Shown one piece after another: positions 1 through 64,000 of a stretch of 64,000 bases of DNA. The first letter of the stretch is position 1, and each line of letters starts with the position of its first letter. The notes under the pieces were generated by a model. The model was not told the origin of the DNA. It made no database searches and was given only the letters and a program-made list of their open reading frames with translations. The stretch is from Sinosporangium album (GTDB lineage: Bacteria; Actinomycetota; Actinomycetes; Streptosporangiales; Streptosporangiaceae): the NCBI RefSeq assembly GCF_900100605.1, contig NZ_FNCN01000013.1:124001-188000 (forward strand), written 5' to 3'. Both the position numbers and the translations under genes were made by a program.

Positions 1-635
1 AGGCCGGCCCGCGTGAGCGCGTGGAGGGTCCGCTCGCTGTGCGCCATCGCCTCGGGGACGAGGGGCGGCCTCGTCAGAGGCACAAGTTCGGCCAGCCAGT
101 GGTGGCGGCGGTAGAGACGCCACTGCAGTCGGTACACCTGCTCCAGTTGCTCGCGCCACCCCGCGGGAGCGGCCGTCGTCAGCGGTTCGGCACGGAACAC
201 CGAGCGGATCATGAGGAGTTCGAGCTCATCGCGGCCGGAAACATGGTGATAGAGGGACATCGGCGTCACGCCGAACCGGCCCGCGAGACCGCGCATGGAG
301 ACCGCGTCGATCCCTTCGCGGTCGGCGAGCGCGATGGCCGTCGCGACGATCCCCGGCCTCGTCAGCTCGCGGGGCGAAAGCCGTGGAGCATGTGGGGCGC
401 GGGGCGCGGCGGCCCGCACCACACTGCCCGAGCCGGGTCTGGTGACGATGAGGCCCTCGTCCCGGAGCAGGGTGAGCGCGCGGCTCGCGGTCGCCATCGC
501 GACGCCGAAGTCGCGCACGATCTGCCGTGTCGAGGGCACCCGTTCCCCGGGGCGCAGCACGCCTTCGACGATCTTCCGGCGGAGCTCGACAGCCACGCGC
601 TGGGCCGGCCGCAGTTCGTCATCCTCCACTGTCAC
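1..635 (-). CDS. GntR-TetR hybrid transcriptional regulator (C-terminus outside window)
   Basis: The frame starts at a GTG (reading VTVEDDELRPAQ) and runs off the left edge, so about 211 residues are visible. Residues ~8-70 are a GntR-type winged helix (VELRRKIVEGVLRPGERVPS followed by VRDFGVAMATASRAL). From ~85 onward there is a TetR-like segment (SMRGLAGRFGVTPMSLYHHV), followed by the start of a TetR C-terminal ligand domain. GntR-TetR fusions are known in actinomycetes as drug- or metabolite-responsive repressors. The gene faces the amidohydrolase at 771 across 135 bp and probably controls it; this is inference from divergence. A start two codons downstream (GTG at 629) is equally possible. 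Confidence 0.8.
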   Translation of the reverse strand, partial: MTVEDDELRPAQRVAVELRRKIVEGVLRPGERVPSTRQIVRDFGVAMATASRALTLLRDEGLIVTRPGSGSVVRAAAPRAPHAPRLSPRELTRPGIVATAIALADREGIDAVSMRGLAGRFGVTPMSLYHHVSGRDELELLMIRSVFRAEPLTTAAPAGWREQLEQVYRLQWRLYRRHHWLAELVPLTRPPLVPEAMAHSERTLHALTRAG

Positions 636-770
636 GGGCCCAACTGTACTAGTTCGGACGGAGGTCGCCTCGGATCCGAGGCTGGGAGTTCAGCACCTAG
701 CCAGCAGTACGGTTGAGCAAGTGCACTGCCGTGGCTACCCGGTCTTTTCGCCCATCCATACGGTGTATAC

Positions 771-2195
771 ATGACCCACGACAGAACACCCCTGGCTCTC
801 ACCCATGTCACCGTGATCGACGTCACCGGCGGCCCGTCTCAACCGGACCAGACCGTCCTCGTGGTCGACGGCACGATCGCGGCGGTGGGTCCCGAGCCGC
901 ACGTCGTGATCCCGCCCGGGGCCAGGATCCATGACCTGAGTGGGCGGCACGTACTGCCGGGCCTGACCGACATGCATGTGCACAGCGAGTCGGCCGGGGA
1001 TGACGAACGGCACTTCCCCGCGGTCTACATCGCCAACGGCGTGACGACGGTCCGCGAGATGTGGGGGAAACCGTACCTCCACGAATGGCGGCGACGGACG
1101 TCTGCCGGCGAAATGCTCGGACCTCGCTCGTTCATCGCCGGCCCGATCGTGGACGGATCTCCCGCCCTGTGGGAGGACGTCCCCATAGATGCACCGATCA
1201 CCACGGTCACCACCGAGGCGGAGGCCAGGCGTGCCGTGAGTGCGGCCAGAGACGGCGGGGCCGACTTCGTGAAGGTGTACTCCCGGCTGGAGCGTGAGCC
1301 GTATTTCGCGCTGCTGCGGGAGGCCGCCAGGCAGGACATGACAGTCGTCGGCCACCGGTCGGACCGGGTGCCGCTCGCGGAGCAGATCGGCTCGGGCCAG
1401 CGGTCCTTCGAACACGTCCACGGCCTGTGGCCGGCCACCTCCGACGACGTGGAGCGGCTGGAGGCCGCCATGGCCAGGATCTCCCCTCAGCCCGGCTTCT
1501 ACTACGCCGACTGGTTCAGGCGGATCAACGAGGTGGAGTGGGAGTCGGTAGGGCGTTACAGTCCGGCGTCCGCCGCGGCGCTGTTCGAGCGCATGGTCGC
1601 CGAGGACGTCGCCTACTGCCCGACGCTCACCATGCACGCGGCGGTCGACCTGCCGGAGTGGATGCGGCTGGACGACGAACGGCTCGCCTACATGACCCCT
1701 GATACGCCTGCCATATGGTCATTCGTCCGGGACCAGATCTTCCATGGCGGAGGACGAAGTGCCGACGAGGCGGCGAAGCGGCGCATGCTGTTCGACCATC
1801 GGCGGGCGGCGGTCGCGGCCATGGACGAGGCGGGCGTGCGGTTGCTGGCCGGTACGGACGCGGTCACCCCCGGCCTGTTCCCGGGCTTCGCGCTGCACGA
1901 TGAGCTCGAGTTCATGGTCGGCGCCGGGCTGACGCCGATGCGCGCCCTCCAGACCGCGACACTCGAACCCGCCAGGTTCCTCGGTTGTGAGCGGACATCC
2001 GGGACGGTCGAGCCGGGCAAGGCGGCCGACCTCGTGATCCTTTCCGCCGACCCACTGGCCGACATCCGGAACACCCGGCGCATCCACGCGGTCGTCGCCG
2101 CCGGCCGGTACGTCGGGCCGGACGAGCGTCGGCGACTTCTTGAGACCGCGGCTGACATCGCGGCGGCCACGCCGGAGGAGGAGAGCGCGCGATGA
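771..2195 (+). CDS. Metal-dependent amidohydrolase (imidazolonepropionase-like)
   Basis: This 474-residue protein has the full amidohydrolase signature: the HxH metal motif at H69/H71 (LTDMHVHSES), the bridging lysine around K168 (FVKVYSRL), metal or substrate histidines near H195 and H215, and the catalytic Asp near D363 (LLAGTDAVTPG). It ends with the usual small beta domain (VEPGKAADLVIL). Such enzymes hydrolyse amide or related bonds in a TIM barrel; the substrate cannot be read from the sequence. The ATG lies directly after CGGTGTATAC with no Shine-Dalgarno, so the mRNA may be leaderless. The next gene overlaps its stop by 4 nt (ATGA), which indicates translational coupling. Confidence 0.88.
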   Translation: MTHDRTPLALTHVTVIDVTGGPSQPDQTVLVVDGTIAAVGPEPHVVIPPGARIHDLSGRHVLPGLTDMHVHSESAGDDERHFPAVYIANGVTTVREMWGKPYLHEWRRRTSAGEMLGPRSFIAGPIVDGSPALWEDVPIDAPITTVTTEAEARRAVSAARDGGADFVKVYSRLEREPYFALLREAARQDMTVVGHRSDRVPLAEQIGSGQRSFEHVHGLWPATSDDVERLEAAMARISPQPGFYYADWFRRINEVEWESVGRYSPASAAALFERMVAEDVAYCPTLTMHAAVDLPEWMRLDDERLAYMTPDTPAIWSFVRDQIFHGGGRSADEAAKRRMLFDHRRAAVAAMDEAGVRLLAGTDAVTPGLFPGFALHDELEFMVGAGLTPMRALQTATLEPARFLGCERTSGTVEPGKAADLVILSADPLADIRNTRRIHAVVAAGRYVGPDERRRLLETAADIAAATPEEESAR

Positions 2196-2767
2196 GGCGC
2201 GACGCTATGCCGGCAGACCCCGGCGACCACGACCAGGCATCGGAGGACGCCGCCAGGCGCGCCGTACGCGTGCTCACCGCCGCGTTCTCCAAGGACGACC
2301 TCATCCGCTGGCTCATGCCGTCCACCTCCAGCCGGCTGTTCGAGTCCGTGGTGGCCGAATCTGCCGCTGTCGGTGGTCTTGACGTTCTGGACGAGGTCGC
2401 GGCGGCGGTATGGCTCCCATGGCCCGCGGATGACCCGCAGGCCGAGCCGCCAACGCACCTGCCTTTCCGCCTGAGGAAATACGTGGAGCTCACCGCCCCC
2501 CGGCACCCGAGTGGCCGCGATCACCTTTACTTGCAGTTCCTCGGCGTGCACCCAGACAGTCAAGGGCTCGGCATCGGTTCCTCCCTGCTCGCCCGCGGCC
2601 TCACGCGAGCCGACGACGCCGGCCTGCCCGTTTTCCTGGAAGCGGGCTCGCCGCAAAACGTGAGGCTGTACGAACGGCATGCGTTCGAGCCGCTCGGAGA
2701 CCCGATCGTCTTTCCCGACGGCCCCACCATCTGGCCGATGCTGCGCGAGCCGCGACGTCGCGCCTGA
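2192..2767 (+). CDS. GNAT family N-acetyltransferase
   Basis: This 191-residue protein has the GNAT acetyl-CoA signature near residues 113-135 (YLQFLGVHPDSQGLGIGSSL) and a typical C-terminal beta strand and helix (NVRLYERHAFEPLG). Its ATG overlaps the amidohydrolase stop (ATGA), so the two form an operon and the acetylated substrate may belong to the same pathway. The family covers small-molecule and protein acetylation; no specific substrate is indicated. Confidence 0.85.
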   Translation: MRRDAMPADPGDHDQASEDAARRAVRVLTAAFSKDDLIRWLMPSTSSRLFESVVAESAAVGGLDVLDEVAAAVWLPWPADDPQAEPPTHLPFRLRKYVELTAPRHPSGRDHLYLQFLGVHPDSQGLGIGSSLLARGLTRADDAGLPVFLEAGSPQNVRLYERHAFEPLGDPIVFPDGPTIWPMLREPRRRA

Positions 2768-3053
2768 CCGCCATTGGCGGCGAGGCCCCCGCGACCGGCT
2801 TACGCGGACGGGATGGTCTCCCGCTGGTGTGCGAGGCTGCCGCCCCGAGCGCACGTTGGCCAACCCGGTGGCGTCGCGGTGTCGCCCACGCCGTCCGGCG
2901 CAGGAGGGCGGATCCCGGAAGGGGCTCACCGCGCGGCGTCTCCACCGCCCTCGGCGGGTAGCCCGGTCCGGGAAACGTGACCCGGGGCACACGGCGCGGG
3001 CGTGGGCGGGGGTTCGCGTCAGAGCATGTCAGAGGCCGGCTGAGCCTGTGAGT
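2768..3053. other. Intergenic stretch with no gene seen
   Basis: The space between the acetyltransferase and the convergent DUF2218 gene (to 3102) is GC-rich and shows no frame with coding character and no recognisable motif until the 16-bp repeat array begins at 3054. Two stray copies of GTCAGAG also occur at 3018 and 3028. Confidence 0.5.
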
Positions 3054-3115
3054 GTCAGAGCATGTGCATGTCAGAGCGTGTGCGTGTCAGAGCGTGTGCG
3101 TGTCAGAGCGTGGGG
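3054..3115. repeat. 16-bp tandem repeat at the 3' end of the DUF2218 gene
   Basis: Units beginning GTCAGAGC start at 3054, 3070, 3086 and 3102, an exact 16-bp period (consensus GTCAGAGCGTGTGCGT). The last unit covers the stop codon of the minus-strand DUF2218 gene. The array probably grew by slippage. No T-run or hairpin marks it as a terminator. Confidence 0.85.
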
Positions 3116-3393
3116 ACGAACTGCCAGATGACCTTGAGGTTGTCGCGCTGTCCGAAGCCTTCGAGGTGGCGTCCGATGATGTCCTCCACGATGGCGAGGC
3201 TCTCGGCGTCGTCCGCGATCGCCCGCATGGTGAGCACGCCCTCGCCCGCCGACACCACGCCCCGGCCCATGTCGAACGTGAGGTGGCCCTCCGTCTCGGT
3301 GTAGTCGGCCTGGATCTTGCGGCCGAGGTGCGAGCAGAGCTGCTTGAGGTAGCGCTCCGGGCGGTCCGTCGCCACCGTCGCAATCGATTCCAC
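3103..3393 (-). CDS. DUF2218 family protein, iron-box controlled
   Basis: This 96-residue protein matches the DUF2218 pattern: an N-terminal ATDRPERYLKQLCSHLGRK motif, a central GEGVLTMRA strand and a C-terminal EDIIGRHLEGFGQRDNLKV. The GTG at 3393 is chosen because GGAAGGATCT sits 3-12 nt upstream; an ATG at 3408 would lie almost inside the iron box. DUF2218 proteins are small, of unknown biochemical role, and often neighbour siderophore genes in Actinobacteria. An iron box lies 18 bp upstream, and the FhuF-like gene diverges from the same region, so a role in iron limitation is likely (inference). Confidence 0.85.
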   Translation of the reverse strand: MESIATVATDRPERYLKQLCSHLGRKIQADYTETEGHLTFDMGRGVVSAGEGVLTMRAIADDAESLAIVEDIIGRHLEGFGQRDNLKVIWQFVPTL

Positions 3394-3411
3394 GGGAGAT
3401 CCTTCCATCGG

Positions 3412-3430
3412 TTAGATTAGGCTTACCTTA
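3412..3430 (-). promoter_or_regulatory. IdeR/DmdR1-type iron box for the DUF2218 gene
   Basis: TTAGATTAGGCTTACCTTA matches the actinobacterial iron-box consensus TTAGGTTAGGCTAACCTAA at 16 of 19 positions. It lies just upstream of the DUF2218 start, where Fe(II)-loaded IdeR/DmdR1 would block transcription when iron is plentiful. Confidence 0.8.
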
Positions 3431-3528
3431 CCGCTCCGGCCCGCAGGGGGCCGTGAGAGACCGGTCTGTTCGGCCTGCCCGTGAGAGCAGGACATTCAGG
3501 AGGGCGGCGGGTCCACCGGTCTTGAAAC

Positions 3529-3547
3529 TAAGGTTAGGCTTACCTAA
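3529..3547 (+). promoter_or_regulatory. IdeR/DmdR1-type iron box for the FhuF-like gene
   Basis: TAAGGTTAGGCTTACCTAA matches the consensus TTAGGTTAGGCTAACCTAA at 17 of 19 positions. It ends 23 bp before the FhuF-like ATG at 3571. Two boxes in one divergent promoter region strongly suggest joint iron repression. Confidence 0.87.
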
Positions 3548-3570
3548 GCCGAGTCTGACAGGGGTGCTGG

Positions 3571-4329
3571 ATGTCCGTCGTCGCCGACAGTCCGCTCAGC
3601 GGGCTCTCCGGCCTGCTGGCCAGGGCCGCCGAGGATCGCGGTGGCACGTTCGGCGTGCATCCCGGCCTCGTGGTGGAGTCCTGCGCCGACTGGTCGCGCA
3701 CGGCCGACCTCGTGCGGGAGCCGTACGACGAGCTGCGCGGGCTGATCGAGGCCCACGCCCGGCGCAACCAGGACGCCTCCCTCCACGTGGCCGCCGCGCT
3801 GCTGTGGAAGGGGTTCGGCTACTGGCAGACGCTGCCCATGACCCTCGGCTGGGCGCTCAACCGCAGAGTGCCGCTGACGAGATTCGAGGACATGCTCTAC
3901 CGGATCGCCGACGACGGCCGGGTGACCATCGCCTCCACCGCGGTCACCATGGCCGTGCTGCCCGACGACGCGTTCGCGGGCGCACCCGGCACCATCGTCG
4001 TGAGCGATCTCGGGGAGACCCTCAGGCAGTCCCTCCGCGCCGTGCAGGCACCGGTGATCAAGGCCATCAACGCGGTGTCCCGCGTCGGGGAGCGCACCCT
4101 GTGGGGATCGACCGCCGAAGCGCTGGTCCAACCGCTGCGGGCCTACGCCGCCGAGCTGCCGGGCGACCCCGTCGTCGACGTGCCCACCCTCCTCGGGCTG
4201 GTCGACAAGCCGGTCAGAAACCTCATCCAGATCATCGACAGCGGCACCGGCTACCGCCGGCGCACGTGCTGCATGTGGGTGAAGGTGCCGGGCGCGGAGG
4301 CGTGCGCCACCTGCTGTCTCGCCAGATAG
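3571..4329 (+). CDS. FhuF-like ferric-siderophore reductase ([2Fe-2S] protein)
   Basis: This 252-residue protein ends in the hallmark FhuF C-terminal cysteine pattern CC-x10-C-x2-C (TCCMWVKVPGAEACATCC), which binds a [2Fe-2S] cluster. The N-terminal ~200 residues are helical and typical of actinobacterial FhuF relatives. Members reduce Fe(III) in siderophores taken into the cytoplasm. The upstream iron box supports expression under iron starvation. No siderophore transporter or synthetase is in the window, so the cognate siderophore is unknown. The gene ends 17 bp from the convergent cysteine dioxygenase. Confidence 0.87.
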   Translation: MSVVADSPLSGLSGLLARAAEDRGGTFGVHPGLVVESCADWSRTADLVREPYDELRGLIEAHARRNQDASLHVAAALLWKGFGYWQTLPMTLGWALNRRVPLTRFEDMLYRIADDGRVTIASTAVTMAVLPDDAFAGAPGTIVVSDLGETLRQSLRAVQAPVIKAINAVSRVGERTLWGSTAEALVQPLRAYAAELPGDPVVDVPTLLGLVDKPVRNLIQIIDSGTGYRRRTCCMWVKVPGAEACATCCLAR

Positions 4330-4346
4330 CGCACACCCCCGCCTCG

Positions 4347-4910
4347 TCAGGCCACGTTCTCCGCGGGCTCGTGGGCCTCGTCGGCCTCGCTGTCCAGGGA
4401 GGCCAGGCCGGCCTCGCCGTCCAGGGGGCGCAGCTCGTCGGCGTAACTCACCGACGTCCTGCGCATCACCCCCGTCGCGCTGATCGAATACTGCCCGAGC
4501 CGCCACAGCGGCGGCGAATAGGCGTGGATCGACACGCTGCTCTCCAGCGCGCCGGTCAGCCGGTGGATGTGGTCAGGTCCGAACGAGAATGACTCGCCCT
4601 CGCTCACCACGGTTTCCAGGTGCTCGCCGCCAATGCGCGGATTGCACTCGCGGAGCGCTCCCGCGACCACGCGCACCGCTCCCGAGGAGATGTCGTGGTC
4701 GTGCCAGCCTGTGTCGTCCTCCGGCCGCCAGCACAGCAGCCAGATGTCGACATACGCGTCCCGGTAGAGCGACACGTAGTGCCGCCCGTCCTCGGCATCG
4801 GGAAAACCGACGTGTTCCTTCCACAGCTCCGGCGAGGCCGCCACCCCGTCGACGAGGTCGTGGAGCTCCCTGCGGTCCAGCGCCCGCTCGGGCAGTCCCA
4901 CCCAGCTCAT
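4347..4910 (-). CDS. Cysteine dioxygenase type I (cupin)
   Basis: This 187-residue protein carries the cupin iron site H70-x-H72 (TGWHDHDISSGAVRVVAG) and a second-motif histidine in GPDHIHRLTG (H114/H116), as in cysteine dioxygenase type I. The enzyme oxidises L-cysteine to cysteine sulfinate with Fe(II) and O2. A 22-residue frame overlaps its start by ATGA, and an amidohydrolase lies 26 bp further upstream on the same strand, so the three are probably co-transcribed. Confidence 0.88.
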   Translation of the reverse strand: MSWVGLPERALDRRELHDLVDGVAASPELWKEHVGFPDAEDGRHYVSLYRDAYVDIWLLCWRPEDDTGWHDHDISSGAVRVVAGALRECNPRIGGEHLETVVSEGESFSFGPDHIHRLTGALESSVSIHAYSPPLWRLGQYSISATGVMRRTSVSYADELRPLDGEAGLASLDSEADEAHEPAENVA

Positions 4911-4975
4911 CGCGGCACTCCCCGGTCGGAGGGCCGCGCACAGGATGTCATGCCCGGGACCTGGCTCGTGTTCAT
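4907..4975 (-). CDS. Small upstream frame coupled to cysteine dioxygenase (possible leader peptide)
   Basis: This 22-codon frame (starting MNTSQVPGMTSC) is preceded by GGAAGGAG eight nucleotides before its ATG, the best ribosome site in this neighbourhood. Its TGA overlaps the ATG of cysteine dioxygenase (ATGA). It contains one cysteine (Cys12). Cysteine-responsive leader peptides are known before sulfur genes in actinobacteria, but those usually hold several cysteines, so here it may act only as a translational coupler. It is too short to be recognised by homology. Confidence 0.45.
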   Translation of the reverse strand: MNTSQVPGMTSCARPSDRGVPR

Positions 4976-5001
4976 CGACGCGACTCCTTCCATCGTGGGA
5001 A

Positions 5002-5970
5002 CTACCTGGTTCTCGCGGTTCCGGCGCTGATGTCGGCCGGAGTCTCTGCGCCCGCCCGTACGGCCGCGCCCGCGCGGCCGAGCAGGCGGAGAGGGTTGGC
5101 GATTCGGATCATGCGTTCGGCGGCACGGCCGAGCCCCGGATCCGGGGCGGTGGCATAAGGTTCGTCGGAGCCGTTCACGACGACGTCGACGCCGAGTTCG
5201 CGGATGACCGCGTCGATCGCCCGGGGCCCATACGACGAGGTTTCCACGAAGACGCCGGGGTCCACGCGGCCCCGCCCGGGCCCGCCGCGGTTGATCAGCC
5301 GCTCCGAGTGCAGCGGCGCGAGCCCCGCGAGCAGCGCGAAGCACACCCGCAGCCGCGGATGCTCCGCCCGCCCGACCGCCAGGAACGCGTGCCAGGCCGC
5401 ATGCATCTGCTGCACGTACGGCACCAGCGCCGGCCACCAGGCCGGCTCCCCGGCGGCCCGCGCCGCCACCGGCCCCGGATGCACGAACAGCGGCAGCCCG
5501 CGCTCCTCCAGCACGCGCAGCAGCGGCCCCGCCCGCAGCAGGCCGGCGGCGTCGGCGACCGCGGTCGCGGGGAGCTGCAGGCCGACCGCCCCCCGGTCGA
5601 GGTCGGCGGCGAGCCGAGCCGGATCCGGCTCGCTCAGGCAGGTCGCCGCCCACACCCCGAAGGGCGCCGGCAGCGACAGGGCCCCCTCGTGGTAAGCGTC
5701 GAGAATCGGCCACGCCTCCTCGGGAGGCAGGTATTCCACTCCGAGCGGGCTCGACAGCCCCACCAGGGCCAGTCGCAGCCCGCGGTTGCGGGCGGCGCGG
5801 CGGGTCACGTCGTGGTCGCGGGGATCCACCTTGTACGGCGGCTCGCCCGGCAGATGGAGCGTCCATCCGTCCGGTCCGCCGAGGAACGGGGGAGCGGAAC
5901 GCGACCGCAGCGCCCGCACGAAGGCGGGCGTCCACAGGTGCTGGTGCACGTCGACGGCCACAGATGACAT
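5002..5970 (-). CDS. Amidohydrolase-family TIM-barrel protein (COG2159-like)
   Basis: This 322-residue protein has an N-terminal HxH (VDVHQHLW, H8/H10), a mid-protein metal histidine (LPLFVHPGPV) and a late Asp (VNGSDEPYA), as in the ACMSD/amidohydrolase-2 group of decarboxylases and hydrolases. The start is ATG at 5970. The substrate is unknown. It diverges from the LacI-type regulator at 6065, its probable repressor, and is followed closely by the small frame and cysteine dioxygenase. Confidence 0.83.
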   Translation of the reverse strand: MSSVAVDVHQHLWTPAFVRALRSRSAPPFLGGPDGWTLHLPGEPPYKVDPRDHDVTRRAARNRGLRLALVGLSSPLGVEYLPPEEAWPILDAYHEGALSLPAPFGVWAATCLSEPDPARLAADLDRGAVGLQLPATAVADAAGLLRAGPLLRVLEERGLPLFVHPGPVAARAAGEPAWWPALVPYVQQMHAAWHAFLAVGRAEHPRLRVCFALLAGLAPLHSERLINRGGPGRGRVDPGVFVETSSYGPRAIDAVIRELGVDVVVNGSDEPYATAPDPGLGRAAERMIRIANPLRLLGRAGAAVRAGAETPADISAGTARTR

Positions 5971-5990
5971 CCTTCCCCTTAATCCCTACT

Positions 5991-6009
5991 GAGAATATAG
6001 GTTAATCTC
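5991..6009. promoter_or_regulatory. Imperfect inverted repeat between amidohydrolase and LacI-type regulator
   Basis: GAGAATATAGGTTAATCTC has GAGA/TCTC arms with an AT-rich centre, unlike the GC-rich surroundings. It sits between the two divergent starts (5970 and 6065). It is a plausible operator for the regulator at 6065, though it lacks the CG centre of classical LacI sites. Confidence 0.4.
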
Positions 6010-6064
6010 ATTGTGTTGATCCGCAATCCATCTCGCCCTGTGTGGAACGACATACGCTGATCTG

Positions 6065-7111
6065 ATGCCGTCGAGAAAAAGAGCGACCATACGTGAAGTG
6101 GCGCGGGCCACCGGTCTGTCTCCGGCAGCCGTCTCCTACGCGCTGCGCGGCCTGCAGGTCTCCGAGGAGACCATCGCCCGTGTACGGCGGGCCGCGGCCG
6201 AACTCGGCTACGAGGCCGACCCCATCGCCCGCGCCCTCGCCAGCGGGCGCACCGGCATGATCGGCCTGCTCTGCGGATCACTGGAGGACCTCTGGCAGCA
6301 GTCCCTCGCCGTCGGCATCGGCCGCGGGCTCCGGGACAACGACCGATACGCGCTCATTCTCGACGCCGCGGGCGACCCGCGCCGGGAATACATGCTGGCG
6401 CGCCAGCTCCGCGACCAGCGCGTCGACGGGCTCATCGTGCAGCCGGTCGACCCGGCTTCGCCGTACTGGGGCGAACTCTGCGAAAGCATGCCGGTCGTCG
6501 CCATCGGCGACGCCCTGGCGGAAGCGCCCTCCGCAGGGGAGGTCGTCTTCGACAACCGCGCCGGGGTGACGATGGCGCTCGAACACCTGCGGGCCCGCGG
6601 CCACCGGCGCATCGCCGTACTCACACCGACCCGGGCCAGCACCCCCGACCGGCCGGCCGACGTCCACGTCACCGCCGAAGCGCGCCGCCTCGGCCTCGAC
6701 ATCACCGTGGTCACCGCCGCCCAGTCGGCGCACGGGGCGGCCGAGGCCGCCGGCGCCCTCCTCGACAGGCCCGCGGACGAGCGGCCCCACGCGGTGTTCT
6801 GCTTCGCCGACTCGATCGCCTACGGCGTGTACGCCGCCGCGTCCACGCGCGGCCTGCGCATCCCCGATGACCTTTCCGTCATGGGATACGACGACCATCC
6901 GATGTCGGCCCTGCTCACGCCCGGGCTCACCAGCGTCAACTGGGACATCGACGGCATTGTGCGCGCCGCCGTACGCCTCGTCGTGGAGGCCGTCGACGCC
7001 GACGGGCAGACCACCCGCCGGCGTCGCGTCGTCCAGGCACCCGACCTCAGGGAACGCGGGTCGGTCGGGGGCGGTCCCGCGTACGCCACGGGCCCCGTCA
7101 GCCGGGAATGA
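6065..7111 (+). CDS. LacI family transcriptional regulator
   Basis: This 348-residue protein has the LacI-type HTH at residues 8-30 (TIREVARATGLSPAAVSYAL) with the hinge (ELGYEADPIARALASGRT). A periplasmic-binding-like effector domain follows (DGLIVQPVD, FDNRAGVTMALEHL, VMGYDDHPMSALLTPGLTSV). It probably binds a small ligand and controls the divergent amidohydrolase-CDO unit. No ribosome site precedes the ATG. It overlaps the convergent holin-like gene by 14 nt at the 3' end. Confidence 0.87.
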   Translation: MPSRKRATIREVARATGLSPAAVSYALRGLQVSEETIARVRRAAAELGYEADPIARALASGRTGMIGLLCGSLEDLWQQSLAVGIGRGLRDNDRYALILDAAGDPRREYMLARQLRDQRVDGLIVQPVDPASPYWGELCESMPVVAIGDALAEAPSAGEVVFDNRAGVTMALEHLRARGHRRIAVLTPTRASTPDRPADVHVTAEARRLGLDITVVTAAQSAHGAAEAAGALLDRPADERPHAVFCFADSIAYGVYAAASTRGLRIPDDLSVMGYDDHPMSALLTPGLTSVNWDIDGIVRAAVRLVVEAVDADGQTTRRRRVVQAPDLRERGSVGGGPAYATGPVSRE

Positions 7112-7469
7112 TCAGGTCGAGGATCCAGCTCACCACGGCCACGATGACCGCGCCGACGAGGGCCGACCAGAAACCGTCCACATGGAAGGGCAGATTGAGC
7201 TGTTCGGCGATCCAACTGGTGAACAGCAGCAGGGCCCCGTTCACGATGAGCGCGAACAACCCGAGGGTGAGCACGTAGAACGCGCATCCGATGGTCTGGA
7301 CGATCGGCTTGATCACGGCGTTGACGAGACCGAAGATCAACGCCACGGCCAGCAGCGTGCCGAGGCCCTTGGCCGTGGTCGAGGCCGTCACCTCGATCCC
7401 CGACACGAGCTGGGTCGCGACCCACAGGGCCACGGCCACGATCACGGTTTTCACAATGAATCTGATCAC
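7098..7469 (-). CDS. Phage-holin-family membrane protein (4 TM)
   Basis: This 123-residue hydrophobic protein has four predicted membrane helices (starting at residues ~3, ~35, ~62 and ~98), with the FGLVNAVIKPIVQTIG and LTLGLFALIVNGALL signatures of the PF04020 holin-superfamily proteins common on actinobacterial chromosomes. Its function there is unknown; it is not evidence of a prophage. Confidence 0.85.
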   Translation of the reverse strand: MIRFIVKTVIVAVALWVATQLVSGIEVTASTTAKGLGTLLAVALIFGLVNAVIKPIVQTIGCAFYVLTLGLFALIVNGALLLFTSWIAEQLNLPFHVDGFWSALVGAVIVAVVSWILDLIIPG

Positions 7470-7936
7470 GCTTGGGCATCCTCACATCGATGATCGGCCG
7501 TGCGGAGGATCGCAGGCCGGTAGGGGATAGATCAGTACATTTGCAACACCGGCGCCGGTGGGGGGATCGGCACCGGCGGCGGTCTTGGCGGCCACCGACG
7601 CTCTCGCGCCCGTGCCCGTGGCCCTGCGGGCGAGGTGGCGACCGCGCCCGTGGCGACGTGGCCCGCGTTCACCTTCCGCACCCCCCACCGATCGGCCTCT
7701 GCTTGCCAGTCTGATAGGTCCGGCGTGAACGCGTGGAGACCCGATTCCGACGCGGGATGTGAATGGATCCGCCCAGTGAGTCGGCAAGATCAGGGTGCGA
7801 CACCCCGTGAGTCTGCCCGGCGGTGACTACGCGTAGTCATCCATTCGGAAAGTAGGCACCACCGCACCGCCGGTTGTTCACAGGTGGGTGAGATCGTAGG
7901 TGAAGGGGCAGGTAGCTCACGGGGGTGGAAGTTTCC
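7470..7936. other. Intergenic stretch with one perfect palindrome
   Basis: No coding frame is convincing in this interval. The only notable element is the perfect 14-bp palindrome CACCGGCGCCGGTG at 7547-7560. A weak promoter-like TTGTTC-N17-TAGGTG lies shortly before the next gene. Confidence 0.4.
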
Positions 7937-8218
7937 ATGGAAATGAAAGAACGTGACCTTTCCGCGCTGTCGACCAGGGAACTGCATGATCGGGCCGTGG
8001 CCTACGCGGTACGGCGCGGCGATCTCGGGTTCCTCTGGCGCCTTCTGAAGGCCATCCCGGCCGCTGAGGCGGCGAGCGGTCACAGCGGAGAGTCGGCCAA
8101 CGACCTGAGCAGGGTGTCCGCGCTGCTCAGCGACGTCCTCTCGGCCGGGGAAGGTCATCTGGGCGAGGCGCTCCGCCCGGTGTACATCGACTACCTTGGT
8201 AGACACGACGACGCTTGA
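7937..8218 (+). CDS. Small conserved-looking protein of unknown function
   Basis: The frame encodes 93 residues from the ATG at 7937, which has GGAAG five nucleotides upstream; an in-frame GTG at 7925 is an alternative. It is helical and charged (KERDLSALSTRELHDRAVAY, LLSDVLSAGEGHLGEALRPV) with no transmembrane segment or known motif. Codon use is normal for the genome. No operon partner exists. Confidence 0.6.
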   Translation: MEMKERDLSALSTRELHDRAVAYAVRRGDLGFLWRLLKAIPAAEAASGHSGESANDLSRVSALLSDVLSAGEGHLGEALRPVYIDYLGRHDDA

Positions 8219-8759
8219 CAGGATTTTTCAGGGTGTTTCGGGGCTTATCCGGCGGTAGGGGACTTGACCCAAGGATTGCCGATGCCCGTTTCGACGGGCC
8301 GCCGACCGTCGACGCCGGCAAAGGCTTCCCCATCCCGCCCCGCCGTACGGCCCCGGCGCCCACCTCCCGCAGCCCCGCTCCCGCGGTCGGCACCCCCTGC
8401 AGGCACGGACATTCGCCACCTCTCCATGATCGGTGGGCCTTCCCACCTCCCGGCGTACCAGGTCAAGCCCGGGTGTAGGCGAGAAATCAACCCCACCATG
8501 ACGAGTCCGTGGTGTTCGCCTCTGTATGTTGGAACCAGGTTCAAAGCCGCAAGCTTTTCTCGGTGCGGAATGCGGAGGGGGACCGCTACCGCACAGTCGG
8601 ACCTGTCGGTGTCAGGGGGGAAGACACCGAAAGGGCCGCGTCAAGTCGGGGCCGGACAGTTGGGGGACTGTCCGGCCTCGGCGTTGTCCACCCCCATACC
8701 CCCGGCTTCGCCGATGTGCGAGGGGTGTTCGCCTGCTGCTAGAGTTACGCCATCGAAGG
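8219..8759. other. Gene-free stretch with two strong hairpins before tRNA-Lys
   Basis: No protein-coding frame is supported. Two perfect stem-loops follow each other: TCGGTGTC/GACACCGA at 8606-8630 and GGCCGGACAGT-TGGGGG-ACTGTCCGGCC at 8650-8677. They could be terminators or parts of a small RNA. A TAGAGT at 8740-8745 is placed as a -10 box for the tRNA. Confidence 0.5.
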
Positions 8760-8836
8760 GCGCCGCTAGCTCAGTTGGTTAGAGCAGCTGACTCTTAATC
8801 AGCGGGTCCGGGGTTCGAGTCCCTGGCGGCGCACCA
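8760..8836 (+). tRNA. tRNA-Lys (anticodon CTT)
   Basis: The cloverleaf is complete: acceptor stem GCGCCGC/GCGGCGC, D arm GCTC-AGTTGGTTA-GAGC, anticodon stem GCTGA/TCAGC with loop CTCTTAA (CTT), T arm GGGGTTCGAGTCCC, discriminator A and encoded CCA. An identical copy lies at 61866. Confidence 0.97.
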
Positions 8837-8844
8837 ACGACAAA

Positions 8845-8877
8845 CCCCAGGTCGATGGGTTCGACCTGGGGTTTTTT
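8845..8877 (+). terminator. Rho-independent terminator of tRNA-Lys
   Basis: An 11-bp perfect stem (CCCCAGGTCGA/TCGACCTGGGG) followed at once by six Ts lies 8 bp after the tRNA. Confidence 0.95.
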
Positions 8878-8918
8878 GCGTCTTGAGCTTGTGGTGAGGG
8901 CGTCCCCGCGTGAGCCAC

Positions 8919-8945
8919 GAAGGTAGTACCTGCTGTACCACCTTC
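8919..8945. promoter_or_regulatory. 11-5-11 inverted repeat upstream of the LuxR-type regulator
   Basis: GAAGGTAGTAC-CTGCT-GTACCACCTTC pairs at 10 of 11 positions. It is centred ~66 bp before the ATG of the LuxR-type gene and has no following T-run, so an operator, perhaps for autoregulation, is more likely than a terminator. Confidence 0.55.
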
Positions 8946-8997
8946 CTGGTAGCGTGCGGGGTTGTATCGGCGTGGGCCGACCTCTGATGATCTATCA

Positions 8998-9672
8998 ATG
9001 CCGAAGTCAGCGGGTGGTCTCCAAGAAGGAGACCCTGCCTATGAAGCAGACCACCTCCGCGTCGCCGTACGGACGGATGACCTGCTCAGCCATGCCGGAC
9101 TGACTGCTCTCCTGCACGCGGCGGCCCATGTGATCGTGCTGTCCGACAGCTCCCGAGAGCGCGCCGACGTGACCGTGGTCGCGGCCGCCGGAAAGATGGC
9201 GGAGAACCACGGGATCCTCAGGCGGGCTGCCCGTGACCTCGGGGCACCGGTCATCTTGATCACTGACCGGCTGTCACCCGACGACATGCTCACCGTCGTG
9301 CGCTACCAGGTCATGGCCGTCTTGCCGCGCCGAGCCATGACCGCTGAACTGCTGATACGCGGCGTGACCGCGGTGGCCGCCGGCGACGGCCTCATGCCAC
9401 CCCAACTGGCCGGCGGCCTCCTGGAGCACCTGCACCGGCTGCAGCGCACCTCGCGCGAGCCGACCTTCACCTGGGTGAGCGGACTCACCGAACGCGAGAT
9501 CGAGATCCTGCAGTTGGTGGCCGAAGGGCTGGACACCACCGAGATCGCCGAGCAGCTTCGCTGCTCCACGCGGACCGTCAAGAGCATCATGTACAACATC
9601 ACCCACCGACTGAACCTGCGCAACCGCACCCACGCGGTCGCGCACGCGATGCGCACCGGCCTGATCGAGTGA
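8998..9672 (+). CDS. LuxR-type regulator with degenerate receiver domain
   Basis: The C-terminal ~65 residues are a LuxR/NarL HTH (LTEREIEILQLVAEGLDTTE, then CSTRTVKSIMYNITHRLNLR). The N-terminal half has a receiver-like alternation, but the position of the phosphorylated Asp reads VTVVAAAGK, so phosphorylation is unlikely and control may be by ligand or level. The start is uncertain: the ATG at 8998 and a TTG at 8962 both lack a good ribosome site. It opens the peptide-export cluster and most likely controls it. Similar atypical LuxR proteins are often found beside NHLM exporters in actinomycetes. Confidence 0.82.
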   Translation: MPKSAGGLQEGDPAYEADHLRVAVRTDDLLSHAGLTALLHAAAHVIVLSDSSRERADVTVVAAAGKMAENHGILRRAARDLGAPVILITDRLSPDDMLTVVRYQVMAVLPRRAMTAELLIRGVTAVAAGDGLMPPQLAGGLLEHLHRLQRTSREPTFTWVSGLTEREIEILQLVAEGLDTTEIAEQLRCSTRTVKSIMYNITHRLNLRNRTHAVAHAMRTGLIE

Positions 9673-9679
9673 GGTGATC

Positions 9680-9727
9680 GTGCCGTCGTGCCGTCGTGCC
9701 GTCGTGCCGTCGTGCCGTCGTGCCGTC
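9680..9727. repeat. 8-bp tandem repeat, six copies
   Basis: GTGCCGTC is repeated six times without error, starting 8 bp after the regulator's stop. Since 8 is not a multiple of 3, copy-number changes would shift any frame read through it. Confidence 0.92.
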
Positions 9728-9764
9728 CGCCGTACCACGATCCGCGTTCCTTGGAGGAGGCGTC

Positions 9765-11291
9765 ATAACAGACACCGGTTATGTCACGGACATCGACTAT
9801 CCCGACTACTTCCACTCGCAGATGAGCCCGCTCCTGCTCAGTAGCCTGTGCCGCCTTGCCGGATTCGATGCCGTGCGGCCCGAACCCGGTTTCACGTATC
9901 TAGAGCTCGGCGCGGGCGCAGGGATGACCACGGCGGTGCTCGCCGCGGCCAATCCCGAGGGACGGTTCGTCGGGACGGACTTCAATCCGCGGCACATCGC
10001 CGCCGGCACCCAGATGATCCGGGCGGCAGGCCTGACCAACGCGTCGTTTCTAGAGTGCGGCTTCGCCGATCTCGCAGAGGGGAAGGTGGCCCTGCCCGCG
10101 TTCGACTACGTCGCGCTGAGCGGCGTCTACTCCTGGGTCGACGCCGAGCAGCGCGAACACGTGCTCACCATTCTGGACCGCCACGTCAAGCCGGGCGGCG
10201 TCGTCTACATCAACTACAACGCCATGCCGGGCTGGGCCGTGTCAGCGCCCCTGCAGCGGCTCATCCTGGAGTATTCGGAAGCCTTGGACGGCGGGGTCCT
10301 GCACCGCCTGTCCGCGACACGGGAATGGGTCGACCGGCTCGTCCACGCCGACGGTCGGTTCTTCTCATCACACGAAGCCGCCCTGCGTCCCCGGCTCGAC
10401 TCCTTCGGCCAGTGGGCGGATGGGTATGTCGCGCACGAATTCATAAACAGGGGCTGGCAGGCGCTCTTTCACACGGATGTCGCGCGGGCGGTGGCGGGTG
10501 CGGGGCTGGAGTTCGCCGGATCGGTGAGTCCCGTACGTCCCCTGCGGCGCACGCCAGAGCAGCGGAAGCTGTTCGAGGGAATCACCGACCGCGCGTTGCG
10601 GGAGGTCGTTGCCGACTTCCTCGACGACACCCAGTTCCGGGAGGATGTCTACGTGCGTCAGCCGCGGAGGCTGTCCCCGCGCGAGCGGGGGGAATGGTGC
10701 GACGAGGTGGGGCTGTGCCTGACGGAACGCCGCGGAGCGATGCATCTGCACACTGTCTCAAGCCGTCTCCTCAACCCACTGCTCGATGCTCTTGAGCAGC
10801 GGCCCATGACCTTCACCGAGATCGCTCAGGTGCCCGCGTTCTCCGGCTTGAGCATGGCCGCCGTGGTGGCTTTCGGTGAACGGCTGACCGCCGAGGGCTG
10901 GACGAGTCCGTATCTGCGATCTGCCCAGGCGAACTCGGCGGAGCCCGCCTGGCGGCTGAACCGCGTCCTGGCCGAGCGGGCGCAGACCGCCGCCCCTCAG
11001 AGCGCGCATTACGCACTGGCGTCACCGGTGATCAGCAGTGGGGTCCCGCTCAATTTCATCCAGGCCCAGGTCTATCTTGCGCTCACCGGAGACGATCCCG
11101 GCCTGGGGGCCGACACAGTGGAACGTGTGCTGGCACGGCTGCACGATTGCGACATTCAAGTTGAGATCTCCGGTAACGCTGTCAAACGTAGCTCGGAGGT
11201 GACGCGGGCCGAAGCGGTCGACATTCTGCATGCCATCCGGGACAGCCGGGTTCCGGTGTGGCGCCGCCTTCGTGTCCTCGCCGGGGAGTGA
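9765..11291 (+). CDS. Class I SAM methyltransferase with C-terminal regulatory domain; apparent ATA start
   Basis: The SAM-binding motif I is YLELGAGAGMTTAVLA, followed by FVGTDFNPRHIAAG and the post-I strand FDYVALSGVYSWV. After ~230 residues comes a second region resembling the methyltransferase regulatory domain (PF10119). The only strong ribosome site, GGAGGAGG at 9753-9760, is followed four nucleotides later by ATA ACA GAC ACC GGT. An ATG there would give MTDTGYVTD, so the start seems to have changed to ATA. Starts at GTG 9720 or 9696 lie inside the repeat and have no ribosome site. It may methylate the cluster peptide or act elsewhere. Confidence 0.78.
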   Translation: MTDTGYVTDIDYPDYFHSQMSPLLLSSLCRLAGFDAVRPEPGFTYLELGAGAGMTTAVLAAANPEGRFVGTDFNPRHIAAGTQMIRAAGLTNASFLECGFADLAEGKVALPAFDYVALSGVYSWVDAEQREHVLTILDRHVKPGGVVYINYNAMPGWAVSAPLQRLILEYSEALDGGVLHRLSATREWVDRLVHADGRFFSSHEAALRPRLDSFGQWADGYVAHEFINRGWQALFHTDVARAVAGAGLEFAGSVSPVRPLRRTPEQRKLFEGITDRALREVVADFLDDTQFREDVYVRQPRRLSPRERGEWCDEVGLCLTERRGAMHLHTVSSRLLNPLLDALEQRPMTFTEIAQVPAFSGLSMAAVVAFGERLTAEGWTSPYLRSAQANSAEPAWRLNRVLAERAQTAAPQSAHYALASPVISSGVPLNFIQAQVYLALTGDDPGLGADTVERVLARLHDCDIQVEISGNAVKRSSEVTRAEAVDILHAIRDSRVPVWRRLRVLAGE

Positions 11292-11387
11292 GGCGACAGC
11301 GGCAGGTGGAGATGTCTGATTTATTCCTGGGGTGGCGAGTTGCTTATCGCGTGTGCATGGAAACCGTCTGTATGGAGAAAGAGAAAG

Positions 11388-11452
11388 CGAAGAGTCTTTT
11401 CAGACCCCATGGGGCAGAACGCGATGCCCAAAAGGGCAGATTTGACTCTTTG
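11388..11452 (+). promoter_or_regulatory. Structured 5' leader upstream of the precursor gene
   Basis: A 9-bp closing stem (CGAAGAGTC with GACTCTTTG) encloses CCCCATGGGG and the stem GCCC-AAAA-GGGC. The segment is far more AT-rich than its surroundings and lies ~90 bp before the precursor ATG. It could be a folded leader RNA or a processing site; no known riboswitch class is recognised. Confidence 0.4.
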
Positions 11453-11544
11453 ATATGCCATTCATGTCGTTCCTGATTATTCTCGACCGTGTCCATGAAA
11501 TTAAGCCGGGCGGTGAGAGCCGTCGGCTGGAAAGGAGAGTCGCC

Positions 11545-11703
11545 ATGTCGGCGGAAGCGAAGCAGCCGAAAGATGAGTGGAAGGACGTCGCCGAGACGTC
11601 GCTTTCCGATGACGAGCTCGATGCGATCAACGGCGCCTACGGCAGCTCGTACACGGGGAAGCTGGAGAAGCGCGCGCGCGACGCGGCGGGACGCCTCATC
11701 TGA
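11545..11703 (+). CDS. Exported peptide precursor with double-glycine-type leader
   Basis: This 52-residue peptide has a strong ribosome site (AAAGGAGAG) 5 nt before its ATG. Residues 20-31 read LSDDELDAINGA: L at -12, S at -11, E at -8, L at -7, I at -4 and GA at -2/-1, the classic signal for C39 peptidases. Cleavage after Ala31 would release a 21-residue cationic, Cys-free core (YGSSYTGKLE to the C-terminal AGRLI; five Lys/Arg, two acidic). It lies directly before an adaptor and a C39-type exporter. Lacking Cys, it cannot form lanthionines; whether it is modified is unknown. Confidence 0.75.
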   Translation: MSAEAKQPKDEWKDVAETSLSDDELDAINGAYGSSYTGKLEKRARDAAGRLI

Positions 11704-11705
11704 TG

Positions 11706-11746
11706 AATAATGCGCCCGCTCGGTAAACACGAGTGGGCGCGTTATT
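11706..11746 (+). terminator. Long hairpin between precursor and transporter genes (attenuator candidate)
   Basis: A 17-bp stem (AATAATGCGCCCGCTCG with CGAGTGGGCGCGTTATT, two wobble pairs, loop GTAAACA) starts 2 bp after the precursor stop. No long T-run follows except the ATT end of the stem. Such hairpins let the short precursor mRNA accumulate over the transporter mRNA. Confidence 0.75.
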
Positions 11747-11857
11747 CGTCGACTGTGATTCGGCCTCCGTCGCGCTACTCGGCAAACGCCTGGCGTGGTG
11801 CGGCGGGGGTGCGACGAGTCCGCGCGCCGGCGCCTCCGTAGAGAAGGACCCACGACG

Positions 11858-12664
11858 ATGCAGTTCCGCAGCGAGGCGATGGAGCGCCACCAGACGCCGG
11901 AGGTCCTTGATCTACCCGTACGTCTGACCCGTCCGTATACCTGGCTGATTCTGGCTGCCGCTGTCGCCGTCGTCGCCGCAGGCGTCGTCTGGGCGTTCAC
12001 CGGCAGCCTGCGCATGTCCGTCAGCGGCCAAGGGCTCCTGACGTCGCCCCGCGGCAGCTTTCCCGTGCAGGCGGTCGACGCCGGTCAGATCACCGACATC
12101 TTCGTGAAGCCAGGCGACAAGGTGCGGCCGGGCGGCCGGGTCGCCGCCGTCCGCAACGGACGCCTGGAGACAACGGTGCAGGCACCCGTCGCGGGACGTG
12201 TTTTCTCCGTGCCGGTCCGGCACGGTCAGGTCGTGCGCACCGGCGAGACGCTGGCCGTGGCGGAATACACCGGTGGCCCCGCAGACCGCCTGGTGGCAGT
12301 GCTCTTCGTGCCGACCACCGAGGCGATGGCCGTACAGGACGGCCAGCGGGTCGACCTGACCGTGAAGTCGGCCGCCGTCATGTCGCACGGCGTTCTCCGA
12401 GGCCGTGTTGCCGCCGTCGACTCCACCCTCTGGACCCGTAAGGAGGTGGCTGCGTTTGTGGGTGACGACGGCCTGGCGGAACTCCTCAGCCCTGCCGGCC
12501 CTGTCCGGCGCGTGACGGTGGAGCTGGAGCGATCACCTGTCACGGCCAGTGGTTATGTCTGGTCCACGGCATCCGGACCGCCGTCCGCCCCGCGCGCACG
12601 CACCACGGTCCACGGAGCGATCCATAAACCCGACATACGTCCGATCGACTGGATTCTGCCGTGA
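11858..12664 (+). CDS. HlyD-family adaptor / biotinyl-lipoyl-like export protein
   Basis: From ATG 11858 (GAAGGA upstream) the protein has 268 residues. One membrane helix lies at about residues 26-48 (TWLILAAAVAVVAAGVVWAF). A periplasmic-adaptor barrel-sandwich region follows, with two half-lipoyl motifs (DAGQITDIFVKPGDKVRPGG and APVAGRVFSVPVRHGQVVRT). This is the NHLM-type HlyD subunit that joins the ABC exporters. Its stop overlaps the next start, so translation is coupled. Confidence 0.82.
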   Translation: MQFRSEAMERHQTPEVLDLPVRLTRPYTWLILAAAVAVVAAGVVWAFTGSLRMSVSGQGLLTSPRGSFPVQAVDAGQITDIFVKPGDKVRPGGRVAAVRNGRLETTVQAPVAGRVFSVPVRHGQVVRTGETLAVAEYTGGPADRLVAVLFVPTTEAMAVQDGQRVDLTVKSAAVMSHGVLRGRVAAVDSTLWTRKEVAAFVGDDGLAELLSPAGPVRRVTVELERSPVTASGYVWSTASGPPSAPRARTTVHGAIHKPDIRPIDWILP

Positions 12665-14886
12665 TGACCTTCGCGAGGCGCCTGCGCGGCCTCCGCCGCC
12701 CTACGGCTCGCCCGAACGGCCCCATCGGTGCGCACCGTCCGGTGCGGACCCCGACAGTGCTGCAGATGGACCCTGTGGAATGCGGGGCGGCCTCACTCGC
12801 CATGGTGCTCGCCCACTTCCGCCGCCACGTCAGTCTCCAGCACCTCCGTGTGCTGTGCGGAGTGTCACGCGACGGGTCCAAGGCAGGGCAGCTCGTGCGG
12901 GCCGCTCGCACATTGGGCCTTGAGGCCCAGGGCAAGCAGATGAGCCTCGGGGCGCTCGCCGCGCTACCGCCGCCCGCGATCCTGTTCTGGGAGTTCAACC
13001 ACTACGTCGTCTGGGAGGGGTACGGGCGCCGTCTGGGCAAGACGGTGGTGCGCCTGAACGATCCCGCCCAAGGCCGTCGGGTGCTGACACCGCAGGAGTT
13101 CAGCGACGGCTTCACCGGTGTCGTGCTGACCTTCCGCCCGGGCCCCCATTTCCACCCCGGCGGTCGGCGGTTCTCAGGTTGGCGGGATGTCCGGAGCCGT
13201 CTCGTGGGCGCCTACCCCGCGCTGGCGGCGGCCCTGCTGGCAAGCCTGCTTCTGGCCGGCGTCAGCATGGGCTTTCCGGCGCTCATCCGGGGCTTCGTCG
13301 ACTCCATCCTGATGGCCGGTATCGCAGGCCCGATCGTGCCGTTCTTCACCTTCATGGCGGGGATGATCCTGCTCACGGCGCTGCTGATAAAGGTCGAGCA
13401 GACTCAGCTTCTGGGGGTGGAGACATATGTGTCCACCGTACACAGCGCCCGGTTCATGCACCGTCTGCTACGTCTGCCCGTCAGCTTCTTCGATCAGCGC
13501 AGCCCAGCGGACATCGCAGAGCGGCTGGGCATGAACCACACGGTCTCAGAGGCACTCACCCGCACCATCTCGTCCGCCGTCACCGGCGCGATCGTGGTGT
13601 GCTCCTACGTCGCGCTACTGTGGGTCTACGATCCGCTGCTCACGGTGGCCGGAGTCTCGACATCACTGCTCAACATCGCCCTGGTGTACGCGGTGGTGCG
13701 GATGCGGCAGAACGCCTCCGCGCGGCTGCGGGTGGAACGGTCGAAGCTGTATGCCACCGCCTACAGCGGGCTGCAGCTCATCGAGACCATGAAGGCCACC
13801 GGGGGCGAACACGGTTACTTCCGCCGATGGGGTGACCGGCAGGCCGCGCTCCTGACCCAGCAACAGCGGGCGTCGTTCCCCGCAGCCGTCCTGTCGGCCG
13901 CCGGACTGCTTCTCACCACCCTGACCGCCGTGGCGGTTCTGCTGCTCGGCGGACTCCGGGCCATCGAAGGCCAGATCGCCATTGGAGCGCTGGTGGCGTT
14001 CCAGGCATTGCTCGTGAATTTCAGTCGGCCGGTCGGTGAGCTGATCAACCTGGTGCCCAAGATGCAGGACACGTCCGCCGACCTCGCCTGGCTTCGTGAC
14101 GTCGAGACGATCGAGCAGGCCGACGTCTTCCACCAGCCTTCGTCCGACATCTCACAGCGCCTGACCGGTTACCTCCGCTTCGACAATGTCACCTTCGGCT
14201 ACAGCCCCCTTGCCCCACCGCAAGTGCGAGAGCTGTCGTTCAAGGTCCACCCCGGGAAGCAGATCGCCCTCGTCGGCGGGTCGGGAAGCGGCAAATCCAC
14301 TGTCAGCCGGCTCATCGCGGGCTTCCACGACCCGTGGGAGGGCCGGATCCTGTTCGACGGACGGCCCCAGGCCCATGTGAGCAAAGATCTGCTCACCGCG
14401 TCGGTGGCGTTCGTCGATCAGGAGATCCATCTGTTCCAGGGCACCGTACGCGACAACGTCACCCTGTGGGATCCGTCCATCCCGGACGAGGCCGTCATGG
14501 AAGCGCTGCGGGAGGCCCAGCTTGACGAGGTCGTCGCCGCCAGGCCCGGCGGCATCCACAGCCGCGTTGAGCAGGATGGGCGTAACTTCTCCGGAGGGCA
14601 GCGGCAACGCCTGGAGCTCGCCCGGGCCTTCGTCCGGATGCCCAGCCTGCTGATCCTCGACGAGGCGACCAGCGCCCTTGACGCGGAGACGGAGACGCGC
14701 ATCATCGAGAGGCTTCGCCGGCGCGGCTGTGCCTGCGTCGTCATCGCCCACCGGCTCAGCACAGTCCGCGGAAGTGACGAGATCCTCGTTCTCGCCGATG
14801 GCCGGATCGTCGAACGCGGCACGCATGACGAGCTCGCGAACCGCGGTGGCGCCTACGCGGCTCTGATTCGGGAGAGCCGACCGTGA
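12661..14886 (+). CDS. NHLM-type ABC exporter with C39 peptidase domain
   Basis: In this 741-residue protein residues ~30-155 form a C39 cysteine peptidase with Cys41 (DPVECGAASLAMV), His114 (NHYVVWEG) and Asp134 (LNDPAQGRR). Residues ~180-480 hold six membrane helices. The ATPase has Walker A near 538 (GGSGSGKST), signature near 641 (FSGGQRQRLELA) and Walker B near 662 (LLILDEATSALD). It should cleave the leader after Gly-Ala and export the core. It starts at GTG or the adjacent ATG, overlaps the adaptor gene, and is overlapped by the next transporter (GTGA). Confidence 0.92.
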   Translation: MMTFARRLRGLRRPTARPNGPIGAHRPVRTPTVLQMDPVECGAASLAMVLAHFRRHVSLQHLRVLCGVSRDGSKAGQLVRAARTLGLEAQGKQMSLGALAALPPPAILFWEFNHYVVWEGYGRRLGKTVVRLNDPAQGRRVLTPQEFSDGFTGVVLTFRPGPHFHPGGRRFSGWRDVRSRLVGAYPALAAALLASLLLAGVSMGFPALIRGFVDSILMAGIAGPIVPFFTFMAGMILLTALLIKVEQTQLLGVETYVSTVHSARFMHRLLRLPVSFFDQRSPADIAERLGMNHTVSEALTRTISSAVTGAIVVCSYVALLWVYDPLLTVAGVSTSLLNIALVYAVVRMRQNASARLRVERSKLYATAYSGLQLIETMKATGGEHGYFRRWGDRQAALLTQQQRASFPAAVLSAAGLLLTTLTAVAVLLLGGLRAIEGQIAIGALVAFQALLVNFSRPVGELINLVPKMQDTSADLAWLRDVETIEQADVFHQPSSDISQRLTGYLRFDNVTFGYSPLAPPQVRELSFKVHPGKQIALVGGSGSGKSTVSRLIAGFHDPWEGRILFDGRPQAHVSKDLLTASVAFVDQEIHLFQGTVRDNVTLWDPSIPDEAVMEALREAQLDEVVAARPGGIHSRVEQDGRNFSGGQRQRLELARAFVRMPSLLILDEATSALDAETETRIIERLRRRGCACVVIAHRLSTVRGSDEILVLADGRIVERGTHDELANRGGAYAALIRESRP

Positions 14887-17879
14887 GCGGTGATCGGGAT
14901 GACACTATTCCCCTGTACCACGCCCGGAGAGAGCGCTCCGGCCGGGAGCCCGGCCATACCGGTCCCCCTGACGAGCGCTGGTTTCCCGCCGCGCTTGGGG
15001 AGGCGGTGGAAGCCGGTGACGCCGGTCATGTCATGCTGAGCGGGGGCCGAACCCTGTGGGTGATCGTCGGAGCGCCGGCAGATCTTTTCGTCGTCGACTC
15101 CGTACGGCATGGGCCATGGCACTTCGTCGGCCGGGCAAAGGCCGGCACCGTGATTCTCGGCTCAGCCCGCCAGACGCGGCACATGCTGGCGGCGCGTCCA
15201 GAGGCGGGCTGCAGGTTGCGCCGAGTGCCTCTGTCGCAACTTGCGCAGGCGCAGTACCGGCACATTGGAGGCGCCGGTTCGCACCCCGGACCGCACGACT
15301 GGCACACCTTGGTACAGGCGCTGGACCACGGAATCACGCTGCTGCACGACTGGGTCGAGTCCGAAGCTTCCGGCGAGACACCGATTGTATTCGGTGCCGG
15401 GCCGACGGTACGGCTGGCCGCGAACGACGTCGCCCGTGTTGGGAATGGCGTGATGTGGGCGATGATCGACTCCGGCCGGATCCGTCCGGCGGGCGCCGGC
15501 GGGCACCGGGAGCAGATGGCCGGTGACGTGCTCGCCCTGACCGCGGGCGACCGGATCAACGCGGTCTCCGACACCGAGCTGACCCTGCGCCGGACTGGTG
15601 AACTGCTGGCGGACGGCGTCCTGTGGGAATACCTCGTACGCCACCACGCCGAGTTCATGATCACCCTGGACCGGTGGGCCGAGCGGAAACGCCGAACCGC
15701 CGAGGAACGCGCCAAGGCAGGCCGTCAGGCCAGTGAGGGCGCGATGCAGCAGGCGGCCTCGATCCTGCGCGACGCCGCCCTGTCGGCGTCCCGACGCCGC
15801 CAGGGCGCCGCGGCCGGTGACGTCGACACCGCCCTGGCGATCTGCAGGGTGGTAGCCCGGGCGATCGGCGTCACGGACGTCCGGCCGCCGCCCCCCGGAT
15901 CGGCACACAGCCGCGTGGATCCGGTCACCAGGATCGCCGCGGCCTCGCGCATCCGTACCCGCCCAGTGCGTCTGGCCGACTCGTGGTGGCGGGAAGACGC
16001 CGGGCCGCTGCTCGCCTATCAGACGGAGGACGGATGCCCTGTCGCCCTGCTGTGGCGGCGAGGCGGCTACGACATCGTCCACCCGGACGGTCGTCGCCAA
16101 CGGGTCACCGAACAGATGTCGCGGGAGCTGTGCTCCGACGCGGTCATGTTCTCCCCGCCCCTGCCGCACCGCCGCATCGGCGGCGTCCAATTGTTATGGT
16201 TCGGCCTGCGAGGAAGCGGAATGGATCTGGCCCGCTTTCTGCTTGGCGGGCTCGTGGCGTTCGGACTGGGTCTGGGAATCCCCGTCCTGACCGGAGAGAT
16301 ACTCGGCGAGTACGTCCCGTCGGCCCGCACCGACCTGGTGGTGCAGGTGTGCCTGGCACTGCTCATGACCGGCGTCGTGGCGACCGCTTTCGGAATCGTC
16401 AACTCAGTGGCGATGCTTCGGCTCGAAGGCCGGCTGGACGCCACCCTCCAAGCCGCGGTGTGGGACCGATTGCTGCGACTGCCCACGTCCTTCTTCGCGA
16501 GGTACTCCACCGGCGAACTCGCCAACGCGGCACTGGGGATCAACACCATCCGGGCGCGGCTGACCGGCGTCGCCGCTGTCGTAGTGAACGCCACCATACT
16601 CGCGCTGGTCAACCTCGTTCTCCTCATCGTCTACAGCGGTCCGCTGGGCCTCGTGGCGGTGGCACTGGTGACGGTTCATGCCGCCGCCTTCGCCGCCGTC
16701 ACCATGCGGCACCTGCGGTGGCAGCGCAGACTGGTCGACGTGGAGTACGGGCTTTCCGATCAGGCGTTCCAGACCTTGCGCGGACTGCCCAAACTGCGGA
16801 TGGCGGGCGCGGAGGCCCACGCCTACGCCCGGTGGGCAGCCGCTTTCAGCGAGAGCCGTGAGCTCTCCCGCAAGGTGGAGCGCGGTCAGATCATCATCAC
16901 GGTGATCAACACGGTATCCGTTCCGGCCGGCACGTTCGTGCTGTTCCTGCTGCTCGCCGGACCGGCCGCCCAGACCATGTCCCTGGGTGATTTCCTCACC
17001 TTCCTCATGGCGTTCACCACCATGCTGACGGCGATGACGCAGGTGACGAGTGCCATCTCCTCGACCGGGGACGTGTATCCGATCTTTGAGAAGGTCAAGC
17101 CGCTCCTGGCTGAACTGCCCGAAGTCTCCGAGGCGAGCACCATACCTGAGACGCTCTCCGGCGATATCGAACTCGTGAACGTCTCCTTTAAATACGCCGA
17201 GCAAGGCCCGATTGTCCTGGACGACGTCACAGTGAAGATCAATGCCGGTGAATTCGTCGCTGTCGTCGGTCTCACCGGGTGCGGCAAGTCAACGCTGCTG
17301 CGGCTGCTCATCGGCTTCGAGAAACCGACCTCGGGCTCGGTGCGTTACGACGGCATCGACCTCGATCAGCTCGACCTCACGGAGGTCCGGCGGCAGTGCG
17401 GAGTCGTCCTGCAACACGCCCAGCCGTTCGCCGGCACAATCATGAGCAACATCTGCGGCACCGAATCGTACTCCGTCGACGAGGCGTGGGCCGCCGCCGT
17501 GGCGGCCGGTCTGGACCAGGACATCAAGCGAATGCCCATGGGCATGCACACCCTGTTAGGCGAAGGCGCCCCAGCGCTGTCCGGTGGCCAGCGTCAACGG
17601 CTCATGATCGCACAGGCCCTGATCCGGCGCCCGAAGATCCTCTTCTTCGACGAGGCGACCAGCGCCCTCGACAACGAGACCCAGGCGATCGTCGCGGAGA
17701 GCACCCGCAGACTGAAAGCGACACGTGTGGTTATCGCACACCGCCTGTCCACCATCGCGCAAGCCGACCGTGTCATCGTTCTGTCCGCTGGACGGATCGT
17801 GCAGACGGGAACCCCCGCCGAACTCATGTCCCAACGGGATGGCCTGTTTCACCGCCTCGCCCGCTCGCAGGAGATCTGA
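14883..17879 (+). CDS. Second NHLM-type ABC exporter (permease/ATPase with N-terminal extension)
   Basis: This 998-residue protein starts at GTG, overlapping the previous stop. About 430 N-terminal residues without a peptidase site resemble the extension of the second NHLM exporter subunit. A six-helix permease (residues ~440-720) and an ATPase follow, with Walker A near 796 (GLTGCGKST), signature near 898 (LSGGQRQRLMIAQ) and Walker B near 918 (ILFFDEATSALD). The two half-transporters probably form a heterodimer. It closes the coupled adaptor-exporter operon. Confidence 0.9.
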   Translation: MSGDRDDTIPLYHARRERSGREPGHTGPPDERWFPAALGEAVEAGDAGHVMLSGGRTLWVIVGAPADLFVVDSVRHGPWHFVGRAKAGTVILGSARQTRHMLAARPEAGCRLRRVPLSQLAQAQYRHIGGAGSHPGPHDWHTLVQALDHGITLLHDWVESEASGETPIVFGAGPTVRLAANDVARVGNGVMWAMIDSGRIRPAGAGGHREQMAGDVLALTAGDRINAVSDTELTLRRTGELLADGVLWEYLVRHHAEFMITLDRWAERKRRTAEERAKAGRQASEGAMQQAASILRDAALSASRRRQGAAAGDVDTALAICRVVARAIGVTDVRPPPPGSAHSRVDPVTRIAAASRIRTRPVRLADSWWREDAGPLLAYQTEDGCPVALLWRRGGYDIVHPDGRRQRVTEQMSRELCSDAVMFSPPLPHRRIGGVQLLWFGLRGSGMDLARFLLGGLVAFGLGLGIPVLTGEILGEYVPSARTDLVVQVCLALLMTGVVATAFGIVNSVAMLRLEGRLDATLQAAVWDRLLRLPTSFFARYSTGELANAALGINTIRARLTGVAAVVVNATILALVNLVLLIVYSGPLGLVAVALVTVHAAAFAAVTMRHLRWQRRLVDVEYGLSDQAFQTLRGLPKLRMAGAEAHAYARWAAAFSESRELSRKVERGQIIITVINTVSVPAGTFVLFLLLAGPAAQTMSLGDFLTFLMAFTTMLTAMTQVTSAISSTGDVYPIFEKVKPLLAELPEVSEASTIPETLSGDIELVNVSFKYAEQGPIVLDDVTVKINAGEFVAVVGLTGCGKSTLLRLLIGFEKPTSGSVRYDGIDLDQLDLTEVRRQCGVVLQHAQPFAGTIMSNICGTESYSVDEAWAAAVAAGLDQDIKRMPMGMHTLLGEGAPALSGGQRQRLMIAQALIRRPKILFFDEATSALDNETQAIVAESTRRLKATRVVIAHRLSTIAQADRVIVLSAGRIVQTGTPAELMSQRDGLFHRLARSQEI

Positions 17880-18002
17880 CCGGCGATGGGTCCTGGACCG
17901 CGCGGCATTGTTCGGCCGTGGACACGTCTGGACTGGCCGACCGGACAGAGAAGATCAAAATCCTGTTGGGACGGCCATGGGGCAGCGGGCTAACGTTACG
18001 GG

Positions 18003-18491
18003 GTGATTATCAGGGATGCCACCCATCAGGACTGGCCGGAGATCTATCCCTTTTACTCCGCGGTCATGGCGGAAGGGAGGACCTATCCCTTTCCGGAGGG
18101 GCAGACCCTCGAAGAGGCCCGGCCGTGGTGGATGGAACAGGCACCGGGGACAACCGTCGTCGCGGTCGGCGACGGTGCCATCGTCGGCTCGGCCAAAATG
18201 GGCCCCAACCGGCCCGGACGGGGCTCGCATGTGGCGACCGCGTCTTTCCTGGTCGATCCCGGGCACCAGGGGAGGGGCATAGGCCGGGCTCTGGGGCGGC
18301 ACGTGCTCGACTGGTGCCGCGCCGAAGGGTTCCACGGCATCCAGTTCAACGCGGTGGTCGAGTCGAACCACCGAGCCGTCCACCTCTGGCGTTCCCTCGG
18401 CTTCGATGTGATCGGCACCGTTCCCGAAGCGTTCGAGCACCCAGACGAGGGCCTCGTCGGCTTGCACATCATGTATCAGCGCTTGAAGTGA
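18003..18491 (+). CDS. GNAT family N-acetyltransferase
   Basis: This 162-residue GNAT protein has the acetyl-CoA loop PGHQGRGIGRALGRHVLDWC and the C-terminal SNHRAVHLWRSLGFDVIGTV motif seen in phosphinothricin-acetyltransferase-like members. It starts at GTG 18003. It lies 123 bp after the exporter operon and may be independent. Its 3' end overlaps a convergent methyltransferase remnant by 23 bp. Confidence 0.85.
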   Translation: MIIRDATHQDWPEIYPFYSAVMAEGRTYPFPEGQTLEEARPWWMEQAPGTTVVAVGDGAIVGSAKMGPNRPGRGSHVATASFLVDPGHQGRGIGRALGRHVLDWCRAEGFHGIQFNAVVESNHRAVHLWRSLGFDVIGTVPEAFEHPDEGLVGLHIMYQRLK

Positions 18492-18837
18492 CGGCCGCCA
18501 GCAGACGCCTCCCCTCGTCCGGGAGCCTGCCGCCCCGTGGCAGCCAGAGCCTGCCATTGTCGAGGTGAGGTGCTTCAGCATCAGCAACGCCTCGGTGGTA
18601 CGGTCCACACCCACCTGCTTGCCCTTCTCCGTAGAACGTTCGGGCACGCTGGACCTTGATGGGGTCGTGGTCGATGCCGACCGCTATGGCGTGGTGGCAG
18701 GCGGTGAGGTGGGCGAGGTTGTGTCCGCTGCCGCAACCGAGTTCGACAACCTGCCTGCCCTCCACATCGCCGAAGACTGTCGGCGGAGGGCCGATGCCTG
18801 CGGCGCGGGTCCATTCGAACCGGTCGCGGACGGTCAG
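18469..18837 (-). pseudogene. Truncated class I SAM methyltransferase
   Basis: The frame (122 codons) begins at a CTG overlapping the phosphotransferase stop (CTGA) and shows RDRFEW followed by motif I (VVELGCGSGHNLAHLTACHH) and GIDHDPIKVQRAR. It then loses any family likeness and stops, at less than half the usual ~250 residues. The CTG sits where an ATG of an ATGA overlap would be expected. The C-terminal catalytic part is missing, so the gene is judged non-functional. Confidence 0.6.
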
Positions 18838-19736
18838 GCTCGCAGGAGGAGTGCGGCTTCGGTGAGGTGGCGGGAGATCGCGGAGATCCATGCGTCTTCG
18901 GCTCCTTCGGCCCACCCGATCGTGAGCTGTTGGGTGAACCAGTCGGCCACCCAGACGCGGTGCCAGCCGAGAGCCCAGCGGGCCGGGCTCAAGCCGCCCC
19001 GGCCGGCCGCTGCCTCCTCGGGGCCGCCTGCGGCGATGTAGGAGGTGATGAGCTCGCTGAGCTTGGCCGGGTCGGGAGCGTCGATTGTGCCGTGCCAAGA
19101 TGCCAGGTCGAGAAGGCCCGGCCCGCGGAAGGCTCGGGCGAAGTCGAGCAGGTATGTTTCGTTCTCGGTGACGTAGATCGAGGTCGGGTGCCATTCGGAG
19201 TGGCAGAGGCCGAACGGTGCGAGTTCGGCTCTGGCGGCGCGGGCGTCGGCCACTTTCGTGAGAGCGTGCGCTGTCTCGGTGAGGAGGCCGAGGTCACTCC
19301 TGCCTCGGTCATGCCGGGTGAGGCGTGTGCGGATCTTCTCGGGCATCGCCGCGAGTCCCTGCTCATCGAGGACCGGCAGGTCCTTGGTGTCGGTGACGGC
19401 GTGGACGCGGACGGCCAGAGCCGCTCCTTCGGCATCGGTCGCCTCGCGCTCCGTCGGACCGAGGTCGATCAGCAGCATTCCCAGCAGCTCGGGTGGGTGG
19501 GAGATCGCGAGGCGTGCGGGGACGGGCAGGCCGCCGTCTTCGGCGACGGCCAGGGCGTGATGTTCGGCGGCGAAGGGGCCTTCGGCGTACTTGAACACCA
19601 CCGAGGTGCCGTCGGCCAGGTGAAGGCGTTCCACGCCCGAGCGTGCCCAGACACGGACCTCCTCGCGTTCGGCCGGCCCCTGTCCGAGGTCGTCCAGCAG
19701 CCGGGCGAGCAGGGCGTCTACCTCGATGGTGTCCAA
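18834..19736 (-). CDS. Phosphotransferase of the aminoglycoside-kinase-like fold
   Basis: This 300-residue protein has the APH-like catalytic region GLCHSEWHPTSIYV and the metal-binding LLDFARAFRGPGLLDLASW. The HxD catalytic loop reads HSE and the usual second DxD reads DFA, a variant seen in a group of actinobacterial phosphotransferases, so activity towards aminoglycosides should not be assumed. It sits between two gene remnants, as if it were the surviving member of a larger operon. Confidence 0.75.
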   Translation of the reverse strand: MDTIEVDALLARLLDDLGQGPAEREEVRVWARSGVERLHLADGTSVVFKYAEGPFAAEHHALAVAEDGGLPVPARLAISHPPELLGMLLIDLGPTEREATDAEGAALAVRVHAVTDTKDLPVLDEQGLAAMPEKIRTRLTRHDRGRSDLGLLTETAHALTKVADARAARAELAPFGLCHSEWHPTSIYVTENETYLLDFARAFRGPGLLDLASWHGTIDAPDPAKLSELITSYIAAGGPEEAAAGRGGLSPARWALGWHRVWVADWFTQQLTIGWAEGAEDAWISAISRHLTEAALLLRA

Positions 19737-19751
19737 GATCCTTGGCCTTCC

Positions 19752-19989
19752 TTATCGAGCGGTGGGGACGCGGCAGGCTTCGACGGCCGCGATCCAACTG
19801 TCCTTCATGGCGGACAGCTCGGCGCGGAACCGCTCCAGCGGAGCACCGTAGGGGACGACCGCGCCGCCGGTCTGGTTCGGGACGGACTGGCAACCGTGCA
19901 CGAGCCGCCCACCGAGCGCCGTGCCGAAGAAGCTCTCATCCAGGGCACACTCGACTGGCTCCCCAGAGCCAAAGGATGACGGCTCCTAG
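19752..19989 (-). pseudogene. 5'-truncated remnant of an unrecognised gene
   Basis: Reading on the minus strand to the TAA at 19752-19754 gives a protein-like tail (ESFFGTALGGRLVHGCQSVP, then VVPYGAPLERFRAELSAMKD and SWIAAVEACRVPTAR) with normal codon bias. An in-frame TAG lies ~76 codons upstream, and there is no start with a ribosome site. It ends 16 bp before the phosphotransferase start, the spacing of an upstream operon gene whose 5' part was lost. Confidence 0.5.
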
Positions 19990-20002
19990 AAACAGCCGGA
20001 CA

Positions 20003-21072
20003 TCATTCGAGGAAGAGTGGCTCTCCTTGGACTGATCTCAGTCGCCCGATCTGCTTGTCGAGATTCCGTATCTGGATCGAGCCCGTGCCGAACGCCTCCG
20101 TCAGAAGCGGACGGACGGCTTCGAATTCCGCTATCGCTTCGTCCAGGTATCCGGACGCCGCGAGCATCTGCGCGATGACGAAGCGTGATTCTCGGATCCG
20201 CTCTGCAGTGTCGTCGTCCGCTGCGGGGTTGGCGTTGACGGCGTTGCCCACGTAGAAACGCAGGTGGGGCAGGGCCTTGTCCGGCTTGCCGATCTCGGCG
20301 TATGCGTGACCTGCGTGATATGAGCAGTCGAGGACGTAGAAGTCGTTCTGGGAAAGACGCTTGCGGTAGTCACGTCCGACGACGTCGAACAGCGAGGCCG
20401 CCCGAGTGTACTCCCCGGCGTAGAACAGCGCGGCGGCCAGGAAGTGCCGCAGCCGCAAGTCCAGGAACGAGTCCTCGGCACGGGCGACGCCGTCCTCTAG
20501 GAGACGGATTGCCTCGGATGGATGGTCGTTCTCCAGGAGGACCTGGACGTTGGCTCGCAACTCCTCGAATTCGTCTTCGGTGAGCTTGTCCTGGCAGGTG
20601 CCCCGCTCCTGACGCTTGGCCGGAGTCAGTAGTGGCCGCCGGAATGGACGGGTCGGGTCACGGTTCTCGTCGAAGTTCCCCGCCCCACCGTCTGGTCCGC
20701 CCGGCACTGTGACGAACGGGAGGAGTTCCTCGTAGACGGCCTCCGCCGAGGGCCGAGCCGCCGGCTGCTTCGCCATCATCGACGACACCAGCGCATCGAG
20801 TTCCGCCGGGATGTCCGGGCGGCGCGCCCGTACCGACGGTGCCGCCGTCTGGAGGTGGTGGAAGCGCATAGGTCTGTCGGTGGTGCCGTGGAACGGCACG
20901 TCACCGGTGAGCAGCTCGAACAGCAGGCAGCCGAGCGAGTAGACGTCCGAGGCGGAGGCCACGGCCTGGCTGATGGACTGCTCTGGCGACATGTACGGTG
21001 GGGTGCCGATGGTCCGGTCCACCTGGGTGAGCCTTGGAAGTGCCCCCGCACCGCGCAGGATCGCGATGCCAG
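20003..21072 (-). pseudogene. Ser/Thr protein kinase lacking its N-lobe (5'-truncated) with C-terminal TPR region
   Basis: The frame opens at GIAILRGAGALPRLTQVDRT, just where the DFG motif should be, with an in-frame TGA immediately upstream. The activation loop and P+1 region (TIGTPPYMSPEQ), the APE-region aspartate (ASDVYSLGCLLFELLTG) and helices to ARPSAEAVYEELLPF are intact. A ~180-residue TPR-like helical part follows (AEIGKPDKALPHLRFYV). ATP-binding lysine, HRD and DFG are all missing, so it cannot be a kinase. An ATG at 21022 could still give a 339-residue fragment. Confidence 0.75.
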
Positions 21073-21081
21073 TTCATCTGC

Positions 21082-21441
21082 GTGAAGAAGGCCGAAGCGA
21101 CCGCCGAGCTGAACCACCTCTTCGCGCAGGGCCGGGTCGCCATGGAAACCCTGCGCTTCGACCCCGAGGCCCAGGAGAAGTTCCTTGCCAAGGTCGACAG
21201 GCTCGCCCCGGGCCACCCTCTGGATAGAACGTTCAGGTCGCTGACCCTGGTTTACGGCATCCTGCTCAAGGACGGGGTGCCGCTGACCCCGGCTTCCCTG
21301 TTCGCATTCGCGAAGGTCTCGCTGCTGCACGCGGTGACCGCTCTGGAGGGGATGGGCGTGCGCGTGGAGATCGTCTCCATCTCCCGGACCTCGGTCACTG
21401 GGATGGTCACGTCAGAGGGACGGGCAGACGCGTCTTCCTGA
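21082..21441 (+). CDS. Hypothetical protein fragment of unknown family
   Basis: From GTG 21082 the frame encodes 119 residues with genome-typical codon bias (AELNHLFAQGRVAMETLRFD, LTLVYGILLKDGVPLTPASL, VTALEGMGVRVEIVSISRTS). No ribosome site precedes the GTG and it abuts the kinase break point at ~21072, so it is probably the 3' part of a gene joined there by deletion. I do not recognise the family. Confidence 0.4.
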   Translation: MKKAEATAELNHLFAQGRVAMETLRFDPEAQEKFLAKVDRLAPGHPLDRTFRSLTLVYGILLKDGVPLTPASLFAFAKVSLLHAVTALEGMGVRVEIVSISRTSVTGMVTSEGRADASS

Positions 21442-21470
21442 CGGTCGCCAACCCGTCGCGCAGCTTGTAC

Positions 21471-21705
21471 GTCACCGTGGTAGGCGAAGCGGCTGCCGCC
21501 TTGGGCGAGCAGGTCCAGCAGCCGCCAGACAGCGGCGGACGGGCGGCCGTTGACGCACAGCAGCGGTGCGCAGTCGGCGCCGAGTTGGTCGGCCGCCGCT
21601 GCGACGACGACGGGGTTTTCGCATAGCCGTACGGCTCCCGCGGGCATGGCGGCGTCGTGCCGCCGGAGCTGGCGCAGGGTGAGCCGTTCCAGCTCGGTGA
21701 CGCTT
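21471..21705 (-). pseudogene. Remnant of a TIGR02679/DUF2399 (Wadjet JetD-like) protein
   Basis: The minus-strand frame reads ELERLTLRQLRRH, then AVRLCENPVVVAAAADQLGA, then APLLCVNGRPSAAVWRLLDL, and RFAYHGD, the conserved core of TIGR02679 proteins, which hold a toprim-like DUF2399 domain. It stops resembling the family right after YHGD, where the family continues with a catalytic Asp segment. TIGR02679 proteins are the JetD nuclease subunits of one Wadjet anti-plasmid type. JetA, JetB and JetC are absent. Upstream sequence to 22049 is open but shows no likeness. Confidence 0.55.
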
Positions 21706-22080
21706 TCGCTGCGCCGCTTCGCCAGGTCCTGGCTGTCGCGGCGCGCCCGTGGGAGGTCGGCCTCCCACCTTTCGGCGATCGCCAGGCGGGAGAGGCCGAA
21801 CGGGTGCGCGATTTCCGCCGCCTGATCGCGCTGGGATGGTTCCTGCAACTCGGCCCCGATGGACCGGCGACGCCCCACAACCCTGTCGGCACCCTGGAAT
21901 GCCAGGCCGACAGGGTCCTTCAGCTGCTCGGGTGATTCCGCGCCAACGCAGGACGCCAAGAGCCACCAGCCGAGACACGCTCCCCCGTCCTTCGGTGGCG
22001 GGGACCGAGGAGGGGATCTCCTTTTAAGGACGCCCGCACGCCTTGTCAACAGAATGAAAGTCGCCCGGTTCAGGGGTTCC

Positions 22081-22093
22081 TGTCAGTCTGACA
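22081..22093. promoter_or_regulatory. Perfect palindrome in the Nudix-regulator promoter
   Basis: TGTCAG-T-CTGACA is a perfect 6-1-6 palindrome 18 bp before the GTG start of the NrtR-like gene. Its position fits an autoregulatory operator. Confidence 0.5.
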
Positions 22094-22111
22094 AGAAGCT
22101 AGGGTGGGCGT

Positions 22112-22849
22112 GTGGATGACGACCATTGGAAGCCGCCGAGTGTGCTGCTCGCAGTCGACTTGGTGATCCTGACCTTGCGTGGCGCGTCCTTGCATGTCCT
22201 GCTCGTCGAACGTGGAGTCGAGCCCTATCTGGGAGCTCTGGCCCTGCCGGGAGGCTTCCTCCGCGATCAGGGGGAGGACATCACGGCAGCGGCCCGGCGG
22301 GAGCTGTCGGAAGAGGCCGGGCTGCTGGATGCGCCGCATCTGGAGACCTTGGGGGTGTACGGCGAGCCGGGGCGCGATCCGCGTGGGCGGGTGGTGTCGG
22401 TGGCCTATTTGGCGATCGCGCCGCGTCTGCCGGAGCCGGTGGCCGGCACGGATGCGGCCGGGGCGTGCTGGAAACCCGTGGAGCAGGTGTTGTCCGCAGG
22501 TGTGGAGCTGGCGTTCGACCACCGGCGAATCCTGGTGGACGGCGTGGAACGTGCCCGCGCCAAGCTGGAGCATTCGCCGCTCGCGACGGCGTTCTGCGGT
22601 GACACCTTCACGATCTCGGAGCTCCAGCAGGTCTACGAGGCGGTGTGGGGGGTCAAGCTCGATCCCCGGAACTTCTACCGCAAGGTTCAGAGTGCCCGCG
22701 GTTTCATCGTGGCGGTCGGCCCCACACGACGAACAGAGAACGGTCGCCCCGCCCGCCTTTTTACGGCGGGTCCGCTTCACGTGCTGCATCCTCCGATGGT
22801 CCGCACGGCCCAAGCCGTATGTGAAGACCCGGAGGGCCCGGCAGCCTAG
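22112..22849 (+). CDS. NrtR-like Nudix protein with C-terminal winged helix
   Basis: This 245-residue protein has a Nudix box near residues 47-72 (ALPGGFLRDQGEDITAAARR followed by ELSEEAGL), with one extra residue in the loop before the first box Glu. A C-terminal winged-helix domain follows (FTISELQQVYEAVWGVKLDP, RNFYRKVQSARGF). This layout is that of NrtR-type regulators, which sense ADP-ribose or NAD-related nucleotides through an often inactive Nudix domain. It is 26 bp upstream of the nucleosidase-fold gene, suggesting that nucleotide state and that gene pair are linked. Confidence 0.83.
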   Translation: MDDDHWKPPSVLLAVDLVILTLRGASLHVLLVERGVEPYLGALALPGGFLRDQGEDITAAARRELSEEAGLLDAPHLETLGVYGEPGRDPRGRVVSVAYLAIAPRLPEPVAGTDAAGACWKPVEQVLSAGVELAFDHRRILVDGVERARAKLEHSPLATAFCGDTFTISELQQVYEAVWGVKLDPRNFYRKVQSARGFIVAVGPTRRTENGRPARLFTAGPLHVLHPPMVRTAQAVCEDPEGPAA

Positions 22850-22875
22850 ATCATGCCTACGGGAGGCGTGAACTC

Positions 22876-24036
22876 TTGAACGAACGCCCCATCGTGATTC
22901 TCACAGCGCTGGATCTGGAGTATCAGGCCGTTCGGAAGTATCTGGCCGAGCCGCGACTTCATCGCCACCGCGCCGGTACGCGATTCGAGGTCGGTGAGTT
23001 TGCGGACGGCAGGTGCCGAGCGGTTCTGGGACTGGTCGGAAAGGGAAACCAGCCCGCGGCGGTGATCGCTGAGCGGGCCATCAATGAGTTCGATCCGTTC
23101 GCGCTGCTGTTCGTGGGCATCGCCGGTGCTCTCTGGCCTGACATCGGTTTGGGCGATGTGGTGGTGGCGACCCATGTGTACGCCTACCACGGGGGCACCA
23201 GCGAGGACGACGGATTCAAGGCGCGCCCGCGCGTGTGGGAGATCTCGCATGCGCCGGATCAGATCGCGCGCCACCTCTACCGGAGCGGTTCCTGGACCCG
23301 GCGGCTCGCCGACGGCGCAGCCGTACCAGGTGTGCGTTTCGGACCGATCGCGGCCGGTGAGGTCGTGCAGGATTCCGCGATCTCCGCTCATGCTCAGTGG
23401 GTCCGCCAGACCTACAACGACGCGTTGGCGATCGAGATGGAGGCGGCCGGTGTGGCGCAGGCCGGCCATCTGAACAGGTCACTGCCGGTGGTCGTGGTGC
23501 GTGGCATCAGCGATCGGGCCGACGGCACCAAGGTGGCCACCGACGGCAGGGGGTGGCAGGCGGACGCGGTGGCGAACGCCGCCGCGTTCGCCACCGCCCT
23601 CGCCGAAGAACTGGCACGGGAACCACACGATGGCCGGTCCGCCGGGGTGGCGGGAAAGGCGGAGGGCGAAACGATGACGGAGAGCGTCAGGAACGTCGCC
23701 GACGGATACGCGCGCGTGGGTGTGCAGGCCGGGCGCATCTACGGCAATGTGTCGATCGGACATCAGCCGGAGGCCGTTCTCGACTGGGCCGCGCAGTTGG
23801 CCGATCTCCGCGACAGGCTCGCAAAGGCGCATGCGTCCGGGGAAGTGGACGACGCTACCTGTGCGGCCGCGGAGGAGGAGATGATCGTCGTCGCCGAGTC
23901 CTTGGGGGCGAGCGCGAAGTCCGGTAAGGACAGGGCTCTGGTCGCGCTCAAGAGGCTGCGCGGTCTGCTGCTGGATGTGGTCGGCCTGGCGGCGGCGGTG
24001 ACATCGGTCATCGCCGCGGTTCGGGGCGAGTTATGA
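22876..24036 (+). CDS. MTA/SAH-nucleosidase-fold protein with motif-bearing C-terminal tail
   Basis: Residues 5-245 of the 386 form a PNP/UDP-phosphorylase superfamily domain: ILTALDLEYQAV, LFVGIAGALWPDIGLGDVVV, the ribose-binding E187-M188-E189 (IEMEAAG) and catalytic Asp213 (RGISDRADG). A short motif RVGVQAGRIYGNVSIG (280-295) follows, then a helical tail ending in a hydrophobic stretch (LLLDVVGLAAAVTSVIAAV). The start is TTG with GGGAGG nine nucleotides upstream. Such domains serve as (d)ATP-consuming effectors in several immune systems. Its stop overlaps the ATG of the membrane partner (ATGA). Confidence 0.82.
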   Translation: MNERPIVILTALDLEYQAVRKYLAEPRLHRHRAGTRFEVGEFADGRCRAVLGLVGKGNQPAAVIAERAINEFDPFALLFVGIAGALWPDIGLGDVVVATHVYAYHGGTSEDDGFKARPRVWEISHAPDQIARHLYRSGSWTRRLADGAAVPGVRFGPIAAGEVVQDSAISAHAQWVRQTYNDALAIEMEAAGVAQAGHLNRSLPVVVVRGISDRADGTKVATDGRGWQADAVANAAAFATALAEELAREPHDGRSAGVAGKAEGETMTESVRNVADGYARVGVQAGRIYGNVSIGHQPEAVLDWAAQLADLRDRLAKAHASGEVDDATCAAAEEEMIVVAESLGASAKSGKDRALVALKRLRGLLLDVVGLAAAVTSVIAAVRGEL

Positions 24037-26033
24037 GAGACCCGAGCTTCGGTCCGACCAACGTCGCGGGCGACTTCGCCACCGTGGGCGTTCAGGCGGA
24101 AGCGGTCCATGGGGACGTCAATGTCTACACCGTTTCGCCTAACGCCTCCCCGCACGAGAAGTTCGAGGTGGGGGTCCGCTATCTGCACGGCGGGGTGCCG
24201 GAGAAGGCGCGGGAGCACATCACCGAGGCCGTGGTCGACGGCTATGTGACGAGCCGCTCCTGCTATTACCTGCTGCTCGCCCTGCTCAGCGGGCGGACCC
24301 TGCAGCAGGTGTCGAAGGAGGACTTCTCCGTGCTGCGCTCTGTCCGGGGAAGGATCGCCGGTAGGAGCGCCGACCGCTGGACCGACGGGCTTAGGATGAT
24401 CGACCGCCTTCTGATCGTCCTTCAGAAGGAAGACGTCGATCCTCACATCATCGACGAAGAGCTCGCAGCGTTGGACGCCGCACAGCGAGACGAGATTCTC
24501 CGGCATCTGGAGATGTTTCTGAGCGGCCCCGTGCAGGACGGGCTCTGGATCCGCGCGTTCGAGTCGGCGAGGAAAGACCGGTGCGACGGCCGACGTCTGG
24601 ACAGGGTCTGGAAGTTCTTCCAGCCCAAGCCGATGGAGGCGCGGGTGCGCGCTCCGCGTCCGGTCGCGAGCACGACAGGCGATTGGATCCGATCGGCGGC
24701 GGCCATGGCGGTGGCGCTGGTGTCGGTGCTTGCTGTCGTCGGCTTCTCCTGGCAGCACGCCTGGCCGGCGACAGCGTTCGCCATGCTGCTCATGGCCGCT
24801 GGTTGTCATACGTGCGTGTGGGCAGGCGCGGAATGGAAGACCTTGACCTATCGGCGCCAGGCCAAGGACCGGGAACACCTCTCCGGAGTGCGGCGCACGC
24901 TTCCTGCGCCGCAGCGCGGCTTCGCGAGCAGGATCGACCGGCAGTTCGATTACTACTTCGGGAGATATCTTCCGGAGGGGGTGAGCCGGTCGGACTGGCT
25001 CTCCCACACGGCGGGCATTCGGCAGACTCTGCGCGACGAGGTGGTCTCTCTGTATCGCGAGAGCCGCATCGGCGCGGAGCGGGTCGCCTGGCTCACCAGA
25101 TATCACGCGAGCGATGTGAGAAACAGGTGGGTGAACGGCACCTTGTGGGCCTACCGCGACCAGTTGAGGGTTCCGGCGTCCACAAAGATGCTCTTCACCC
25201 TTGGATTCGCCGCGACCTCGATGGGCGGGGCGATCGCGACCTGGAGCGGGCTGCACGTCAGACCGGTGACCGTCATCGCCGCCATGTTCATCGCCGTCGT
25301 GGCGGGGTGTGCCGGCGTCAGCGGCTGGACACGCATTGTCGCGGAACGCAGGAGGTTCGACGCCGAGCAGGCCGAGCTCAGCCGACTGAAGGTTGGGCGC
25401 GAGGCGGCTCTCCAGCGGTGGAAGGACAAGCTCGCGGACAGGCCCAGTGACGCGGAGATGGCCCATTGGCTCGATTGCGACCGCAAGGCGCTGATGGACG
25501 AGGCGATGCGTCACTACAAGCTGAGCCCGCGCGACATCGTGGCGCACGCGTTCATCGAAGCGCCTGGGGCGCGCTACGACCGGGGACGCGTCCCCCAAGG
25601 GCCGTGGCGCTATTCGAGATACAAGCTGTTGATTTTCCTGCTCACCGCGGACGGGGTGCGGCAGGTGACCGCGGAGCTCGACTTCGAGAAGGCCACGTTC
25701 CACGACCGGGGGCGGACCAACTACCGCTACGACGCCGTCGCCGCGGTGCGAGTCGCCGAGGCGGACGACGGACACAAGAGCCTGGAGCTGACGCTGATGG
25801 ACGGCCAGTCGATGAAGCTTGAGATGACTGGCCCGCCGGCGGACGTCGTCGAGCTGGAAGCGGACACGCCGACCGCGTCACAGGTGACGCTCGACGCGGC
25901 GGGGCTGGGAAACACCCTCCACGTCCTTGAAGGTGTCGCCGCCGAAGGAAAAGAGTGGATCAACAACGAACGCGCGCGGGAGCAGGGGAGCCTGGACGAC
26001 CTCGCGGCGACCACTCGTGGAATGTTCTTCTGA
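24033..26033 (+). CDS. Large four-TM protein carrying the same VGVQA motif; putative sensor partner
   Basis: Residues 10-31 of this 666-residue protein (VAGDFATVGVQAEAVHGDVN) repeat the motif of the preceding nucleosidase-fold protein. A helical cytoplasmic region with TPR-like periodicity spans ~40-200. Two membrane hairpins lie at ~217-263 and ~383-430, and a soluble C-terminal domain (YRYDAVAAVRVAEADDGHKS) ends it. No known enzyme motif is seen. The shared motif and ATGA coupling suggest that the two proteins assemble through it. Confidence 0.75.
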   Translation: MRDPSFGPTNVAGDFATVGVQAEAVHGDVNVYTVSPNASPHEKFEVGVRYLHGGVPEKAREHITEAVVDGYVTSRSCYYLLLALLSGRTLQQVSKEDFSVLRSVRGRIAGRSADRWTDGLRMIDRLLIVLQKEDVDPHIIDEELAALDAAQRDEILRHLEMFLSGPVQDGLWIRAFESARKDRCDGRRLDRVWKFFQPKPMEARVRAPRPVASTTGDWIRSAAAMAVALVSVLAVVGFSWQHAWPATAFAMLLMAAGCHTCVWAGAEWKTLTYRRQAKDREHLSGVRRTLPAPQRGFASRIDRQFDYYFGRYLPEGVSRSDWLSHTAGIRQTLRDEVVSLYRESRIGAERVAWLTRYHASDVRNRWVNGTLWAYRDQLRVPASTKMLFTLGFAATSMGGAIATWSGLHVRPVTVIAAMFIAVVAGCAGVSGWTRIVAERRRFDAEQAELSRLKVGREAALQRWKDKLADRPSDAEMAHWLDCDRKALMDEAMRHYKLSPRDIVAHAFIEAPGARYDRGRVPQGPWRYSRYKLLIFLLTADGVRQVTAELDFEKATFHDRGRTNYRYDAVAAVRVAEADDGHKSLELTLMDGQSMKLEMTGPPADVVELEADTPTASQVTLDAAGLGNTLHVLEGVAAEGKEWINNERAREQGSLDDLAATTRGMFF

Positions 26034-26155
26034 CCGACCTCTCGCACCTGGACGACGAATACATCAAGCGCATTCAGGCGGCTAACGCTATCCAGAAGGA
26101 TATTGAGCAGATCGAGGCATTCGCCGATGAGTGGTCCCCAGAGGCGGATAACTGA
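26030..26155 (+). CDS. Small acidic frame coupled to the membrane gene (CTG start)
   Basis: A 41-codon frame begins at a CTG overlapping the previous stop (CTGA) and reads TDLSHLDDEYIKRIQAANAI, then QKDIEQIEAFADEWSPEADN. The product would be helical and acidic, and the reading looks coding rather than random. No ATG/GTG/TTG in frame and no ribosome site exist, so expression would rely on coupling. It may be a third small subunit or a gene remnant. Confidence 0.4.
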   Translation: MTDLSHLDDEYIKRIQAANAIQKDIEQIEAFADEWSPEADN

Positions 26156-26208
26156 CCCGTCCTGCGATGCCGTTGGGCGAACCGAATTCTGAGAGGGCGT
26201 TTGAAGCC

Positions 26209-26748
26209 TCAAAGGTCCTTCGGCTCGCTGAAGCGGAGGGTGTTGCCGAAGGGATCGATGACGGTGACGGATCGGGCCTGCCAGGGGTCTTCGTCGAGGC
26301 CGGGGCGGGCGTAGGGGTAGCGCTTGGCGGACAGGTCGCGGTGGAACGCCTCGATGCCGGTGATGGGCACGAAGACGGTGGCGCCGGGGCTGCCGTCTCC
26401 GTGGTGTTCGCTGAGGTGCAGGGTGAGGCCATCGCGCGAGATCGCGATGTAGGCGGGCATGTCGTCGGCGTAGCGGTGTTCCCAGTCGACGGTGAAGCCG
26501 AGGAAGTCCAGGTAGAACTCCTTGGCTTTGTCGAGGGAGAAGATGCGCAGCACGGGGACGGCGGGGTTGAGCCGTACGGCGGATTCGCCGGCGTCGCGGA
26601 GGCGGGCGGCGAGGATGTTGTAGTTGTCGAGGCCGAACTGGCGGGCGACGATTTCCAGCGCTTCGCTGTGGGAGAGGGGCACGCCTCGGGCGGCCATTTC
26701 GGTGCGGAGGGATTTCGCCATCGCCTTGGCGTCGCGGAATGTGCGCAT
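26209..26748 (-). CDS. Glyoxalase superfamily protein
   Basis: The chosen ATG at 26748 gives 179 residues beginning with a helical N-terminal segment typical of this group (RTFRDAKAMAKSLRTEMAAR, then LSHSEALEIVARQFGLDNYN). A VOC fold follows (VPVLRIFSLDKAKEFYLDFL, GLTLHLSEHHGD, VTVIDPFGNTLRF). Members bind metal or small toxic molecules; no substrate can be assigned. A longer frame from 26868 lacks family likeness in its first 40 codons. Confidence 0.8.
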   Translation of the reverse strand: MRTFRDAKAMAKSLRTEMAARGVPLSHSEALEIVARQFGLDNYNILAARLRDAGESAVRLNPAVPVLRIFSLDKAKEFYLDFLGFTVDWEHRYADDMPAYIAISRDGLTLHLSEHHGDGSPGATVFVPITGIEAFHRDLSAKRYPYARPGLDEDPWQARSVTVIDPFGNTLRFSEPKDL

Positions 26749-26977
26749 GTCCGGGTCCTGTTTTCCGGCGAAGCCTTCATCAGTGCTTGCGTTGCTGATT
26801 CCTTCGCCGTGAACGCGAACCGGATCAGTGTGAACGTGGACGCATTCACCATCCCGTGGCGGGTGCAAGCGGCGGGCTGCGTCGGCCCTTCCGCGACGCT
26901 ACCACGATCTGTGGGGGTGGGCTATGACACGACATGGGCACCCTCGCGGTGGTGGGGTGCCCACATGTCGGCGGGGG

Positions 26978-27346
26978 TCAGTCGGCGCAGATGGCGAAGA
27001 CGCTGATGCCGACGTTGTCGGCGTTCTGCTGGCGGCCGAGGCCGATCCAGCCGCGCCCGTCGGAGGTGGGGAAGGAGCCGACGAGGATGGCGCTGCTGCC
27101 GCGGGCTTCGGCGCCGCCGCCGAGGACGCGTTTGGAGCCGGGGCAGTAGACGGTGCGGCGTTGGAAGTTGGGGACGTTGGCGTTGGGCAGGGTGACGATC
27201 TGGTAGCCGGGCGGGGCGGCGGACATGCGGTCGGCGGCGGGGGAGTGCCTGTCGGCGGAGGTGGCCGGGGTGGCGCTGGCCGGACCGGTCGTCGCGAGGA
27301 AGGCGCCGACGGCGATGACGGCGAGAGTTGCGCGGGTGAGCTGCAT
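26978..27346 (-). CDS. Small secreted protein with CPGGK-type repeat domain
   Basis: From ATG 27346 (GAAGGAG eight nucleotides upstream) the protein has 122 residues. A Sec signal peptide (RATLAVIAVGAFLATTGPAS then ATPA) is followed by a low-complexity spacer and a mature domain with YCPGSKRVLGGGAE, GWIGLGRQQNAD and a final VFAICAD. The two cysteines at either end of the domain could pair. The domain occurs widely in actinobacterial exported proteins of unknown role. Confidence 0.75.
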   Translation of the reverse strand: MQLTRATLAVIAVGAFLATTGPASATPATSADRHSPAADRMSAAPPGYQIVTLPNANVPNFQRRTVYCPGSKRVLGGGAEARGSSAILVGSFPTSDGRGWIGLGRQQNADNVGISVFAICAD

Positions 27347-27523
27347 TGCTACTCCTTCTTCGGTTTCGCCCCAGCCCGCTCCACAGGCAGCGTTGTGACC
27401 GGTGTGACAGGTGGGGTTTGACACAAAGAGTATCCAGGCTATGACAGTCCGTGTCGATAGCCGTTCGCGGTCGGCCGACTACGCGACGCGCTCGCGGGGC
27501 GGTGCCGTACGGCGGGAGCCGGG

Positions 27524-28834
27524 TCAGTCGCGTTCCGCCGGCGAGACGGGCGTCGCCGTACGGTCGTGGAGTCGGAGCTGCTCGTCGGCGGTGTATTCGA
27601 CTTTGCGCATGGTGGCTCGCAGGATGGGCGGCGCCATCAGGGAGGTGACCACCGCGACGAGGACGATGATGGTGTAGGTGTCGGTGTCGAGGACGCCGAG
27701 GCGCAGTCCGACCATCGCGACGATCACTTCGATGACGCCGCGGGCGTTCATGCCGGCGCCGAGGGCGAGCGATTCCCAGTGGGTGAGTCTGCTCATCCGG
27801 CCGCCGATGTAGGCGCCGGCGAATTTGCCGGCGATGGCGATGAGGAGCACGAGTGCGGCGGCGGCGAGTACGGCGGGCTCGGCGAGGGCGGTGAGGTCGA
27901 TGCGCAGGCCGGCCATGGCGAAGAAGAGCGGTGCGAGGAACGCGACGACGACGGTGCGCAGGGCGGAGATGCGGGCCCGGGTGAACGCTCTGCTGGATCC
28001 GATGAGGATGCCGCAGATGAAGGCGCCCAGGATGGCCTCCAGGCCGAGGGCGTGGGTCGCGGCTCCGCTGAGAAGGATCATGATGGTGGTGGCGGCGACG
28101 GTGCCCTGGTCGGAGCGTCCGCTCAGCCGCAGGATCCGGCCGACGAGCGGGCGGCCGATGAGGACGGCGACGACCGCGACCAGCACGAGGCTGAGTGCCG
28201 AGACGGCGATGCCGGCGCCTGTGACGCTGCCCATGGCCATGGCGGAGACGACCGACAGCAGGAACCATCCGACGGCGTCGTCGACCATGCCCGCGGCGAG
28301 GGTGAGCTGGCCGACGTTGCGGTGGATGAGGTTCATGTCCATGAGGGTCTTGGCGATGACCGGGATCGCGCTCACGCACATGGCCACGCCGAGGAAGAGC
28401 GCGAACACCTGGGTGCCTTCTGGGGCGACGCCGACGAGCCGGGCGAGCGGGTAGCCGAGGGCGATTCCCAGGATGAGCGGGATGACGAGTCCCGCCACGC
28501 TGACCCGGAGCGCGGTGCCGCCGCGTCGGCGCAGGAGGGCGAGGTCCATTTCGATGCCGGTCAGTCCGACGAGGAGGAGTACGGCGATCTGGCCGACGGC
28601 GTCGAGGAGGTGCATCTGGGCCGGTTCGTTGGGGAGGAGCCACCGGGCGAGGTCGGGGGTGATCCAGCCGAACAGGGAGGGGCCGAGGATCACTCCCGCG
28701 AGTAGTTCGCCGATGACGGCGGGCATGGAGAACCGGGCGGCGAGATGGCCGAGAAAGCGGGCGAGGAGAAGGAGAATTCCAACTTGGAGTAGGAATATCA
28801 GCAAGTCATGTGAAGCGAGCGGAGCGACGGGCAT
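27524..28834 (-). CDS. CPA2-family cation:proton antiporter
   Basis: This 436-residue protein has about 12 membrane helices and the Kef/NapA-type signature: GELLAGVILGPSLFGW in helix 2, the paired aspartates in GMVDDAVGWFLL, and GMNARGVIEVIVAMVGL. It should exchange Na+ or K+ for protons across the cytoplasmic membrane. There is no regulatory TrkA-N domain. The upstream region carries a 12-bp repeat array that may control it. Confidence 0.88.
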   Translation of the reverse strand: MPVAPLASHDLLIFLLQVGILLLLARFLGHLAARFSMPAVIGELLAGVILGPSLFGWITPDLARWLLPNEPAQMHLLDAVGQIAVLLLVGLTGIEMDLALLRRRGGTALRVSVAGLVIPLILGIALGYPLARLVGVAPEGTQVFALFLGVAMCVSAIPVIAKTLMDMNLIHRNVGQLTLAAGMVDDAVGWFLLSVVSAMAMGSVTGAGIAVSALSLVLVAVVAVLIGRPLVGRILRLSGRSDQGTVAATTIMILLSGAATHALGLEAILGAFICGILIGSSRAFTRARISALRTVVVAFLAPLFFAMAGLRIDLTALAEPAVLAAAALVLLIAIAGKFAGAYIGGRMSRLTHWESLALGAGMNARGVIEVIVAMVGLRLGVLDTDTYTIIVLVAVVTSLMAPPILRATMRKVEYTADEQLRLHDRTATPVSPAERD

Positions 28835-28974
28835 CGTATTTATTCCCCCGTGGCGTGCCAGTGCCGTTCGTGAATCGACGCTTGATTTCCCGCATGGGCG
28901 TGCCGGGGCACGTAGGAAGGGGGGCGGGAATTCGGGGCGTGTCGATTGTCAGTATGGGCACGTGCCGCGTCGGA

Positions 28975-29022
28975 TGTACATAGTGCTGTACGTAGGGCTG
29001 TACATAGTGCTGTACGTAGGGC
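28975..29022. repeat. Four 12-bp repeats (TGTACRTAGKGC) upstream of the antiporter
   Basis: Units TGTACATAGTGC and TGTACGTAGGGC alternate twice, an exact 48-bp block. Neighbouring TGTAC/GTACA elements form GTACA-N6-TGTAC dyads. The block is 141 bp upstream of the antiporter start, in an otherwise empty 310-bp interval, and could be a multi-site operator. Confidence 0.85.
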
Positions 29023-29144
29023 GCGGTGAATGGGCGGCGTGGGGGAATCACCGTTGGCGCTCTGAACTGCGATGACTTCCGCTTATCAGGATGAGTGATG
29101 GCTTTGTCGGGGGTTACGCTGACATTTCAATTTTCGCGGGATTC

Positions 29145-29633
29145 TCAGGCCGCCTGATCGAGCGCTGAAAGGGCCGGCGGGAAAGTCACGACGTCGAGGG
29201 CCGCGGCGCGTAGCTGTCGGCTGAGCCGGTTCGGGTGGGAGAGCACGGTGACGTGGATGCCGCGTCCCCGCAGCCAGGTGGCGAGGCCGGTGAAGTAGTG
29301 GTCGCCGGAGCCGATGACGACGCGTTCGAAGCGGAGGTCGATGCGGTCGTGCCGCGCGGTCTCGACCAGCGCCCGGTCGGCGCCGTCGCGACCTGAGCGG
29401 GCCAGGAGCCGCATGCCGCGGAGCGCGATTCCGGCCGCGATGAGGGAGTGGTGGCTGACGGCGGCGATGAAGTGGTCCATGGGGCCGATCGCGATGTGGC
29501 GCGCGTAGAGGGCCATGACCTCGTGGACGGACTCGGTGGTGGGGCAGCCGGAGCCCGTCAGGTTCTCGATGTCCAGAAGGTGGATGGCGCGGCCGTGCCG
29601 AAGCGCTCGCAGGCGGCGGCTGGGGGAGGTCAC
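29145..29633 (-). CDS. NYN/PIN-like domain protein (putative RNase)
   Basis: This 162-residue protein shows the NYN pattern: an N-terminal Asp strand (AIHLLDIENLTG), a central acidic site (SGRDGADRALVE), and the C-terminal VIGSGDHYFTGLATWLRGRG with VTVLSHPNRLSRQLRAAA. The conserved aspartates would bind Mg2+ for RNA cleavage. It faces the DNA methylase gene across a region with repeated TTGATG half-sites, which suggests shared control. Confidence 0.75.
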   Translation of the reverse strand: MTSPSRRLRALRHGRAIHLLDIENLTGSGCPTTESVHEVMALYARHIAIGPMDHFIAAVSHHSLIAAGIALRGMRLLARSGRDGADRALVETARHDRIDLRFERVVIGSGDHYFTGLATWLRGRGIHVTVLSHPNRLSRQLRAAALDVVTFPPALSALDQAA

Positions 29634-29689
29634 GATCCATCAATCCTCTCGCGAAGCGTGGGTGTCGGACTGCCTCCATTGGAACACGT

Positions 29690-29704
29690 GTTGATGCCAT
29701 CAAC
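29690..29704. promoter_or_regulatory. Palindrome between NYN gene and DNA methylase gene
   Basis: GTTGATG-C-CATCAAC is a 7-1-7 palindrome. A further CATCAA half-site lies at 29637-29642 by the NYN start and a TTGAT at 29722. The N-terminal HTH of the methylase or an outside factor could bind here. Confidence 0.5.
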
Positions 29705-29721
29705 CAATAGTTTCGGGGACG

Positions 29722-29751
29722 TTGATTCTGTTTAAGCCGGTGGAGTATGGT
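29722..29751 (+). promoter_or_regulatory. Putative promoter of the DNA methylase gene
   Basis: TTGATT (-35) and TATGGT (-10) are 18 bp apart, placing the transcript start ~15-20 bp before the ribosome site GAGGAGG at 29764-29770. Confidence 0.5.
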
Positions 29752-29775
29752 CACATGCACAATGAGGAGGTGTGC

Positions 29776-31836
29776 GTGCAGAAGGACGTCCAGCTCACAG
29801 CCGCGGATGTCGCCAGGCTCGCGGGGGTGGGCCGCGCGGCCGTCAGCAACTGGAGACGCCGCCACGAGGACTTCCCGCAGCCGGCCGGCGGCACCGCCAC
29901 CAGCCCGTCCTTCTCCTACGCCGAGGTCAAGCACTGGCTGCGCACGCACGCCGAGGGCAAGACCTTCCCCGCCGACGAATGGCTCTGGCAGGAGCTGCGG
30001 CTGGTCACAGAGGACGAGGATCTCGCCGACCGGATCACCGCCATCGGCGTCTTCCTGCTCTTCCTGCAGCGGCGGCCCGCGGCGTGGAAGAGCCTCGCCA
30101 GAGCCGACGACGACGCCCTGGCGCGCGACCTCCCCGCACAGGTGCGGCTCCACTGCGCCGACCTCGCCTTCCCATGCACCGTTCCCGCAGGCCGGATCGC
30201 CCTGCTCAGACAGGTGGCCGACCAGGCCCGCCAGCGCGGACCGCTCGACACGTTCGAGTTCCTCCGCAAGCGTTACGTCGAACTGCACACCAGGCGCGTC
30301 TACTCCACCCCCGCCGAGATCGTCCACCTGGCCTTGGACCTCGTCGGTGACAAGGCGGAATCCGTCTTCGACCCCGCCTGCGGCTCGGGCAGCTTCCTGA
30401 TCGGCGCGCACGAGCGGTTCGGCCGGGTCCGCCTCATGGGCCAGGACATCGACCACGCCGTCTCGCGGCTCACCGCCGTACGGCTGGCGCTCCGCTCCGC
30501 CGACGCCGACATCCGCACCGGCGACACGCTGCGCGTGGACGCGTTCCCCGACCTCGCCGCCGACGCGGTCGTCTGCAATCCGCCGTTCAACGAGCGCAAC
30601 TGGGGATACGAGGAGCTCACCGCCGACCCCCGCTGGGAATACGGCCTGCCGCCCCGCATGGAGTCCGAGCTGGCCTGGGTCCAGCACGCGCTCGCGCGTC
30701 TGGCCGCGGGCGGCACCGCCGTACTGCTGATGACGCCCACGGTCGGCAACCGCAGGTCGGGCCGGCGTATCCGCGCCCAACTGCTGCGGCGCGGGGCGCT
30801 GCGCGCCGTGATCGCGCTGCCGGCGGGGAGCGTGCCCAACATGGCCGTGGCGCTCACGCTGTGGGTGCTGCGCAAACCGGTCGACAGCCGTACGCCTGGC
30901 CACCTGCTGATGGTGGACACCGCCTCGCACCCCGAGGACTTCGCGCGGGTCGCGCTGCGGGCCTGGCGGGCGTTCCGCGAGGGGGAGTCGCTCGACGAGG
31001 CGGGCGTGTGCCGTACGGTGCCGCTGGTGGACCTGCTCGACGACGAGGTCGACCTCACGCCGGGGCGCTACCTTTCCACCGCGGGGGAGGCGTTGTCGCC
31101 GGAACGGGTCACGGGGGCCCGCGACCGGCTGGCCGGGCTGCTCCACGCCGCCCGCGGCCTGATGCCCGCCATCGAGGGCGAGGGCCGCGACCTGCCGGCG
31201 GTGCCCGTGTCCGAGCTCGTACGGCGAGGCATGCTCACGCTGCACCAGCAGGCCGCCGCGAAACCCGGCGACACCTCGGAGGTGCCGCCCGGCTCACGCG
31301 TGCTCACCGCCAAGGACGTCGTGACGGATCAGGACGCTTCGGGCACGACCCCCGAGACCGCGGTCCAGCACTCCATCGTCGTCCAGGAGGGCGACGTCGT
31401 CGTGCCGCAGATCGTGCAGACCCTCGTCGCCCGCGTGGTCTCGGGCGGCGGTGCGGTCCTCGGCACGCATGTCACGCTCCTGCGGCCCGACCCGGCGCGG
31501 CTGGACCCCCACTTCCTGGCGGGGTTCCTCTGCGCCTCGGCGAACCTGCGCGAATACAGCTCGCTGTCGTCGCAGTTCCGGGTGGACGTCCGCCGCGCGC
31601 GGGTGCCGCTGCTCCCTCTTGACGAGCAGCGCCGGTACGGCACGGCCTTCCGCCGCCTGGCGGCGTTCCAGGCCGCGCTCCGGCAGGCGGCGGAGGTCGG
31701 CGACGGCCTCGCCCGCCTGGTGGCCGACGGCCTGACCCGCGGCGCCGTCCAGCCGCCCGCCGACATCCGCGCCGACATTCCCGCCGACATCCCTGCCGAC
31801 ATCCTCGGAGATGTTTCACCCGACGTTCCGCGCTGA
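29776..31836 (+). CDS. N6-adenine DNA methylase with N-terminal HTH
   Basis: GTG 29776 is selected because GAGGAGG lies five nucleotides upstream. The protein (686 residues) begins with a helix-turn-helix (LTAADVARLAGVGRAAVSNW). The HsdM-like core has the SAM motif DPACGSGSFLIGAH and catalytic VVCNPPFNERNWGYEE. The C-terminal ~250 residues may be a target-recognition part. The very end is a repeat (ADIPADIPADI). No restriction endonuclease or HsdS is adjacent, so it is either an orphan methylase or a component of an unrecognised system with the divergent NYN protein. Confidence 0.85.
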   Translation: MQKDVQLTAADVARLAGVGRAAVSNWRRRHEDFPQPAGGTATSPSFSYAEVKHWLRTHAEGKTFPADEWLWQELRLVTEDEDLADRITAIGVFLLFLQRRPAAWKSLARADDDALARDLPAQVRLHCADLAFPCTVPAGRIALLRQVADQARQRGPLDTFEFLRKRYVELHTRRVYSTPAEIVHLALDLVGDKAESVFDPACGSGSFLIGAHERFGRVRLMGQDIDHAVSRLTAVRLALRSADADIRTGDTLRVDAFPDLAADAVVCNPPFNERNWGYEELTADPRWEYGLPPRMESELAWVQHALARLAAGGTAVLLMTPTVGNRRSGRRIRAQLLRRGALRAVIALPAGSVPNMAVALTLWVLRKPVDSRTPGHLLMVDTASHPEDFARVALRAWRAFREGESLDEAGVCRTVPLVDLLDDEVDLTPGRYLSTAGEALSPERVTGARDRLAGLLHAARGLMPAIEGEGRDLPAVPVSELVRRGMLTLHQQAAAKPGDTSEVPPGSRVLTAKDVVTDQDASGTTPETAVQHSIVVQEGDVVVPQIVQTLVARVVSGGGAVLGTHVTLLRPDPARLDPHFLAGFLCASANLREYSSLSSQFRVDVRRARVPLLPLDEQRRYGTAFRRLAAFQAALRQAAEVGDGLARLVADGLTRGAVQPPADIRADIPADIPADILGDVSPDVPR

Positions 31837-31885
31837 CGCGCTCGGGCGGCGGGCAAGATAGCGTTGAGCGGGCGAAACCAAGACA

Positions 31886-33238
31886 ATGGGCCCGTCTCGG
31901 CGGTGGAGGAGGACGACGCTGACACGGTGGCCGGAGAGCGGGGGCGGGCCGCCCGGCGGGCGCTTACGGGCCTGGCTCGGAGTGCTCCGCAGGGACCTGG
32001 CTCCCGGCGGCGGAACGCCGTTGTTCTCGCCGCCTTTCCCTCGGTTCCCCTCCCTCGCCTGGTATGTGCAGCTCGTAGTCGGGCTGTTCGCGATATCGCT
32101 CTCGGCGTTCGCCTGGCACACCCTCATCGATGACTACGGCGTCAGGAACGAGGTCGCCGGTCTGCTGGGCGTCGGGCAGGGCGCGGCGGTCATGCTGGCG
32201 TTGTACTGGCCGATGGCGGCCTGGTGGGTGTCGCTCGGCATGGCCGTGTCGGCCTCGTTCGCGGCCGCCGTATCGGCGGCCCTGTCGGCCTCGGCGTCCG
32301 GCGATCCCGTGCCGGAAAGCTCGGTGTGGCCGGCGCCCAGCCTGGTGCTCCACGTGGGTGTGCTGGCCTTGGTGGCCTGGGGGACCCGGCCGCGGGTGCC
32401 GGTGGAGATGTGGCTGATCACGTTGGGCGTGGGTGTGGTGCTCGCGATCGTGCTGCCGGGGAACGAGGATCCGCTGTCGCTGATCGACATGACGGTTCTG
32501 TCCGGTACGGTCCTCATCGCGGCCGGGGCGCTGCGGTCCCGCAGCGAGGCTCTGCGCCGGGTGGCGCGGGCGGAGCAGGCGACCGGGGAGGAGCAGGCGC
32601 GGCGAGCCCTGCTCGAAGAGCGCACCCGGATCGCCCGTGAGTTGCACGATGTGGTCGCCCACCACATGACCGTGATCGCCATCCAGGCGGAGGCGGCCCC
32701 CTACCGGGTGGCCGAAACGCCCGCGGAGCTGGCGCGGAGCTTCGCCGTCATCCGCGCCGGAGCGCTGGAGGCGCTGACCGAGCTGCAGCGCGTCCTGGGC
32801 CTGCTGAGAAGCGATGCCGTGGACAAGGAGCCTGAGAGCCCCCAACCCACACTGGAGCGCATCCATGACCTGATCGAGGGTGTGCGGGAGGCCGGGCTGA
32901 ACGTTGTGCTGTGCACCGAGGGCACCCCGAGTCCGATTCCTCAGGGCGTGGGGCTGTCGGCCTACCGCATCGTGCAGGAAGCGTTGAGTAACGTGCTGCG
33001 GCACGCTTTCGGCGCCGACGTCGTCGTCCAGGTCGTCCACCGTCCCGGACACCTGGAGCTGCACGTGGTCAACGGTCCGGGGCGGACATCGCCGCAGCCG
33101 ACGACCGGGATGGGACACGGACTCCTCGGCCTGAGAGAAAGGACCGCCATGCTGGGCGGAGAGTTGACCGCGGGACCGAGGGGCGGCGGCTACGTCGTAC
33201 ACGCCTGCCTGCCCCTCCACGGAGGCGACGACGCATGA
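31886..33238 (+). CDS. NarL-type sensor histidine kinase
   Basis: This ~450-residue protein has about six N-terminal membrane helices (residues ~57-215), a HisKA_3 dimerisation helix with the phosphorylated histidine near 253 (RIARELHDVVAHHMTVIAIQ) and an HATPase domain (YRIVQEALSNVLRHA, GHGLLGLRERTAMLGG). The ATG at 31886 lacks a ribosome site. A strong GGAGGAGG precedes an in-frame CTG at 31919, so the true start is open. Its stop overlaps the regulator's ATG (ATGA), giving a two-component pair. Confidence 0.87.
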   Translation: MGPSRRWRRTTLTRWPESGGGPPGGRLRAWLGVLRRDLAPGGGTPLFSPPFPRFPSLAWYVQLVVGLFAISLSAFAWHTLIDDYGVRNEVAGLLGVGQGAAVMLALYWPMAAWWVSLGMAVSASFAAAVSAALSASASGDPVPESSVWPAPSLVLHVGVLALVAWGTRPRVPVEMWLITLGVGVVLAIVLPGNEDPLSLIDMTVLSGTVLIAAGALRSRSEALRRVARAEQATGEEQARRALLEERTRIARELHDVVAHHMTVIAIQAEAAPYRVAETPAELARSFAVIRAGALEALTELQRVLGLLRSDAVDKEPESPQPTLERIHDLIEGVREAGLNVVLCTEGTPSPIPQGVGLSAYRIVQEALSNVLRHAFGADVVVQVVHRPGHLELHVVNGPGRTSPQPTTGMGHGLLGLRERTAMLGGELTAGPRGGGYVVHACLPLHGGDDA

Positions 33239-33903
33239 CGATCAGAGTGCTCATCGCCGACGATCAGGCGATGGTGCGAGAAGGATTCTCCGTACTGCTG
33301 AACGCCCAGCCCGACATCGAGGTGGTGGGCGAAGCGGTGGACGGCCACGACGCCATCGCCAAGGCCGCGACGTTGAGCCCCGACGTCATCGTCATGGACG
33401 TGCGCATGCCGGGTCTCAACGGCCTGGAGGCCGCCCGGGAGCTGTCGCCCACCACCAAGGTGCTCGTCCTGACCACCTTCGACCTCGACGAGTACGTCTA
33501 CGAGGCGCTGCGCGCCGGCGCCAGCGGCTTCCTGCTGAAGAACGCCGGGGCGCGCGAGCTGAGCGAGGCGGTACGGGTCGTGGCCAGGGGCGACGCGCTG
33601 CTGGCGCCCTCGGTCACGCGACGGCTCATCGGTGCCTTCGCCCGCATGGGCCCTCCGGCACGCGCGGGCGGGAATCGGGTCGAGGAGCTGACGGAGCGGG
33701 AAACCGAGATCCTCGTGCTGGTCGCGCACGGCATGTCGAACGTGGAGATCGCCGAACGGCTCGTCATCGCCGAGCAGACCGTGAAAACCCACGTGAGCAA
33801 CATCCTGGCCAAACTGGGCCTGCGCGACCGGACGCAGGCCGCCGTCCACGCCTACCGGATCGGCCTGGTCGATCCCGTACGGCTCCCGCCCCCGACGCGG
33901 TGA
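33235..33903 (+). CDS. NarL/LuxR-type response regulator
   Basis: This 222-residue protein has a complete receiver with acidic pocket (IADDQ), phospho-acceptor Asp55 (VIVMDVRMPGLNG) and Lys in LLKNAG. It ends with a LuxR HTH (LTERETEILVLVAHGMSNVE, then EQTVKTHVSNILAKLGLRDR). It is translationally coupled to the kinase. Targets cannot be read from the sequence. Confidence 0.92.
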   Translation: MTIRVLIADDQAMVREGFSVLLNAQPDIEVVGEAVDGHDAIAKAATLSPDVIVMDVRMPGLNGLEAARELSPTTKVLVLTTFDLDEYVYEALRAGASGFLLKNAGARELSEAVRVVARGDALLAPSVTRRLIGAFARMGPPARAGGNRVEELTERETEILVLVAHGMSNVEIAERLVIAEQTVKTHVSNILAKLGLRDRTQAAVHAYRIGLVDPVRLPPPTR

Positions 33904-33907
33904 CCGC

Positions 33908-34591
33908 TCACGCCTCCCCGGGTTCGCGGTCGCTCGCGTCGCGTGGCGCGGTCCGGTAGAGGGAGACGGCGAACGGCCTGTCCACGTTGCGCTCGACGTG
34001 GTTGCCCACCGTGGAGAGGGCGGGGTCGGCGTCCAGGAACGCATGGAGCCGCGTCGCCTCCGGCCACGGGTGGACGGCGACCAGGTGGGCGCCGGGGCGC
34101 ATGAACGCGGTGAGTCGCGACGAGGCGTGGCGCAGCCGCGGCGTGCGCCCGAGGTAGTAGAGCAGCTCGGCGCAGAACACCAGGTCGAAGTCGCCGCGCA
34201 GCCCGGGGTTCAGGATGTCGGCCTGGATGAAACGCACGCGCGAGCCGGTGTCCCCGACGCGTTCGCGGGCCCGCCCGAGCGCGCGGGAGGAGATGTCGAC
34301 GCCCACGATCCCGGCGTCGGGGTAGGCGTCGGCGAGAAGCTTGGTGAAGACCCCCTCGCTGCACCCCACCTCCAGGATGCGCTCGTAACGGCCTTCCGGC
34401 ACCGCGTCGAGCGTGGTCTTGTACTTGTGCGCCTCATAGTGGTCGGTCGCGAGCCGCCACGGATCGGGGTTGCGATGCCACCAGTCGAAGTATGTGCGCA
34501 GGAGTGGCCCTTGACCTCCGGAGGCGAGCAGCGAAACCGCACGGAAGAGAGTGCGATGCACGAGATCCGGGACTCTGGCTGCCACGTCCAC
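33908..34591 (-). CDS. NodS-like SAM-dependent methyltransferase
   Basis: GTG 34591 follows GGAGG by seven nucleotides and gives 227 residues. YFDWWHRNPDPWRLATDHYE and EAHKYKTTLDAVP are typical of the NodS/PF05401 group. Motif I is ILEVGCSEGVFTKLLAD and motif II/III FDLVFCAELLYYLGR. Rhizobial NodS N-methylates chito-oligosaccharides, and actinobacterial relatives work in sugar or cell-envelope chemistry, so only the general reaction is safe. It is convergent with the response regulator, with four bases between the stops. Confidence 0.8.
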   Translation of the reverse strand: MDVAARVPDLVHRTLFRAVSLLASGGQGPLLRTYFDWWHRNPDPWRLATDHYEAHKYKTTLDAVPEGRYERILEVGCSEGVFTKLLADAYPDAGIVGVDISSRALGRARERVGDTGSRVRFIQADILNPGLRGDFDLVFCAELLYYLGRTPRLRHASSRLTAFMRPGAHLVAVHPWPEATRLHAFLDADPALSTVGNHVERNVDRPFAVSLYRTAPRDASDREPGEA

Positions 34592-34691
34592 GATGTTTCC
34601 TCCGCCGGGGTTTCTCCAGGAATCGGCCTGTACACGGCCTTCCAGCCACAACCTAGAAACCCTTCGCCTCCACGGCACCGCCCTGGAGAGT

Positions 34692-34731
34692 GGACTTCGG
34701 TCTAGCTCTCAGGACTTCGGTCTAGCTCTCA
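34692..34731. repeat. Two perfect 20-bp direct repeats
   Basis: GGACTTCGGTCTAGCTCTCA occurs twice head-to-tail between the divergent methyltransferase and helicase-cassette genes. It could be a regulator site or a slippage product. Confidence 0.85.
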
Positions 34732-34884
34732 GGTAGGGGTCCGCCGACTCTGTCGCGCGCTATGACGCGAGGATCGGCGCGGTATCCCGGTAGTCTGCGG
34801 CAACGCGGAACGGGACGGGGCCGGGAGACGAGGCCCGGCGGACCCGGCGCACCGACACTCTGCGAACGAGGAGAGAAAGCACCC

Positions 34885-36039
34885 ATGAGCCGGCTCGATG
34901 CGCTGCGCGGTCCGACGCCGCCCCTGGACCACAACGCTCGCAGCATCGCCGCTCTCGCCGCCAACCCCGCCTGCGACCGCCGCGCGGTGCTCGACGCCGT
35001 CGGCGTCGACAAGAACCTCATGGCCGTGCACCTCGGCTACTCGGCGCAGTTCGGGCAGTCGCCGTTCGCGGTGGTCCGCACACGGCAGTTCGAGGAGATC
35101 GTGAGGGCCGGCGGGGGCGCCGGTCTGCTGCCGCTGCTGCGGGAGGCGCTCGGTCTGTCGATCGACACGGCCCGGTGGGAGTCCGCCGACGAGTCCGCCG
35201 ACGAGGGCGGCGGTGAGTCCGCCGAGGAGGGCGCCGGCGAGGCGCACGCCGTACGGCACACGCGCACCGAGGCCCTCGTCGCCCGCGCGGCCGGCGACCC
35301 GGGCACGGCCGTGGTCCTTGACCGGCTGCTGCTGCGGCTCGACGTTGCGGGCCACGAGGTCCACCTGGAGCCCGGCGTCCTCGTCTTCCAGGCCGGTGAG
35401 CGCTTCCACGTGGTGACGATCAAGCCGTTCGCCGTCGTCGACGGACAGGCGGAGACCGGCAGGGTGTCGGCGGCGGCCCGCGAGGCCGCGGTGTATGTGC
35501 ACGCCATGCGGGCCCTGCTCGTCCGGATGGGGCTCGCGCCGGACCGCGTCTCGCACGACGTCGTGCTGGTGTGCCCGGAGAACTTCTCCAACGTTCCCAC
35601 CGCCTCACTGCTGGACGTGCGCCGCGAGCTTTCGGTGCTGGCGTGGCAACTGGCGAGGCTCACCCGGATCGACCGCATCCTCGACGGCCTGCCGTCCGGG
35701 CTCAGCCTCGACCTGCGGATCGAGGCCGGCGTCCCCACACGGCCCGCCGCCGACCTGGACGAGGCGGTTTCGGGGATCGCGGCGAGATACGCCCCTGAAT
35801 GCCTGTCCGCCTGTGAGATGGCCTACTTCTGCCGGGCCGAGGCCAGGTCGGGCGGCGCGCTGGATGCGCTGGGCCGTGCCGTACGCGACGATCTCGGCGG
35901 GGTGGAGACCGTCGGCGCCGCGATCGGGCTCGCCACGGGCACCCGTACGGCTACCGCCGGCGAACAGGGCGTCGCCGAGCGGCTCCGCCACATCCGGAAG
36001 ATCTACCAGGAGACGGTCGCACAGGAGACGGTCGCATGA
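34885..36039 (+). CDS. Cas4/AddB-like putative nuclease with iron-sulfur cysteines (gene 1 of a three-gene cassette)
   Basis: From ATG 34885 the protein has 384 residues. Cys30 (ANPACDRRAVLDAVGVDK) and a C-terminal C306-x3-C310-x5-C316 (ECLSACEMAYFC) reproduce the four-cysteine 'iron staple' of Cas4/AddB nucleases. The centre (LEPGVLVFQAGERF, VVTIKPFAVVDGQ, AAREAAVYVHAMRALL) resembles a PD-(D/E)xK core, although the residue two before Lys180 is Thr rather than Asp/Glu. An acidic linker lies near 100-120. The ATGA overlap with the next gene and the downstream helicase suggest a split helicase-nuclease. Confidence 0.65.
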   Translation: MSRLDALRGPTPPLDHNARSIAALAANPACDRRAVLDAVGVDKNLMAVHLGYSAQFGQSPFAVVRTRQFEEIVRAGGGAGLLPLLREALGLSIDTARWESADESADEGGGESAEEGAGEAHAVRHTRTEALVARAAGDPGTAVVLDRLLLRLDVAGHEVHLEPGVLVFQAGERFHVVTIKPFAVVDGQAETGRVSAAAREAAVYVHAMRALLVRMGLAPDRVSHDVVLVCPENFSNVPTASLLDVRRELSVLAWQLARLTRIDRILDGLPSGLSLDLRIEAGVPTRPAADLDEAVSGIAARYAPECLSACEMAYFCRAEARSGGALDALGRAVRDDLGGVETVGAAIGLATGTRTATAGEQGVAERLRHIRKIYQETVAQETVA

Positions 36040-37499
36040 GCATGTTCCGCTCCTACCTGAAGGCGCAGGCGTTCCACGAGGGCCGGGCGCAGCCGTCGGC
36101 GACCGTGCGCCATGTCCACCTGTCGCACGCACCGCTCGTGTTCGTCCCGCTGCGGATGGCCGGTGAGGCGGCGGCGCCGCTCGGGGCGATGGTCGGCTGC
36201 GACCGGGCGGCCCCGACGCTGCTGGTCGTCCCGCAACCGCGCAACCGCGAGCTGCGGTTCGCGTTCGCGACGGAACTCGCCGCCGTCGTCCTGCCCTACA
36301 TCGAGCGGTTCGCGGGGGAGACCGAGACGGTCGAGGCGAAAACCCCCTATGAGCGGTGCCTCGACGCTCCGCAGATCCTCGTCCCGAACCCCCGGGGGGT
36401 GGCGTTCAGCAGGCTTCTGGGAAGGTCCACGAGGTTCCGCCGTACATCGGGCCCTTATGCCGTCCCCCCCTCCGTGCCGGCGTTCGGGCAGTGGCTGACG
36501 TTCCTCGCCGAACGCGCGGAACACGCGGGCTCGTCCATGTTCCTCGCCATGACCGATGTTCTCGCCGCCCACTGGGTCACGGGGCAGAGCGGCGTCGAGG
36601 ACGGCACGCTGGCGGCCCTGCTGGCCTGGATCGCTCCACCTGCGGGCTCCACCGGGCACGAGGCCGCCGCCGAGTCCGAGGACCCGACGCGCACACCACC
36701 GGCCGGGCCCGACACCGACCCCGAGTTCGACCGGAAGGTCCTGCAGCCGGCGATCGACGCCTACGACGCGTCCGGCTCGCCGGAACGGGTGGAGGAGGCG
36801 CTGCGCCGGCATCTCCAGCCCACCTGGGACCTCATGTGGCGCGCGGTGGATCTTCTGCGCGGCCTGCCCGAGGCCGCCGGAGTGAGCGGCCGGTGGGAGA
36901 GGGACCGCACCGCGCTGGCCCGCGAGGTCGCCAGGCTCGGCGAGAACCCGACGCCGCAGGGGCGCTGGGACAGTCCGGTCGCGGCGGCGCGCCGGCTCGC
37001 CGCGCTGGAGATCGCCCAGCAGACCTACGAGGCGGCGCGGGCGTTCGACGACCCTCTGGCGATGGCGGAATACCGGGTGGAAGGGGCGGCGTTCGCCGGC
37101 GAGGTCGTCGCGGTGGAGGCCGACCGCCGCATCGTGCCCCCCGGCGGCAAGCGAGCGGTCCCGCGCCCCCTGGTGACCGTCCGGACCGGCGACCCTGTAC
37201 GGCTCGCGCCCGGCACGCGGGTGTTCTCGCCAGCCCGCCGTACCCAGCGGAAAGCCGAGATCGTGTCGGTGGCGGGGGATACGGTGACCATCCAGATCAA
37301 CGACGGCATGGGGCAGGGCCGCGAACCCGCGCCGGGGAGCGTGCCCTCGCTGGGCGAGGTCGTCTGCTACACCGACCTCGACCCCGGCGGAGGCCGTACC
37401 CCGCCTCTGCCCGCCCTTTCGGACACGCCGTGGACCCACGGCGGTCCGCCCGAGCCGTACGTTCCCACCGACGAGGACGCGCAGGAAAGCTGGTCATGA
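36036..37499 (+). CDS. Unknown protein, middle gene of helicase-nuclease cassette
   Basis: The protein has 487 residues, no membrane segment and no recognised enzyme motif. Features seen are a beta-rich N-terminus (PLVFVPLRMAGEAAAPLGAM), a Pro/Glu-rich linker near 210-230, a long helical stretch (LRRHLQPTWDLMWRAVDLLR) and a C-terminal beta-barrel-like region (PVRLAPGTRVFSPARR, VTIQINDGMGQG). Overlaps with both neighbours (ATGA at each end) mean that the three products are made together, probably as a complex. Confidence 0.7.
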   Translation: MSMFRSYLKAQAFHEGRAQPSATVRHVHLSHAPLVFVPLRMAGEAAAPLGAMVGCDRAAPTLLVVPQPRNRELRFAFATELAAVVLPYIERFAGETETVEAKTPYERCLDAPQILVPNPRGVAFSRLLGRSTRFRRTSGPYAVPPSVPAFGQWLTFLAERAEHAGSSMFLAMTDVLAAHWVTGQSGVEDGTLAALLAWIAPPAGSTGHEAAAESEDPTRTPPAGPDTDPEFDRKVLQPAIDAYDASGSPERVEEALRRHLQPTWDLMWRAVDLLRGLPEAAGVSGRWERDRTALAREVARLGENPTPQGRWDSPVAAARRLAALEIAQQTYEAARAFDDPLAMAEYRVEGAAFAGEVVAVEADRRIVPPGGKRAVPRPLVTVRTGDPVRLAPGTRVFSPARRTQRKAEIVSVAGDTVTIQINDGMGQGREPAPGSVPSLGEVVCYTDLDPGGGRTPPLPALSDTPWTHGGPPEPYVPTDEDAQESWS

Positions 37500-38794
37500 C
37501 CCCCAGACAGGCCGCCGAAGCCGCCACCGCGGCGATCCTGGCCGACTACACCGGCGGAGGGCACCGCGGCCTCGTCGTCGACTCGCCGCCGGGTGCGGGC
37601 AAGACGACCCTGGTCGTGGCGACCGCGATGCGGCTCGCCGAGGCGGGCCGCGACCTCATGGTCGTCGCGCAGACCAACGAGCAGGTGGACGACCTCGTCG
37701 ACAGGCTCGCGGGCAAGGCCCCCGGCGTCAGTGTCGGGCGCCTCCACAAGGAGGGTTTCCAGCCGCCCGAACGCGTGACCCGCCACTCGAACGTCACGCT
37801 CCACAACAAGGTCGACAAGGTGCAGCACTGCCAGGTCGTCGTCGCGACCGCCGACAAATGGGCCTACGTGTCGGGGCGCACGTGGCCGTGGGCCATCGTC
37901 GACGAGGCATACCAGATGCGGTCCGACAAACTGCTCGCCGTCGCGCCGCTCTTCGCCGACGGGCACACGCTGTTCGTCGGCGACCCCGGACAACTCGACC
38001 CCTTCTCCGTCGTCGACAGCGAACGTTGGACGGGCCTGGCCTGGGACCCCATGCAGAGCGCGGTCGCCGTCACCCAGCGGCTCAACGACCTCGCCGTGCA
38101 CCGGCTGCCGGTGTCCTGGCGGCTGCCCGCCACCGCCGCGCCCGTCATCGCCGACGCCTTCTACCCGGCGAGCCCCTTCGTCTCCGGCACCGCGCACGGC
38201 GAACGGCGGCTGAGCCTCTCCCCGGCCGCCGCGCGCGACCCCCACGACGCCGCACTGGAGGAGGCCGCCTCCTCGGGGTGGGCGCTCCACGAACTGCCGC
38301 CCCGCCACACCGTGCGCACCGACCCCGAGACGGCCGCGGCCTGCGCCGCCCTCGCCCGCCGCGTGCTGGAGCGCGGCACCACCGCCCACGACGAGTACGG
38401 CTTCCGCCCCGTCACCCCCGACCGCGTCGCGGTGGGCTGCGCCCACAACGACCAGGTGGCCGCCGTACGCCAGGCGGGCGTCCCCGACGGCGTCACCGTC
38501 GACACCGCCAACAGGCTGCAAGGGCGCGAATACGACGTCACCATCGTGTGGCACCCGCTGTCGGGCCGACGCGACGCCACCGCCTTCCACCTCGAATCCG
38601 GCCGGCTGTGCGTCCTTGCCTCCCGTCACCGCCACGCCTGCCTCGTCGTGGCCCGCGCGGGCATCGCCGACCTGCTCGACAACCACCCGTCGAGCCTGCG
38701 GGTCCAGCTCAACGTGCCGGTGAAGTTCCCCGACGGCTGGGCCGCCAACCAGGCGATCCTCGCCCATCTCGCCCGCCACCGCGTCCCCGGCTGA
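37496..38794 (+). CDS. SF1-type helicase/ATPase, third gene of the cassette
   Basis: This 432-residue protein has Walker A in DSPPGAGKTTLVVATA, Walker B in WAIVDEAYQM, motif III in FVGDPGQLDPFS and a C-terminal UvrD-like motif (VDTANRLQGREYDVTIVWHP). It is shorter than UvrD or Dna2 because accessory 1B/2B domains are small. It should unwind DNA or RNA using ATP. The adjacent Fe-S nuclease candidate suggests DNA end processing, repair or defence. Confidence 0.83.
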   Translation: MTPRQAAEAATAAILADYTGGGHRGLVVDSPPGAGKTTLVVATAMRLAEAGRDLMVVAQTNEQVDDLVDRLAGKAPGVSVGRLHKEGFQPPERVTRHSNVTLHNKVDKVQHCQVVVATADKWAYVSGRTWPWAIVDEAYQMRSDKLLAVAPLFADGHTLFVGDPGQLDPFSVVDSERWTGLAWDPMQSAVAVTQRLNDLAVHRLPVSWRLPATAAPVIADAFYPASPFVSGTAHGERRLSLSPAAARDPHDAALEEAASSGWALHELPPRHTVRTDPETAAACAALARRVLERGTTAHDEYGFRPVTPDRVAVGCAHNDQVAAVRQAGVPDGVTVDTANRLQGREYDVTIVWHPLSGRRDATAFHLESGRLCVLASRHRHACLVVARAGIADLLDNHPSSLRVQLNVPVKFPDGWAANQAILAHLARHRVPG

Positions 38795-38918
38795 CACGCG
38801 TACGGCCCGGCCCTGTCACCGGGGGCACGGAGGAGGCGTGGATCGCGTCTAAGCGGGAGATCGGGGGGCGGGTGGTGCCGGTCAGGCGGGTGTCGGGCGT
38901 GTGGCGTAGTGTCGGGCT

Positions 38919-39131
38919 ATGTGCCGGAGTATCAAGACTCTGCGGGAGCCGTTCGCCAGTGATGTGACCGAGGCTGACATGCGGGAGGCGGCGCTGCAAT
39001 ATGTGCGCAAGGTGTCGGGTTTTCGAGCACCGTCGGCGCGTAACGCCGAGGCGTTCGATCGGGCCGTCGAGGCCGTGACGGCCGCGACACGTGAACTGTT
39101 GGCCGATATCGAGGTGAGATCCGCTCCCTAG
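38919..39131 (+). CDS. DUF2277 family protein
   Basis: This 70-residue protein with the DUF2277 pattern begins MCRSIKTLREPFASDVTEAD and continues YVRKVSGFRAPSARNAEAFD. The family is small, widespread in actinobacteria and of unknown role. Confidence 0.9.
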   Translation: MCRSIKTLREPFASDVTEADMREAALQYVRKVSGFRAPSARNAEAFDRAVEAVTAATRELLADIEVRSAP

Positions 39132-39263
39132 CGCGGGGCTGTGCCGTGAGGCCGTTCCGGGAGAGGTGAGCACGACGACGGCGCGGACGGGGCGGACGGA
39201 CATTCGTCCCGTCCGCCGCCTTGTTCGCTGTCCCGCCCGCTGTCCCGTTCGTCGCCCAGTGCC

Positions 39264-39319
39264 CGGCGTCGTGTTCGGCGTCGTGCCCGGCGTCGTGTTC
39301 GGCGTCGTGTTCGGTGTCG
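39264..39319. repeat. 12-bp tandem repeat in the intergenic region
   Basis: CGGCGTCGTGTT is repeated four times with a final partial copy. It lies between DUF2277 and the 3' end of the asparagine-synthase-like gene. Confidence 0.8.
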
Positions 39320-39373
39320 CCGGGGAGCGCGCTGGGGTCGGGGAGTGCGTGGGGCGGGCTGTGCCGTACAAAA

Positions 39374-41278
39374 TCATTGATGTCTGGGGATGGGGACGTG
39401 GAGCGGGTCCCGCGGCCGGGGTCTGGGGCCGGTGAGGTCGGTCGACAGCAGGGTCGCGAGGGTGTAGAGGTTCCAGGCCAGGCCGGGGCGGCGCACAGGG
39501 CCGTCGGCGAAGAGCTTGGCCACCTCGTCGGGGCGGATGATCTGCTCCAGGGCCGGTGAGGCGCACACTCCCTTGAAGAGGATCTCGCTGAGTTCGTCGT
39601 TGGGGTGGGTGCGCCAGCTCCACGCTTTGGCGGCCGGTTTCCGCTTCGCCGCGGCCGGTTTCGCTGTGGGGGGCTTCGCCGCGGGAGGCTGCGCCCGGGG
39701 CGCCTCGCGGGCCTCGCGGGCCTCGCGGGCCTCGCGGCCGAGCACGCGGTCGCGGAGCCGCGCCCAGCGGCCCGGCTCGGGCGTCGGGGGTGCCGCCGGT
39801 GCCGGCGGTGGCGGCGCTTCGGCGAGGAAACGCCACGGTGAGCCTTCGAGCGGGATGTCGGCGAGGGCCGGGGCGAACTCGCCGAGGAGCGCGTGGACGA
39901 GGGCTTCGGAGCGCCGCCAGGCCGGGTCGAGGGCGAGGGCGGCCCGCACCACGTGGTTGTCGAGGAACGGGGTGGTCGAGGTGCCCCGCCGCAGGGCGCC
40001 GGCCCGCGCGGAGGCGTGCCAGCGGCCCACCCGGTAGACGACGTACGTGTGGTCGAGCACCTCAAGGCCGTTGTCGCGTTCGAGCCAGGGGGCGGCGAGG
40101 GCACGGGCGTGCTCGTTCGCTTCCGGTGTGAAAAGGTCCTCGTCGTTGAGGAAGAGCGAGCGCACCTTGCGATCGATCGCCTGGGGAGTGATCGCCGACA
40201 TGCCGCAGAGGAATCCCCCTCGGAGGATTTCGCCGCTCTGCCCTGACATCGTGGGCTTCTTGGAGTACGGCCCGCCGCCCACGATGCTCTCGTAGGCGGA
40301 GGTCATGCCCTCGCACACCCGGATCACGTCGAACGCGCGGTCGGCCGGGTGCTCCACGACCACCTCCGACCGCGAGGCGGAGCGTTCCGGCGGGATCACC
40401 CGGTGCTCGACCCCGAGCACGGCGGCGATCCGGCGGGCGAGTACCACGTCCGGGTTGTCGTCCAATCCGTAGGTCGTCGTGATGAACGGGACCTTCGCCG
40501 CGCTGAGCATGGCGGCGATCAAGCGGCTGTCCCGTCCTCCGGTGAGGGCGAGGTTGACGGGTTCCGCCGTGTCGCGCAGCGGCGCCGCGGAGGCGGCCAG
40601 CGCGGCGGCGAGGTCCTCGACCGCGGTACGGCGGGTGCGCGGATCCATGGCCCCGGCCGTGGGGAGCGGGCTTGTCGTGACCGTGGCCACGCCGCCGCGC
40701 GTCTCGAAGCGGGACGCGGGCGGGAGGGCGGCGACGCCCTGGAACGGTGTCTCGTCTGAGAGGAAGTATCCCTGTCTGGCCATCGACTGGAGGGCGAGGA
40801 CGTCGAGCCGCACACCGGCGCCCGCCGCCAGGTGGACGAGCAGGGCGCGGTTGCCGATGATGTGGAGCTCGGGGGTTTCGGTGTGGAAGACGGGATAGGC
40901 CCGGGTCAGAGGGGTTGCTCCGAACACGCCAGACTCGTCCGCCCGGAACAGGGAGAAGCAGCCTGCCAGGTCCCACGGCGACCGCGTGGTCATCAGGGCC
41001 GAGGCGTCCCGCGGGTCGGCGAGATATCCGGCATATCCGGCGGCCCCGGCTCCTCCGGTCCCGGCTGCGGCGCCGGGGCCCGTGACCAGCGCCTGGTCGG
41101 GTTCGTTGCTCCAGACGAGCAGGGCGTGGGACTCGTCGGCGGAGCGCCAGTCCTCCCGGCGGATCGTCCCGGCGGGCACGGGGAACACCTCGGCGATCAC
41201 CTGTTCCGCCGCGTGCTCTGCTGCGCGGGTCGCCGCGCGATCGTGGTGCTTCGCGGCGATGGCGAGGAAGATGCGCAT
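39374..41278 (-). CDS. Asparagine-synthase-like protein without glutaminase cysteine
   Basis: This 634-residue protein starts after AAAGGGGGCACC. The C-terminal synthetase domain carries the PP-loop as NLALTGGRDSRLIAAM and later FLDNHVVRAALALDPAW. The N-terminal Ntn-like domain begins MRIFLA, so it lacks Cys2 and cannot hydrolyse glutamine itself. An Ala/Pro/Lys-rich insertion with REA repeats lies near residues 515-560. Homologous stand-alone proteins form amide bonds on unknown substrates, and lasso-peptide cyclases are one branch. No lasso B or precursor gene is recognised here. Confidence 0.8.
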   Translation of the reverse strand: MRIFLAIAAKHHDRAATRAAEHAAEQVIAEVFPVPAGTIRREDWRSADESHALLVWSNEPDQALVTGPGAAAGTGGAGAAGYAGYLADPRDASALMTTRSPWDLAGCFSLFRADESGVFGATPLTRAYPVFHTETPELHIIGNRALLVHLAAGAGVRLDVLALQSMARQGYFLSDETPFQGVAALPPASRFETRGGVATVTTSPLPTAGAMDPRTRRTAVEDLAAALAASAAPLRDTAEPVNLALTGGRDSRLIAAMLSAAKVPFITTTYGLDDNPDVVLARRIAAVLGVEHRVIPPERSASRSEVVVEHPADRAFDVIRVCEGMTSAYESIVGGGPYSKKPTMSGQSGEILRGGFLCGMSAITPQAIDRKVRSLFLNDEDLFTPEANEHARALAAPWLERDNGLEVLDHTYVVYRVGRWHASARAGALRRGTSTTPFLDNHVVRAALALDPAWRRSEALVHALLGEFAPALADIPLEGSPWRFLAEAPPPPAPAAPPTPEPGRWARLRDRVLGREAREAREAREAPRAQPPAAKPPTAKPAAAKRKPAAKAWSWRTHPNDELSEILFKGVCASPALEQIIRPDEVAKLFADGPVRRPGLAWNLYTLATLLSTDLTGPRPRPRDPLHVPIPRHQ

Positions 41279-41326
41279 GGTGCCCCCTTTGGCGGTCCAA
41301 CAGCGCGCCCAGGCTAGCCAAGATCA

Positions 41327-41344
41327 TGATTTATGCAGAAATCA
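41327..41344 (-). promoter_or_regulatory. Operator candidate upstream of the asparagine-synthase-like gene
   Basis: TGATTT-ATGCAG-AAATCA is a perfect 6-6-6 inverted repeat, extended to 7 of 8 per arm, 49 bp before the start. On the minus strand it overlaps the -35 zone of a TAGCCT (-10) at 41312-41317, a position expected for repression. Confidence 0.55.
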
Positions 41345-41601
41345 CGGGTTCGCCCAATGCCGCTGAGCTCGCGCTTGCGGCACAGCAACGCTGCACGGCC
41401 GCTGCGGCCCCTGGCCAGTACGGCGACCGGTTCAGTCGGGTGGAGGGGGCCAGGTTCACGGCGCCGGGTTGTGCTGTGATGCGTCGGCGGCTGAGGGAAA
41501 CCGCGTAATGTGGGTGCGCCTCGGTGATAGTGAAGCACCGGGAATGCGAAGAACCCCGACCCGGGTGGAATCGTGATCGGGGCTCTCCGCGGTGCGGGAG
41601 T

Positions 41602-41633
41602 GGGCTCAGCTGGCCTTGCGGTTAGCTGAGCCC
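41602..41633 (-). terminator. Hairpin at the end of the small Trp-rich frame
   Basis: GGGCTCAGCT and AGCTGAGCCC form a perfect 10-bp stem with a 12-nt loop; the stop codon of the small minus-strand frame lies within it. No T-run follows. Confidence 0.45.
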
Positions 41634-41693
41634 GCTACTGTTCAGAAACCAGTCGACCCAGATGAGCCCCGCCTGCATGGTGAGCAACCACAT
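41622..41693 (-). CDS. Possible small Trp-rich peptide
   Basis: The 23-codon frame (MWLLTMQAGLIWVDWFLNSS then GLS) gives a hydrophobic peptide with three Trp. Its ATG has no good ribosome site. An overlapping frame from ATG 41704 has AAAGGA at a better distance but encodes an undistinguished 22-residue peptide. The end coincides with a hairpin. It lies upstream, on the same strand, of the asparagine-synthase-like gene. Expression is uncertain. Confidence 0.25.
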   Translation of the reverse strand: MWLLTMQAGLIWVDWFLNSSGLS

Positions 41694-41895
41694 GTGAGGG
41701 CATCGGTGCCTGTCCTTTCCCGGGCATTCTCGTGGGTGGCCGTCTGCCACGTGGACTCCGTTTCTCGTGGTGGGACCGGTCCTGTTTCGACCGCGGGGCG
41801 ACCCCGGTCCCCTTCGATCGACCCCGCAGGACCGGCCCCACGGTGTGCGGTCGGCCCTGCGGCATCGGCCGCCGGATGGAATACGTGATCGCTGC

Positions 41896-41967
41896 CTCCA
41901 CAATGGACTCCACAACGGGCTGCACAACGGGCTGCACAATGAACTCCACAAGGGGTTCCACAATGAA
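41896..41967. repeat. Six 12-bp repeats (CTSCACAAYGRR)
   Basis: Degenerate units such as CTCCACAATGGA and CTGCACAACGGG follow with an exact 12-bp period. They resemble iterons in spacing but lie far from any replication gene, so a protein-binding array or slippage block is more likely. Confidence 0.8.
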
Positions 41968-42176
41968 AAGGCGCCCTAGGGTGACCCCCCTCTCGGCGGG
42001 CGCAGGCCGTCGTCTCCGGCGGCCGCCCTTTGAGAGTGTGATCACACCTGGACGCGAGTCTCCTGGTGTCGTTCAACACGTGCTGTGAAGTTGTCGGTGA
42101 CGCTCGGGCTTGGCGGGCAACCCCCGTCGCGGGCCAGTGAGAGCCCGGTGGGGAGGGTGTCGCCGTGCCATGCCCG

Positions 42177-42202
42177 GTGCCGCGTGAATAATCACGCGGC
42201 AC
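42177..42202. terminator. Perfect 11-bp stem-loop
   Basis: GTGCCGCGTGA-ATAA-TCACGCGGCAC is a strong hairpin without a T-run in the empty region. It may end a small transcript. Confidence 0.4.
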
Positions 42203-42639
42203 TCGACTGGGAGTATGCCAGGCGCGGGGCGGGCGGCGATGGCATGTCGGGAAATCCTGGAAAACTCGTGGTTCCGGTCTCGGGCGGCGTGCCGTTAGTG
42301 GTGCCCCAAACCACCCGCCGCCCCCGTGGGCGCGGCGGCCGGGGGGAGCGGCTCGCGGGGCCGCAAGCCCGTGCCCGCCGGGGCGGACCGCCTTCCCTGG
42401 ACGAGGGTTGCCGCGGCGCCCGTCCACGCGCGGCGGCGGGTGTCCGCCGGGGCGGTCGGCGTCGGCCGTACGGCGGGCGGCAGGCGAGGGCCCGCACACC
42501 CCGCGGGGGCCTTAATGGCCATGGAAACGGGCTGTTCATGGGAGAAGTCCTGGACAGCGCGTTTATCTCCACGCACGTATCCAGGCGTACGGCCGAACCC
42601 GGCCGACGCCATTCTCCGACCCTGCCATGACACTGATAG

Positions 42640-42775
42640 GGCCCCCTTCAGGAGGCCCGAGTTCGCGGTGGTCCAAGCCATTCCGGAGCACTGCGGCGGG
42701 AGATACGACGGCACAGGTTACTGGGAACCGAAGAAGGCGTTCCACGACATTGCTAGGGTCTACGGGGACTTCTAA
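42640..42775 (+). pseudogene. Short protein-like remnant
   Basis: The plus-strand frame ending at the TAA of 42773-42775 reads RRPEFAVVQAIPEHCGGRYD then GTGYWEPKKAFHDIARVYGD, which looks like a real C-terminus, but it has no start and no upstream continuation. The family is not recognised. Confidence 0.3.
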
Positions 42776-42896
42776 AGCTCGTGCAGGAGGCCGATTCCGG
42801 ATCTACCCAAAACAGTGGGCAAGATCTAAAGTTCCGTTACCGAGTGGCGTGGTCTACTCGGCCGCCGCGATTATCCGACCCACGTAAGGGGACCGC

Positions 42897-44186
42897 ATGT
42901 CCAAGGAGAGCACGGGGTCCACCGAGGTCACCGGTCTCGCCGACGAGTTCCCAGGGTCGGCGGGCCTGTCCGGCTTACCAGGCGAATTGCTGCTGGACGC
43001 CGAGTCCCTCGCCGCAGCCGCCGATGATTTCGGCCATATCACGCATCATTTGCCCGCGGCCGTACTCCGCCCGGGATCGGGCGCCGACGTGGCCCACGCG
43101 CTGCGTTTCGCCGCGAGCGCCTGCATCCCCGCACGGGCCCGCGGCGCGGGTCACTCCACGCAGGGGCAAGGCCAGGTGGCCGGCGGGCTCGTGCTCGACC
43201 TGACCGTCCTCAGGAAGATCCACGACGTGGGCGCCGACTCGGTCACCGTGGACGGCGGCGCCCTCTGGAGCCACGTGCTCGCAGCCACCCTGCCGCGCGG
43301 CCTCACGCCTCCCGTGCTCACCGACTACCTTGAGATCACCGTTGGGGGCACCCTCTCCGTAGGAGGCGTCGGCGGGGCCACGCACCGCCACGGCGCCCAG
43401 ACCGACCACGTCCTGCGCCTCGACGTCGCCAGCGCCGACGGCACGGTCACCAGCTGCGGCCCCGATCACAAGGCCGACCTCTTCCACGCCGTCCTCGCCG
43501 GACGCGGCGGCCACGGCGTCATCGTGCGCGCCGTCCTCCGCCTTGTCCCCGCACCCACCCGGGCCCGGCGCTTCCAGCTCGTCTACCCCGACCTCGCCAC
43601 CCTCGCCGCCGACCAGAGCCGCCTCATCGCGGAAGGAGCCTTCGACCACGTCGAAGGCCAGATCGTGCCCGGCCCCACCGGCTGGACCTACAGGCTTGAG
43701 GCCGCCGCCTACCACGGGCCGGGCGAACCGCCCGGCGACGCCGTACTCCTCGCGGGGCTGCACCACCTGCCCGGGGCCGTCGGCGAAGAGATCGAAGACC
43801 TGGCCTACGGCGACTTCCTCAACCGCATGGCCGCAGGCGAGGCATACCTCCGCCAAACCGGCGAGTGGCACCACCCCCACCCGTGGCTCAACGCCTTCCT
43901 GCCCGGCGCCGACGCCGTACGGCTGGCGTCCGACCTGCTCGCCGACTTCACCCCCGCCGACCTCGGCCCGAGCGGGGTCATCCTCTTCTACCCCGTCTCC
44001 ACCGCCCGCTTCGCCACCCCCGGCCTCGCCCTGCCCGACGACCCTGAGGCGTTCCTGCTCTCCCTCCTACGCACCTCGCCCCCCGACGACCCCGACGCCA
44101 TCACCCACGCGCTCGCCCAGAACCGCGCCATCGCCGACCGCATCCAATCCGCCGGCGGTACCCTCTACCTCTCCGACCCGACCTGA
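42897..44186 (+). CDS. Cytokinin-dehydrogenase-like FAD-linked oxidase, C-terminally shortened
   Basis: This 429-residue protein starts at ATG after AAGGGGAC. The PP-loop of VAO-type flavoproteins includes ARARGAGHSTQGQGQVAGGL; the His of GHS is the flavin-linked residue in cytokinin dehydrogenases. GGTLSVGGVGGATHRHG and the substrate-domain WHHPHPWLNAFLPG also fit that family. The sequence stops at GGTLYLSDPT, ~45 residues before the usual terminus with its final FAD contact. It may therefore be impaired. The native substrate is unknown. Confidence 0.78.
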   Translation: MSKESTGSTEVTGLADEFPGSAGLSGLPGELLLDAESLAAAADDFGHITHHLPAAVLRPGSGADVAHALRFAASACIPARARGAGHSTQGQGQVAGGLVLDLTVLRKIHDVGADSVTVDGGALWSHVLAATLPRGLTPPVLTDYLEITVGGTLSVGGVGGATHRHGAQTDHVLRLDVASADGTVTSCGPDHKADLFHAVLAGRGGHGVIVRAVLRLVPAPTRARRFQLVYPDLATLAADQSRLIAEGAFDHVEGQIVPGPTGWTYRLEAAAYHGPGEPPGDAVLLAGLHHLPGAVGEEIEDLAYGDFLNRMAAGEAYLRQTGEWHHPHPWLNAFLPGADAVRLASDLLADFTPADLGPSGVILFYPVSTARFATPGLALPDDPEAFLLSLLRTSPPDDPDAITHALAQNRAIADRIQSAGGTLYLSDPT

Positions 44187-44275
44187 AGCCCTTCCGAGAG
44201 ATCACCCGCGCTGGATGCGCCGATCCCGGCGATCGCGAGTCTCTGTCGGCGTGTCGGCTCCACACCGAGTGGAGG

Positions 44276-45169
44276 TCAGCCGGCCATGCCGGAGGAGGTG
44301 TAGCCCTCGACGAAGCGGCGCTGGAGGACGATGAACAGGGCGAGGACGGGGAGCACCATGATCAGGCCGGCGGCGCTGACCAGGGCCCAGTTGGGGGAGA
44401 AGCCCTGCTGGAAGGAGTACAGCGAGATGGAGGCGGGCAGGTTGGCGCTGTCCTGGATGAAGGTGACGGCCAGGAGGAATTCGTTGTACGCCTGGAGCCC
44501 GGCCACGAGCCCGGCCGTGAGGACGCCGGGCCAGATGAGGGGGAACACGATGCGGGTGAACACCGTGATCTCGCCTGCGCCGTCGATCCGGGCGGCGGCC
44601 TCGTATTCCTTGGGCACGGCGAGCAGGAACGACCTGATCAGCAGGGTGGCGAACGGGCTGTAGATGGCCCAGTAGATGATGATCAGCCCGAACCGGCTGT
44701 CGTAGAGGCCGATCTTCGTCCAGAGGGAGAGCAGCGGCACCAGGAACAGCTGGATCGGGAGAGATGTGGCGACCAGCAGATAGAGGATGAACACCCCGGG
44801 CTTCGGAAGGTTCAACCGTGTCAGGGCGTAGGCCGCGCACCCGGCGATGAGGCACACTCCTGCGGCGGTCGAGATGGCGATGACGGCGCTGTTCATCAGT
44901 CCGGCGCCCATGTTCGCTTCGACCCACGCGGTGGTGAAGTTCTCCCACCGGAACTCGCCGGGCAGCCCCAGAGGGTTCTCGCTGATCTCGCTCGGCGTTT
45001 TGAGGGAGGCCAGCACGAACACCAGCATGGGCCCGACGGCGTATAACGCCAGGATCGACAGGATCAGGTAGGCGATCGGGCTCCGTGCCGTACGGCGTGA
45101 GCCCCGCCGGCGGCGTCTGCCGGGGGCGGCGGGGCGGCGGCCGTGGGTGCGGTCGAGTACGGCGGTCAT
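44276..45169 (-). CDS. Carbohydrate ABC transporter permease (MalG type)
   Basis: ATG 45169 has GAGG eight nucleotides upstream. The protein (297 residues) has six membrane helices and the EAA loop EYEAAARIDGAGEITVFTRI, typical of CUT1 inner-membrane subunits. It follows the other permease gene by 10 bp. No ATPase gene is present, so a shared MsiK-type ATPase elsewhere is expected, as in other actinomycete sugar importers. Confidence 0.88.
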   Translation of the reverse strand: MTAVLDRTHGRRPAAPGRRRRRGSRRTARSPIAYLILSILALYAVGPMLVFVLASLKTPSEISENPLGLPGEFRWENFTTAWVEANMGAGLMNSAVIAISTAAGVCLIAGCAAYALTRLNLPKPGVFILYLLVATSLPIQLFLVPLLSLWTKIGLYDSRFGLIIIYWAIYSPFATLLIRSFLLAVPKEYEAAARIDGAGEITVFTRIVFPLIWPGVLTAGLVAGLQAYNEFLLAVTFIQDSANLPASISLYSFQQGFSPNWALVSAAGLIMVLPVLALFIVLQRRFVEGYTSSGMAG

Positions 45170-45179
45170 GGAGTGCACC

Positions 45180-46094
45180 TCAAATGTCCCACCGCAGCCG
45201 GCGGCGAAGGTAAAGGTATCCGCAGACGGTGGTGGCGCTGATCAGAGCCAGGATGACGCCGATGGCGGAGGCGTAGCCCGCCTGCTGTTCCTCGAACGCG
45301 GCGCGGTACATGACGGTGCTCAGCACGTCGGTCGATCCCGCGGGGCCGCCCTGCGTGAGGATGTAGACGTAGTCGAACACCAGGAACGACCAGATCACGG
45401 TCATCAGCGACAGGAACATGAAGGTCGGGCGGATCGACGGCAGGGTGATGTGCCAGAACTCGCGCCAGGTGCTCGCGCCGTCCATGCGGGCCGCCTCGTA
45501 GAGCGAGGGTTCGATGCCCTGCATGGCCGCGAGGAAGATGACGACGAGGAAGCCCCACCACTGCCAGTTGTTGATGAACGCCACCGCGCCGAGGGCGATG
45601 TCGCCGTCGCCGAGGAAGTTCACGTCGTCGAGCAGGGGGATGCCCAGGTCGGACAGGGCCGGGCCGACGCCGCTGGTGGGGCTGAGGATCTGCCGCCAGA
45701 TGGTGGCCGAGACCACGGTGGCGATGACGTACGGGATGAAGAAGAGCACCCGGAACGCGAGCTGGCCGCGCCGGATGCGCGATAGCAGGAACGCCCCCAG
45801 CAGACCCATCGACATGGGGACGATAAGGAAGAAGGCCGTCCACAGCAGGTTGTGGAGGAGTGCCCTGCGGAAATCGGGGTCGCCGAACAGCTCCGCGTAG
45901 TTCGAGAACCAGATGAAGTCCGCCTGGTCGAGCCCGTCCCAGTCGGTGAACGAGTAGTAGACGGACATCAGGCCCGGCCCCGCGATGACCAGCACGTTGA
46001 CGATCAGCAGTGGGGCGATGAACAGCCAGGCCGTCAGCCTCCCGCGCGCGGCGTGCCGCCGGCGCGCGGGAGGGGGAGCGGTGGTGGTGCTCAT
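45180..46094 (-). CDS. Carbohydrate ABC transporter permease (MalF type)
   Basis: From ATG 46094 the protein has 304 residues, six membrane helices (first LTAWLFIAPLLIVNVLVIAG) and the EAA loop YEAARMDGASTWREFWHITL. It pairs with the MalG-type subunit. It starts 10 bp after the binding-protein gene. Confidence 0.9.
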   Translation of the reverse strand: MSTTTAPPPARRRHAARGRLTAWLFIAPLLIVNVLVIAGPGLMSVYYSFTDWDGLDQADFIWFSNYAELFGDPDFRRALLHNLLWTAFFLIVPMSMGLLGAFLLSRIRRGQLAFRVLFFIPYVIATVVSATIWRQILSPTSGVGPALSDLGIPLLDDVNFLGDGDIALGAVAFINNWQWWGFLVVIFLAAMQGIEPSLYEAARMDGASTWREFWHITLPSIRPTFMFLSLMTVIWSFLVFDYVYILTQGGPAGSTDVLSTVMYRAAFEEQQAGYASAIGVILALISATTVCGYLYLRRRLRWDI

Positions 46095-46104
46095 AAGGGC
46101 CGGA

Positions 46105-47493
46105 TCACGACTCCGGGGTAAAAGGCTTCGGCACGGACCCTTCGGCCAGTTCGGCGGCGAACGCCTTCTGCAGCCCGGCGCAGAAGTCGGCCGGCGACAT
46201 GTCGCCCGTGATGACCTTGTCGAACTCGGTGTAGAGGTAGGTGTCGGTCTTGGGCGGGACGAAACTCCAGCTCGCGTAGCCGAGGTTCTTGGTCTGCGGG
46301 ATGGCCTTGTAGAGGCGGGCGACACGCTCGTCGACCTCGGCCGGGTAGGCGTTCGCGTCCACCTTGAGGGGGGCCGGGTTCGTGCCGGTGGCGGCGAGCA
46401 TGCCGAGCATCCGCGACGGGTCGGCGATCATGTAGTCGATGAACTCGGCCGCCGCCTCGGCGTTCTCCGACTTCGCGTTGATCGACAGGGTCGTGCCGAT
46501 GGCCAGCGGATAGACCCCCGCGGGCACGGCGTCGTTGAGGGAGGGCAGCGGCGCCCAGTCCCACTTCTTGCCCCCGGTGAAGAACGTGTCGGCCGAGTCG
46601 AAGCTCCACGTGCCGGTCATATACATCGCGACCTTGCCACCGGCCAGTCCGGTGAACATGTCGGTGTCGGTGTTGGTGAAGTAGCGGTCGGAGCTACCAC
46701 CCCACCAGCCCTTGTCGATCCACGACTTCACCAGCGTGATCGCGTCGACGAAGACCTTGTCGTCCCACTTCCGCTTCCCGGTCAGCGCCTCGTGCAGGGC
46801 CTTCGGTCCGACGGCGGCGTTCAGGACGCACGTGAGGTACCACTCCGTCTGCGCCTTGTATCCGCTGTTGCCCGCACCGACCGGAATCAGGCCCTTGCTC
46901 TTGGCGTCGGCGCACACGGCCTCGAACTCGGCGAGCGTCGTCGGCACCTTCCAGCCGTGCTGGGCGAAGGTCTCGGGGTTGTAGTAGAGCACCAGCGAGC
47001 CGTACCCGACCGGCACGGAGTGCAGTTTGCCGTCGACCTCGCTCACGTCGTACGCCCAGGGGAGAAGCCTGTCCTTCCACTGGTACTTCGTCGCGTAGGC
47101 ATCGAGGGCCACCGTCTTGCCGTTCTTCGCGAACGACAGGGCGGCGGAAGGCCCGTCGGCGTAGACCACGTCGGCGCCCTTGCCCGCGGCCACGGCCGTG
47201 TTCGTCAACTGCCCGAGCGTCATGAGCTGTTTGACGTCCATCTTCACGCGGACGTTCTTCTGGCTGCCGTTGAAGGCGTCGACGAAGTTCTGCTGGAAGT
47301 ACTTCTGGCCTTCGGGCGTGGCGAACGCCGCCCAGTACGTCACGTCCTTGACGGCCCCGGAGGAGGAACCGCCCGATGACGAACTCGTCGAACCGGATGA
47401 GTCGGACGAACCGCACGCGGCGAGCACCCAGCTTGCGGCCAGTGCGCCGCCACCCAGTTTCAGCAGGTCGCGGCGGGCGAGGTTGCGGGACAC
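46105..47493 (-). CDS. Sugar-binding lipoprotein of the ABC importer
   Basis: GTG 47493 follows AAAGGAG by seven nucleotides. The 462-residue protein has an Arg-Arg signal (NLARRDLLKLGGGALAAS) and lipobox LAAC with Cys27, then a Ser/Gly linker. The mature part is an extracellular solute-binding family 1 protein (YWAAFATPEGQKYFQQNFVD, YMTGTWSFDSADTFF). The sugar is unknown. It is co-transcribed with two permeases and the regulator. Confidence 0.9.
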   Translation of the reverse strand: MSRNLARRDLLKLGGGALAASWVLAACGSSDSSGSTSSSSGGSSSGAVKDVTYWAAFATPEGQKYFQQNFVDAFNGSQKNVRVKMDVKQLMTLGQLTNTAVAAGKGADVVYADGPSAALSFAKNGKTVALDAYATKYQWKDRLLPWAYDVSEVDGKLHSVPVGYGSLVLYYNPETFAQHGWKVPTTLAEFEAVCADAKSKGLIPVGAGNSGYKAQTEWYLTCVLNAAVGPKALHEALTGKRKWDDKVFVDAITLVKSWIDKGWWGGSSDRYFTNTDTDMFTGLAGGKVAMYMTGTWSFDSADTFFTGGKKWDWAPLPSLNDAVPAGVYPLAIGTTLSINAKSENAEAAAEFIDYMIADPSRMLGMLAATGTNPAPLKVDANAYPAEVDERVARLYKAIPQTKNLGYASWSFVPPKTDTYLYTEFDKVITGDMSPADFCAGLQKAFAAELAEGSVPKPFTPES

Positions 47494-47560
47494 GGGGGTT
47501 CTCCTTTGTGCGGTGGTGCGGTGGTGCGGGTGACCGTGGAGGTCATGACGACGCGTTGGC

Positions 47561-48571
47561 TCATGAGGACTCGCGCACGACGAGCCGGTGGGCGAGGACG
47601 ACTTCGCGGGCCACGTCGTCGTAGTCGCCCGCGAGACGGTCGAGCAGCATGCGGGCACAGGTCCGGCCGATCTCCCTGGCCGGGTTGTGCACGGTGGTGA
47701 GGGCGGGGGTGACGAGGGAGGCGGCCTCGATGTCGTCGTAGCCGGTGATCGCGAGATCGCCCGGCACGGACAGGCCCAGCCTCCTGGTGACATCCAGTAC
47801 GCCGACGGCGATCAGATCATTGCCGCACACGATGGCGTCGGGCCGGGGCGAACGCGCCAGCAGCGCCGTAGCGCCCTCCACCCCACCCGCACGGGTGAAC
47901 GTGGTCGAAAGGATCAAGTCCGGATCGATCGCTCGGTCGGCTTCGCGCATCGCCCGCTCGTAGCCTTCGAGGCGTATGCGGCTCGGATGCGCGTCCTGCT
48001 CGCCGTTGACGAACGCGATGCGCTGATATCCGCGCTCGATGAGATGGCTGACCACGTCGTGCATCCCGCCGACGTCGTCGGCCCGCACCACGTCGCCGAA
48101 CTCGGCGCGGAAACGCCCGCCGAGCCGTACGAGCTTGGTGCCGGACCGCGCGATCTCGGCGATGTCCTGTTCGGTCGCGCCGTACGAGGCCAGCACGATG
48201 CCGTCGACCCGGCGCGCCAGGACATGGCGCACCACCTCGGGCAGAGCGCGGCTCGGCAGTGCCGCGTCATTGACCGACAGCAGGTAGCCCTTGCCCAGCA
48301 GCACGTCCTGCAGCCCGGCGGCGACGGCCGGATAGAACGGGTTGGTGATGTCGGGCACGATCAGCGCCACGGACTCGCTGCGGTGGGTGCGCAGGCTGCG
48401 CGCCGAGGGGTTCGGGCGGTAGCCGAGCTCCTCGATCACCGCCTCGACCTTCGCGCGGGTCGCCTCGCTGACGGGCCTGCGTCCGCTGAGCACGTGCGAC
48501 ACCGTCGTCACGCTGACGCCGGCGGCCGCGGCCACGGCCGCGATGTCGGGGCGTCTGCCCACCTGCGTCAT
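47561..48571 (-). CDS. LacI family repressor of the sugar operon
   Basis: From ATG 48571 the protein has 336 residues with the LacI HTH (DIAAVAAAAGVSVTTVSHVL), the hinge (RPNPSARSLRTHRSESVALI) and a sugar-binding core (VCGNDLIAVGVLD, ITGYDDIEAASLVTPALTTV). An operator-like TGCAAAACGAT element lies 43 bp upstream, and a second copy precedes the divergent ADP-ribosylglycohydrolase. It is the first gene of the sugar operon and so probably autoregulated. Confidence 0.9.
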   Translation of the reverse strand: MTQVGRRPDIAAVAAAAGVSVTTVSHVLSGRRPVSEATRAKVEAVIEELGYRPNPSARSLRTHRSESVALIVPDITNPFYPAVAAGLQDVLLGKGYLLSVNDAALPSRALPEVVRHVLARRVDGIVLASYGATEQDIAEIARSGTKLVRLGGRFRAEFGDVVRADDVGGMHDVVSHLIERGYQRIAFVNGEQDAHPSRIRLEGYERAMREADRAIDPDLILSTTFTRAGGVEGATALLARSPRPDAIVCGNDLIAVGVLDVTRRLGLSVPGDLAITGYDDIEAASLVTPALTTVHNPAREIGRTCARMLLDRLAGDYDDVAREVVLAHRLVVRESS

Positions 48572-48613
48572 GTCGCTCCAGCGGTGTCGTTCGTCGGTCG
48601 GTGGCTCCGCAGG

Positions 48614-48632
48614 ATGCAAATCGTTTTGCAAA
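48614..48632 (-). promoter_or_regulatory. LacI-type operator, regulator side
   Basis: On the minus strand GTTTGCAAAACGATTTGC contains the imperfect dyad GCAAA-ACG-ATTTGC around a CG step, as in LacI/CcpA-type operators. Confidence 0.65.
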
Positions 48633-48901
48633 CTAGGGAGACCTTCAGCTTGTGATGTGGTTCCCGCCCAGGTCAAGGCGGGGTGCGTAACAATCGCGTC
48701 TCCGCGGTGATCGTCGATCTCCACCGTGTCGCGCTCCGCCGTACGGGCGGACACTCGCGGCCCTTCGGTGGGACTTGGGAGAGTTTTACCAGCTCACAGT
48801 AGCAGAGGTGGACTCGGCCCTGCCGTATGGCGGGGTGCGCGGCGGGCGCGGAGCCGTTCCACACGGCTGGTGCGAGCTTCCTCAAAGGCTGGCGTACCAT
48901 C

Positions 48902-48918
48902 GTGCAAAACGATGCGAC
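48902..48918 (+). promoter_or_regulatory. LacI-type operator, ADP-ribosylglycohydrolase side
   Basis: GTGCAAAACGATGCGAC shares the 11-base core TGCAAAACGAT with the site at 48614-48632. It lies 24 bp before the GTG of the first ADP-ribosylglycohydrolase gene. Confidence 0.6.
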
Positions 48919-48941
48919 TTTCGAACAGCTGCGGAGAGCGA

Positions 48942-49943
48942 GTGACGACACGAGACCGGAGCCGGGGGGCACTGCTCGGGCTCGCCGCCGGGGACGCCCT
49001 CGGGGCTCCCACCGAAGGCATGACCCAGGCCGCGATCCGCGAGAGCTTCGGCCGCGTCACCGGCTTCCTCAGCGACGACGCCGCCGGCACCGACGACACC
49101 GAATACGCGGTGCTCTGCGCCCAGGGCCTGCTGCGGTACGGCACCGCCATGACCCCGGCCGACGTCGCGAACCTGTGGCTGGAGACCGTCGCCGCCCAGC
49201 GGGGCGGCTTCCACGGCGCCGGCTTCAGCGAGATGGTCGCCATCGCCAACCTGCGCGCCGGACTGCGTCCCCCCGTGAGCGGCGCCGACAGCTACGAGAT
49301 GTGGAGCGACGGCGCCGCCATGCGCGTCGCCCCCATCGGCGTCCTGTGCCCCGGCGACCCCGAGCGGGCCGCCCGCCTCGCCGCCGTCGACGCCTCCGTG
49401 AGCCACGCCCGCGACGGCGTCCACTGCGCCCGGGCCGTCGCCGCCGCCGTCGCCGCCGCCATGACCGCGACCTCCTACCGACAGGTCATCGACGCGGGAC
49501 TCGCCGCCCTCCCCGAAGACACCTGGTCGCGGCGGCTCGTCACCCGCGCCCTCGACCTCGTCGCCGGCACACGCTCCCTCGCCGAGGCCGAGGACGTGCT
49601 CTATGCGCGGATCCCGCTCTTCCACTACCCGTGGGCCGACGCCGCCCCCGAAGCGGTCGCCCTGGCCTTCGGGCTGTTCGCCGCCGGTGAAGGCCGCTTC
49701 CTCGACGTCGTCCTCGGCGGCGTCAACATCGGCCGCGACTCCGACACCATCGCCGCCATGACCGGCGCCATGGCCGGGGCCCTCCACGGCGCGTCCGCCA
49801 TCCCCGCCGCCTGGCGAGACCAGGTCAGGCAGGTGAGCGGGCGCTGCATCGCCACCACCGCCGGAACCGACCTGGTCGACCTGGCCGACGCCCTCCACGC
49901 GGCAGCCGCCGCCCGGGACGAGGTGGCCGCCGATGGCGCATGA
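48942..49943 (+). CDS. ADP-ribosylglycohydrolase family protein 1
   Basis: GTG 48942 has GGAGAG shortly upstream; the protein has 333 residues. The di-metal site motifs are GTDDTEYAV (T50-D51-D52) and VNIGRDSDTIAAMTGAMAG, with the N-terminal GLAAGDALGAPTEG. The family removes ADP-ribose from Arg-modified proteins or related linkages. A LacI-type operator in its promoter links it to the sugar operon, so a nucleoside- or ribose-linked substrate is a reasonable guess. Confidence 0.88.
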   Translation: MTTRDRSRGALLGLAAGDALGAPTEGMTQAAIRESFGRVTGFLSDDAAGTDDTEYAVLCAQGLLRYGTAMTPADVANLWLETVAAQRGGFHGAGFSEMVAIANLRAGLRPPVSGADSYEMWSDGAAMRVAPIGVLCPGDPERAARLAAVDASVSHARDGVHCARAVAAAVAAAMTATSYRQVIDAGLAALPEDTWSRRLVTRALDLVAGTRSLAEAEDVLYARIPLFHYPWADAAPEAVALAFGLFAAGEGRFLDVVLGGVNIGRDSDTIAAMTGAMAGALHGASAIPAAWRDQVRQVSGRCIATTAGTDLVDLADALHAAAAARDEVAADGA

Positions 49944-50213
49944 GCACGCTGTCCAACCCCTCCACGGCGCACACCAGGTGACGGCCCCCATGTCGGCCGA
50001 CGGCGGGTGGTCGCGGTCAAGCGCTGGACCATCGCACCCGGCCGGCATCGAGACGTGGCGGGTGGCTCGGGCGGAAGCGGCTCGGGTGTCGGCTCGGCAG
50101 TCGGCGCGGCCGGTTCCCGTCCCACTCCGGGACGTTGTATCCGAGGTTTCGGTGGTATTGGGGGGCACCCTTCGATGACGAGCGCACATGAGTCGGTACG
50201 GCCGGAGGCCGAC

Positions 50214-51272
50214 ATGTCCGGACAAGGCGATGCGGGCTCGTGCCGTACGGCGGCTCCTGACCGCCGCGCGGCGGCGGCAGGGGCGCTCCTCGGGCTCGCC
50301 CTCGGCGACGCCGTCGGCCTCCCCGCCCAGTTCCACCGGCGCGCACGGTCGGGCTGGGCCCGGGCCGCCGGCTGGCGCATGTCCGCCGGCCTCGACGAGC
50401 AGCGCGTGTCCCGCCCGCTGCTCCCCTTCACCATGGGCGTCGGCGACGACATCCCCCTCAGCCCCACCGACGACGCCGAAACCGCCGCCGTCGCCGCGCT
50501 CGTGCTGCTCCGCTCACCCGACCACAGCCCCGACTCCCTGTTCGCCGGCTGGCGAGAGCACATGATCGACGCCCCCGACGTGTGGACCGGCATCGCCGAA
50601 CGCTCCGCCACCCTCAACGCCGGACACGGCCTTCTGCCCCCCGCCACCGGCAACGACAACCCCGCCCATTACACCGACAGCGCCGTCCCCGCCGCCGTGG
50701 CCATCGGCATCCACTACGCCGGAGACCCCGACCGCGCCGCCGCCGTGGCCGGACACTACGCCCAGATCACCCACGCCGAGGACGGCGTTTGGGCCGCTCA
50801 GACCATGGCCGACGCCATCGCCCGCCTCATCGCCGGCGCCCCCCTCGGCCACGCCCTCACCGCGGCGACCGCCCGCACCCCCGGCGAAAGCTGGCTCGGC
50901 CGCAACCTCGCCCGCGCCGCCCGCATCCGCGACACCGCGGCCTCGCCCTTCGAAGCCGTCCCGGCCCTCGTCGAACAGCTCAGCCCCGCCACCTACAGCC
51001 ACGGCGGCGTCGCCCCCGAAACCCTCCCCGTCGCCTTCACCCTCGCCCACCTCGCCCACGGCGACCTCCCCACCGCCGTCATGGCCGCCTCCCTCATCTC
51101 CCGCCAGTCCGACAGCATGCCCGCCATCGTCGGCGCCCTCTGCGGCGCCGCCTCCGGCGCCGCCGCCATCCCCGCCACCTGGCAACCCCACATCGACCCG
51201 CTCGCCGGCGTCCTCACCCCCCACCTGAAAGGCACCCGCCTCACCGACCTCGCCCACCGCCTCATCCGCTGA
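50214..51272 (+). CDS. ADP-ribosylglycohydrolase family protein 2
   Basis: ATG 50214 follows GGAGG by five nucleotides, preferred over ATG 50175. The protein (352 residues) has GALLGLALGDAVGLPAQF, the first metal motif as SPTDDAETAAV (D86, D87) and the second as SRQSDSMPAIVGALCG, where the usual RDSD is RQSD. One metal ligand is therefore changed and activity may differ from protein 1. The gene follows its paralogue by 270 bp; two such genes in tandem imply related but distinct substrates. Confidence 0.85.
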   Translation: MSGQGDAGSCRTAAPDRRAAAAGALLGLALGDAVGLPAQFHRRARSGWARAAGWRMSAGLDEQRVSRPLLPFTMGVGDDIPLSPTDDAETAAVAALVLLRSPDHSPDSLFAGWREHMIDAPDVWTGIAERSATLNAGHGLLPPATGNDNPAHYTDSAVPAAVAIGIHYAGDPDRAAAVAGHYAQITHAEDGVWAAQTMADAIARLIAGAPLGHALTAATARTPGESWLGRNLARAARIRDTAASPFEAVPALVEQLSPATYSHGGVAPETLPVAFTLAHLAHGDLPTAVMAASLISRQSDSMPAIVGALCGAASGAAAIPATWQPHIDPLAGVLTPHLKGTRLTDLAHRLIR

Positions 51273-51397
51273 CCACCCGTCACAGCGGTACACGCGCGGG
51301 GTCGCCCGCAGCGCCGCAGAGGAGCCGTGGCGCGGTCGGCGTCGAAGCTACGGTCGACACCCCGCGCCCGGAGCGCCAGGCGGGTGTCGGGCGGGCG

Positions 51398-52381
51398 TCA
51401 GGTGGCGGCGTTGCGCAGGGCCCGATAGAGGAGGCGGGGGTCGCCGAGGCGGTGGCGGAGGCGTTTCTCCAGGCCGCCGATGGGGACGAGGTTCTGCGGC
51501 GCCCGGGGGTCCTTGTAGTCCACGCCGGCGAGAGAGGGCAGGACGAGGGCGGAGGCGTCGGCGAGGGCGGTGACCTCGTCGATGGGGAGGTCGGGCGCCG
51601 CTTCGCAGCGGACTATGCCCGCCCAGTGGGCGGTGTGGGTGCCGGGGAGACGCAGATACCAGGAGTGGCGCCTCCAGCTCGTGCCCATGAGGAAGACGGG
51701 GGTGCGCTCGCCGGGGCGCAGGTCGGTGACGACGGCGGCCTGGGGCGCGGGGAGGTAGGCGGCGTGGTGGGTCTTGATGTAGCCGAGGGTGCGGGGCAGA
51801 TGGGACCGCCCCCGCAGGGGGCCGTCGACGAGGAGCAGGTCGCTCCTGCCGTCGAGGTCTGCCCGGCATGTCCGGGCCAGCTCGATCTCCAGCTCGGTGA
51901 GCTGCTGCTGCAGGGCGAGGGAGAGCTGCTCCATGGTGGCGCCCGTGGCGACATGCCCGGGATAGGAGGCGTACGGCGTGAGCACGCTCGGCGTGTCGGG
52001 GGATGGGCTGAACAGCGCCCGCCGTACGTCGATGGCGGCGAGGACGGCGGTCTCACCGCCGGTGGGGGAGCAGCGCACGACGCCCGCGGCGTAGGAGGCG
52101 GCGATGCCGGGAGCGGGCATGGCCCCGCCCGGGTCGTGGACCCAGACGCGGGCGTCGACGCGGCGGACGCCGTCGGCGATCAGCATGACGTCGGGCGCGG
52201 CGGCGCCGCGCGCGGGTGACAGGGGTTTCCACAGGCTCGCGGGGACCTCGCGGTCGAGGTCGAGCTCGGCCGAGGATCTCGCGTCGAGCTCGGTGAGCGC
52301 CTCCGCGGAGACCGCCGAGGCGTAGCCGGGGTCCCACGGGTCGATGGAGAATCCGCGCTGCGGGACGGCGGTGACGCTCAT
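51398..52381 (-). CDS. nurA: NurA-like 5'-3' nuclease
   Basis: This 327-residue protein has the NurA pattern: D70 in VMLIADGVRRVDARVWV, D186 in LLLVDGPLRG and the late RTLGYIKTHHAAYLP. NurA nucleases resect DNA ends with the HerA translocase. It is the last gene of the herA-sbcD-sbcC operon, and its ATG overlaps the stop of a 43-residue frame. Confidence 0.8.
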   Translation of the reverse strand: MSVTAVPQRGFSIDPWDPGYASAVSAEALTELDARSSAELDLDREVPASLWKPLSPARGAAAPDVMLIADGVRRVDARVWVHDPGGAMPAPGIAASYAAGVVRCSPTGGETAVLAAIDVRRALFSPSPDTPSVLTPYASYPGHVATGATMEQLSLALQQQLTELEIELARTCRADLDGRSDLLLVDGPLRGRSHLPRTLGYIKTHHAAYLPAPQAAVVTDLRPGERTPVFLMGTSWRRHSWYLRLPGTHTAHWAGIVRCEAAPDLPIDEVTALADASALVLPSLAGVDYKDPRAPQNLVPIGGLEKRLRHRLGDPRLLYRALRNAAT

Positions 52382-52509
52382 GTGGTCTCGTGTCCTTGTC
52401 GGTGCGTCGGGAGCCTTCGGAGGTGACGGTTTCGGCGGTGCGGGCTTCGGAGCGGGCGGCTTCGGAGCGGGCGGCTTCGGCTGTGACGGCTTCGGAGCTG
52501 GCCGCTCAT
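52378..52509 (-). CDS. Arg-rich 43-residue frame coupled to sbcC and nurA
   Basis: The frame starts in an ATGA overlap with the sbcC stop and ends in an ATGA overlap with the nurA start, so it bridges the two genes without a gap. The product (MSGQLRSRHSRSRPLRSRPL and so on) contains about one-third Arg and would bind nucleic acid. The DNA is a 15-bp repeat (CTCCGAAGCCGCCCG), and another frame would be Pro/Lys-rich but has no start. It could be a real small basic subunit or only a coupling spacer. Confidence 0.4.
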   Translation of the reverse strand: MSGQLRSRHSRSRPLRSRPLRSPHRRNRHLRRLPTHRQGHETT

Positions 52510-54947
52510 GTGATCACCGTGCTCAGTTTGGAGCCGGACTCGTCCTTGGTGATCTCGAAGCGCACCGGCACGCGTTCGGCGAGGGCGGGCACGTGGGTGA
52601 CGACGCCGACCATGCGGTCCCGGCCCGTGGTGAGGCGTTCGAGGGTGACGGCGACGGTGTCGAGGGTCGCGGGGTCGAGCGTGCCGAAACCCTCGTCGAG
52701 GAAGATGGAGTCGAGGCTGCGGGCGGCGGCGGCAGCCATGCCGGCGACCTGGTCGGAGAGGGCGAGCGCCAGAGCCAGGGCCGCCTGGAAGGTCTCGCCG
52801 CCGGACAGGGTGCGCACGCTGCGGGCCAGCCCCGCCTCCCGGTGGTCGATCACCTCGATGTCGTTCTTGTCGCTCAACGCCAGCTCGAACTGGCCGTCGG
52901 ACAGGTCGCGCAGGGTGACGGAGGCCGAGGTGACCAGCACGTCGAGGGCTTCGGAGCACAGCCAGCGCTCGAAGTTGTTGGCCCGCAGCATCAGCGCCAG
53001 CTCGTGCGCGACCCGCGCCTGCTCGTCGAGCTCGGCGGCCTGCGCCGCGAGGGCCGCGGCGTGTTCGCGGTCGCGGCGGATCCGTTCGAGCTCGCCGGAG
53101 GCGAGGGCGACGGCGGTCACGGCCGCCTCGTGAAGGGCCGAGGCGTCGGCCTTCGAGGGCACGGCGACGTGGTGGGCGCGGAGCCGTTCGGCGATGGACC
53201 CGCGTTCGGCGGCCAGGGCCTGCTCGGCGGCCACGAGCCGCTGGATCAGGGTCGACAGGGTTCGCCGACCTCGGGCGGCGGCTTCTTCGCGCCAGGTCAG
53301 CAGGGTGGTCCAGGCGCGGGCGAGGTCGTCGCGGTCGAGCGGGGGAGCGTCGAGCGCCACGACCGAGTCGCGGGCGGCCGACAGGTCGCGCCAGCCCCGC
53401 TCGGCCCTCGCCGACAGCTCCTCGACGCGCCTTTCAGCCCTGGCGTGCGCCGCGCGGGCTTCGCGTGTGGCGGCGCGGGCGCTCTTCGCCGCGGTCTCGG
53501 CGGCGGTCGCCGCGTCGATCAACCGGCCCAGCTCGGCCCCGTCGGCGGTGGCGGGGGCGGGCAGGGTGGTGAGCCGCTCGCTCAATGCGGTGACGCGCTG
53601 GCCGAGTTTGACGGATTCGAGCTCGGCGGCGCGATGCGCCCGCTCGGCGTTCTCGCGACCTTCGCGGGCCGCGCGCAGCGCGCGGTCGGCGGTCTCCATG
53701 TCCGTCAGCGGGGGGTGGTGGGGCAGCTCGTTCACGGCCCGCAGGCACGCCGGGCAGGGCTCGCCGACGCGGAGCCTCCTGGCCAGCTCGGCGGCCGTGT
53801 GGGTGTCGCGCACCCGCTCCCGCTCGGCCTCGGCGGCCGTGAGCGCGGCGGCGGCCGAGGCGAGACCGGTCGCGAGCAGGGCCGCCTCATGGACGGCGGC
53901 CGCCGCCTTGGCCTCGGCGGCGGCAAGCTCGGCGGAGGTCCGCTCGTGGTCATGGAGCAGTTCCAGGGTGCGCACCAGGCCGATTCTGTCGGGCAGCTCC
54001 GACAGTTCGTCCTCGGCGTCCCGCTCGGCCGCCTCCAATTCGGCGATCCGCCGCGCGCACTCGGCCGCGGCGGCGCGTGCGGTGCGCAGCGCGTCGGCCA
54101 GGGTGGGCACGTCGGCCGGCATGGCGAGAGCCGTCAGCGCCGTGAGCCGCTCCTCACCCGCGGCGCGTTCCTCCCGGACACGCCTGAGCTCGTCGTCCTG
54201 GTCGCGCAGGGCGGCCACTTCGAGCCCCACCTGGTGGCTCAGGTCGCGCAGGGTCGACAGCCGTTCGGACGCGGCCCGCTCCGCCGCCTCGTCCGAGCCT
54301 TGGATCTTGCGGAGCTCGTCCCGTATGAACTCGGCCCTGTCCCTGGCGGCCTTCTCCTCCTGACCGGCGCGTTTGCCCACCCGCTCGTAGACCCCCGCGT
54401 CGAGGAGCTGCACCAGCAGGTCCTGCCGGTCGCGCGGCGGGGCGTGCAGGAACTCGGCGAACCTGTTCTGCGGCAGCACCACACACTGGGTGAAGAACTT
54501 GTACGGCAGGCCCGTGATGCGTTCGACCTCGCCTGTGACGCCGTCGCCGTGCCCCAGCAGCCGCACCGACGCCGCGAGCAGGTCGGCCAGCGGCGCGGTC
54601 TCCGGCACGGTGCCGTCGAGCTCCTCGACCCGTGCCTCGCGGGTGCCGACCACGCCGCGCGCGCTGCGCTGAAGCACGCGGACCACGCCGTATCGCCGCC
54701 CGCCCGCCTCGAACACCAGCGCCACCTCTCCCGCCGAGGCGGAGGGCGCGAGGGCGGGGGCCACGGATTTCTCGCGGCCCCAGCGGGGGGCGGTGCCGTA
54801 CAGGGCGAAGCAGATCGCGTCGATGACGGTGCTCTTGCCCGCACCGGTCGGGCCGACAAGGGCGAAGTAATCGATGCCGGAGAAGTCGACCGTGGTGGGT
54901 TCGCGGAAACTGCCGAAGTTCGACAGGTGCAACCGGAGTGGGCGCAT
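52506..54947 (-). CDS. sbcC: SbcC/Rad50-type SMC-like ATPase
   Basis: This 813-residue protein has a P-loop at residues 32-40 (GPTGAGKST), long coiled coils around a zinc hook (GEPCPACLRAVNELP, near 397), signature LSGGETFQAALALALALSD (~712) and Walker B SIFLDEGFGTLDP (~749). With SbcD it forms the Mre11-Rad50 DNA end-processing complex. Its ATG overlaps the sbcD stop by one base (TGATG). Confidence 0.93.
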   Translation of the reverse strand: MRPLRLHLSNFGSFREPTTVDFSGIDYFALVGPTGAGKSTVIDAICFALYGTAPRWGREKSVAPALAPSASAGEVALVFEAGGRRYGVVRVLQRSARGVVGTREARVEELDGTVPETAPLADLLAASVRLLGHGDGVTGEVERITGLPYKFFTQCVVLPQNRFAEFLHAPPRDRQDLLVQLLDAGVYERVGKRAGQEEKAARDRAEFIRDELRKIQGSDEAAERAASERLSTLRDLSHQVGLEVAALRDQDDELRRVREERAAGEERLTALTALAMPADVPTLADALRTARAAAAECARRIAELEAAERDAEDELSELPDRIGLVRTLELLHDHERTSAELAAAEAKAAAAVHEAALLATGLASAAAALTAAEAERERVRDTHTAAELARRLRVGEPCPACLRAVNELPHHPPLTDMETADRALRAAREGRENAERAHRAAELESVKLGQRVTALSERLTTLPAPATADGAELGRLIDAATAAETAAKSARAATREARAAHARAERRVEELSARAERGWRDLSAARDSVVALDAPPLDRDDLARAWTTLLTWREEAAARGRRTLSTLIQRLVAAEQALAAERGSIAERLRAHHVAVPSKADASALHEAAVTAVALASGELERIRRDREHAAALAAQAAELDEQARVAHELALMLRANNFERWLCSEALDVLVTSASVTLRDLSDGQFELALSDKNDIEVIDHREAGLARSVRTLSGGETFQAALALALALSDQVAGMAAAAARSLDSIFLDEGFGTLDPATLDTVAVTLERLTTGRDRMVGVVTHVPALAERVPVRFEITKDESGSKLSTVIT

Positions 54948-56098
54948 CAGCTCGTCTCCTCGTCGTACAGGCGGTCGAACAGCGACGTCACCGCGCCGTC
55001 GGCCTTGCCGGTCGCCGACAGATAGTCGCGGAAGAGCTCGCGCGGGCTGCGCGCCGCTCCGGGGGAGGCGCCCTTGGCGCGGGTGGCGGACACGGGGCGG
55101 AACCGCTCGTCCAGTTGCACGTCGAGGGCGTTGGGGAGCATGCCGCGCACCAGCTCCGCGAGCCCGGCGCGCGGGCGCTCCTCGACGAACACGCGCAGCC
55201 AGGCGCCGTCGTCGGGCAGCGCCGACAGCCTCTCCAGCGTGCCGCGCACCGTCTTGAGCGGTACGGCACGGGCCACGGCGACCTCACTGACCTTCGCCGG
55301 CCGGTTCGGCCCGACGTCCACCAGCAGTGCGCCCGGCGTGTTGTTCTCCTCGCCGAAGTCGACCGCGATGGGCGATCCGCTGTACCAGATCGGGCACGGC
55401 CCGGGGATCTGCTGCCTGCGGTGCAGATGCCCGAGGGCGGCATATTGCGTGGATGTGGGGAAGGCTGTGGGTTCGAAGTAGTACGAGAAGATGGAGTGCG
55501 CCTCCCGCTCCCCGCCGCCGAACGCCCCGCCGGGCATCGTGCCGTGCGAGGTGACCAGGTTGACCGTGCCGTCGGCGAACCCCTGCGTGAGCGCGGCGGT
55601 CAGCTGCGCGAACCTCGCGGCGTACATCCGGTTGTGCTCGGCCGCCGTGCCGCCGAGCGCCTCGGCCGCCCGCACGACATAGCGCTGGGACAGGAAGGGG
55701 AGCACGGCGAGGCGCACATCCTCGCCCGACCTCGCCCGGATCGCCAGCGTGCCGCCCTTGTCGGGACGGCGGAACGTGCCCACCACGTGGATGCCCAGCT
55801 CCCCGAGCACCGGCCGGTAGACGTCGAAGAGGTGGGCGTTGTCGTGGTTGCCCGCCAGCACCACCACATCGCGTTCGCCCTGTTCGCGCAGCGCGAGCAG
55901 GGTCTGCATGACGAGCGACTGCGCCTCGGGCGTGGGGGCGGAGGTGTCGAACAGGTCTCCGGCGACCAGGACCATGTCGACGTCCTCGTGTCTGGCGGTC
56001 TCGACGAGCTCGCCGAGGACCGCCTTGTGCTCCTCGACACGCTGGCGGCCCTTCAGGACCTTGCCCACATGCCAGTCGGCCGTATGCAGGATTTTCAT
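54947..56098 (-). CDS. sbcD: SbcD/Mre11-type nuclease
   Basis: From ATG 56098 (GGAG five nucleotides upstream) the protein has 383 residues with the calcineurin-like metal motifs KILHTADWHVGK, VLVAGDLFDTSAP, VVLAGNHDNAHLF and LVTSHGTMPGG, and LGHLHRRQQIPGP. It is the Mn2+-dependent exo/endonuclease of the SbcCD complex. It lies 29 bp after the HerA-like gene. Confidence 0.93.
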   Translation of the reverse strand: MKILHTADWHVGKVLKGRQRVEEHKAVLGELVETARHEDVDMVLVAGDLFDTSAPTPEAQSLVMQTLLALREQGERDVVVLAGNHDNAHLFDVYRPVLGELGIHVVGTFRRPDKGGTLAIRARSGEDVRLAVLPFLSQRYVVRAAEALGGTAAEHNRMYAARFAQLTAALTQGFADGTVNLVTSHGTMPGGAFGGGEREAHSIFSYYFEPTAFPTSTQYAALGHLHRRQQIPGPCPIWYSGSPIAVDFGEENNTPGALLVDVGPNRPAKVSEVAVARAVPLKTVRGTLERLSALPDDGAWLRVFVEERPRAGLAELVRGMLPNALDVQLDERFRPVSATRAKGASPGAARSPRELFRDYLSATGKADGAVTSLFDRLYDEETS

Positions 56099-56127
56099 CA
56101 AATCTCCGCGGAGGGTCAGAAGGGGGG

Positions 56128-57924
56128 TCAGAAGGGGGGCACGTCATCGTCGGCGGGCAGGCCCGCGAACGGGTCGTCGGCCGCGCCGGTGATCGGGTTG
56201 ACAGCGAGCAGGTGGGCCTCGGAGGGCCGGGTCGCCCAGGCCGGGAAGGGGAAGGCCACGGCGAGCGGCACGGGGATCTCCGGCTGGGCCACGAACATCG
56301 TGCCGGGCTTGGCGATGGTGGCGCGTTCTCTGGCCGTCCCGGTCAGCCACCCGTATTCCGAGCGGGTCGCCTCCGCCGGGTCGAGCCGCCCGGCGACCCG
56401 CACCGCGCAGTTGGCCACGATGCGCCGCTCGACCTCCGAGGCGGTCTGCTGCGCCCCGATCAGGATCACGCCGAGCGATCTTCCGCGTTCGGCCACGTCG
56501 AGCAGGATCTCCTTGATCGGGGAGTCGCCGTCCCGAGGGGCGTACTTGTTGAGCTCGTCGAGGACCACGAACAGCAGCGGCCTCGCCGTGCCACTGCTCT
56601 CCTTGCGGGCGAACTCGCCGCGCAGCGTGACGCCGACCACGAAACGCTGGGCGCGCTCGGGCAGGTTGTGCAGGTCGACGATCGTGACCTGGGCGTCGGC
56701 GGTGCTGATGGAGTGCGGCCGCCGCCCCGGCAGGTCGCCGCGCAGCAGCGGCGACAGCGCCCGCACCGACGAGCGCAGCCTGCGCAGGAACGCGTTGACG
56801 GTGCCCATGGTGACCTGCGCGCCCGCCCACCGCGCCCTGGTGTCCTCGCCCGTCACGAGGTCCTCGACGAGGTCGACGAGCTGCTCATACGTGCGGCACG
56901 GCGCGCCGCCGCCGACCCGCACCGCGCCCGCGTCGTCGGCGCGTTCGGCGTCGGTGCGCAGCCGGGCCGCGACCTGCGCCACGAGCATGGTGTATTGCGA
57001 GCGCTCGTCCTCGGCGTCTGCGAACACGAACCTCAGCAGCTCCTGCTCGCAGAACTCCGCCAGGGTCCAGTAGAACGCGCTCACGTCACGCGTGCGGGCG
57101 CTCACGTGCGGCACGGCGTTGGGGTCGCCGGGGCGGGGCGGCGCGAACACGTGAACGCTCCCGAACGGCCCCGCGGGCAGCCCGAGCCTGGCGTAGTCGC
57201 CGCGCGCCCGGTCGTCGATCCGCGTGTTGGCGTGGTCGATGAACAGCAGGTCCTCGCCCTTGACCGAGAAGATCAACGCCTTGGTGTTGGCCGCCTCGGC
57301 CTTCAGCACACCCGAAGTGAAGATCGAGTAGAGGAGGAAGGTGGCGAACGACGTCTTGGTCGCCACACCGGACACGCCGGAGATCGACACGTGGGCGCCG
57401 CGCGTGCCGTCGAGGAAGTCGAAGTTCAGGTAGAGCGGATGCCCGTCCCTGCCGAGCCCCATCGGCACCCGCTTCTGCATCACGTCGAAGTAGAGCGCCT
57501 GATCGCGGTCGGCGGCCTCGGCCCTGTAGGTCGGCGAGCCGGGCAGCGGAGGCACGAACACCTCGGGCTCGACACGCGTCACCCGCACCTCGGCGCTCTC
57601 GGCGACGGCCGCGGGCAGCTTCCCGTCGGCGATCAGGAACACGTCGGAGTCGAACGACGCGCCCTCATGCCGGGCCTCCACCTTGGTCACGACGCCGGCC
57701 ACGAGCACCTGGCCGTGCCCGGGCACCTCGCGCCGGGTGACCACCACGTCGTCGAGCTGCACGACCCTGCCGGGCTCCAACCCCACCCAGAACGAGAGCG
57801 GCGAGGCGGCCTGCGTGCCGAGCACCCGCCCCACGGCCTCCGCGGAGGCCGCCGGCGACGCCGCGACCTCCTCGGACGCGCCGGCGGCCGGGGCTTCAGG
57901 GGTCAGGCCGTTGGACAGGGTCAC
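56128..57924 (-). CDS. herA: HerA-like DNA translocase ATPase
   Basis: GTG 57924 follows GAGGAG by six nucleotides and gives 598 residues. An N-terminal HAS-barrel-like region (VVQLDDVVVTRREVPGHGQV) is followed by an FtsK/HerA-type ATPase: P-loop variant SGVSGVATKTSFATFL (~180, Thr replacing Gly), Walker B LFVVLDELNKYAP (~451) and the sensor region VILIGAQQTASEVERRIVAN. HerA hexamers drive NurA in DNA end resection. Its genomic place with Mre11, Rad50 and NurA homologues mirrors archaea. Confidence 0.85.
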   Translation of the reverse strand: MTLSNGLTPEAPAAGASEEVAASPAASAEAVGRVLGTQAASPLSFWVGLEPGRVVQLDDVVVTRREVPGHGQVLVAGVVTKVEARHEGASFDSDVFLIADGKLPAAVAESAEVRVTRVEPEVFVPPLPGSPTYRAEAADRDQALYFDVMQKRVPMGLGRDGHPLYLNFDFLDGTRGAHVSISGVSGVATKTSFATFLLYSIFTSGVLKAEAANTKALIFSVKGEDLLFIDHANTRIDDRARGDYARLGLPAGPFGSVHVFAPPRPGDPNAVPHVSARTRDVSAFYWTLAEFCEQELLRFVFADAEDERSQYTMLVAQVAARLRTDAERADDAGAVRVGGGAPCRTYEQLVDLVEDLVTGEDTRARWAGAQVTMGTVNAFLRRLRSSVRALSPLLRGDLPGRRPHSISTADAQVTIVDLHNLPERAQRFVVGVTLRGEFARKESSGTARPLLFVVLDELNKYAPRDGDSPIKEILLDVAERGRSLGVILIGAQQTASEVERRIVANCAVRVAGRLDPAEATRSEYGWLTGTARERATIAKPGTMFVAQPEIPVPLAVAFPFPAWATRPSEAHLLAVNPITGAADDPFAGLPADDDVPPF

Positions 57925-58011
57925 CGCGATCTCCTCGCTGCGCGCTTTCGGGTAAGGGCAGGGTAACCGGCCCCACTGACGCTCACGGCCCGATGGGGCA
58001 GGATGGGCGGT

Positions 58012-58392
58012 ATGGAGAGGTCCGTGCTGATCTTTGATGGGGACTGCGGCTTCTGCACCACCGCGGTGGAATTCGCCCGCCGCCGCATGCGTATCGACGC
58101 CGAGATCGTTCCGTGGCAGTTCACCGATCTGGCCGCGCTCGGCACCACCCGGCGGCGCGCGGAACACGAGGTCCTGTGGATCACGCCCGACGGGCGTGTC
58201 CGCGGCGGCGCCCAGGCCGTGGCCGTACTGCTCATCGCCGCCGGGCTCCCCTGGGCACCGCTCGGCGTGATCATGCGGATCCCGCCGTTCCGGTGGATCG
58301 CCCACGGCGTCTACCGTCTGATCGCGAACAACCGCCATGTGCTTCCCGGCGGCACCCCCGCGTGCTCCCTCCCGGCGAGCCGCCGCCCCTGA
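58012..58392 (+). CDS. DCC-family thiol-disulfide oxidoreductase
   Basis: This 126-residue protein has the family-naming DGDCGFC motif at residues 10-16 (LIFDGDCGFCTTAVEFARRR) and ends in a helix pair (FRWIAHGVYRLIANNRH). DCC proteins are thioredoxin-fold and of uncertain substrate. An ATG three codons earlier is possible. Confidence 0.87.
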   Translation: MERSVLIFDGDCGFCTTAVEFARRRMRIDAEIVPWQFTDLAALGTTRRRAEHEVLWITPDGRVRGGAQAVAVLLIAAGLPWAPLGVIMRIPPFRWIAHGVYRLIANNRHVLPGGTPACSLPASRRP

Positions 58393-58402
58393 CGGCATGC
58401 CC

Positions 58403-58424
58403 GCGGGCCCCGATCGGGGCCCGC
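58403..58424. terminator. Perfect 22-bp palindrome after the DCC gene
   Basis: GCGGGCCCCGA joins its exact complement without a loop, and a second stem, GTGCCGGAGG/CCTCCGGCAC, follows at 58442-58476. These hairpins separate convergent genes and probably terminate the DCC transcript. Confidence 0.6.
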
Positions 58425-58519
58425 CGCCCCCGGACATGACGGTGCCGGAGGCGAGGGTGGTCCTCACCTCCGGCACGCGCATGTGCGGGGGCACCGTACG
58501 GCATAAGCCGACGTTGGAG

Positions 58520-58562
58520 CCGAGCGCAGCGTGCGTCCCACCGCGCGGCACGCTGCGCTCGG
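58520..58562 (-). terminator. Terminator hairpin of the LPMO gene
   Basis: A 14-bp stem (CCGAGCGCAGCGTG with CACGCTGCGCTCGG, 15-nt loop) lies 22 bp after the LPMO stop. It has no T-run, as is usual in high-GC actinomycetes. Confidence 0.65.
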
Positions 58563-58584
58563 GGTCTAAGGGGCGGTCAGCGAA

Positions 58585-59481
58585 CTAGGCCGCGCGCTCC
58601 CAGAGGGCGGCGACGTTCGGCGGCTCCCAGCCGGCGAGGGAGGTGTGGGGCTGGCGGCACTCGTAGACCACGCCGTTGTACGTCACACGCTGGCCGACGG
58701 TGTACGACGCGCCCGTCTGCCACGGCGTGGCGGGGCCGGTCGCCGTCGGCGTGGGTGTCGGCGAGTTTGTGGGAGTGGGAGTGGGAGTCGGGGTGGGGGT
58801 GGGCGAGTTGGTCGGCGTCGGGGTGGGCGTCGGGGTCGGGTCGACGTTGCCCTCGCCGAACACCACGTCGGAGCAGGTGTAGAAGGCCTCGCCGCTGTCC
58901 GAGCGCTGCCAGACCGAGTAGATGAGGTGGCGGCCCTGCTTGCCGGAGGGCAGCGTGCCGTTCCACACGTAGGACCCGTTGACCAGGCTCGGGTTGGTGA
59001 CCTTCTGGAACGGCGTCGCCTCAAGGTCGGACCACTTGAGCGGCTGGGTCGGGCTGTACCCGTCCTTGGTGACGTACACCTCGAAGGTGCCGGGGTGAGG
59101 AGCGGTGGCCTTGTAGCGGAACGTGTGGGACGCGCCCGCGCTCAGCTTGGTCGACGGCCAGTCGGTCCGCGGCAGGTCGAAGGCGCGGTACTTGTCTCGG
59201 CCGCCGCTGCACAGCTTGCCGTCCGGGATGAGCGACCGGTGCGCGCCGTCGGCGTTGGCCTGGTTGACCTCGTTCCAGTCGTACAGGGGCTGGGTGCCGC
59301 CGATCGCGACGGCGTTCTGACACGCCGCGCTCTTGGGCGCTTCCGGGTCTTCCAAGAAGCAGGCGTAGGTGCGGCTGATGGGGGTCTCCATCGAACCGTG
59401 CGCCCCGGCCGGACCGGGGACCATGACAAGTGCGGCTACCCCGCCGAGAGTGGCGAGGATCGCTGCGCGTCGCCTGTTCAT
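58585..59481 (-). CDS. Secreted AA10 lytic polysaccharide monooxygenase with CBM5/12
   Basis: From ATG 59481 (AAAGGAGA upstream) the protein has 298 residues. A signal peptide ends at Ala27, exposing His28 (GAHGSMETPISRTY), the first copper ligand. The second His lies in GASHTFRYKAT. A Thr-Pro linker (TPTPTPTPTNSP repeats) leads to a C-terminal chitin-binding module (PWQTGASYTVGQRVTYNGVV, GWEPPNVAALW). It oxidatively cleaves chitin or cellulose outside the cell. Confidence 0.95.
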   Translation of the reverse strand: MNRRRAAILATLGGVAALVMVPGPAGAHGSMETPISRTYACFLEDPEAPKSAACQNAVAIGGTQPLYDWNEVNQANADGAHRSLIPDGKLCSGGRDKYRAFDLPRTDWPSTKLSAGASHTFRYKATAPHPGTFEVYVTKDGYSPTQPLKWSDLEATPFQKVTNPSLVNGSYVWNGTLPSGKQGRHLIYSVWQRSDSGEAFYTCSDVVFGEGNVDPTPTPTPTPTNSPTPTPTPTPTPTNSPTPTPTATGPATPWQTGASYTVGQRVTYNGVVYECRQPHTSLAGWEPPNVAALWERAA

Positions 59482-59549
59482 TTCAGGCTTCTCCTTTGAC
59501 CGGGAGGGAATAGGGGGGTATCCGCTGGTCAGCACGTTCTGAGTGGCTT

Positions 59550-59576
59550 AACTCTTAGTTAACTTTCCTAAGAGTT
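59550..59576 (-). promoter_or_regulatory. Inverted repeat upstream of the LPMO gene
   Basis: AACTCTTAG-N9-CTAAGAGTT is a perfect 9-bp dyad 69 bp before the LPMO ATG, AT-rich against a GC-rich background. It differs from the DasR site and may bind a substrate-responsive regulator. Confidence 0.6.
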
Positions 59577-59630
59577 TGGAAGAGGGTAGTCCCCGGGGAG
59601 GGGTCGGTCAAGCGTTTTGGTGACCCGGAG

Positions 59631-60245
59631 TCACGGCTTCCGGCGCGATCGCATCGGGGATTCCGGCGCGGCCCCCGGCCGCTCCTCGTCGAACCGCGCC
59701 CCCCTCGGGTGGCGCAGCGACCTCAACGGCTGCAGCAGCCACAGCCACACCGACGCCCCCGCCACGGCCGCCGCGAAAAGCGCGAAGGGCCAGGACTCCA
59801 GTACGGCTTTCGCCACCAGCGCCACGGCCGCCGTCATCGCCAGGGACAGGAAGATCGCGCCCGCGATGCCCAGCGTGTTGGCCCGGCGCAGCAGCATCGC
59901 CTTGGAGCCCGTACGGAACAGCACCCGGTGCTGCGCGGCCGGGGCGATGAAACAGATGCTCGCGAACGCCGACCCCATCAACGCCACGAAGAACAGCCAC
60001 TTGCCGAGCGTGTCGACCTTGCCGAAGCCCGCGGCGAACGGGATCGTCAGCAGGAACGCGAACATCACCTGCACGCCCGTGACGGCGACCCGCAGCTCTT
60101 GGAGCAGCTCCATCAGCTCGCGGTTCACGCGTTCCCTGGGGCCCTCACCCGTGCCGGGACGCCCTCTGTCGGCGTGGACCGCCTCCAGGGAGTCCCTCCG
60201 GTGCGCCTGGGCGTCCCTGGGGGCGTCCCCGGACGGATCGGTCAT
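59631..60245 (-). CDS. DUF6328 family membrane protein
   Basis: From ATG 60245 the protein has 204 residues with a charged N-terminus and four membrane helices (starting ~55, ~85, ~132 and ~156). The DUF6328 pattern is LLQELRVAVTGVQVMFAFLL followed by IPFAAGF and CFIAPAAQHRVLFR. The role is unknown. Confidence 0.83.
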   Translation of the reverse strand: MTDPSGDAPRDAQAHRRDSLEAVHADRGRPGTGEGPRERVNRELMELLQELRVAVTGVQVMFAFLLTIPFAAGFGKVDTLGKWLFFVALMGSAFASICFIAPAAQHRVLFRTGSKAMLLRRANTLGIAGAIFLSLAMTAAVALVAKAVLESWPFALFAAAVAGASVWLWLLQPLRSLRHPRGARFDEERPGAAPESPMRSRRKP

Positions 60246-60502
60246 CGCGCAGCACCCTCTTGCCTGGTCGGCGTTCCTCCGTGCACGGGGGCTGGCGGCG
60301 GCGATGTGCACCGCCTCCGATGCGCGAGATCGTATCCAGATTGCCCCTTCGGTAAACGACTAGGCGACTTGTCTGCATATTTCTGATTGTTTCCGCCCGG
60401 CTGCGAAGCATGGGACAAGCCGTACCTTTTATTGGCGTCGTGTTGACGCTGACAGGGGAATGAGCTGCATCAAGATTGATCAACGATGTATGCGGGGGAA
60501 GC

Positions 60503-61786
60503 TTGGTCGAGCCGGGCCGGAGGAGCCTATTCAAAATCGCCGTGGGAGGAGTGGCGGTTCTCGCCTCGGGTGGCGTCGCGGTGCCCGCCCGAGCGACCGA
60601 CCGCCCCGAGCCCGCCCCCGACGCCACGCCTGAACCTGCGCCGGTCCACGCCGGCTGCTTCAGCGAGACCTTCAAGGGGCGGAACCTGCAGATCTGCCCC
60701 CATACACCGGTTGTGGATGACCTCATGGCGCGAGGGGTCTTCATCGACGGGGTGCCGCTGCTGATCGCGGTGCGCCACGGCACATACACCAGTGCCCTCA
60801 ACCTCCACACCGCCCACGACAGCCTGAAGGCGGCCGCTCGCGACGCCGTCAACCGCCTACAGGGCGCCGCCTTGGAACTCCGCCGCGGCCGTCTCGACCC
60901 GCCGGCTCTCGACCGGCCCGACCTTCCCGGTCGGCGCGGAGGTCAACGCCGCAGGCCCGGACGAGCCGGATATGTACGGCGGAACGTCGCGACCTTCACC
61001 TCGGCCGAACGCGCCGACTTCGTCGACGCCCTCCTCACCCTCAAAGACCAAGGCGTCTACGACTACCTCGTCGACCTCAGCCGCCGGTCCTTCAGCAGCC
61101 CCTGGAACGCCCAAACCCACGCCGGCTTCGTCCCGTGGCACCGGGCACTCCTCCTCCTGCTCGAAACACAGATCCAGCGGCTCAAACCCGCACTCGCACT
61201 GCCGTACTGGGACTGGGGCGCCGACAAGGGCCTCGCCGGCGCCCCCTTCACCACCGACCTCCTCGGCGGCAACGGCTACGCCGGCACCGGCGACCGGCCC
61301 CGCGCCGCCGAAGTCACCACCGGCCCCTTCGCCGCACGCACCGGCCAATGGCCCATCACCGTCCGCGAAGACAGCCGAGGCTACCTCCGCCGCGAAATCG
61401 GCCGCGCCGGCCCCGCCAGCTCCGGCCCCGGCCAGGTCAACCACTTCCTCGGCGACACGGTCTACGACCGGGCCCCCTTCGACACCACCGCCACCACAGA
61501 ACTCGAAGGCTGGTGGGGCACCCCGAACGCCATGCACAACCGGGCCCACACCTGGATCGGCGGCACGATGACCGCCGCCTCATCGGCCAACGACCCCCTC
61601 TTCTACCTCACCCACGCCTACATCGACAGCCTCTGGGCCGACTGGCAACTCCGCCACCCCGACGTCGCCAACGCCCTCCCCGCCGACCTCCTCGACACAC
61701 CCCTCGAACCCTTCAAGAGCGAGCTCAACTGGACCATCACCCCACGCCAACTGCTCAACCACGGCGCCTGGTACACCTACACCTGA
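60503..61786 (+). CDS. Single-chain MelC1-tyrosinase fusion, Tat-exported
   Basis: TTG 60503 is chosen after GGGGGA; TTG 60476 is an alternative. A Tat-like signal (GRRSLFKIAVGGVAVLAS) comes first. The next ~80 residues match the MelC1 copper-chaperone pattern (ETFKGRNLQI, GVFIDGVPLLIAVRHG, AARDAVNRLQGAAL). A basic linker follows, then a tyrosinase domain with CuA THAGFVPWHRALLLLLE and CuB MHNRAHTWIGG plus DPLFYLTHAYIDSLW. In Streptomyces MelC1 and MelC2 are separate proteins, so the fusion is unusual. It oxidises phenols or catechols. Confidence 0.8.
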   Translation: MVEPGRRSLFKIAVGGVAVLASGGVAVPARATDRPEPAPDATPEPAPVHAGCFSETFKGRNLQICPHTPVVDDLMARGVFIDGVPLLIAVRHGTYTSALNLHTAHDSLKAAARDAVNRLQGAALELRRGRLDPPALDRPDLPGRRGGQRRRPGRAGYVRRNVATFTSAERADFVDALLTLKDQGVYDYLVDLSRRSFSSPWNAQTHAGFVPWHRALLLLLETQIQRLKPALALPYWDWGADKGLAGAPFTTDLLGGNGYAGTGDRPRAAEVTTGPFAARTGQWPITVREDSRGYLRREIGRAGPASSGPGQVNHFLGDTVYDRAPFDTTATTELEGWWGTPNAMHNRAHTWIGGTMTAASSANDPLFYLTHAYIDSLWADWQLRHPDVANALPADLLDTPLEPFKSELNWTITPRQLLNHGAWYTYT

Positions 61787-61865
61787 CGCCGCCCCGCCCC
61801 CGCCGTACAGCCCCGCCAACGTGGCGTGAGGACCCCGCGGATGCCGCTATTCTTATGGATGTCGG

Positions 61866-61942
61866 GCGCCGCTAGCTCAGTTGGTTAGAGCAGCTGACTC
61901 TTAATCAGCGGGTCCGGGGTTCGAGTCCCTGGCGGCGCACCA
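61866..61942 (+). tRNA. tRNA-Lys (anticodon CTT), second copy
   Basis: All 77 bases equal those of the copy at 8760-8836, including the encoded CCA. Flanks differ. TATTCT at 61851-61856 is a likely -10 box. Confidence 0.97.
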
Positions 61943-61945
61943 CAC

Positions 61946-61981
61946 AGAGACCCCAAGTCAGTTCGCTGGCCTGGGGTCTCT
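61946..61981 (+). terminator. Hairpin after the second tRNA-Lys
   Basis: AGAGACCCCA and TGGGGTCTCT form a perfect 10-bp stem 3 bp after the tRNA. Only short T-rich bases follow. Confidence 0.7.
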
Positions 61982-62051
61982 CGGTTCTGTTCGGCGAGCG
62001 GTCGCCTCAACCGACCAGGCCGGACGCACGCCGACCTCGTAGAAAACCCCG

Positions 62052-62282
62052 TTGGCCAGGTCCGTTGCGCCCGGTATCATCCACCATCCCGATCAGCGCG
62101 AGCGGCATGGCAGCGATGCTTCGTGGGACCGCGACTGGAAGCTGCTGACCGGGTGGAAGCGCTGGATCGTGAACGATACGGGCCACCAGGCGTTCACCGA
62201 CATCCCGCTGCTCGGGCCCTTTCTCGGCATCAAGCCCGTACCCGGCACCGGTGGTCAGTCCTGGCGCCGAGCACGCTCGTAG
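62052..62282 (+). pseudogene. C-terminal remnant of an esterase/PAF-acetylhydrolase-like alpha/beta hydrolase
   Basis: The frame holds ASWDRDWKLLTGWKRW and NDTGHQAFTDIPLLGPFLGI, the typical region around the catalytic His (here in DTGHQAFTD) of PAF-acetylhydrolase-like esterases. Nucleophile and acid regions are absent upstream, where the tRNA hairpin begins, and the C-terminus is also cut. It marks a past rearrangement next to the tRNA. Confidence 0.55.
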
Positions 62283-62370
62283 GGGCCTTGGCGTACGCCG
62301 ATAGGTGGAACGCGCGGTCGTCATCGTCGTCGCCGCGGCACTCCGCGGTTCACCTCAGAGTCGGCTTCGG

Positions 62371-63999
62371 TCAGCCGACCGTGCCGCTTGTCCACACGGT
62401 GCGGCCGTCCAGCAGGGTCAGCTCGGAGGTGATGGTGTGCACCTCGTCGACCGGAACGGTCATGTAATCCTTGGAGAGCACCGCCAGGTCTGCGCGGTAG
62501 CCGGGGACGAGGCGCCCCCGGGAGCCGTCCTCGAAAGTGGACCAGGCGCTGCCCACGGTGTAGCCGCGCAGAGCCTCCTCCCTGGTGAGCAGGTTCTCCT
62601 CCGACAGCGTCGGCGTGCCCGACACCGTGAGTCCGGTGAGGAACCATTCCAGGCTGGTGAACGGGTTGTACGAGGCGGCACGCATGGCGTCCGAGCCCAG
62701 CGCGATCGGGACACCCGCCTCGATGAGAGCGCGCATTACCGGTGACTCCGCGATGCGGTCCGCTCCCCAGGCCGCGATCGCCTCCTCGCCGTCGAGCCGC
62801 AGCAGGCTCTGGACCATCACGCCCGCCCCGAGGGCCTTCAGCCGGGAGATGTGGTCCCTGGTGATTCCCATGCCGTGCACGATGGTCCAGCGGAGGCCCG
62901 AGATGGGGTGCACCTTGTCGATGCGCTCCCACACGTCCAGCAGCCGGTCGATGTAGAGGGTCTGTTGCGCGTGGATCTGCACGGTCCACCCCTTGGCCGC
63001 GAAGGGCAGGAGCAGCCGTTCGTGCATGTCCATGGCCTCGGGAGAGGTGTCTCCCAGCCGCGTTACGCCGTCATGACTGTGATAGAGGATCACCTCGCCA
63101 ATGCCCGACACCCGCATCATGTCGTCGCCGAAGTGTGGCTCAAGGAAACGGGCATAGCCCGCGAGCTCCTCCTCCTCCAAGCCGGGCGCCGACGAGTGGT
63201 GGTAGAGCCGCACACGCGTGGCCAGTTCTCCTCGGCGCCACGCCTCGTAGATCGGGCCGTAGACGTCCGGCCCGGTGTTGTAGCCGCCGCCGTCGACGCA
63301 GCCGGTCAGACCGACCCGGGCGAACTCGCGTGACAGCGCCGCCGTCGAGGCGACCTGCTCGTCGAAGGTAGGGGCCGGGAGCTGCTTGTAGAACCACGTC
63401 ATCAGAAAGCGGCCGGCCCCCCTGCCGTTCAGCTCGCCGTTCTCGTCCCGCTCGAACTCACCCTGTTCGGCCAGAGACGCCACCAGTTCCTCGGTGATCC
63501 CCATGGTCTTCATGCCGAGCGTGTTGAGCTGGACGTAGGCGTACTGCATCTGCACATAGACGGGGTGGTCAGGAGCCACTCTGTCCAGCTCTTCCTTGGT
63601 CGGGCCCCGACCGCTGTCCCGGAACTGCTTCGGGTCCCAGCCGCCGATGATCCGGATCCAGGTTCCCTTGGGAAGGCGCTGTGCCGCCTCCTCGATCGTC
63701 TCCAGCGCGGTGGACAGCCGGCGGACATCCTCCCAGCGCAGCTCGTCGTTCCAGGTGAGGCCGGCACGCATGAAGTGCACGTGTGAGTCGATCAGACCGG
63801 GGATCACCCGGCGGTCACCCAGATCCACCACCTCTGTCGTCCCGTCGGCCAGCGACCGTATCTCGTCGTCACTGCCCACCGATGTGATCACCCCGTTGCG
63901 GATCGCGAGGGCACTGACCTCGCCGGGAACGACGCTGGAATCGGCGAGTGTGGTGATCCGGCCGTTGACGAGAATCCGGTCGGGAACGGACGAAGTCAA
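62371..63999 (-). CDS. YtcJ-like metal-dependent amidohydrolase (start at window edge)
   Basis: This protein of ~542 residues has an N-terminal strand region (RILVNGRITTLADSSVVPGE), HxH in IPGLIDSHVHFMRAG, HAQQTLYIDRLLD, VHGMGITRDHISRLKALGAG and late Asp in IALGSDAMRAASYNPF, as in the YtcJ/amidohydrolase-3 group. The TTG at 63999 is the last possible start inside the window; the gene may begin a few codons beyond. The substrate is unknown. Confidence 0.85.
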   Translation of the reverse strand: MTSSVPDRILVNGRITTLADSSVVPGEVSALAIRNGVITSVGSDDEIRSLADGTTEVVDLGDRRVIPGLIDSHVHFMRAGLTWNDELRWEDVRRLSTALETIEEAAQRLPKGTWIRIIGGWDPKQFRDSGRGPTKEELDRVAPDHPVYVQMQYAYVQLNTLGMKTMGITEELVASLAEQGEFERDENGELNGRGAGRFLMTWFYKQLPAPTFDEQVASTAALSREFARVGLTGCVDGGGYNTGPDVYGPIYEAWRRGELATRVRLYHHSSAPGLEEEELAGYARFLEPHFGDDMMRVSGIGEVILYHSHDGVTRLGDTSPEAMDMHERLLLPFAAKGWTVQIHAQQTLYIDRLLDVWERIDKVHPISGLRWTIVHGMGITRDHISRLKALGAGVMVQSLLRLDGEEAIAAWGADRIAESPVMRALIEAGVPIALGSDAMRAASYNPFTSLEWFLTGLTVSGTPTLSEENLLTREEALRGYTVGSAWSTFEDGSRGRLVPGYRADLAVLSKDYMTVPVDEVHTITSELTLLDGRTVWTSGTVG

Positions 64000-64000
64000 T

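Follow-up and report, generated by a model that had tools for sequence, protein, structure and literature searches.

Genes A, B and C of the window (the whole 64,000-nucleotide stretch of Sinosporangium album DNA analysed here) probably encode separate parts of one DNA2-type helicase-nuclease, of which the window copy would be a helicase with a dead nuclease clamp. The folds, the motifs, the co-occurrence and the order of the parts are supported by computation. The features discussed below are, in window positions:

29145..29633, minus strand: NYN-domain gene (Pfam NYN 3.9e-5); ~5 kb of other genes lie between it and A
34885..36039, plus strand: gene A, Fe-S RecB/Cas4-type nuclease-fold subunit, 384 aa; nuclease site degenerate in the Sinosporangium album copy
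34972..34974, plus strand: Cys30 codon, first presumed Fe-S ligand; C in 115/120 loci, 4 gaps, 1 unreadable (X)
35323..35496, plus strand: nuclease motif region of A, residues 147-204, from the alignment of A relatives
35800..35832, plus strand: Cys306, Cys310 and Cys316 codons, C-x3-C-x5-C, presumed Fe-S ligands; each C in 120/120 loci
36036..37499, plus strand: gene B, 487 aa; DnaQ-like domain, SF1B stalk and 1B barrel
36126..36905, plus strand: B residues 31-290, DnaQ/DEDD exonuclease-like fold, probably non-catalytic
36963..37430, plus strand: B residues 310-465, stalk and 1B barrel
37496..38794, plus strand: gene C, 432 aa; SF1B (UPF1/DNA2-like) helicase domains 1A-2A, motifs intact
37586..37609, plus strand: Walker A of C (PPGAGKTT), preceded by ~30 residues of the protein

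The A/B and B/C junctions were each a 4-base ATGA overlap. Gene A starts at the ATG at 34885, with GGAGAG ahead of it, in a frame open upstream to 34762. The three genes, their overlaps, coordinates, strand and lengths had been given correctly in a preliminary description of this DNA. No A-B-C fusions were seen among the gene models of related loci, one extra gene was located between B and C in three of them (L066, L110 and L141), and a scan for promoters and terminators found nothing. A fourth gene, D, lay ahead of A in 92/120 loci; neither this usual position of D nor the altered catalytic residues of the window A (see below) were part of that description. The count follows from a tblastn search of the 29 D-less loci, which recovered D in only one of them (L139), where gene calling had missed it; missing D as a gene-calling miss was therefore rejected. 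Members of D gave weak matches mostly of the coiled-coil kind (ABC_tran_CTD in 10/37, best 0.0073; DUF2894 in 7, best 0.0011). Homologues of the NYN gene in related loci were divergent neighbours of D, and in 10 loci adjoined it directly.

The AlphaFold2 model of A (pLDDT 91.6) had the fold of a Cas4/EXO5/DNA2-type Fe-S RecB nuclease; the preliminary description had called the protein Cas4/AddB-like and proposed a structure prediction. VIA-align scores of the model were Z 10.3 with Cas4 (7mi5_A), 9.4 with EXO5 (7lw8_A), 8.2 with AddAB (4ceh_A) and 6.5 with DNA2 (5ean_A, residues 31-412), where the background is 7-8 and a Z of 8-10 is only moderately above it; the families matched are consistent. 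With the models of A and B, Foldseek found nothing at E<=0.001. By sequence, A matched no known family (0 NCBIfam families at E<=10); among its members, PDDEXK_1 was found in 3/48 (best E 0.021) and other families, some of them HTH domains, in 1 or 2 each. When the profile of A was run against the PDB, the matches were two designed repeat proteins (E 1e-8 and 4.8e-6), whose scores add up many weak repeats aligned to residues 17-46, and a viral protein at 0.3; all three were set aside. A scan of viral contigs with A presented 8 pattern matches with no relative among them, and a 'plasmids' search returned 3 records, one of them chromosome-sized. The alignments comprised, in rows, A1 35/37 (A), A2 63/77 (B), A3 48/78 (A), A4 37/67 (D) and A5 36/77 (C).

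The four cysteines that had been noticed in A (C30, C306, C310 and C316) were conserved across 120 loci. The family nuclease motif was H147, D164, E178-x-K180 and Q200-x3-Y204, and the window A had R147, G164, T178, K180, E200 and Y204 at these positions. Judged from its sequence, the window A has lost most of the catalytic residues and has kept the four Fe-S cysteines, so the earlier label of nuclease suits the family but not this copy. The full motif set was kept in 111/120 loci, and the nuclease residues were intact in 119/130 loci of a larger set, but the 80 named loci, the best of 581, came from matches to the patterns EIKSF.. or LV.P..F.N, which skews them to intact active sites. The G-handle and named sets share the same or nearly the same locus in L032/L078, and in the tree, whose 114 rows are the 120 loci with A minus L045, L055, L067, L123, L128 and L148 (no called B or C), L033/L124, L038/L126 and L041/L150 were identical. 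Altered nuclease sites were found throughout the seven-row clade that includes the window copy. In many pairs of this clade A diverged faster relative to C, the z values for A versus C being -2.9 for window-L075, -1.8 for window-L032, 0.06 for window-L074 and +1.75 for L032-L078. The dead nuclease could be early decay, although the reading frame of A is uninterrupted and the four cysteines persist. It seems unlikely that the whole window copy is what decay has left of a working D-A-B-C operon. The altered residues, the faster divergence of A, the ~5 kb of other genes that separate A from the NYN gene, and a search with one query that did not find D in the window genome all agree with such a remnant, but the three frames are open with their overlaps intact, the four cysteines are kept, third-position GC is high (0.91 in A, 0.90 in B and 0.94 in C), the helicase motifs are intact and the altered sites extend through the whole clade.

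B is by sequence an orphan, as first described, with 0 NCBIfam families at E<=10 and only scattered weak Pfam matches over 63 members; neither its profile nor that of D found anything meaningful in the PDB. In the AlphaFold2 model of B (pLDDT 91.4), residues 31-290 aligned with TgoT (7b08, Z 9.8), Pol II (3k5o_B, Z 9.4) and RNase T (3ngy_A, Z 8.2), and residues 310-465 with residues 5-159 of IGHMBP2 (4b3f, Z 10.1) or, over 310-455, with residues 441-570 of DNA2 (5eax_A, Z 8.0), all by VIA-align and against the same background. No D-x-E was present in strand 1 of the DnaQ-like domain in the 14 rows inspected, and none of positions 34-41 of B was mostly acidic across 127 rows; to go by its residues, this domain is probably non-catalytic.

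C proved to be the SF1 helicase that had been proposed (Pfam AAA_11 4.6e-12; UvrD 0.077, below the cut-off). Its PDB profile matches were SMUBP-2 and DNA2 (5eax residues 643-807, E 2.4e-8), and it matched TIGR00376 and NF040671 ('PLuB') far below the cut-offs of both. The helicase motif residues were conserved, K36 in 112/114 rows with 2 gaps. Only ~30 residues precede the Walker A, too few for C to hold a 1B domain; that domain is carried by B. On IGHMBP2, B 310-465 (residues 5-159) and C (residues 200-609) were complementary with no overlap. Eukaryotic DNA2, a single chain without a counterpart of the DnaQ-like domain of B, was tiled in order by A, B and C. The place of the 1B domain argues against the view that A, B and C make up no single enzyme, C being an independent helicase that only shares its transcript with B and an Fe-S nuclease-like protein. 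The distribution argues against it too, since A, B and strong C (E<1e-60) were common to the same 48/296 genomes of the class, identically in 48/48. In two of these 48 genomes (G095 and G196) C was present yet ~37-50 kb from A-B, and A and B have no sequence similarity to one-chain enzymes (see below), both of which would suit a separate helicase; we nevertheless consider one very unlikely. The co-occurrence check suggested in the preliminary description thus indicated genes that do not separate freely.

The three-gene set is widespread in actinomycete bacteria. B was present in 114/121 genomes of the genus of G018 (Streptomyces by inference) and is core-like there, and the usual copy had a constant neighbourhood in most of the 13 loci viewed. 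The nine second copies considered below leave out G101 (already L046) and the other-end twin of G569; G112, G531 and G551 each had two pieces of one gene.

The preliminary description had proposed a split AddAB/Dna2-type machine. Its Dna2 part is sustained by the fold of A, the stalk and barrel of B and the 1A-2A domains of C, and its AddAB part is weaker. AddAB/AdnAB have large fused helicase-nuclease subunits with UvrD-like motors. They resemble A-B-C in having an Fe-S RecB nuclease and an SF1 motor in more than one gene, but A-B-C has no UvrD-like SF1A motor fused to the RecB nuclease, and the matches of A, at 384 aa, are nuclease domains. An AddAB-type reading of the helicase was rejected, C being AAA_11 and not UvrD. 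Two further PF12705 frames of the genome, of 1104 and 1542 aa on one contig, are probably a separate AdnAB.

One-chain proteins with a similar layout are modelled by TIGR03491, which we take to be the 'TM0106 family' of RecB-like nucleases; many are fused to RNase_H_2 and AAA_11-12, and the long forms share the A-B-C domain order. In 20 of them, picked for long frames (single chains of 1092-1267 aa; other members were short frames), the nuclease-motif residues were conserved in 20/20, as were the acidic D331, E333, D429 and D494 of RNase_H_2, whereas B lacks the D-x-E. The two proteins scanned had RNase_H_2 and then AAA_11/12 in one chain. C was homologous to the helicase part of the 20 long forms (hhalign E 5.8e-25); hhalign found no similarity to these proteins for A or B, whose correspondence to them is therefore drawn from fold, motifs and order, and nothing for D. 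The distributions of TIGR03491 and A-B-C were nearly complementary, TIGR03491 being over the cut-off in 99/296 genomes and A-B-C present in 48, with an overlap of 2 genomes (Fisher p 2.3e-7, a statistic confounded by phylogeny). Three further A-B-C genomes (G101, G153 and G163) had TIGR03491 matches below the cut-off, and G000 had none.

A published counterpart is Bad, the bacterial DNA2-like helicase-nuclease (Wilkinson et al. 2020, PMC7430649). In the passages of that paper on the enzyme, Bad is one polypeptide with an active nuclease, ordered as an N-terminal Fe-S RecB nuclease, a central domain of unknown function and a C-terminal SF1B helicase; nuclease inactivation unmasks unwinding; the central domain, absent from DNA2, is described as completely unknown; and the role is given as unknown, a second class being reported from Mycobacteria and Rhodococcus. 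A-B-C shares with Bad the Fe-S RecB domain, with four cysteines spanning it (by fold and sequence), and the SF1B helicase with stalk and 1B barrel, here divided between B and C. Unlike Bad it is made of three genes, and the RecB catalytic motifs of the window copy are mostly lost (R147/G164/T178/E200); by position, B corresponds to the central domain of Bad. Cas4-like nucleases beside or fused to SF1 helicases, some in defence contexts, have also been described (Hudaiberdiev et al. 2017, PMC5704561). In the passages of that work on Cas4-like and UvrD pairs the helicase belongs to the UvrD family and no B-like protein appears; its main text does not mention Actinobacteria, Streptomyces or TIGR03491. 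No description of the three-gene set was found in the open-access literature searched. Within what was searched, the earlier remark that no named system matches stands for the set of three genes, but counterparts in a single polypeptide have been published (Bad, in the passages cited from PMC7430649) and modelled (TIGR03491).

Genes of SbcCD (Mre11-Rad50) adjoined A-B-C in 10/120 loci, in L155, from the window's genus mate, and in 6/9 newly fetched second copies; sets of this kind came from three separate clades. Downstream in L072 and L073 lay a gene annotated as Wadjet JetD together with DUF3375, DUF4194 and SMC-like genes, with homologues in L204 and, weakly, in L155; pPIWI-RE genes adjoined L058 and their homologues L059, L201 and L202. 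These neighbours are what would be expected if the set were an unrecognised anti-phage or anti-plasmid system, with D-A-B-C plus SbcCD as its normal form and the core copies as vertically inherited defence genes. We hold this to be rather improbable, as a defence gene would seldom be present in 114/121 genomes of one genus or keep the same neighbours around its usual copy, and neither SbcCD nor D adjoins the window copy. Moreover, PADLOC 2.0, which catalogues anti-phage systems, gave 0 families for A, for B and for one D protein, and for C only weak hits on helicases from several systems, the best being a partial one to MkoA at 2.6e-7. The SbcCD of the window (52509-56098) was rejected as a partner of A-B-C, its SbcD being 27-36% identical to the ten accessory SbcD and the genes 15 kb off; a second SbcD of the genome is on contig 50. 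Of the repair or phage-defence role suggested previously, contexts of both kinds were found in relatives, and the window's own neighbours decide neither.

As parts of a DNA2-type enzyme, the stalk and barrel of B would dock on the two RecA domains of C, completing an SF1B motor with an expected 5' to 3' movement along single-stranded DNA; A would be the Fe-S nuclease module clamping the strand, and the DnaQ-like domain would serve as a bridge or in DNA binding, probably with no catalysis of its own. The threaded strand would be cut by A in most relatives, as in end or flap processing. Because its A lost most catalytic residues and kept the Fe-S cysteines, the prediction for the window copy is a helicase or translocase whose clamp is dead, and by analogy with Bad, where nuclease inactivation unmasks unwinding, this copy may unwind DNA. 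The core form probably acts in repair, and the accessory copies, with SbcCD and D, plausibly act on invading DNA ends. More tentatively, the set might be the actinomycete counterpart of the eukaryotic Mre11-Rad50/DNA2 end-resection pair, with SbcCD and D-A-B-C as an anti-invader or DNA-end module by Wadjet and near the ends of chromosomes; alongside would be a core form for repair, consisting of A-B-C with D present or absent, and in some lineages, including that of the window, the nuclease would have died and left a pure motor.

An operon that is nearly universal in one large genus, inferred to be Streptomyces, thus seems to encode a DNA2-type enzyme divided over three proteins, so that nuclease, stalk/barrel and motor could be removed or swapped separately. 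The part at the position of the central domain of Bad here models as a DnaQ-like fold, and masking of the helicase by the nuclease, as proposed in print, can be tested in the naturally nuclease-dead clade. The linkage of the accessory copies to SbcCD and Wadjet suggests how MR-type complexes may join a resection motor in bacteria.

The window holds three overlapping genes, A, B and C (384, 487 and 432 aa):

34885-36039, + strand, gene A
36036-37499, + strand, gene B
37496-38794, + strand, gene C

The A-B and B-C junctions are each an ATGA overlap, and the three genes agree with the preliminary description. Single-sequence scans of Pfam, NCBIfam and PADLOC gave no family match for A or B, and B keeps the orphan status it had been assigned. 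C, already proposed to be an SF1 helicase, belongs to the UPF1/DNA2 type (Pfam AAA_11, 4.6e-12), and its top PDB sequence match was DNA2 (E 7.5e-8). Eleven helicase positions of C were conserved in 114 rows, except that position 37 was S or T and two rows were gapped at 36-37. An asparagine-synthase-like protein (39374-41278, - strand) is encoded directly beyond C.

Alignment of the window's A with 34 relatives (35 rows) revealed a conserved core, H..L-E-P-D..E-I-K..Q-x3-Y, plus C30, C306, C310 and C316, the four cysteines already reported for this protein; we take the core to represent RecB/Cas4 nuclease motifs and the cysteines to be Fe-S cysteines. The AlphaFold2 (AF2) model of A (pLDDT 91.6) matched best Cas4 (structure-alignment Z 10.3), followed by human EXO5 (9.4), AddAB (8.2), RecE and lambda exonuclease (both 8.2), with a lower match to DNA2 (6.5), and Foldseek gave weak yet consistent matches, the best being a Cas4-family protein (E 5.2e-3). 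These matches give the first protein the nuclease fold on which the preliminary description depended.

Only ~30 residues of C precede Walker A, leaving no room for a 1B domain, which B would supply according to its model (pLDDT 91.4). This model has two parts. Residues 310-465 resemble a helicase stalk with its 1B barrel, as in IGHMBP2 (Z 10.1), DNA2 (Z 8.0-8.2), SETX and Sen1, though flavin-protein barrels reach Z 7.4. Residues 31-290 resemble DnaQ-like exonuclease domains: TgoT (Z 9.8), Pol II (9.4), RNase T (8.2), T7 polymerase (7.8) and Orn (7.4), and a poxvirus polymerase complex scored 9.2. Since Foldseek returned no match for B at E<=0.001 (riboflavin synthase ranked first) and the background of its structure alignments was Z 7-8, the fold assignment depends on the consistency of the matches. 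In DEDD enzymes D-x-E sits in the first strand; the pair was absent from the first strand of B in the 14 rows inspected, and none of positions 34-41 was mostly acidic across 127 rows. The conserved acidic residues of B were E44, E188 and D189, and its DnaQ-like domain would be non-catalytic. Placed along DNA2 in gene order, A covers residues 31-412, B 441-570 and C 643-807.

Of the 296 class genomes searched, 48 contained A and B, and the strong C matches came from the identical 48. Weaker C matches, which raised the total to 102 genomes, included open frames of ~1150-1200 aa, several sharing a contig stretch with matches to TIGR03491, the RecB-like nuclease family. B was found in ten of 246 genomes of the phylum, all ten within the class, and in 114/121 genomes of one genus, presumably Streptomyces. 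In two genomes of one genus (G095 and G196) ~37-50 kb separate A-B from a same-strand C further downstream, as though a large stretch had been inserted. TIGR03491 exceeded its cut-off in 99 of the 296 genomes (113 at E<=0.001) and coincided with the trio in two only, G031 and G249, the match of the latter lying in a 567-aa frame; three more trio genomes had weak matches. The overlap of the trio with the 99 gave a Fisher p of 2.3e-7, and within the window's family (28 genomes: trio 8, TIGR03491 13, both 0) p was 0.002, phylogeny being ignored in both. Twenty TIGR03491 proteins fetched for long frames (1092-1267 aa) all kept the nuclease residues D124, D144-x-K146 and Q158-x3-Y162, and two that were scanned presented RNase_H_2 followed by AAA_11/AAA_12. 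By hhalign, the helicase of these 20 long forms was homologous to C (E 5.8e-25), and no sequence similarity to them was detected for A or B.

The full set H147, E162, D164, E178, K180, Q200 and Y204 was kept in 111 of 120 A loci, and in 119/130 after ten were added. The window carries R147, G164, T178 and E200; judged from its sequence, its copy of A is catalytically altered. The 11 altered loci were four pPIWI-RE-associated copies and seven loci (window, L074, L075, L076, L077, L032 and L078) that form one clade in a 114-row FastTree tree (support 99, of modest weight), all seven retaining the four cysteines. The former four (L058, L059, L201 and L202) carry R147, L178 and R180, and are exactly those with E178L/K180R; L058 is flanked by pPIWI-RE genes and another PD-(D/E)xK nuclease, the others by pPIWI-RE homologues. 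Relative to C, A evolved faster in pairs among the window, L075 and L032/L078 (z -1.8 to -3.2). The effect was smaller or absent when L074 was one of the pair (-0.4 to +1.6), and L032 with L078, which are nearly identical, gave +1.75; as pairs have branches in common, quicker evolution of A in this clade is suggestive only.

Immediately ahead of A, 92/120 loci carry a fourth gene, D, whose product has about 250-300 aa and gave no convincing match in Pfam and none in PADLOC; the two genes frequently overlap by 4 bases. The 28 loci where D was not found comprise 13 of core Streptomyces type, nine of family f17 type (among them L150 of Parafrankia, a named locus), two of f37, L117, L075, L077 and the window, whose genome gave no match to one D query. 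In ten related loci, homologues of the following window gene are divergent and adjoin D:

29145-29633, NYN-domain gene

In the window a DNA methylase, a kinase/regulator pair and another methyltransferase part this gene from A, whereas its homologues adjoin D elsewhere, a pattern suggestive of a loss of D at the time this stretch changed. The methylase (29740-31836, + strand) is type I-like, N6 and putatively stand-alone (PADLOC MTase_I 6.8e-125, weak HTH); in Nocardia jejuensis (L107) D-A-B-C has a related gene upstream. A gene starting VDFENIHMGLQRL, by eye resembling another NYN-domain protein, was seen directly after C in L037 and L069, one gene further in L068 and two in L039. NYN-type genes may thus neighbour A-B-C in two lineages.

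Neighbourhoods of the usual copies recur within a genus. The core Streptomyces-type context has a Prim-Pol-like gene (PF09250, 1.6e-7; e.g. L050 12106-12690; cluster members in 8 loci) and a small gene after C, same strand. SbcCD adjoins ten of 120 loci (L043, L044, L046, L072, L109, L116, L137, L146, L148 and L153), the locus of the window's genus mate (L155) and six of nine further, second copies (L198, L199, L200, L204, L205 and L206); it was not detected at L203. In L109, L116 and L137 SbcCD lies beyond C in the same orientation; at the others it is divergent and ahead of D. Those of the loci that are in the tree fell into three separate clades; L148, which has no B, is outside it. On two plasmids the genes downstream of C include an annotated Wadjet JetD together with DUF3375, DUF4194 and SMC-like genes; L204 has homologues of these Wadjet genes, and L155 has weak ones. 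The copy L199 is placed 5-10 kb from a terminus of its 8.27-Mb contig. In G569, both ends of a 10.68-Mb contig have a copy ~21 kb away. Because enrichment of Wadjet at Streptomyces chromosome ends has been reported (PMC10482375, in excerpt), a position near an end is by itself weak evidence.

The window has a second SbcC-like/SbcD-like pair (52509-56098, - strand) 15 kb from A-B-C, its SbcD 27-36% identical to accessory SbcD, beside an 807-aa protein (56131-58551) with no Pfam match. The region lies between two identical tRNA-Lys(CTT) genes (8760-8836 and 61866-61942; 77/77 bases) spaced 53 kb apart, possibly an island or duplication; the four genes tested beside them (8998-9669, 9696-11288, 60542-61783 and 62374-63891) are not integrases. 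A tyrosinase with a MelC1-type start is encoded at 60542-61786 (+ strand).

We conclude that the trio probably encodes a split DNA2-type motor, its three proteins forming a predicted complex: B and C would constitute an SF1B helicase, and A an Fe-S clamp, usually also a nuclease. The nearest studied enzyme is the bacterial DNA2-like enzyme Bad, described in excerpts of PMC7430649 as translocating 5' to 3' and cutting ssDNA; the polarity of the A-B-C complex would be predicted accordingly by likeness. Because inactivating Bad's nuclease unmasks its unwinding (same excerpts), helicase activity uncoupled from cutting would be expected of the window complex. For the core form, the most likely role is in DNA repair, as an enzyme standing in for TIGR03491 proteins, and the accessory form with SbcCD would plausibly be defensive.
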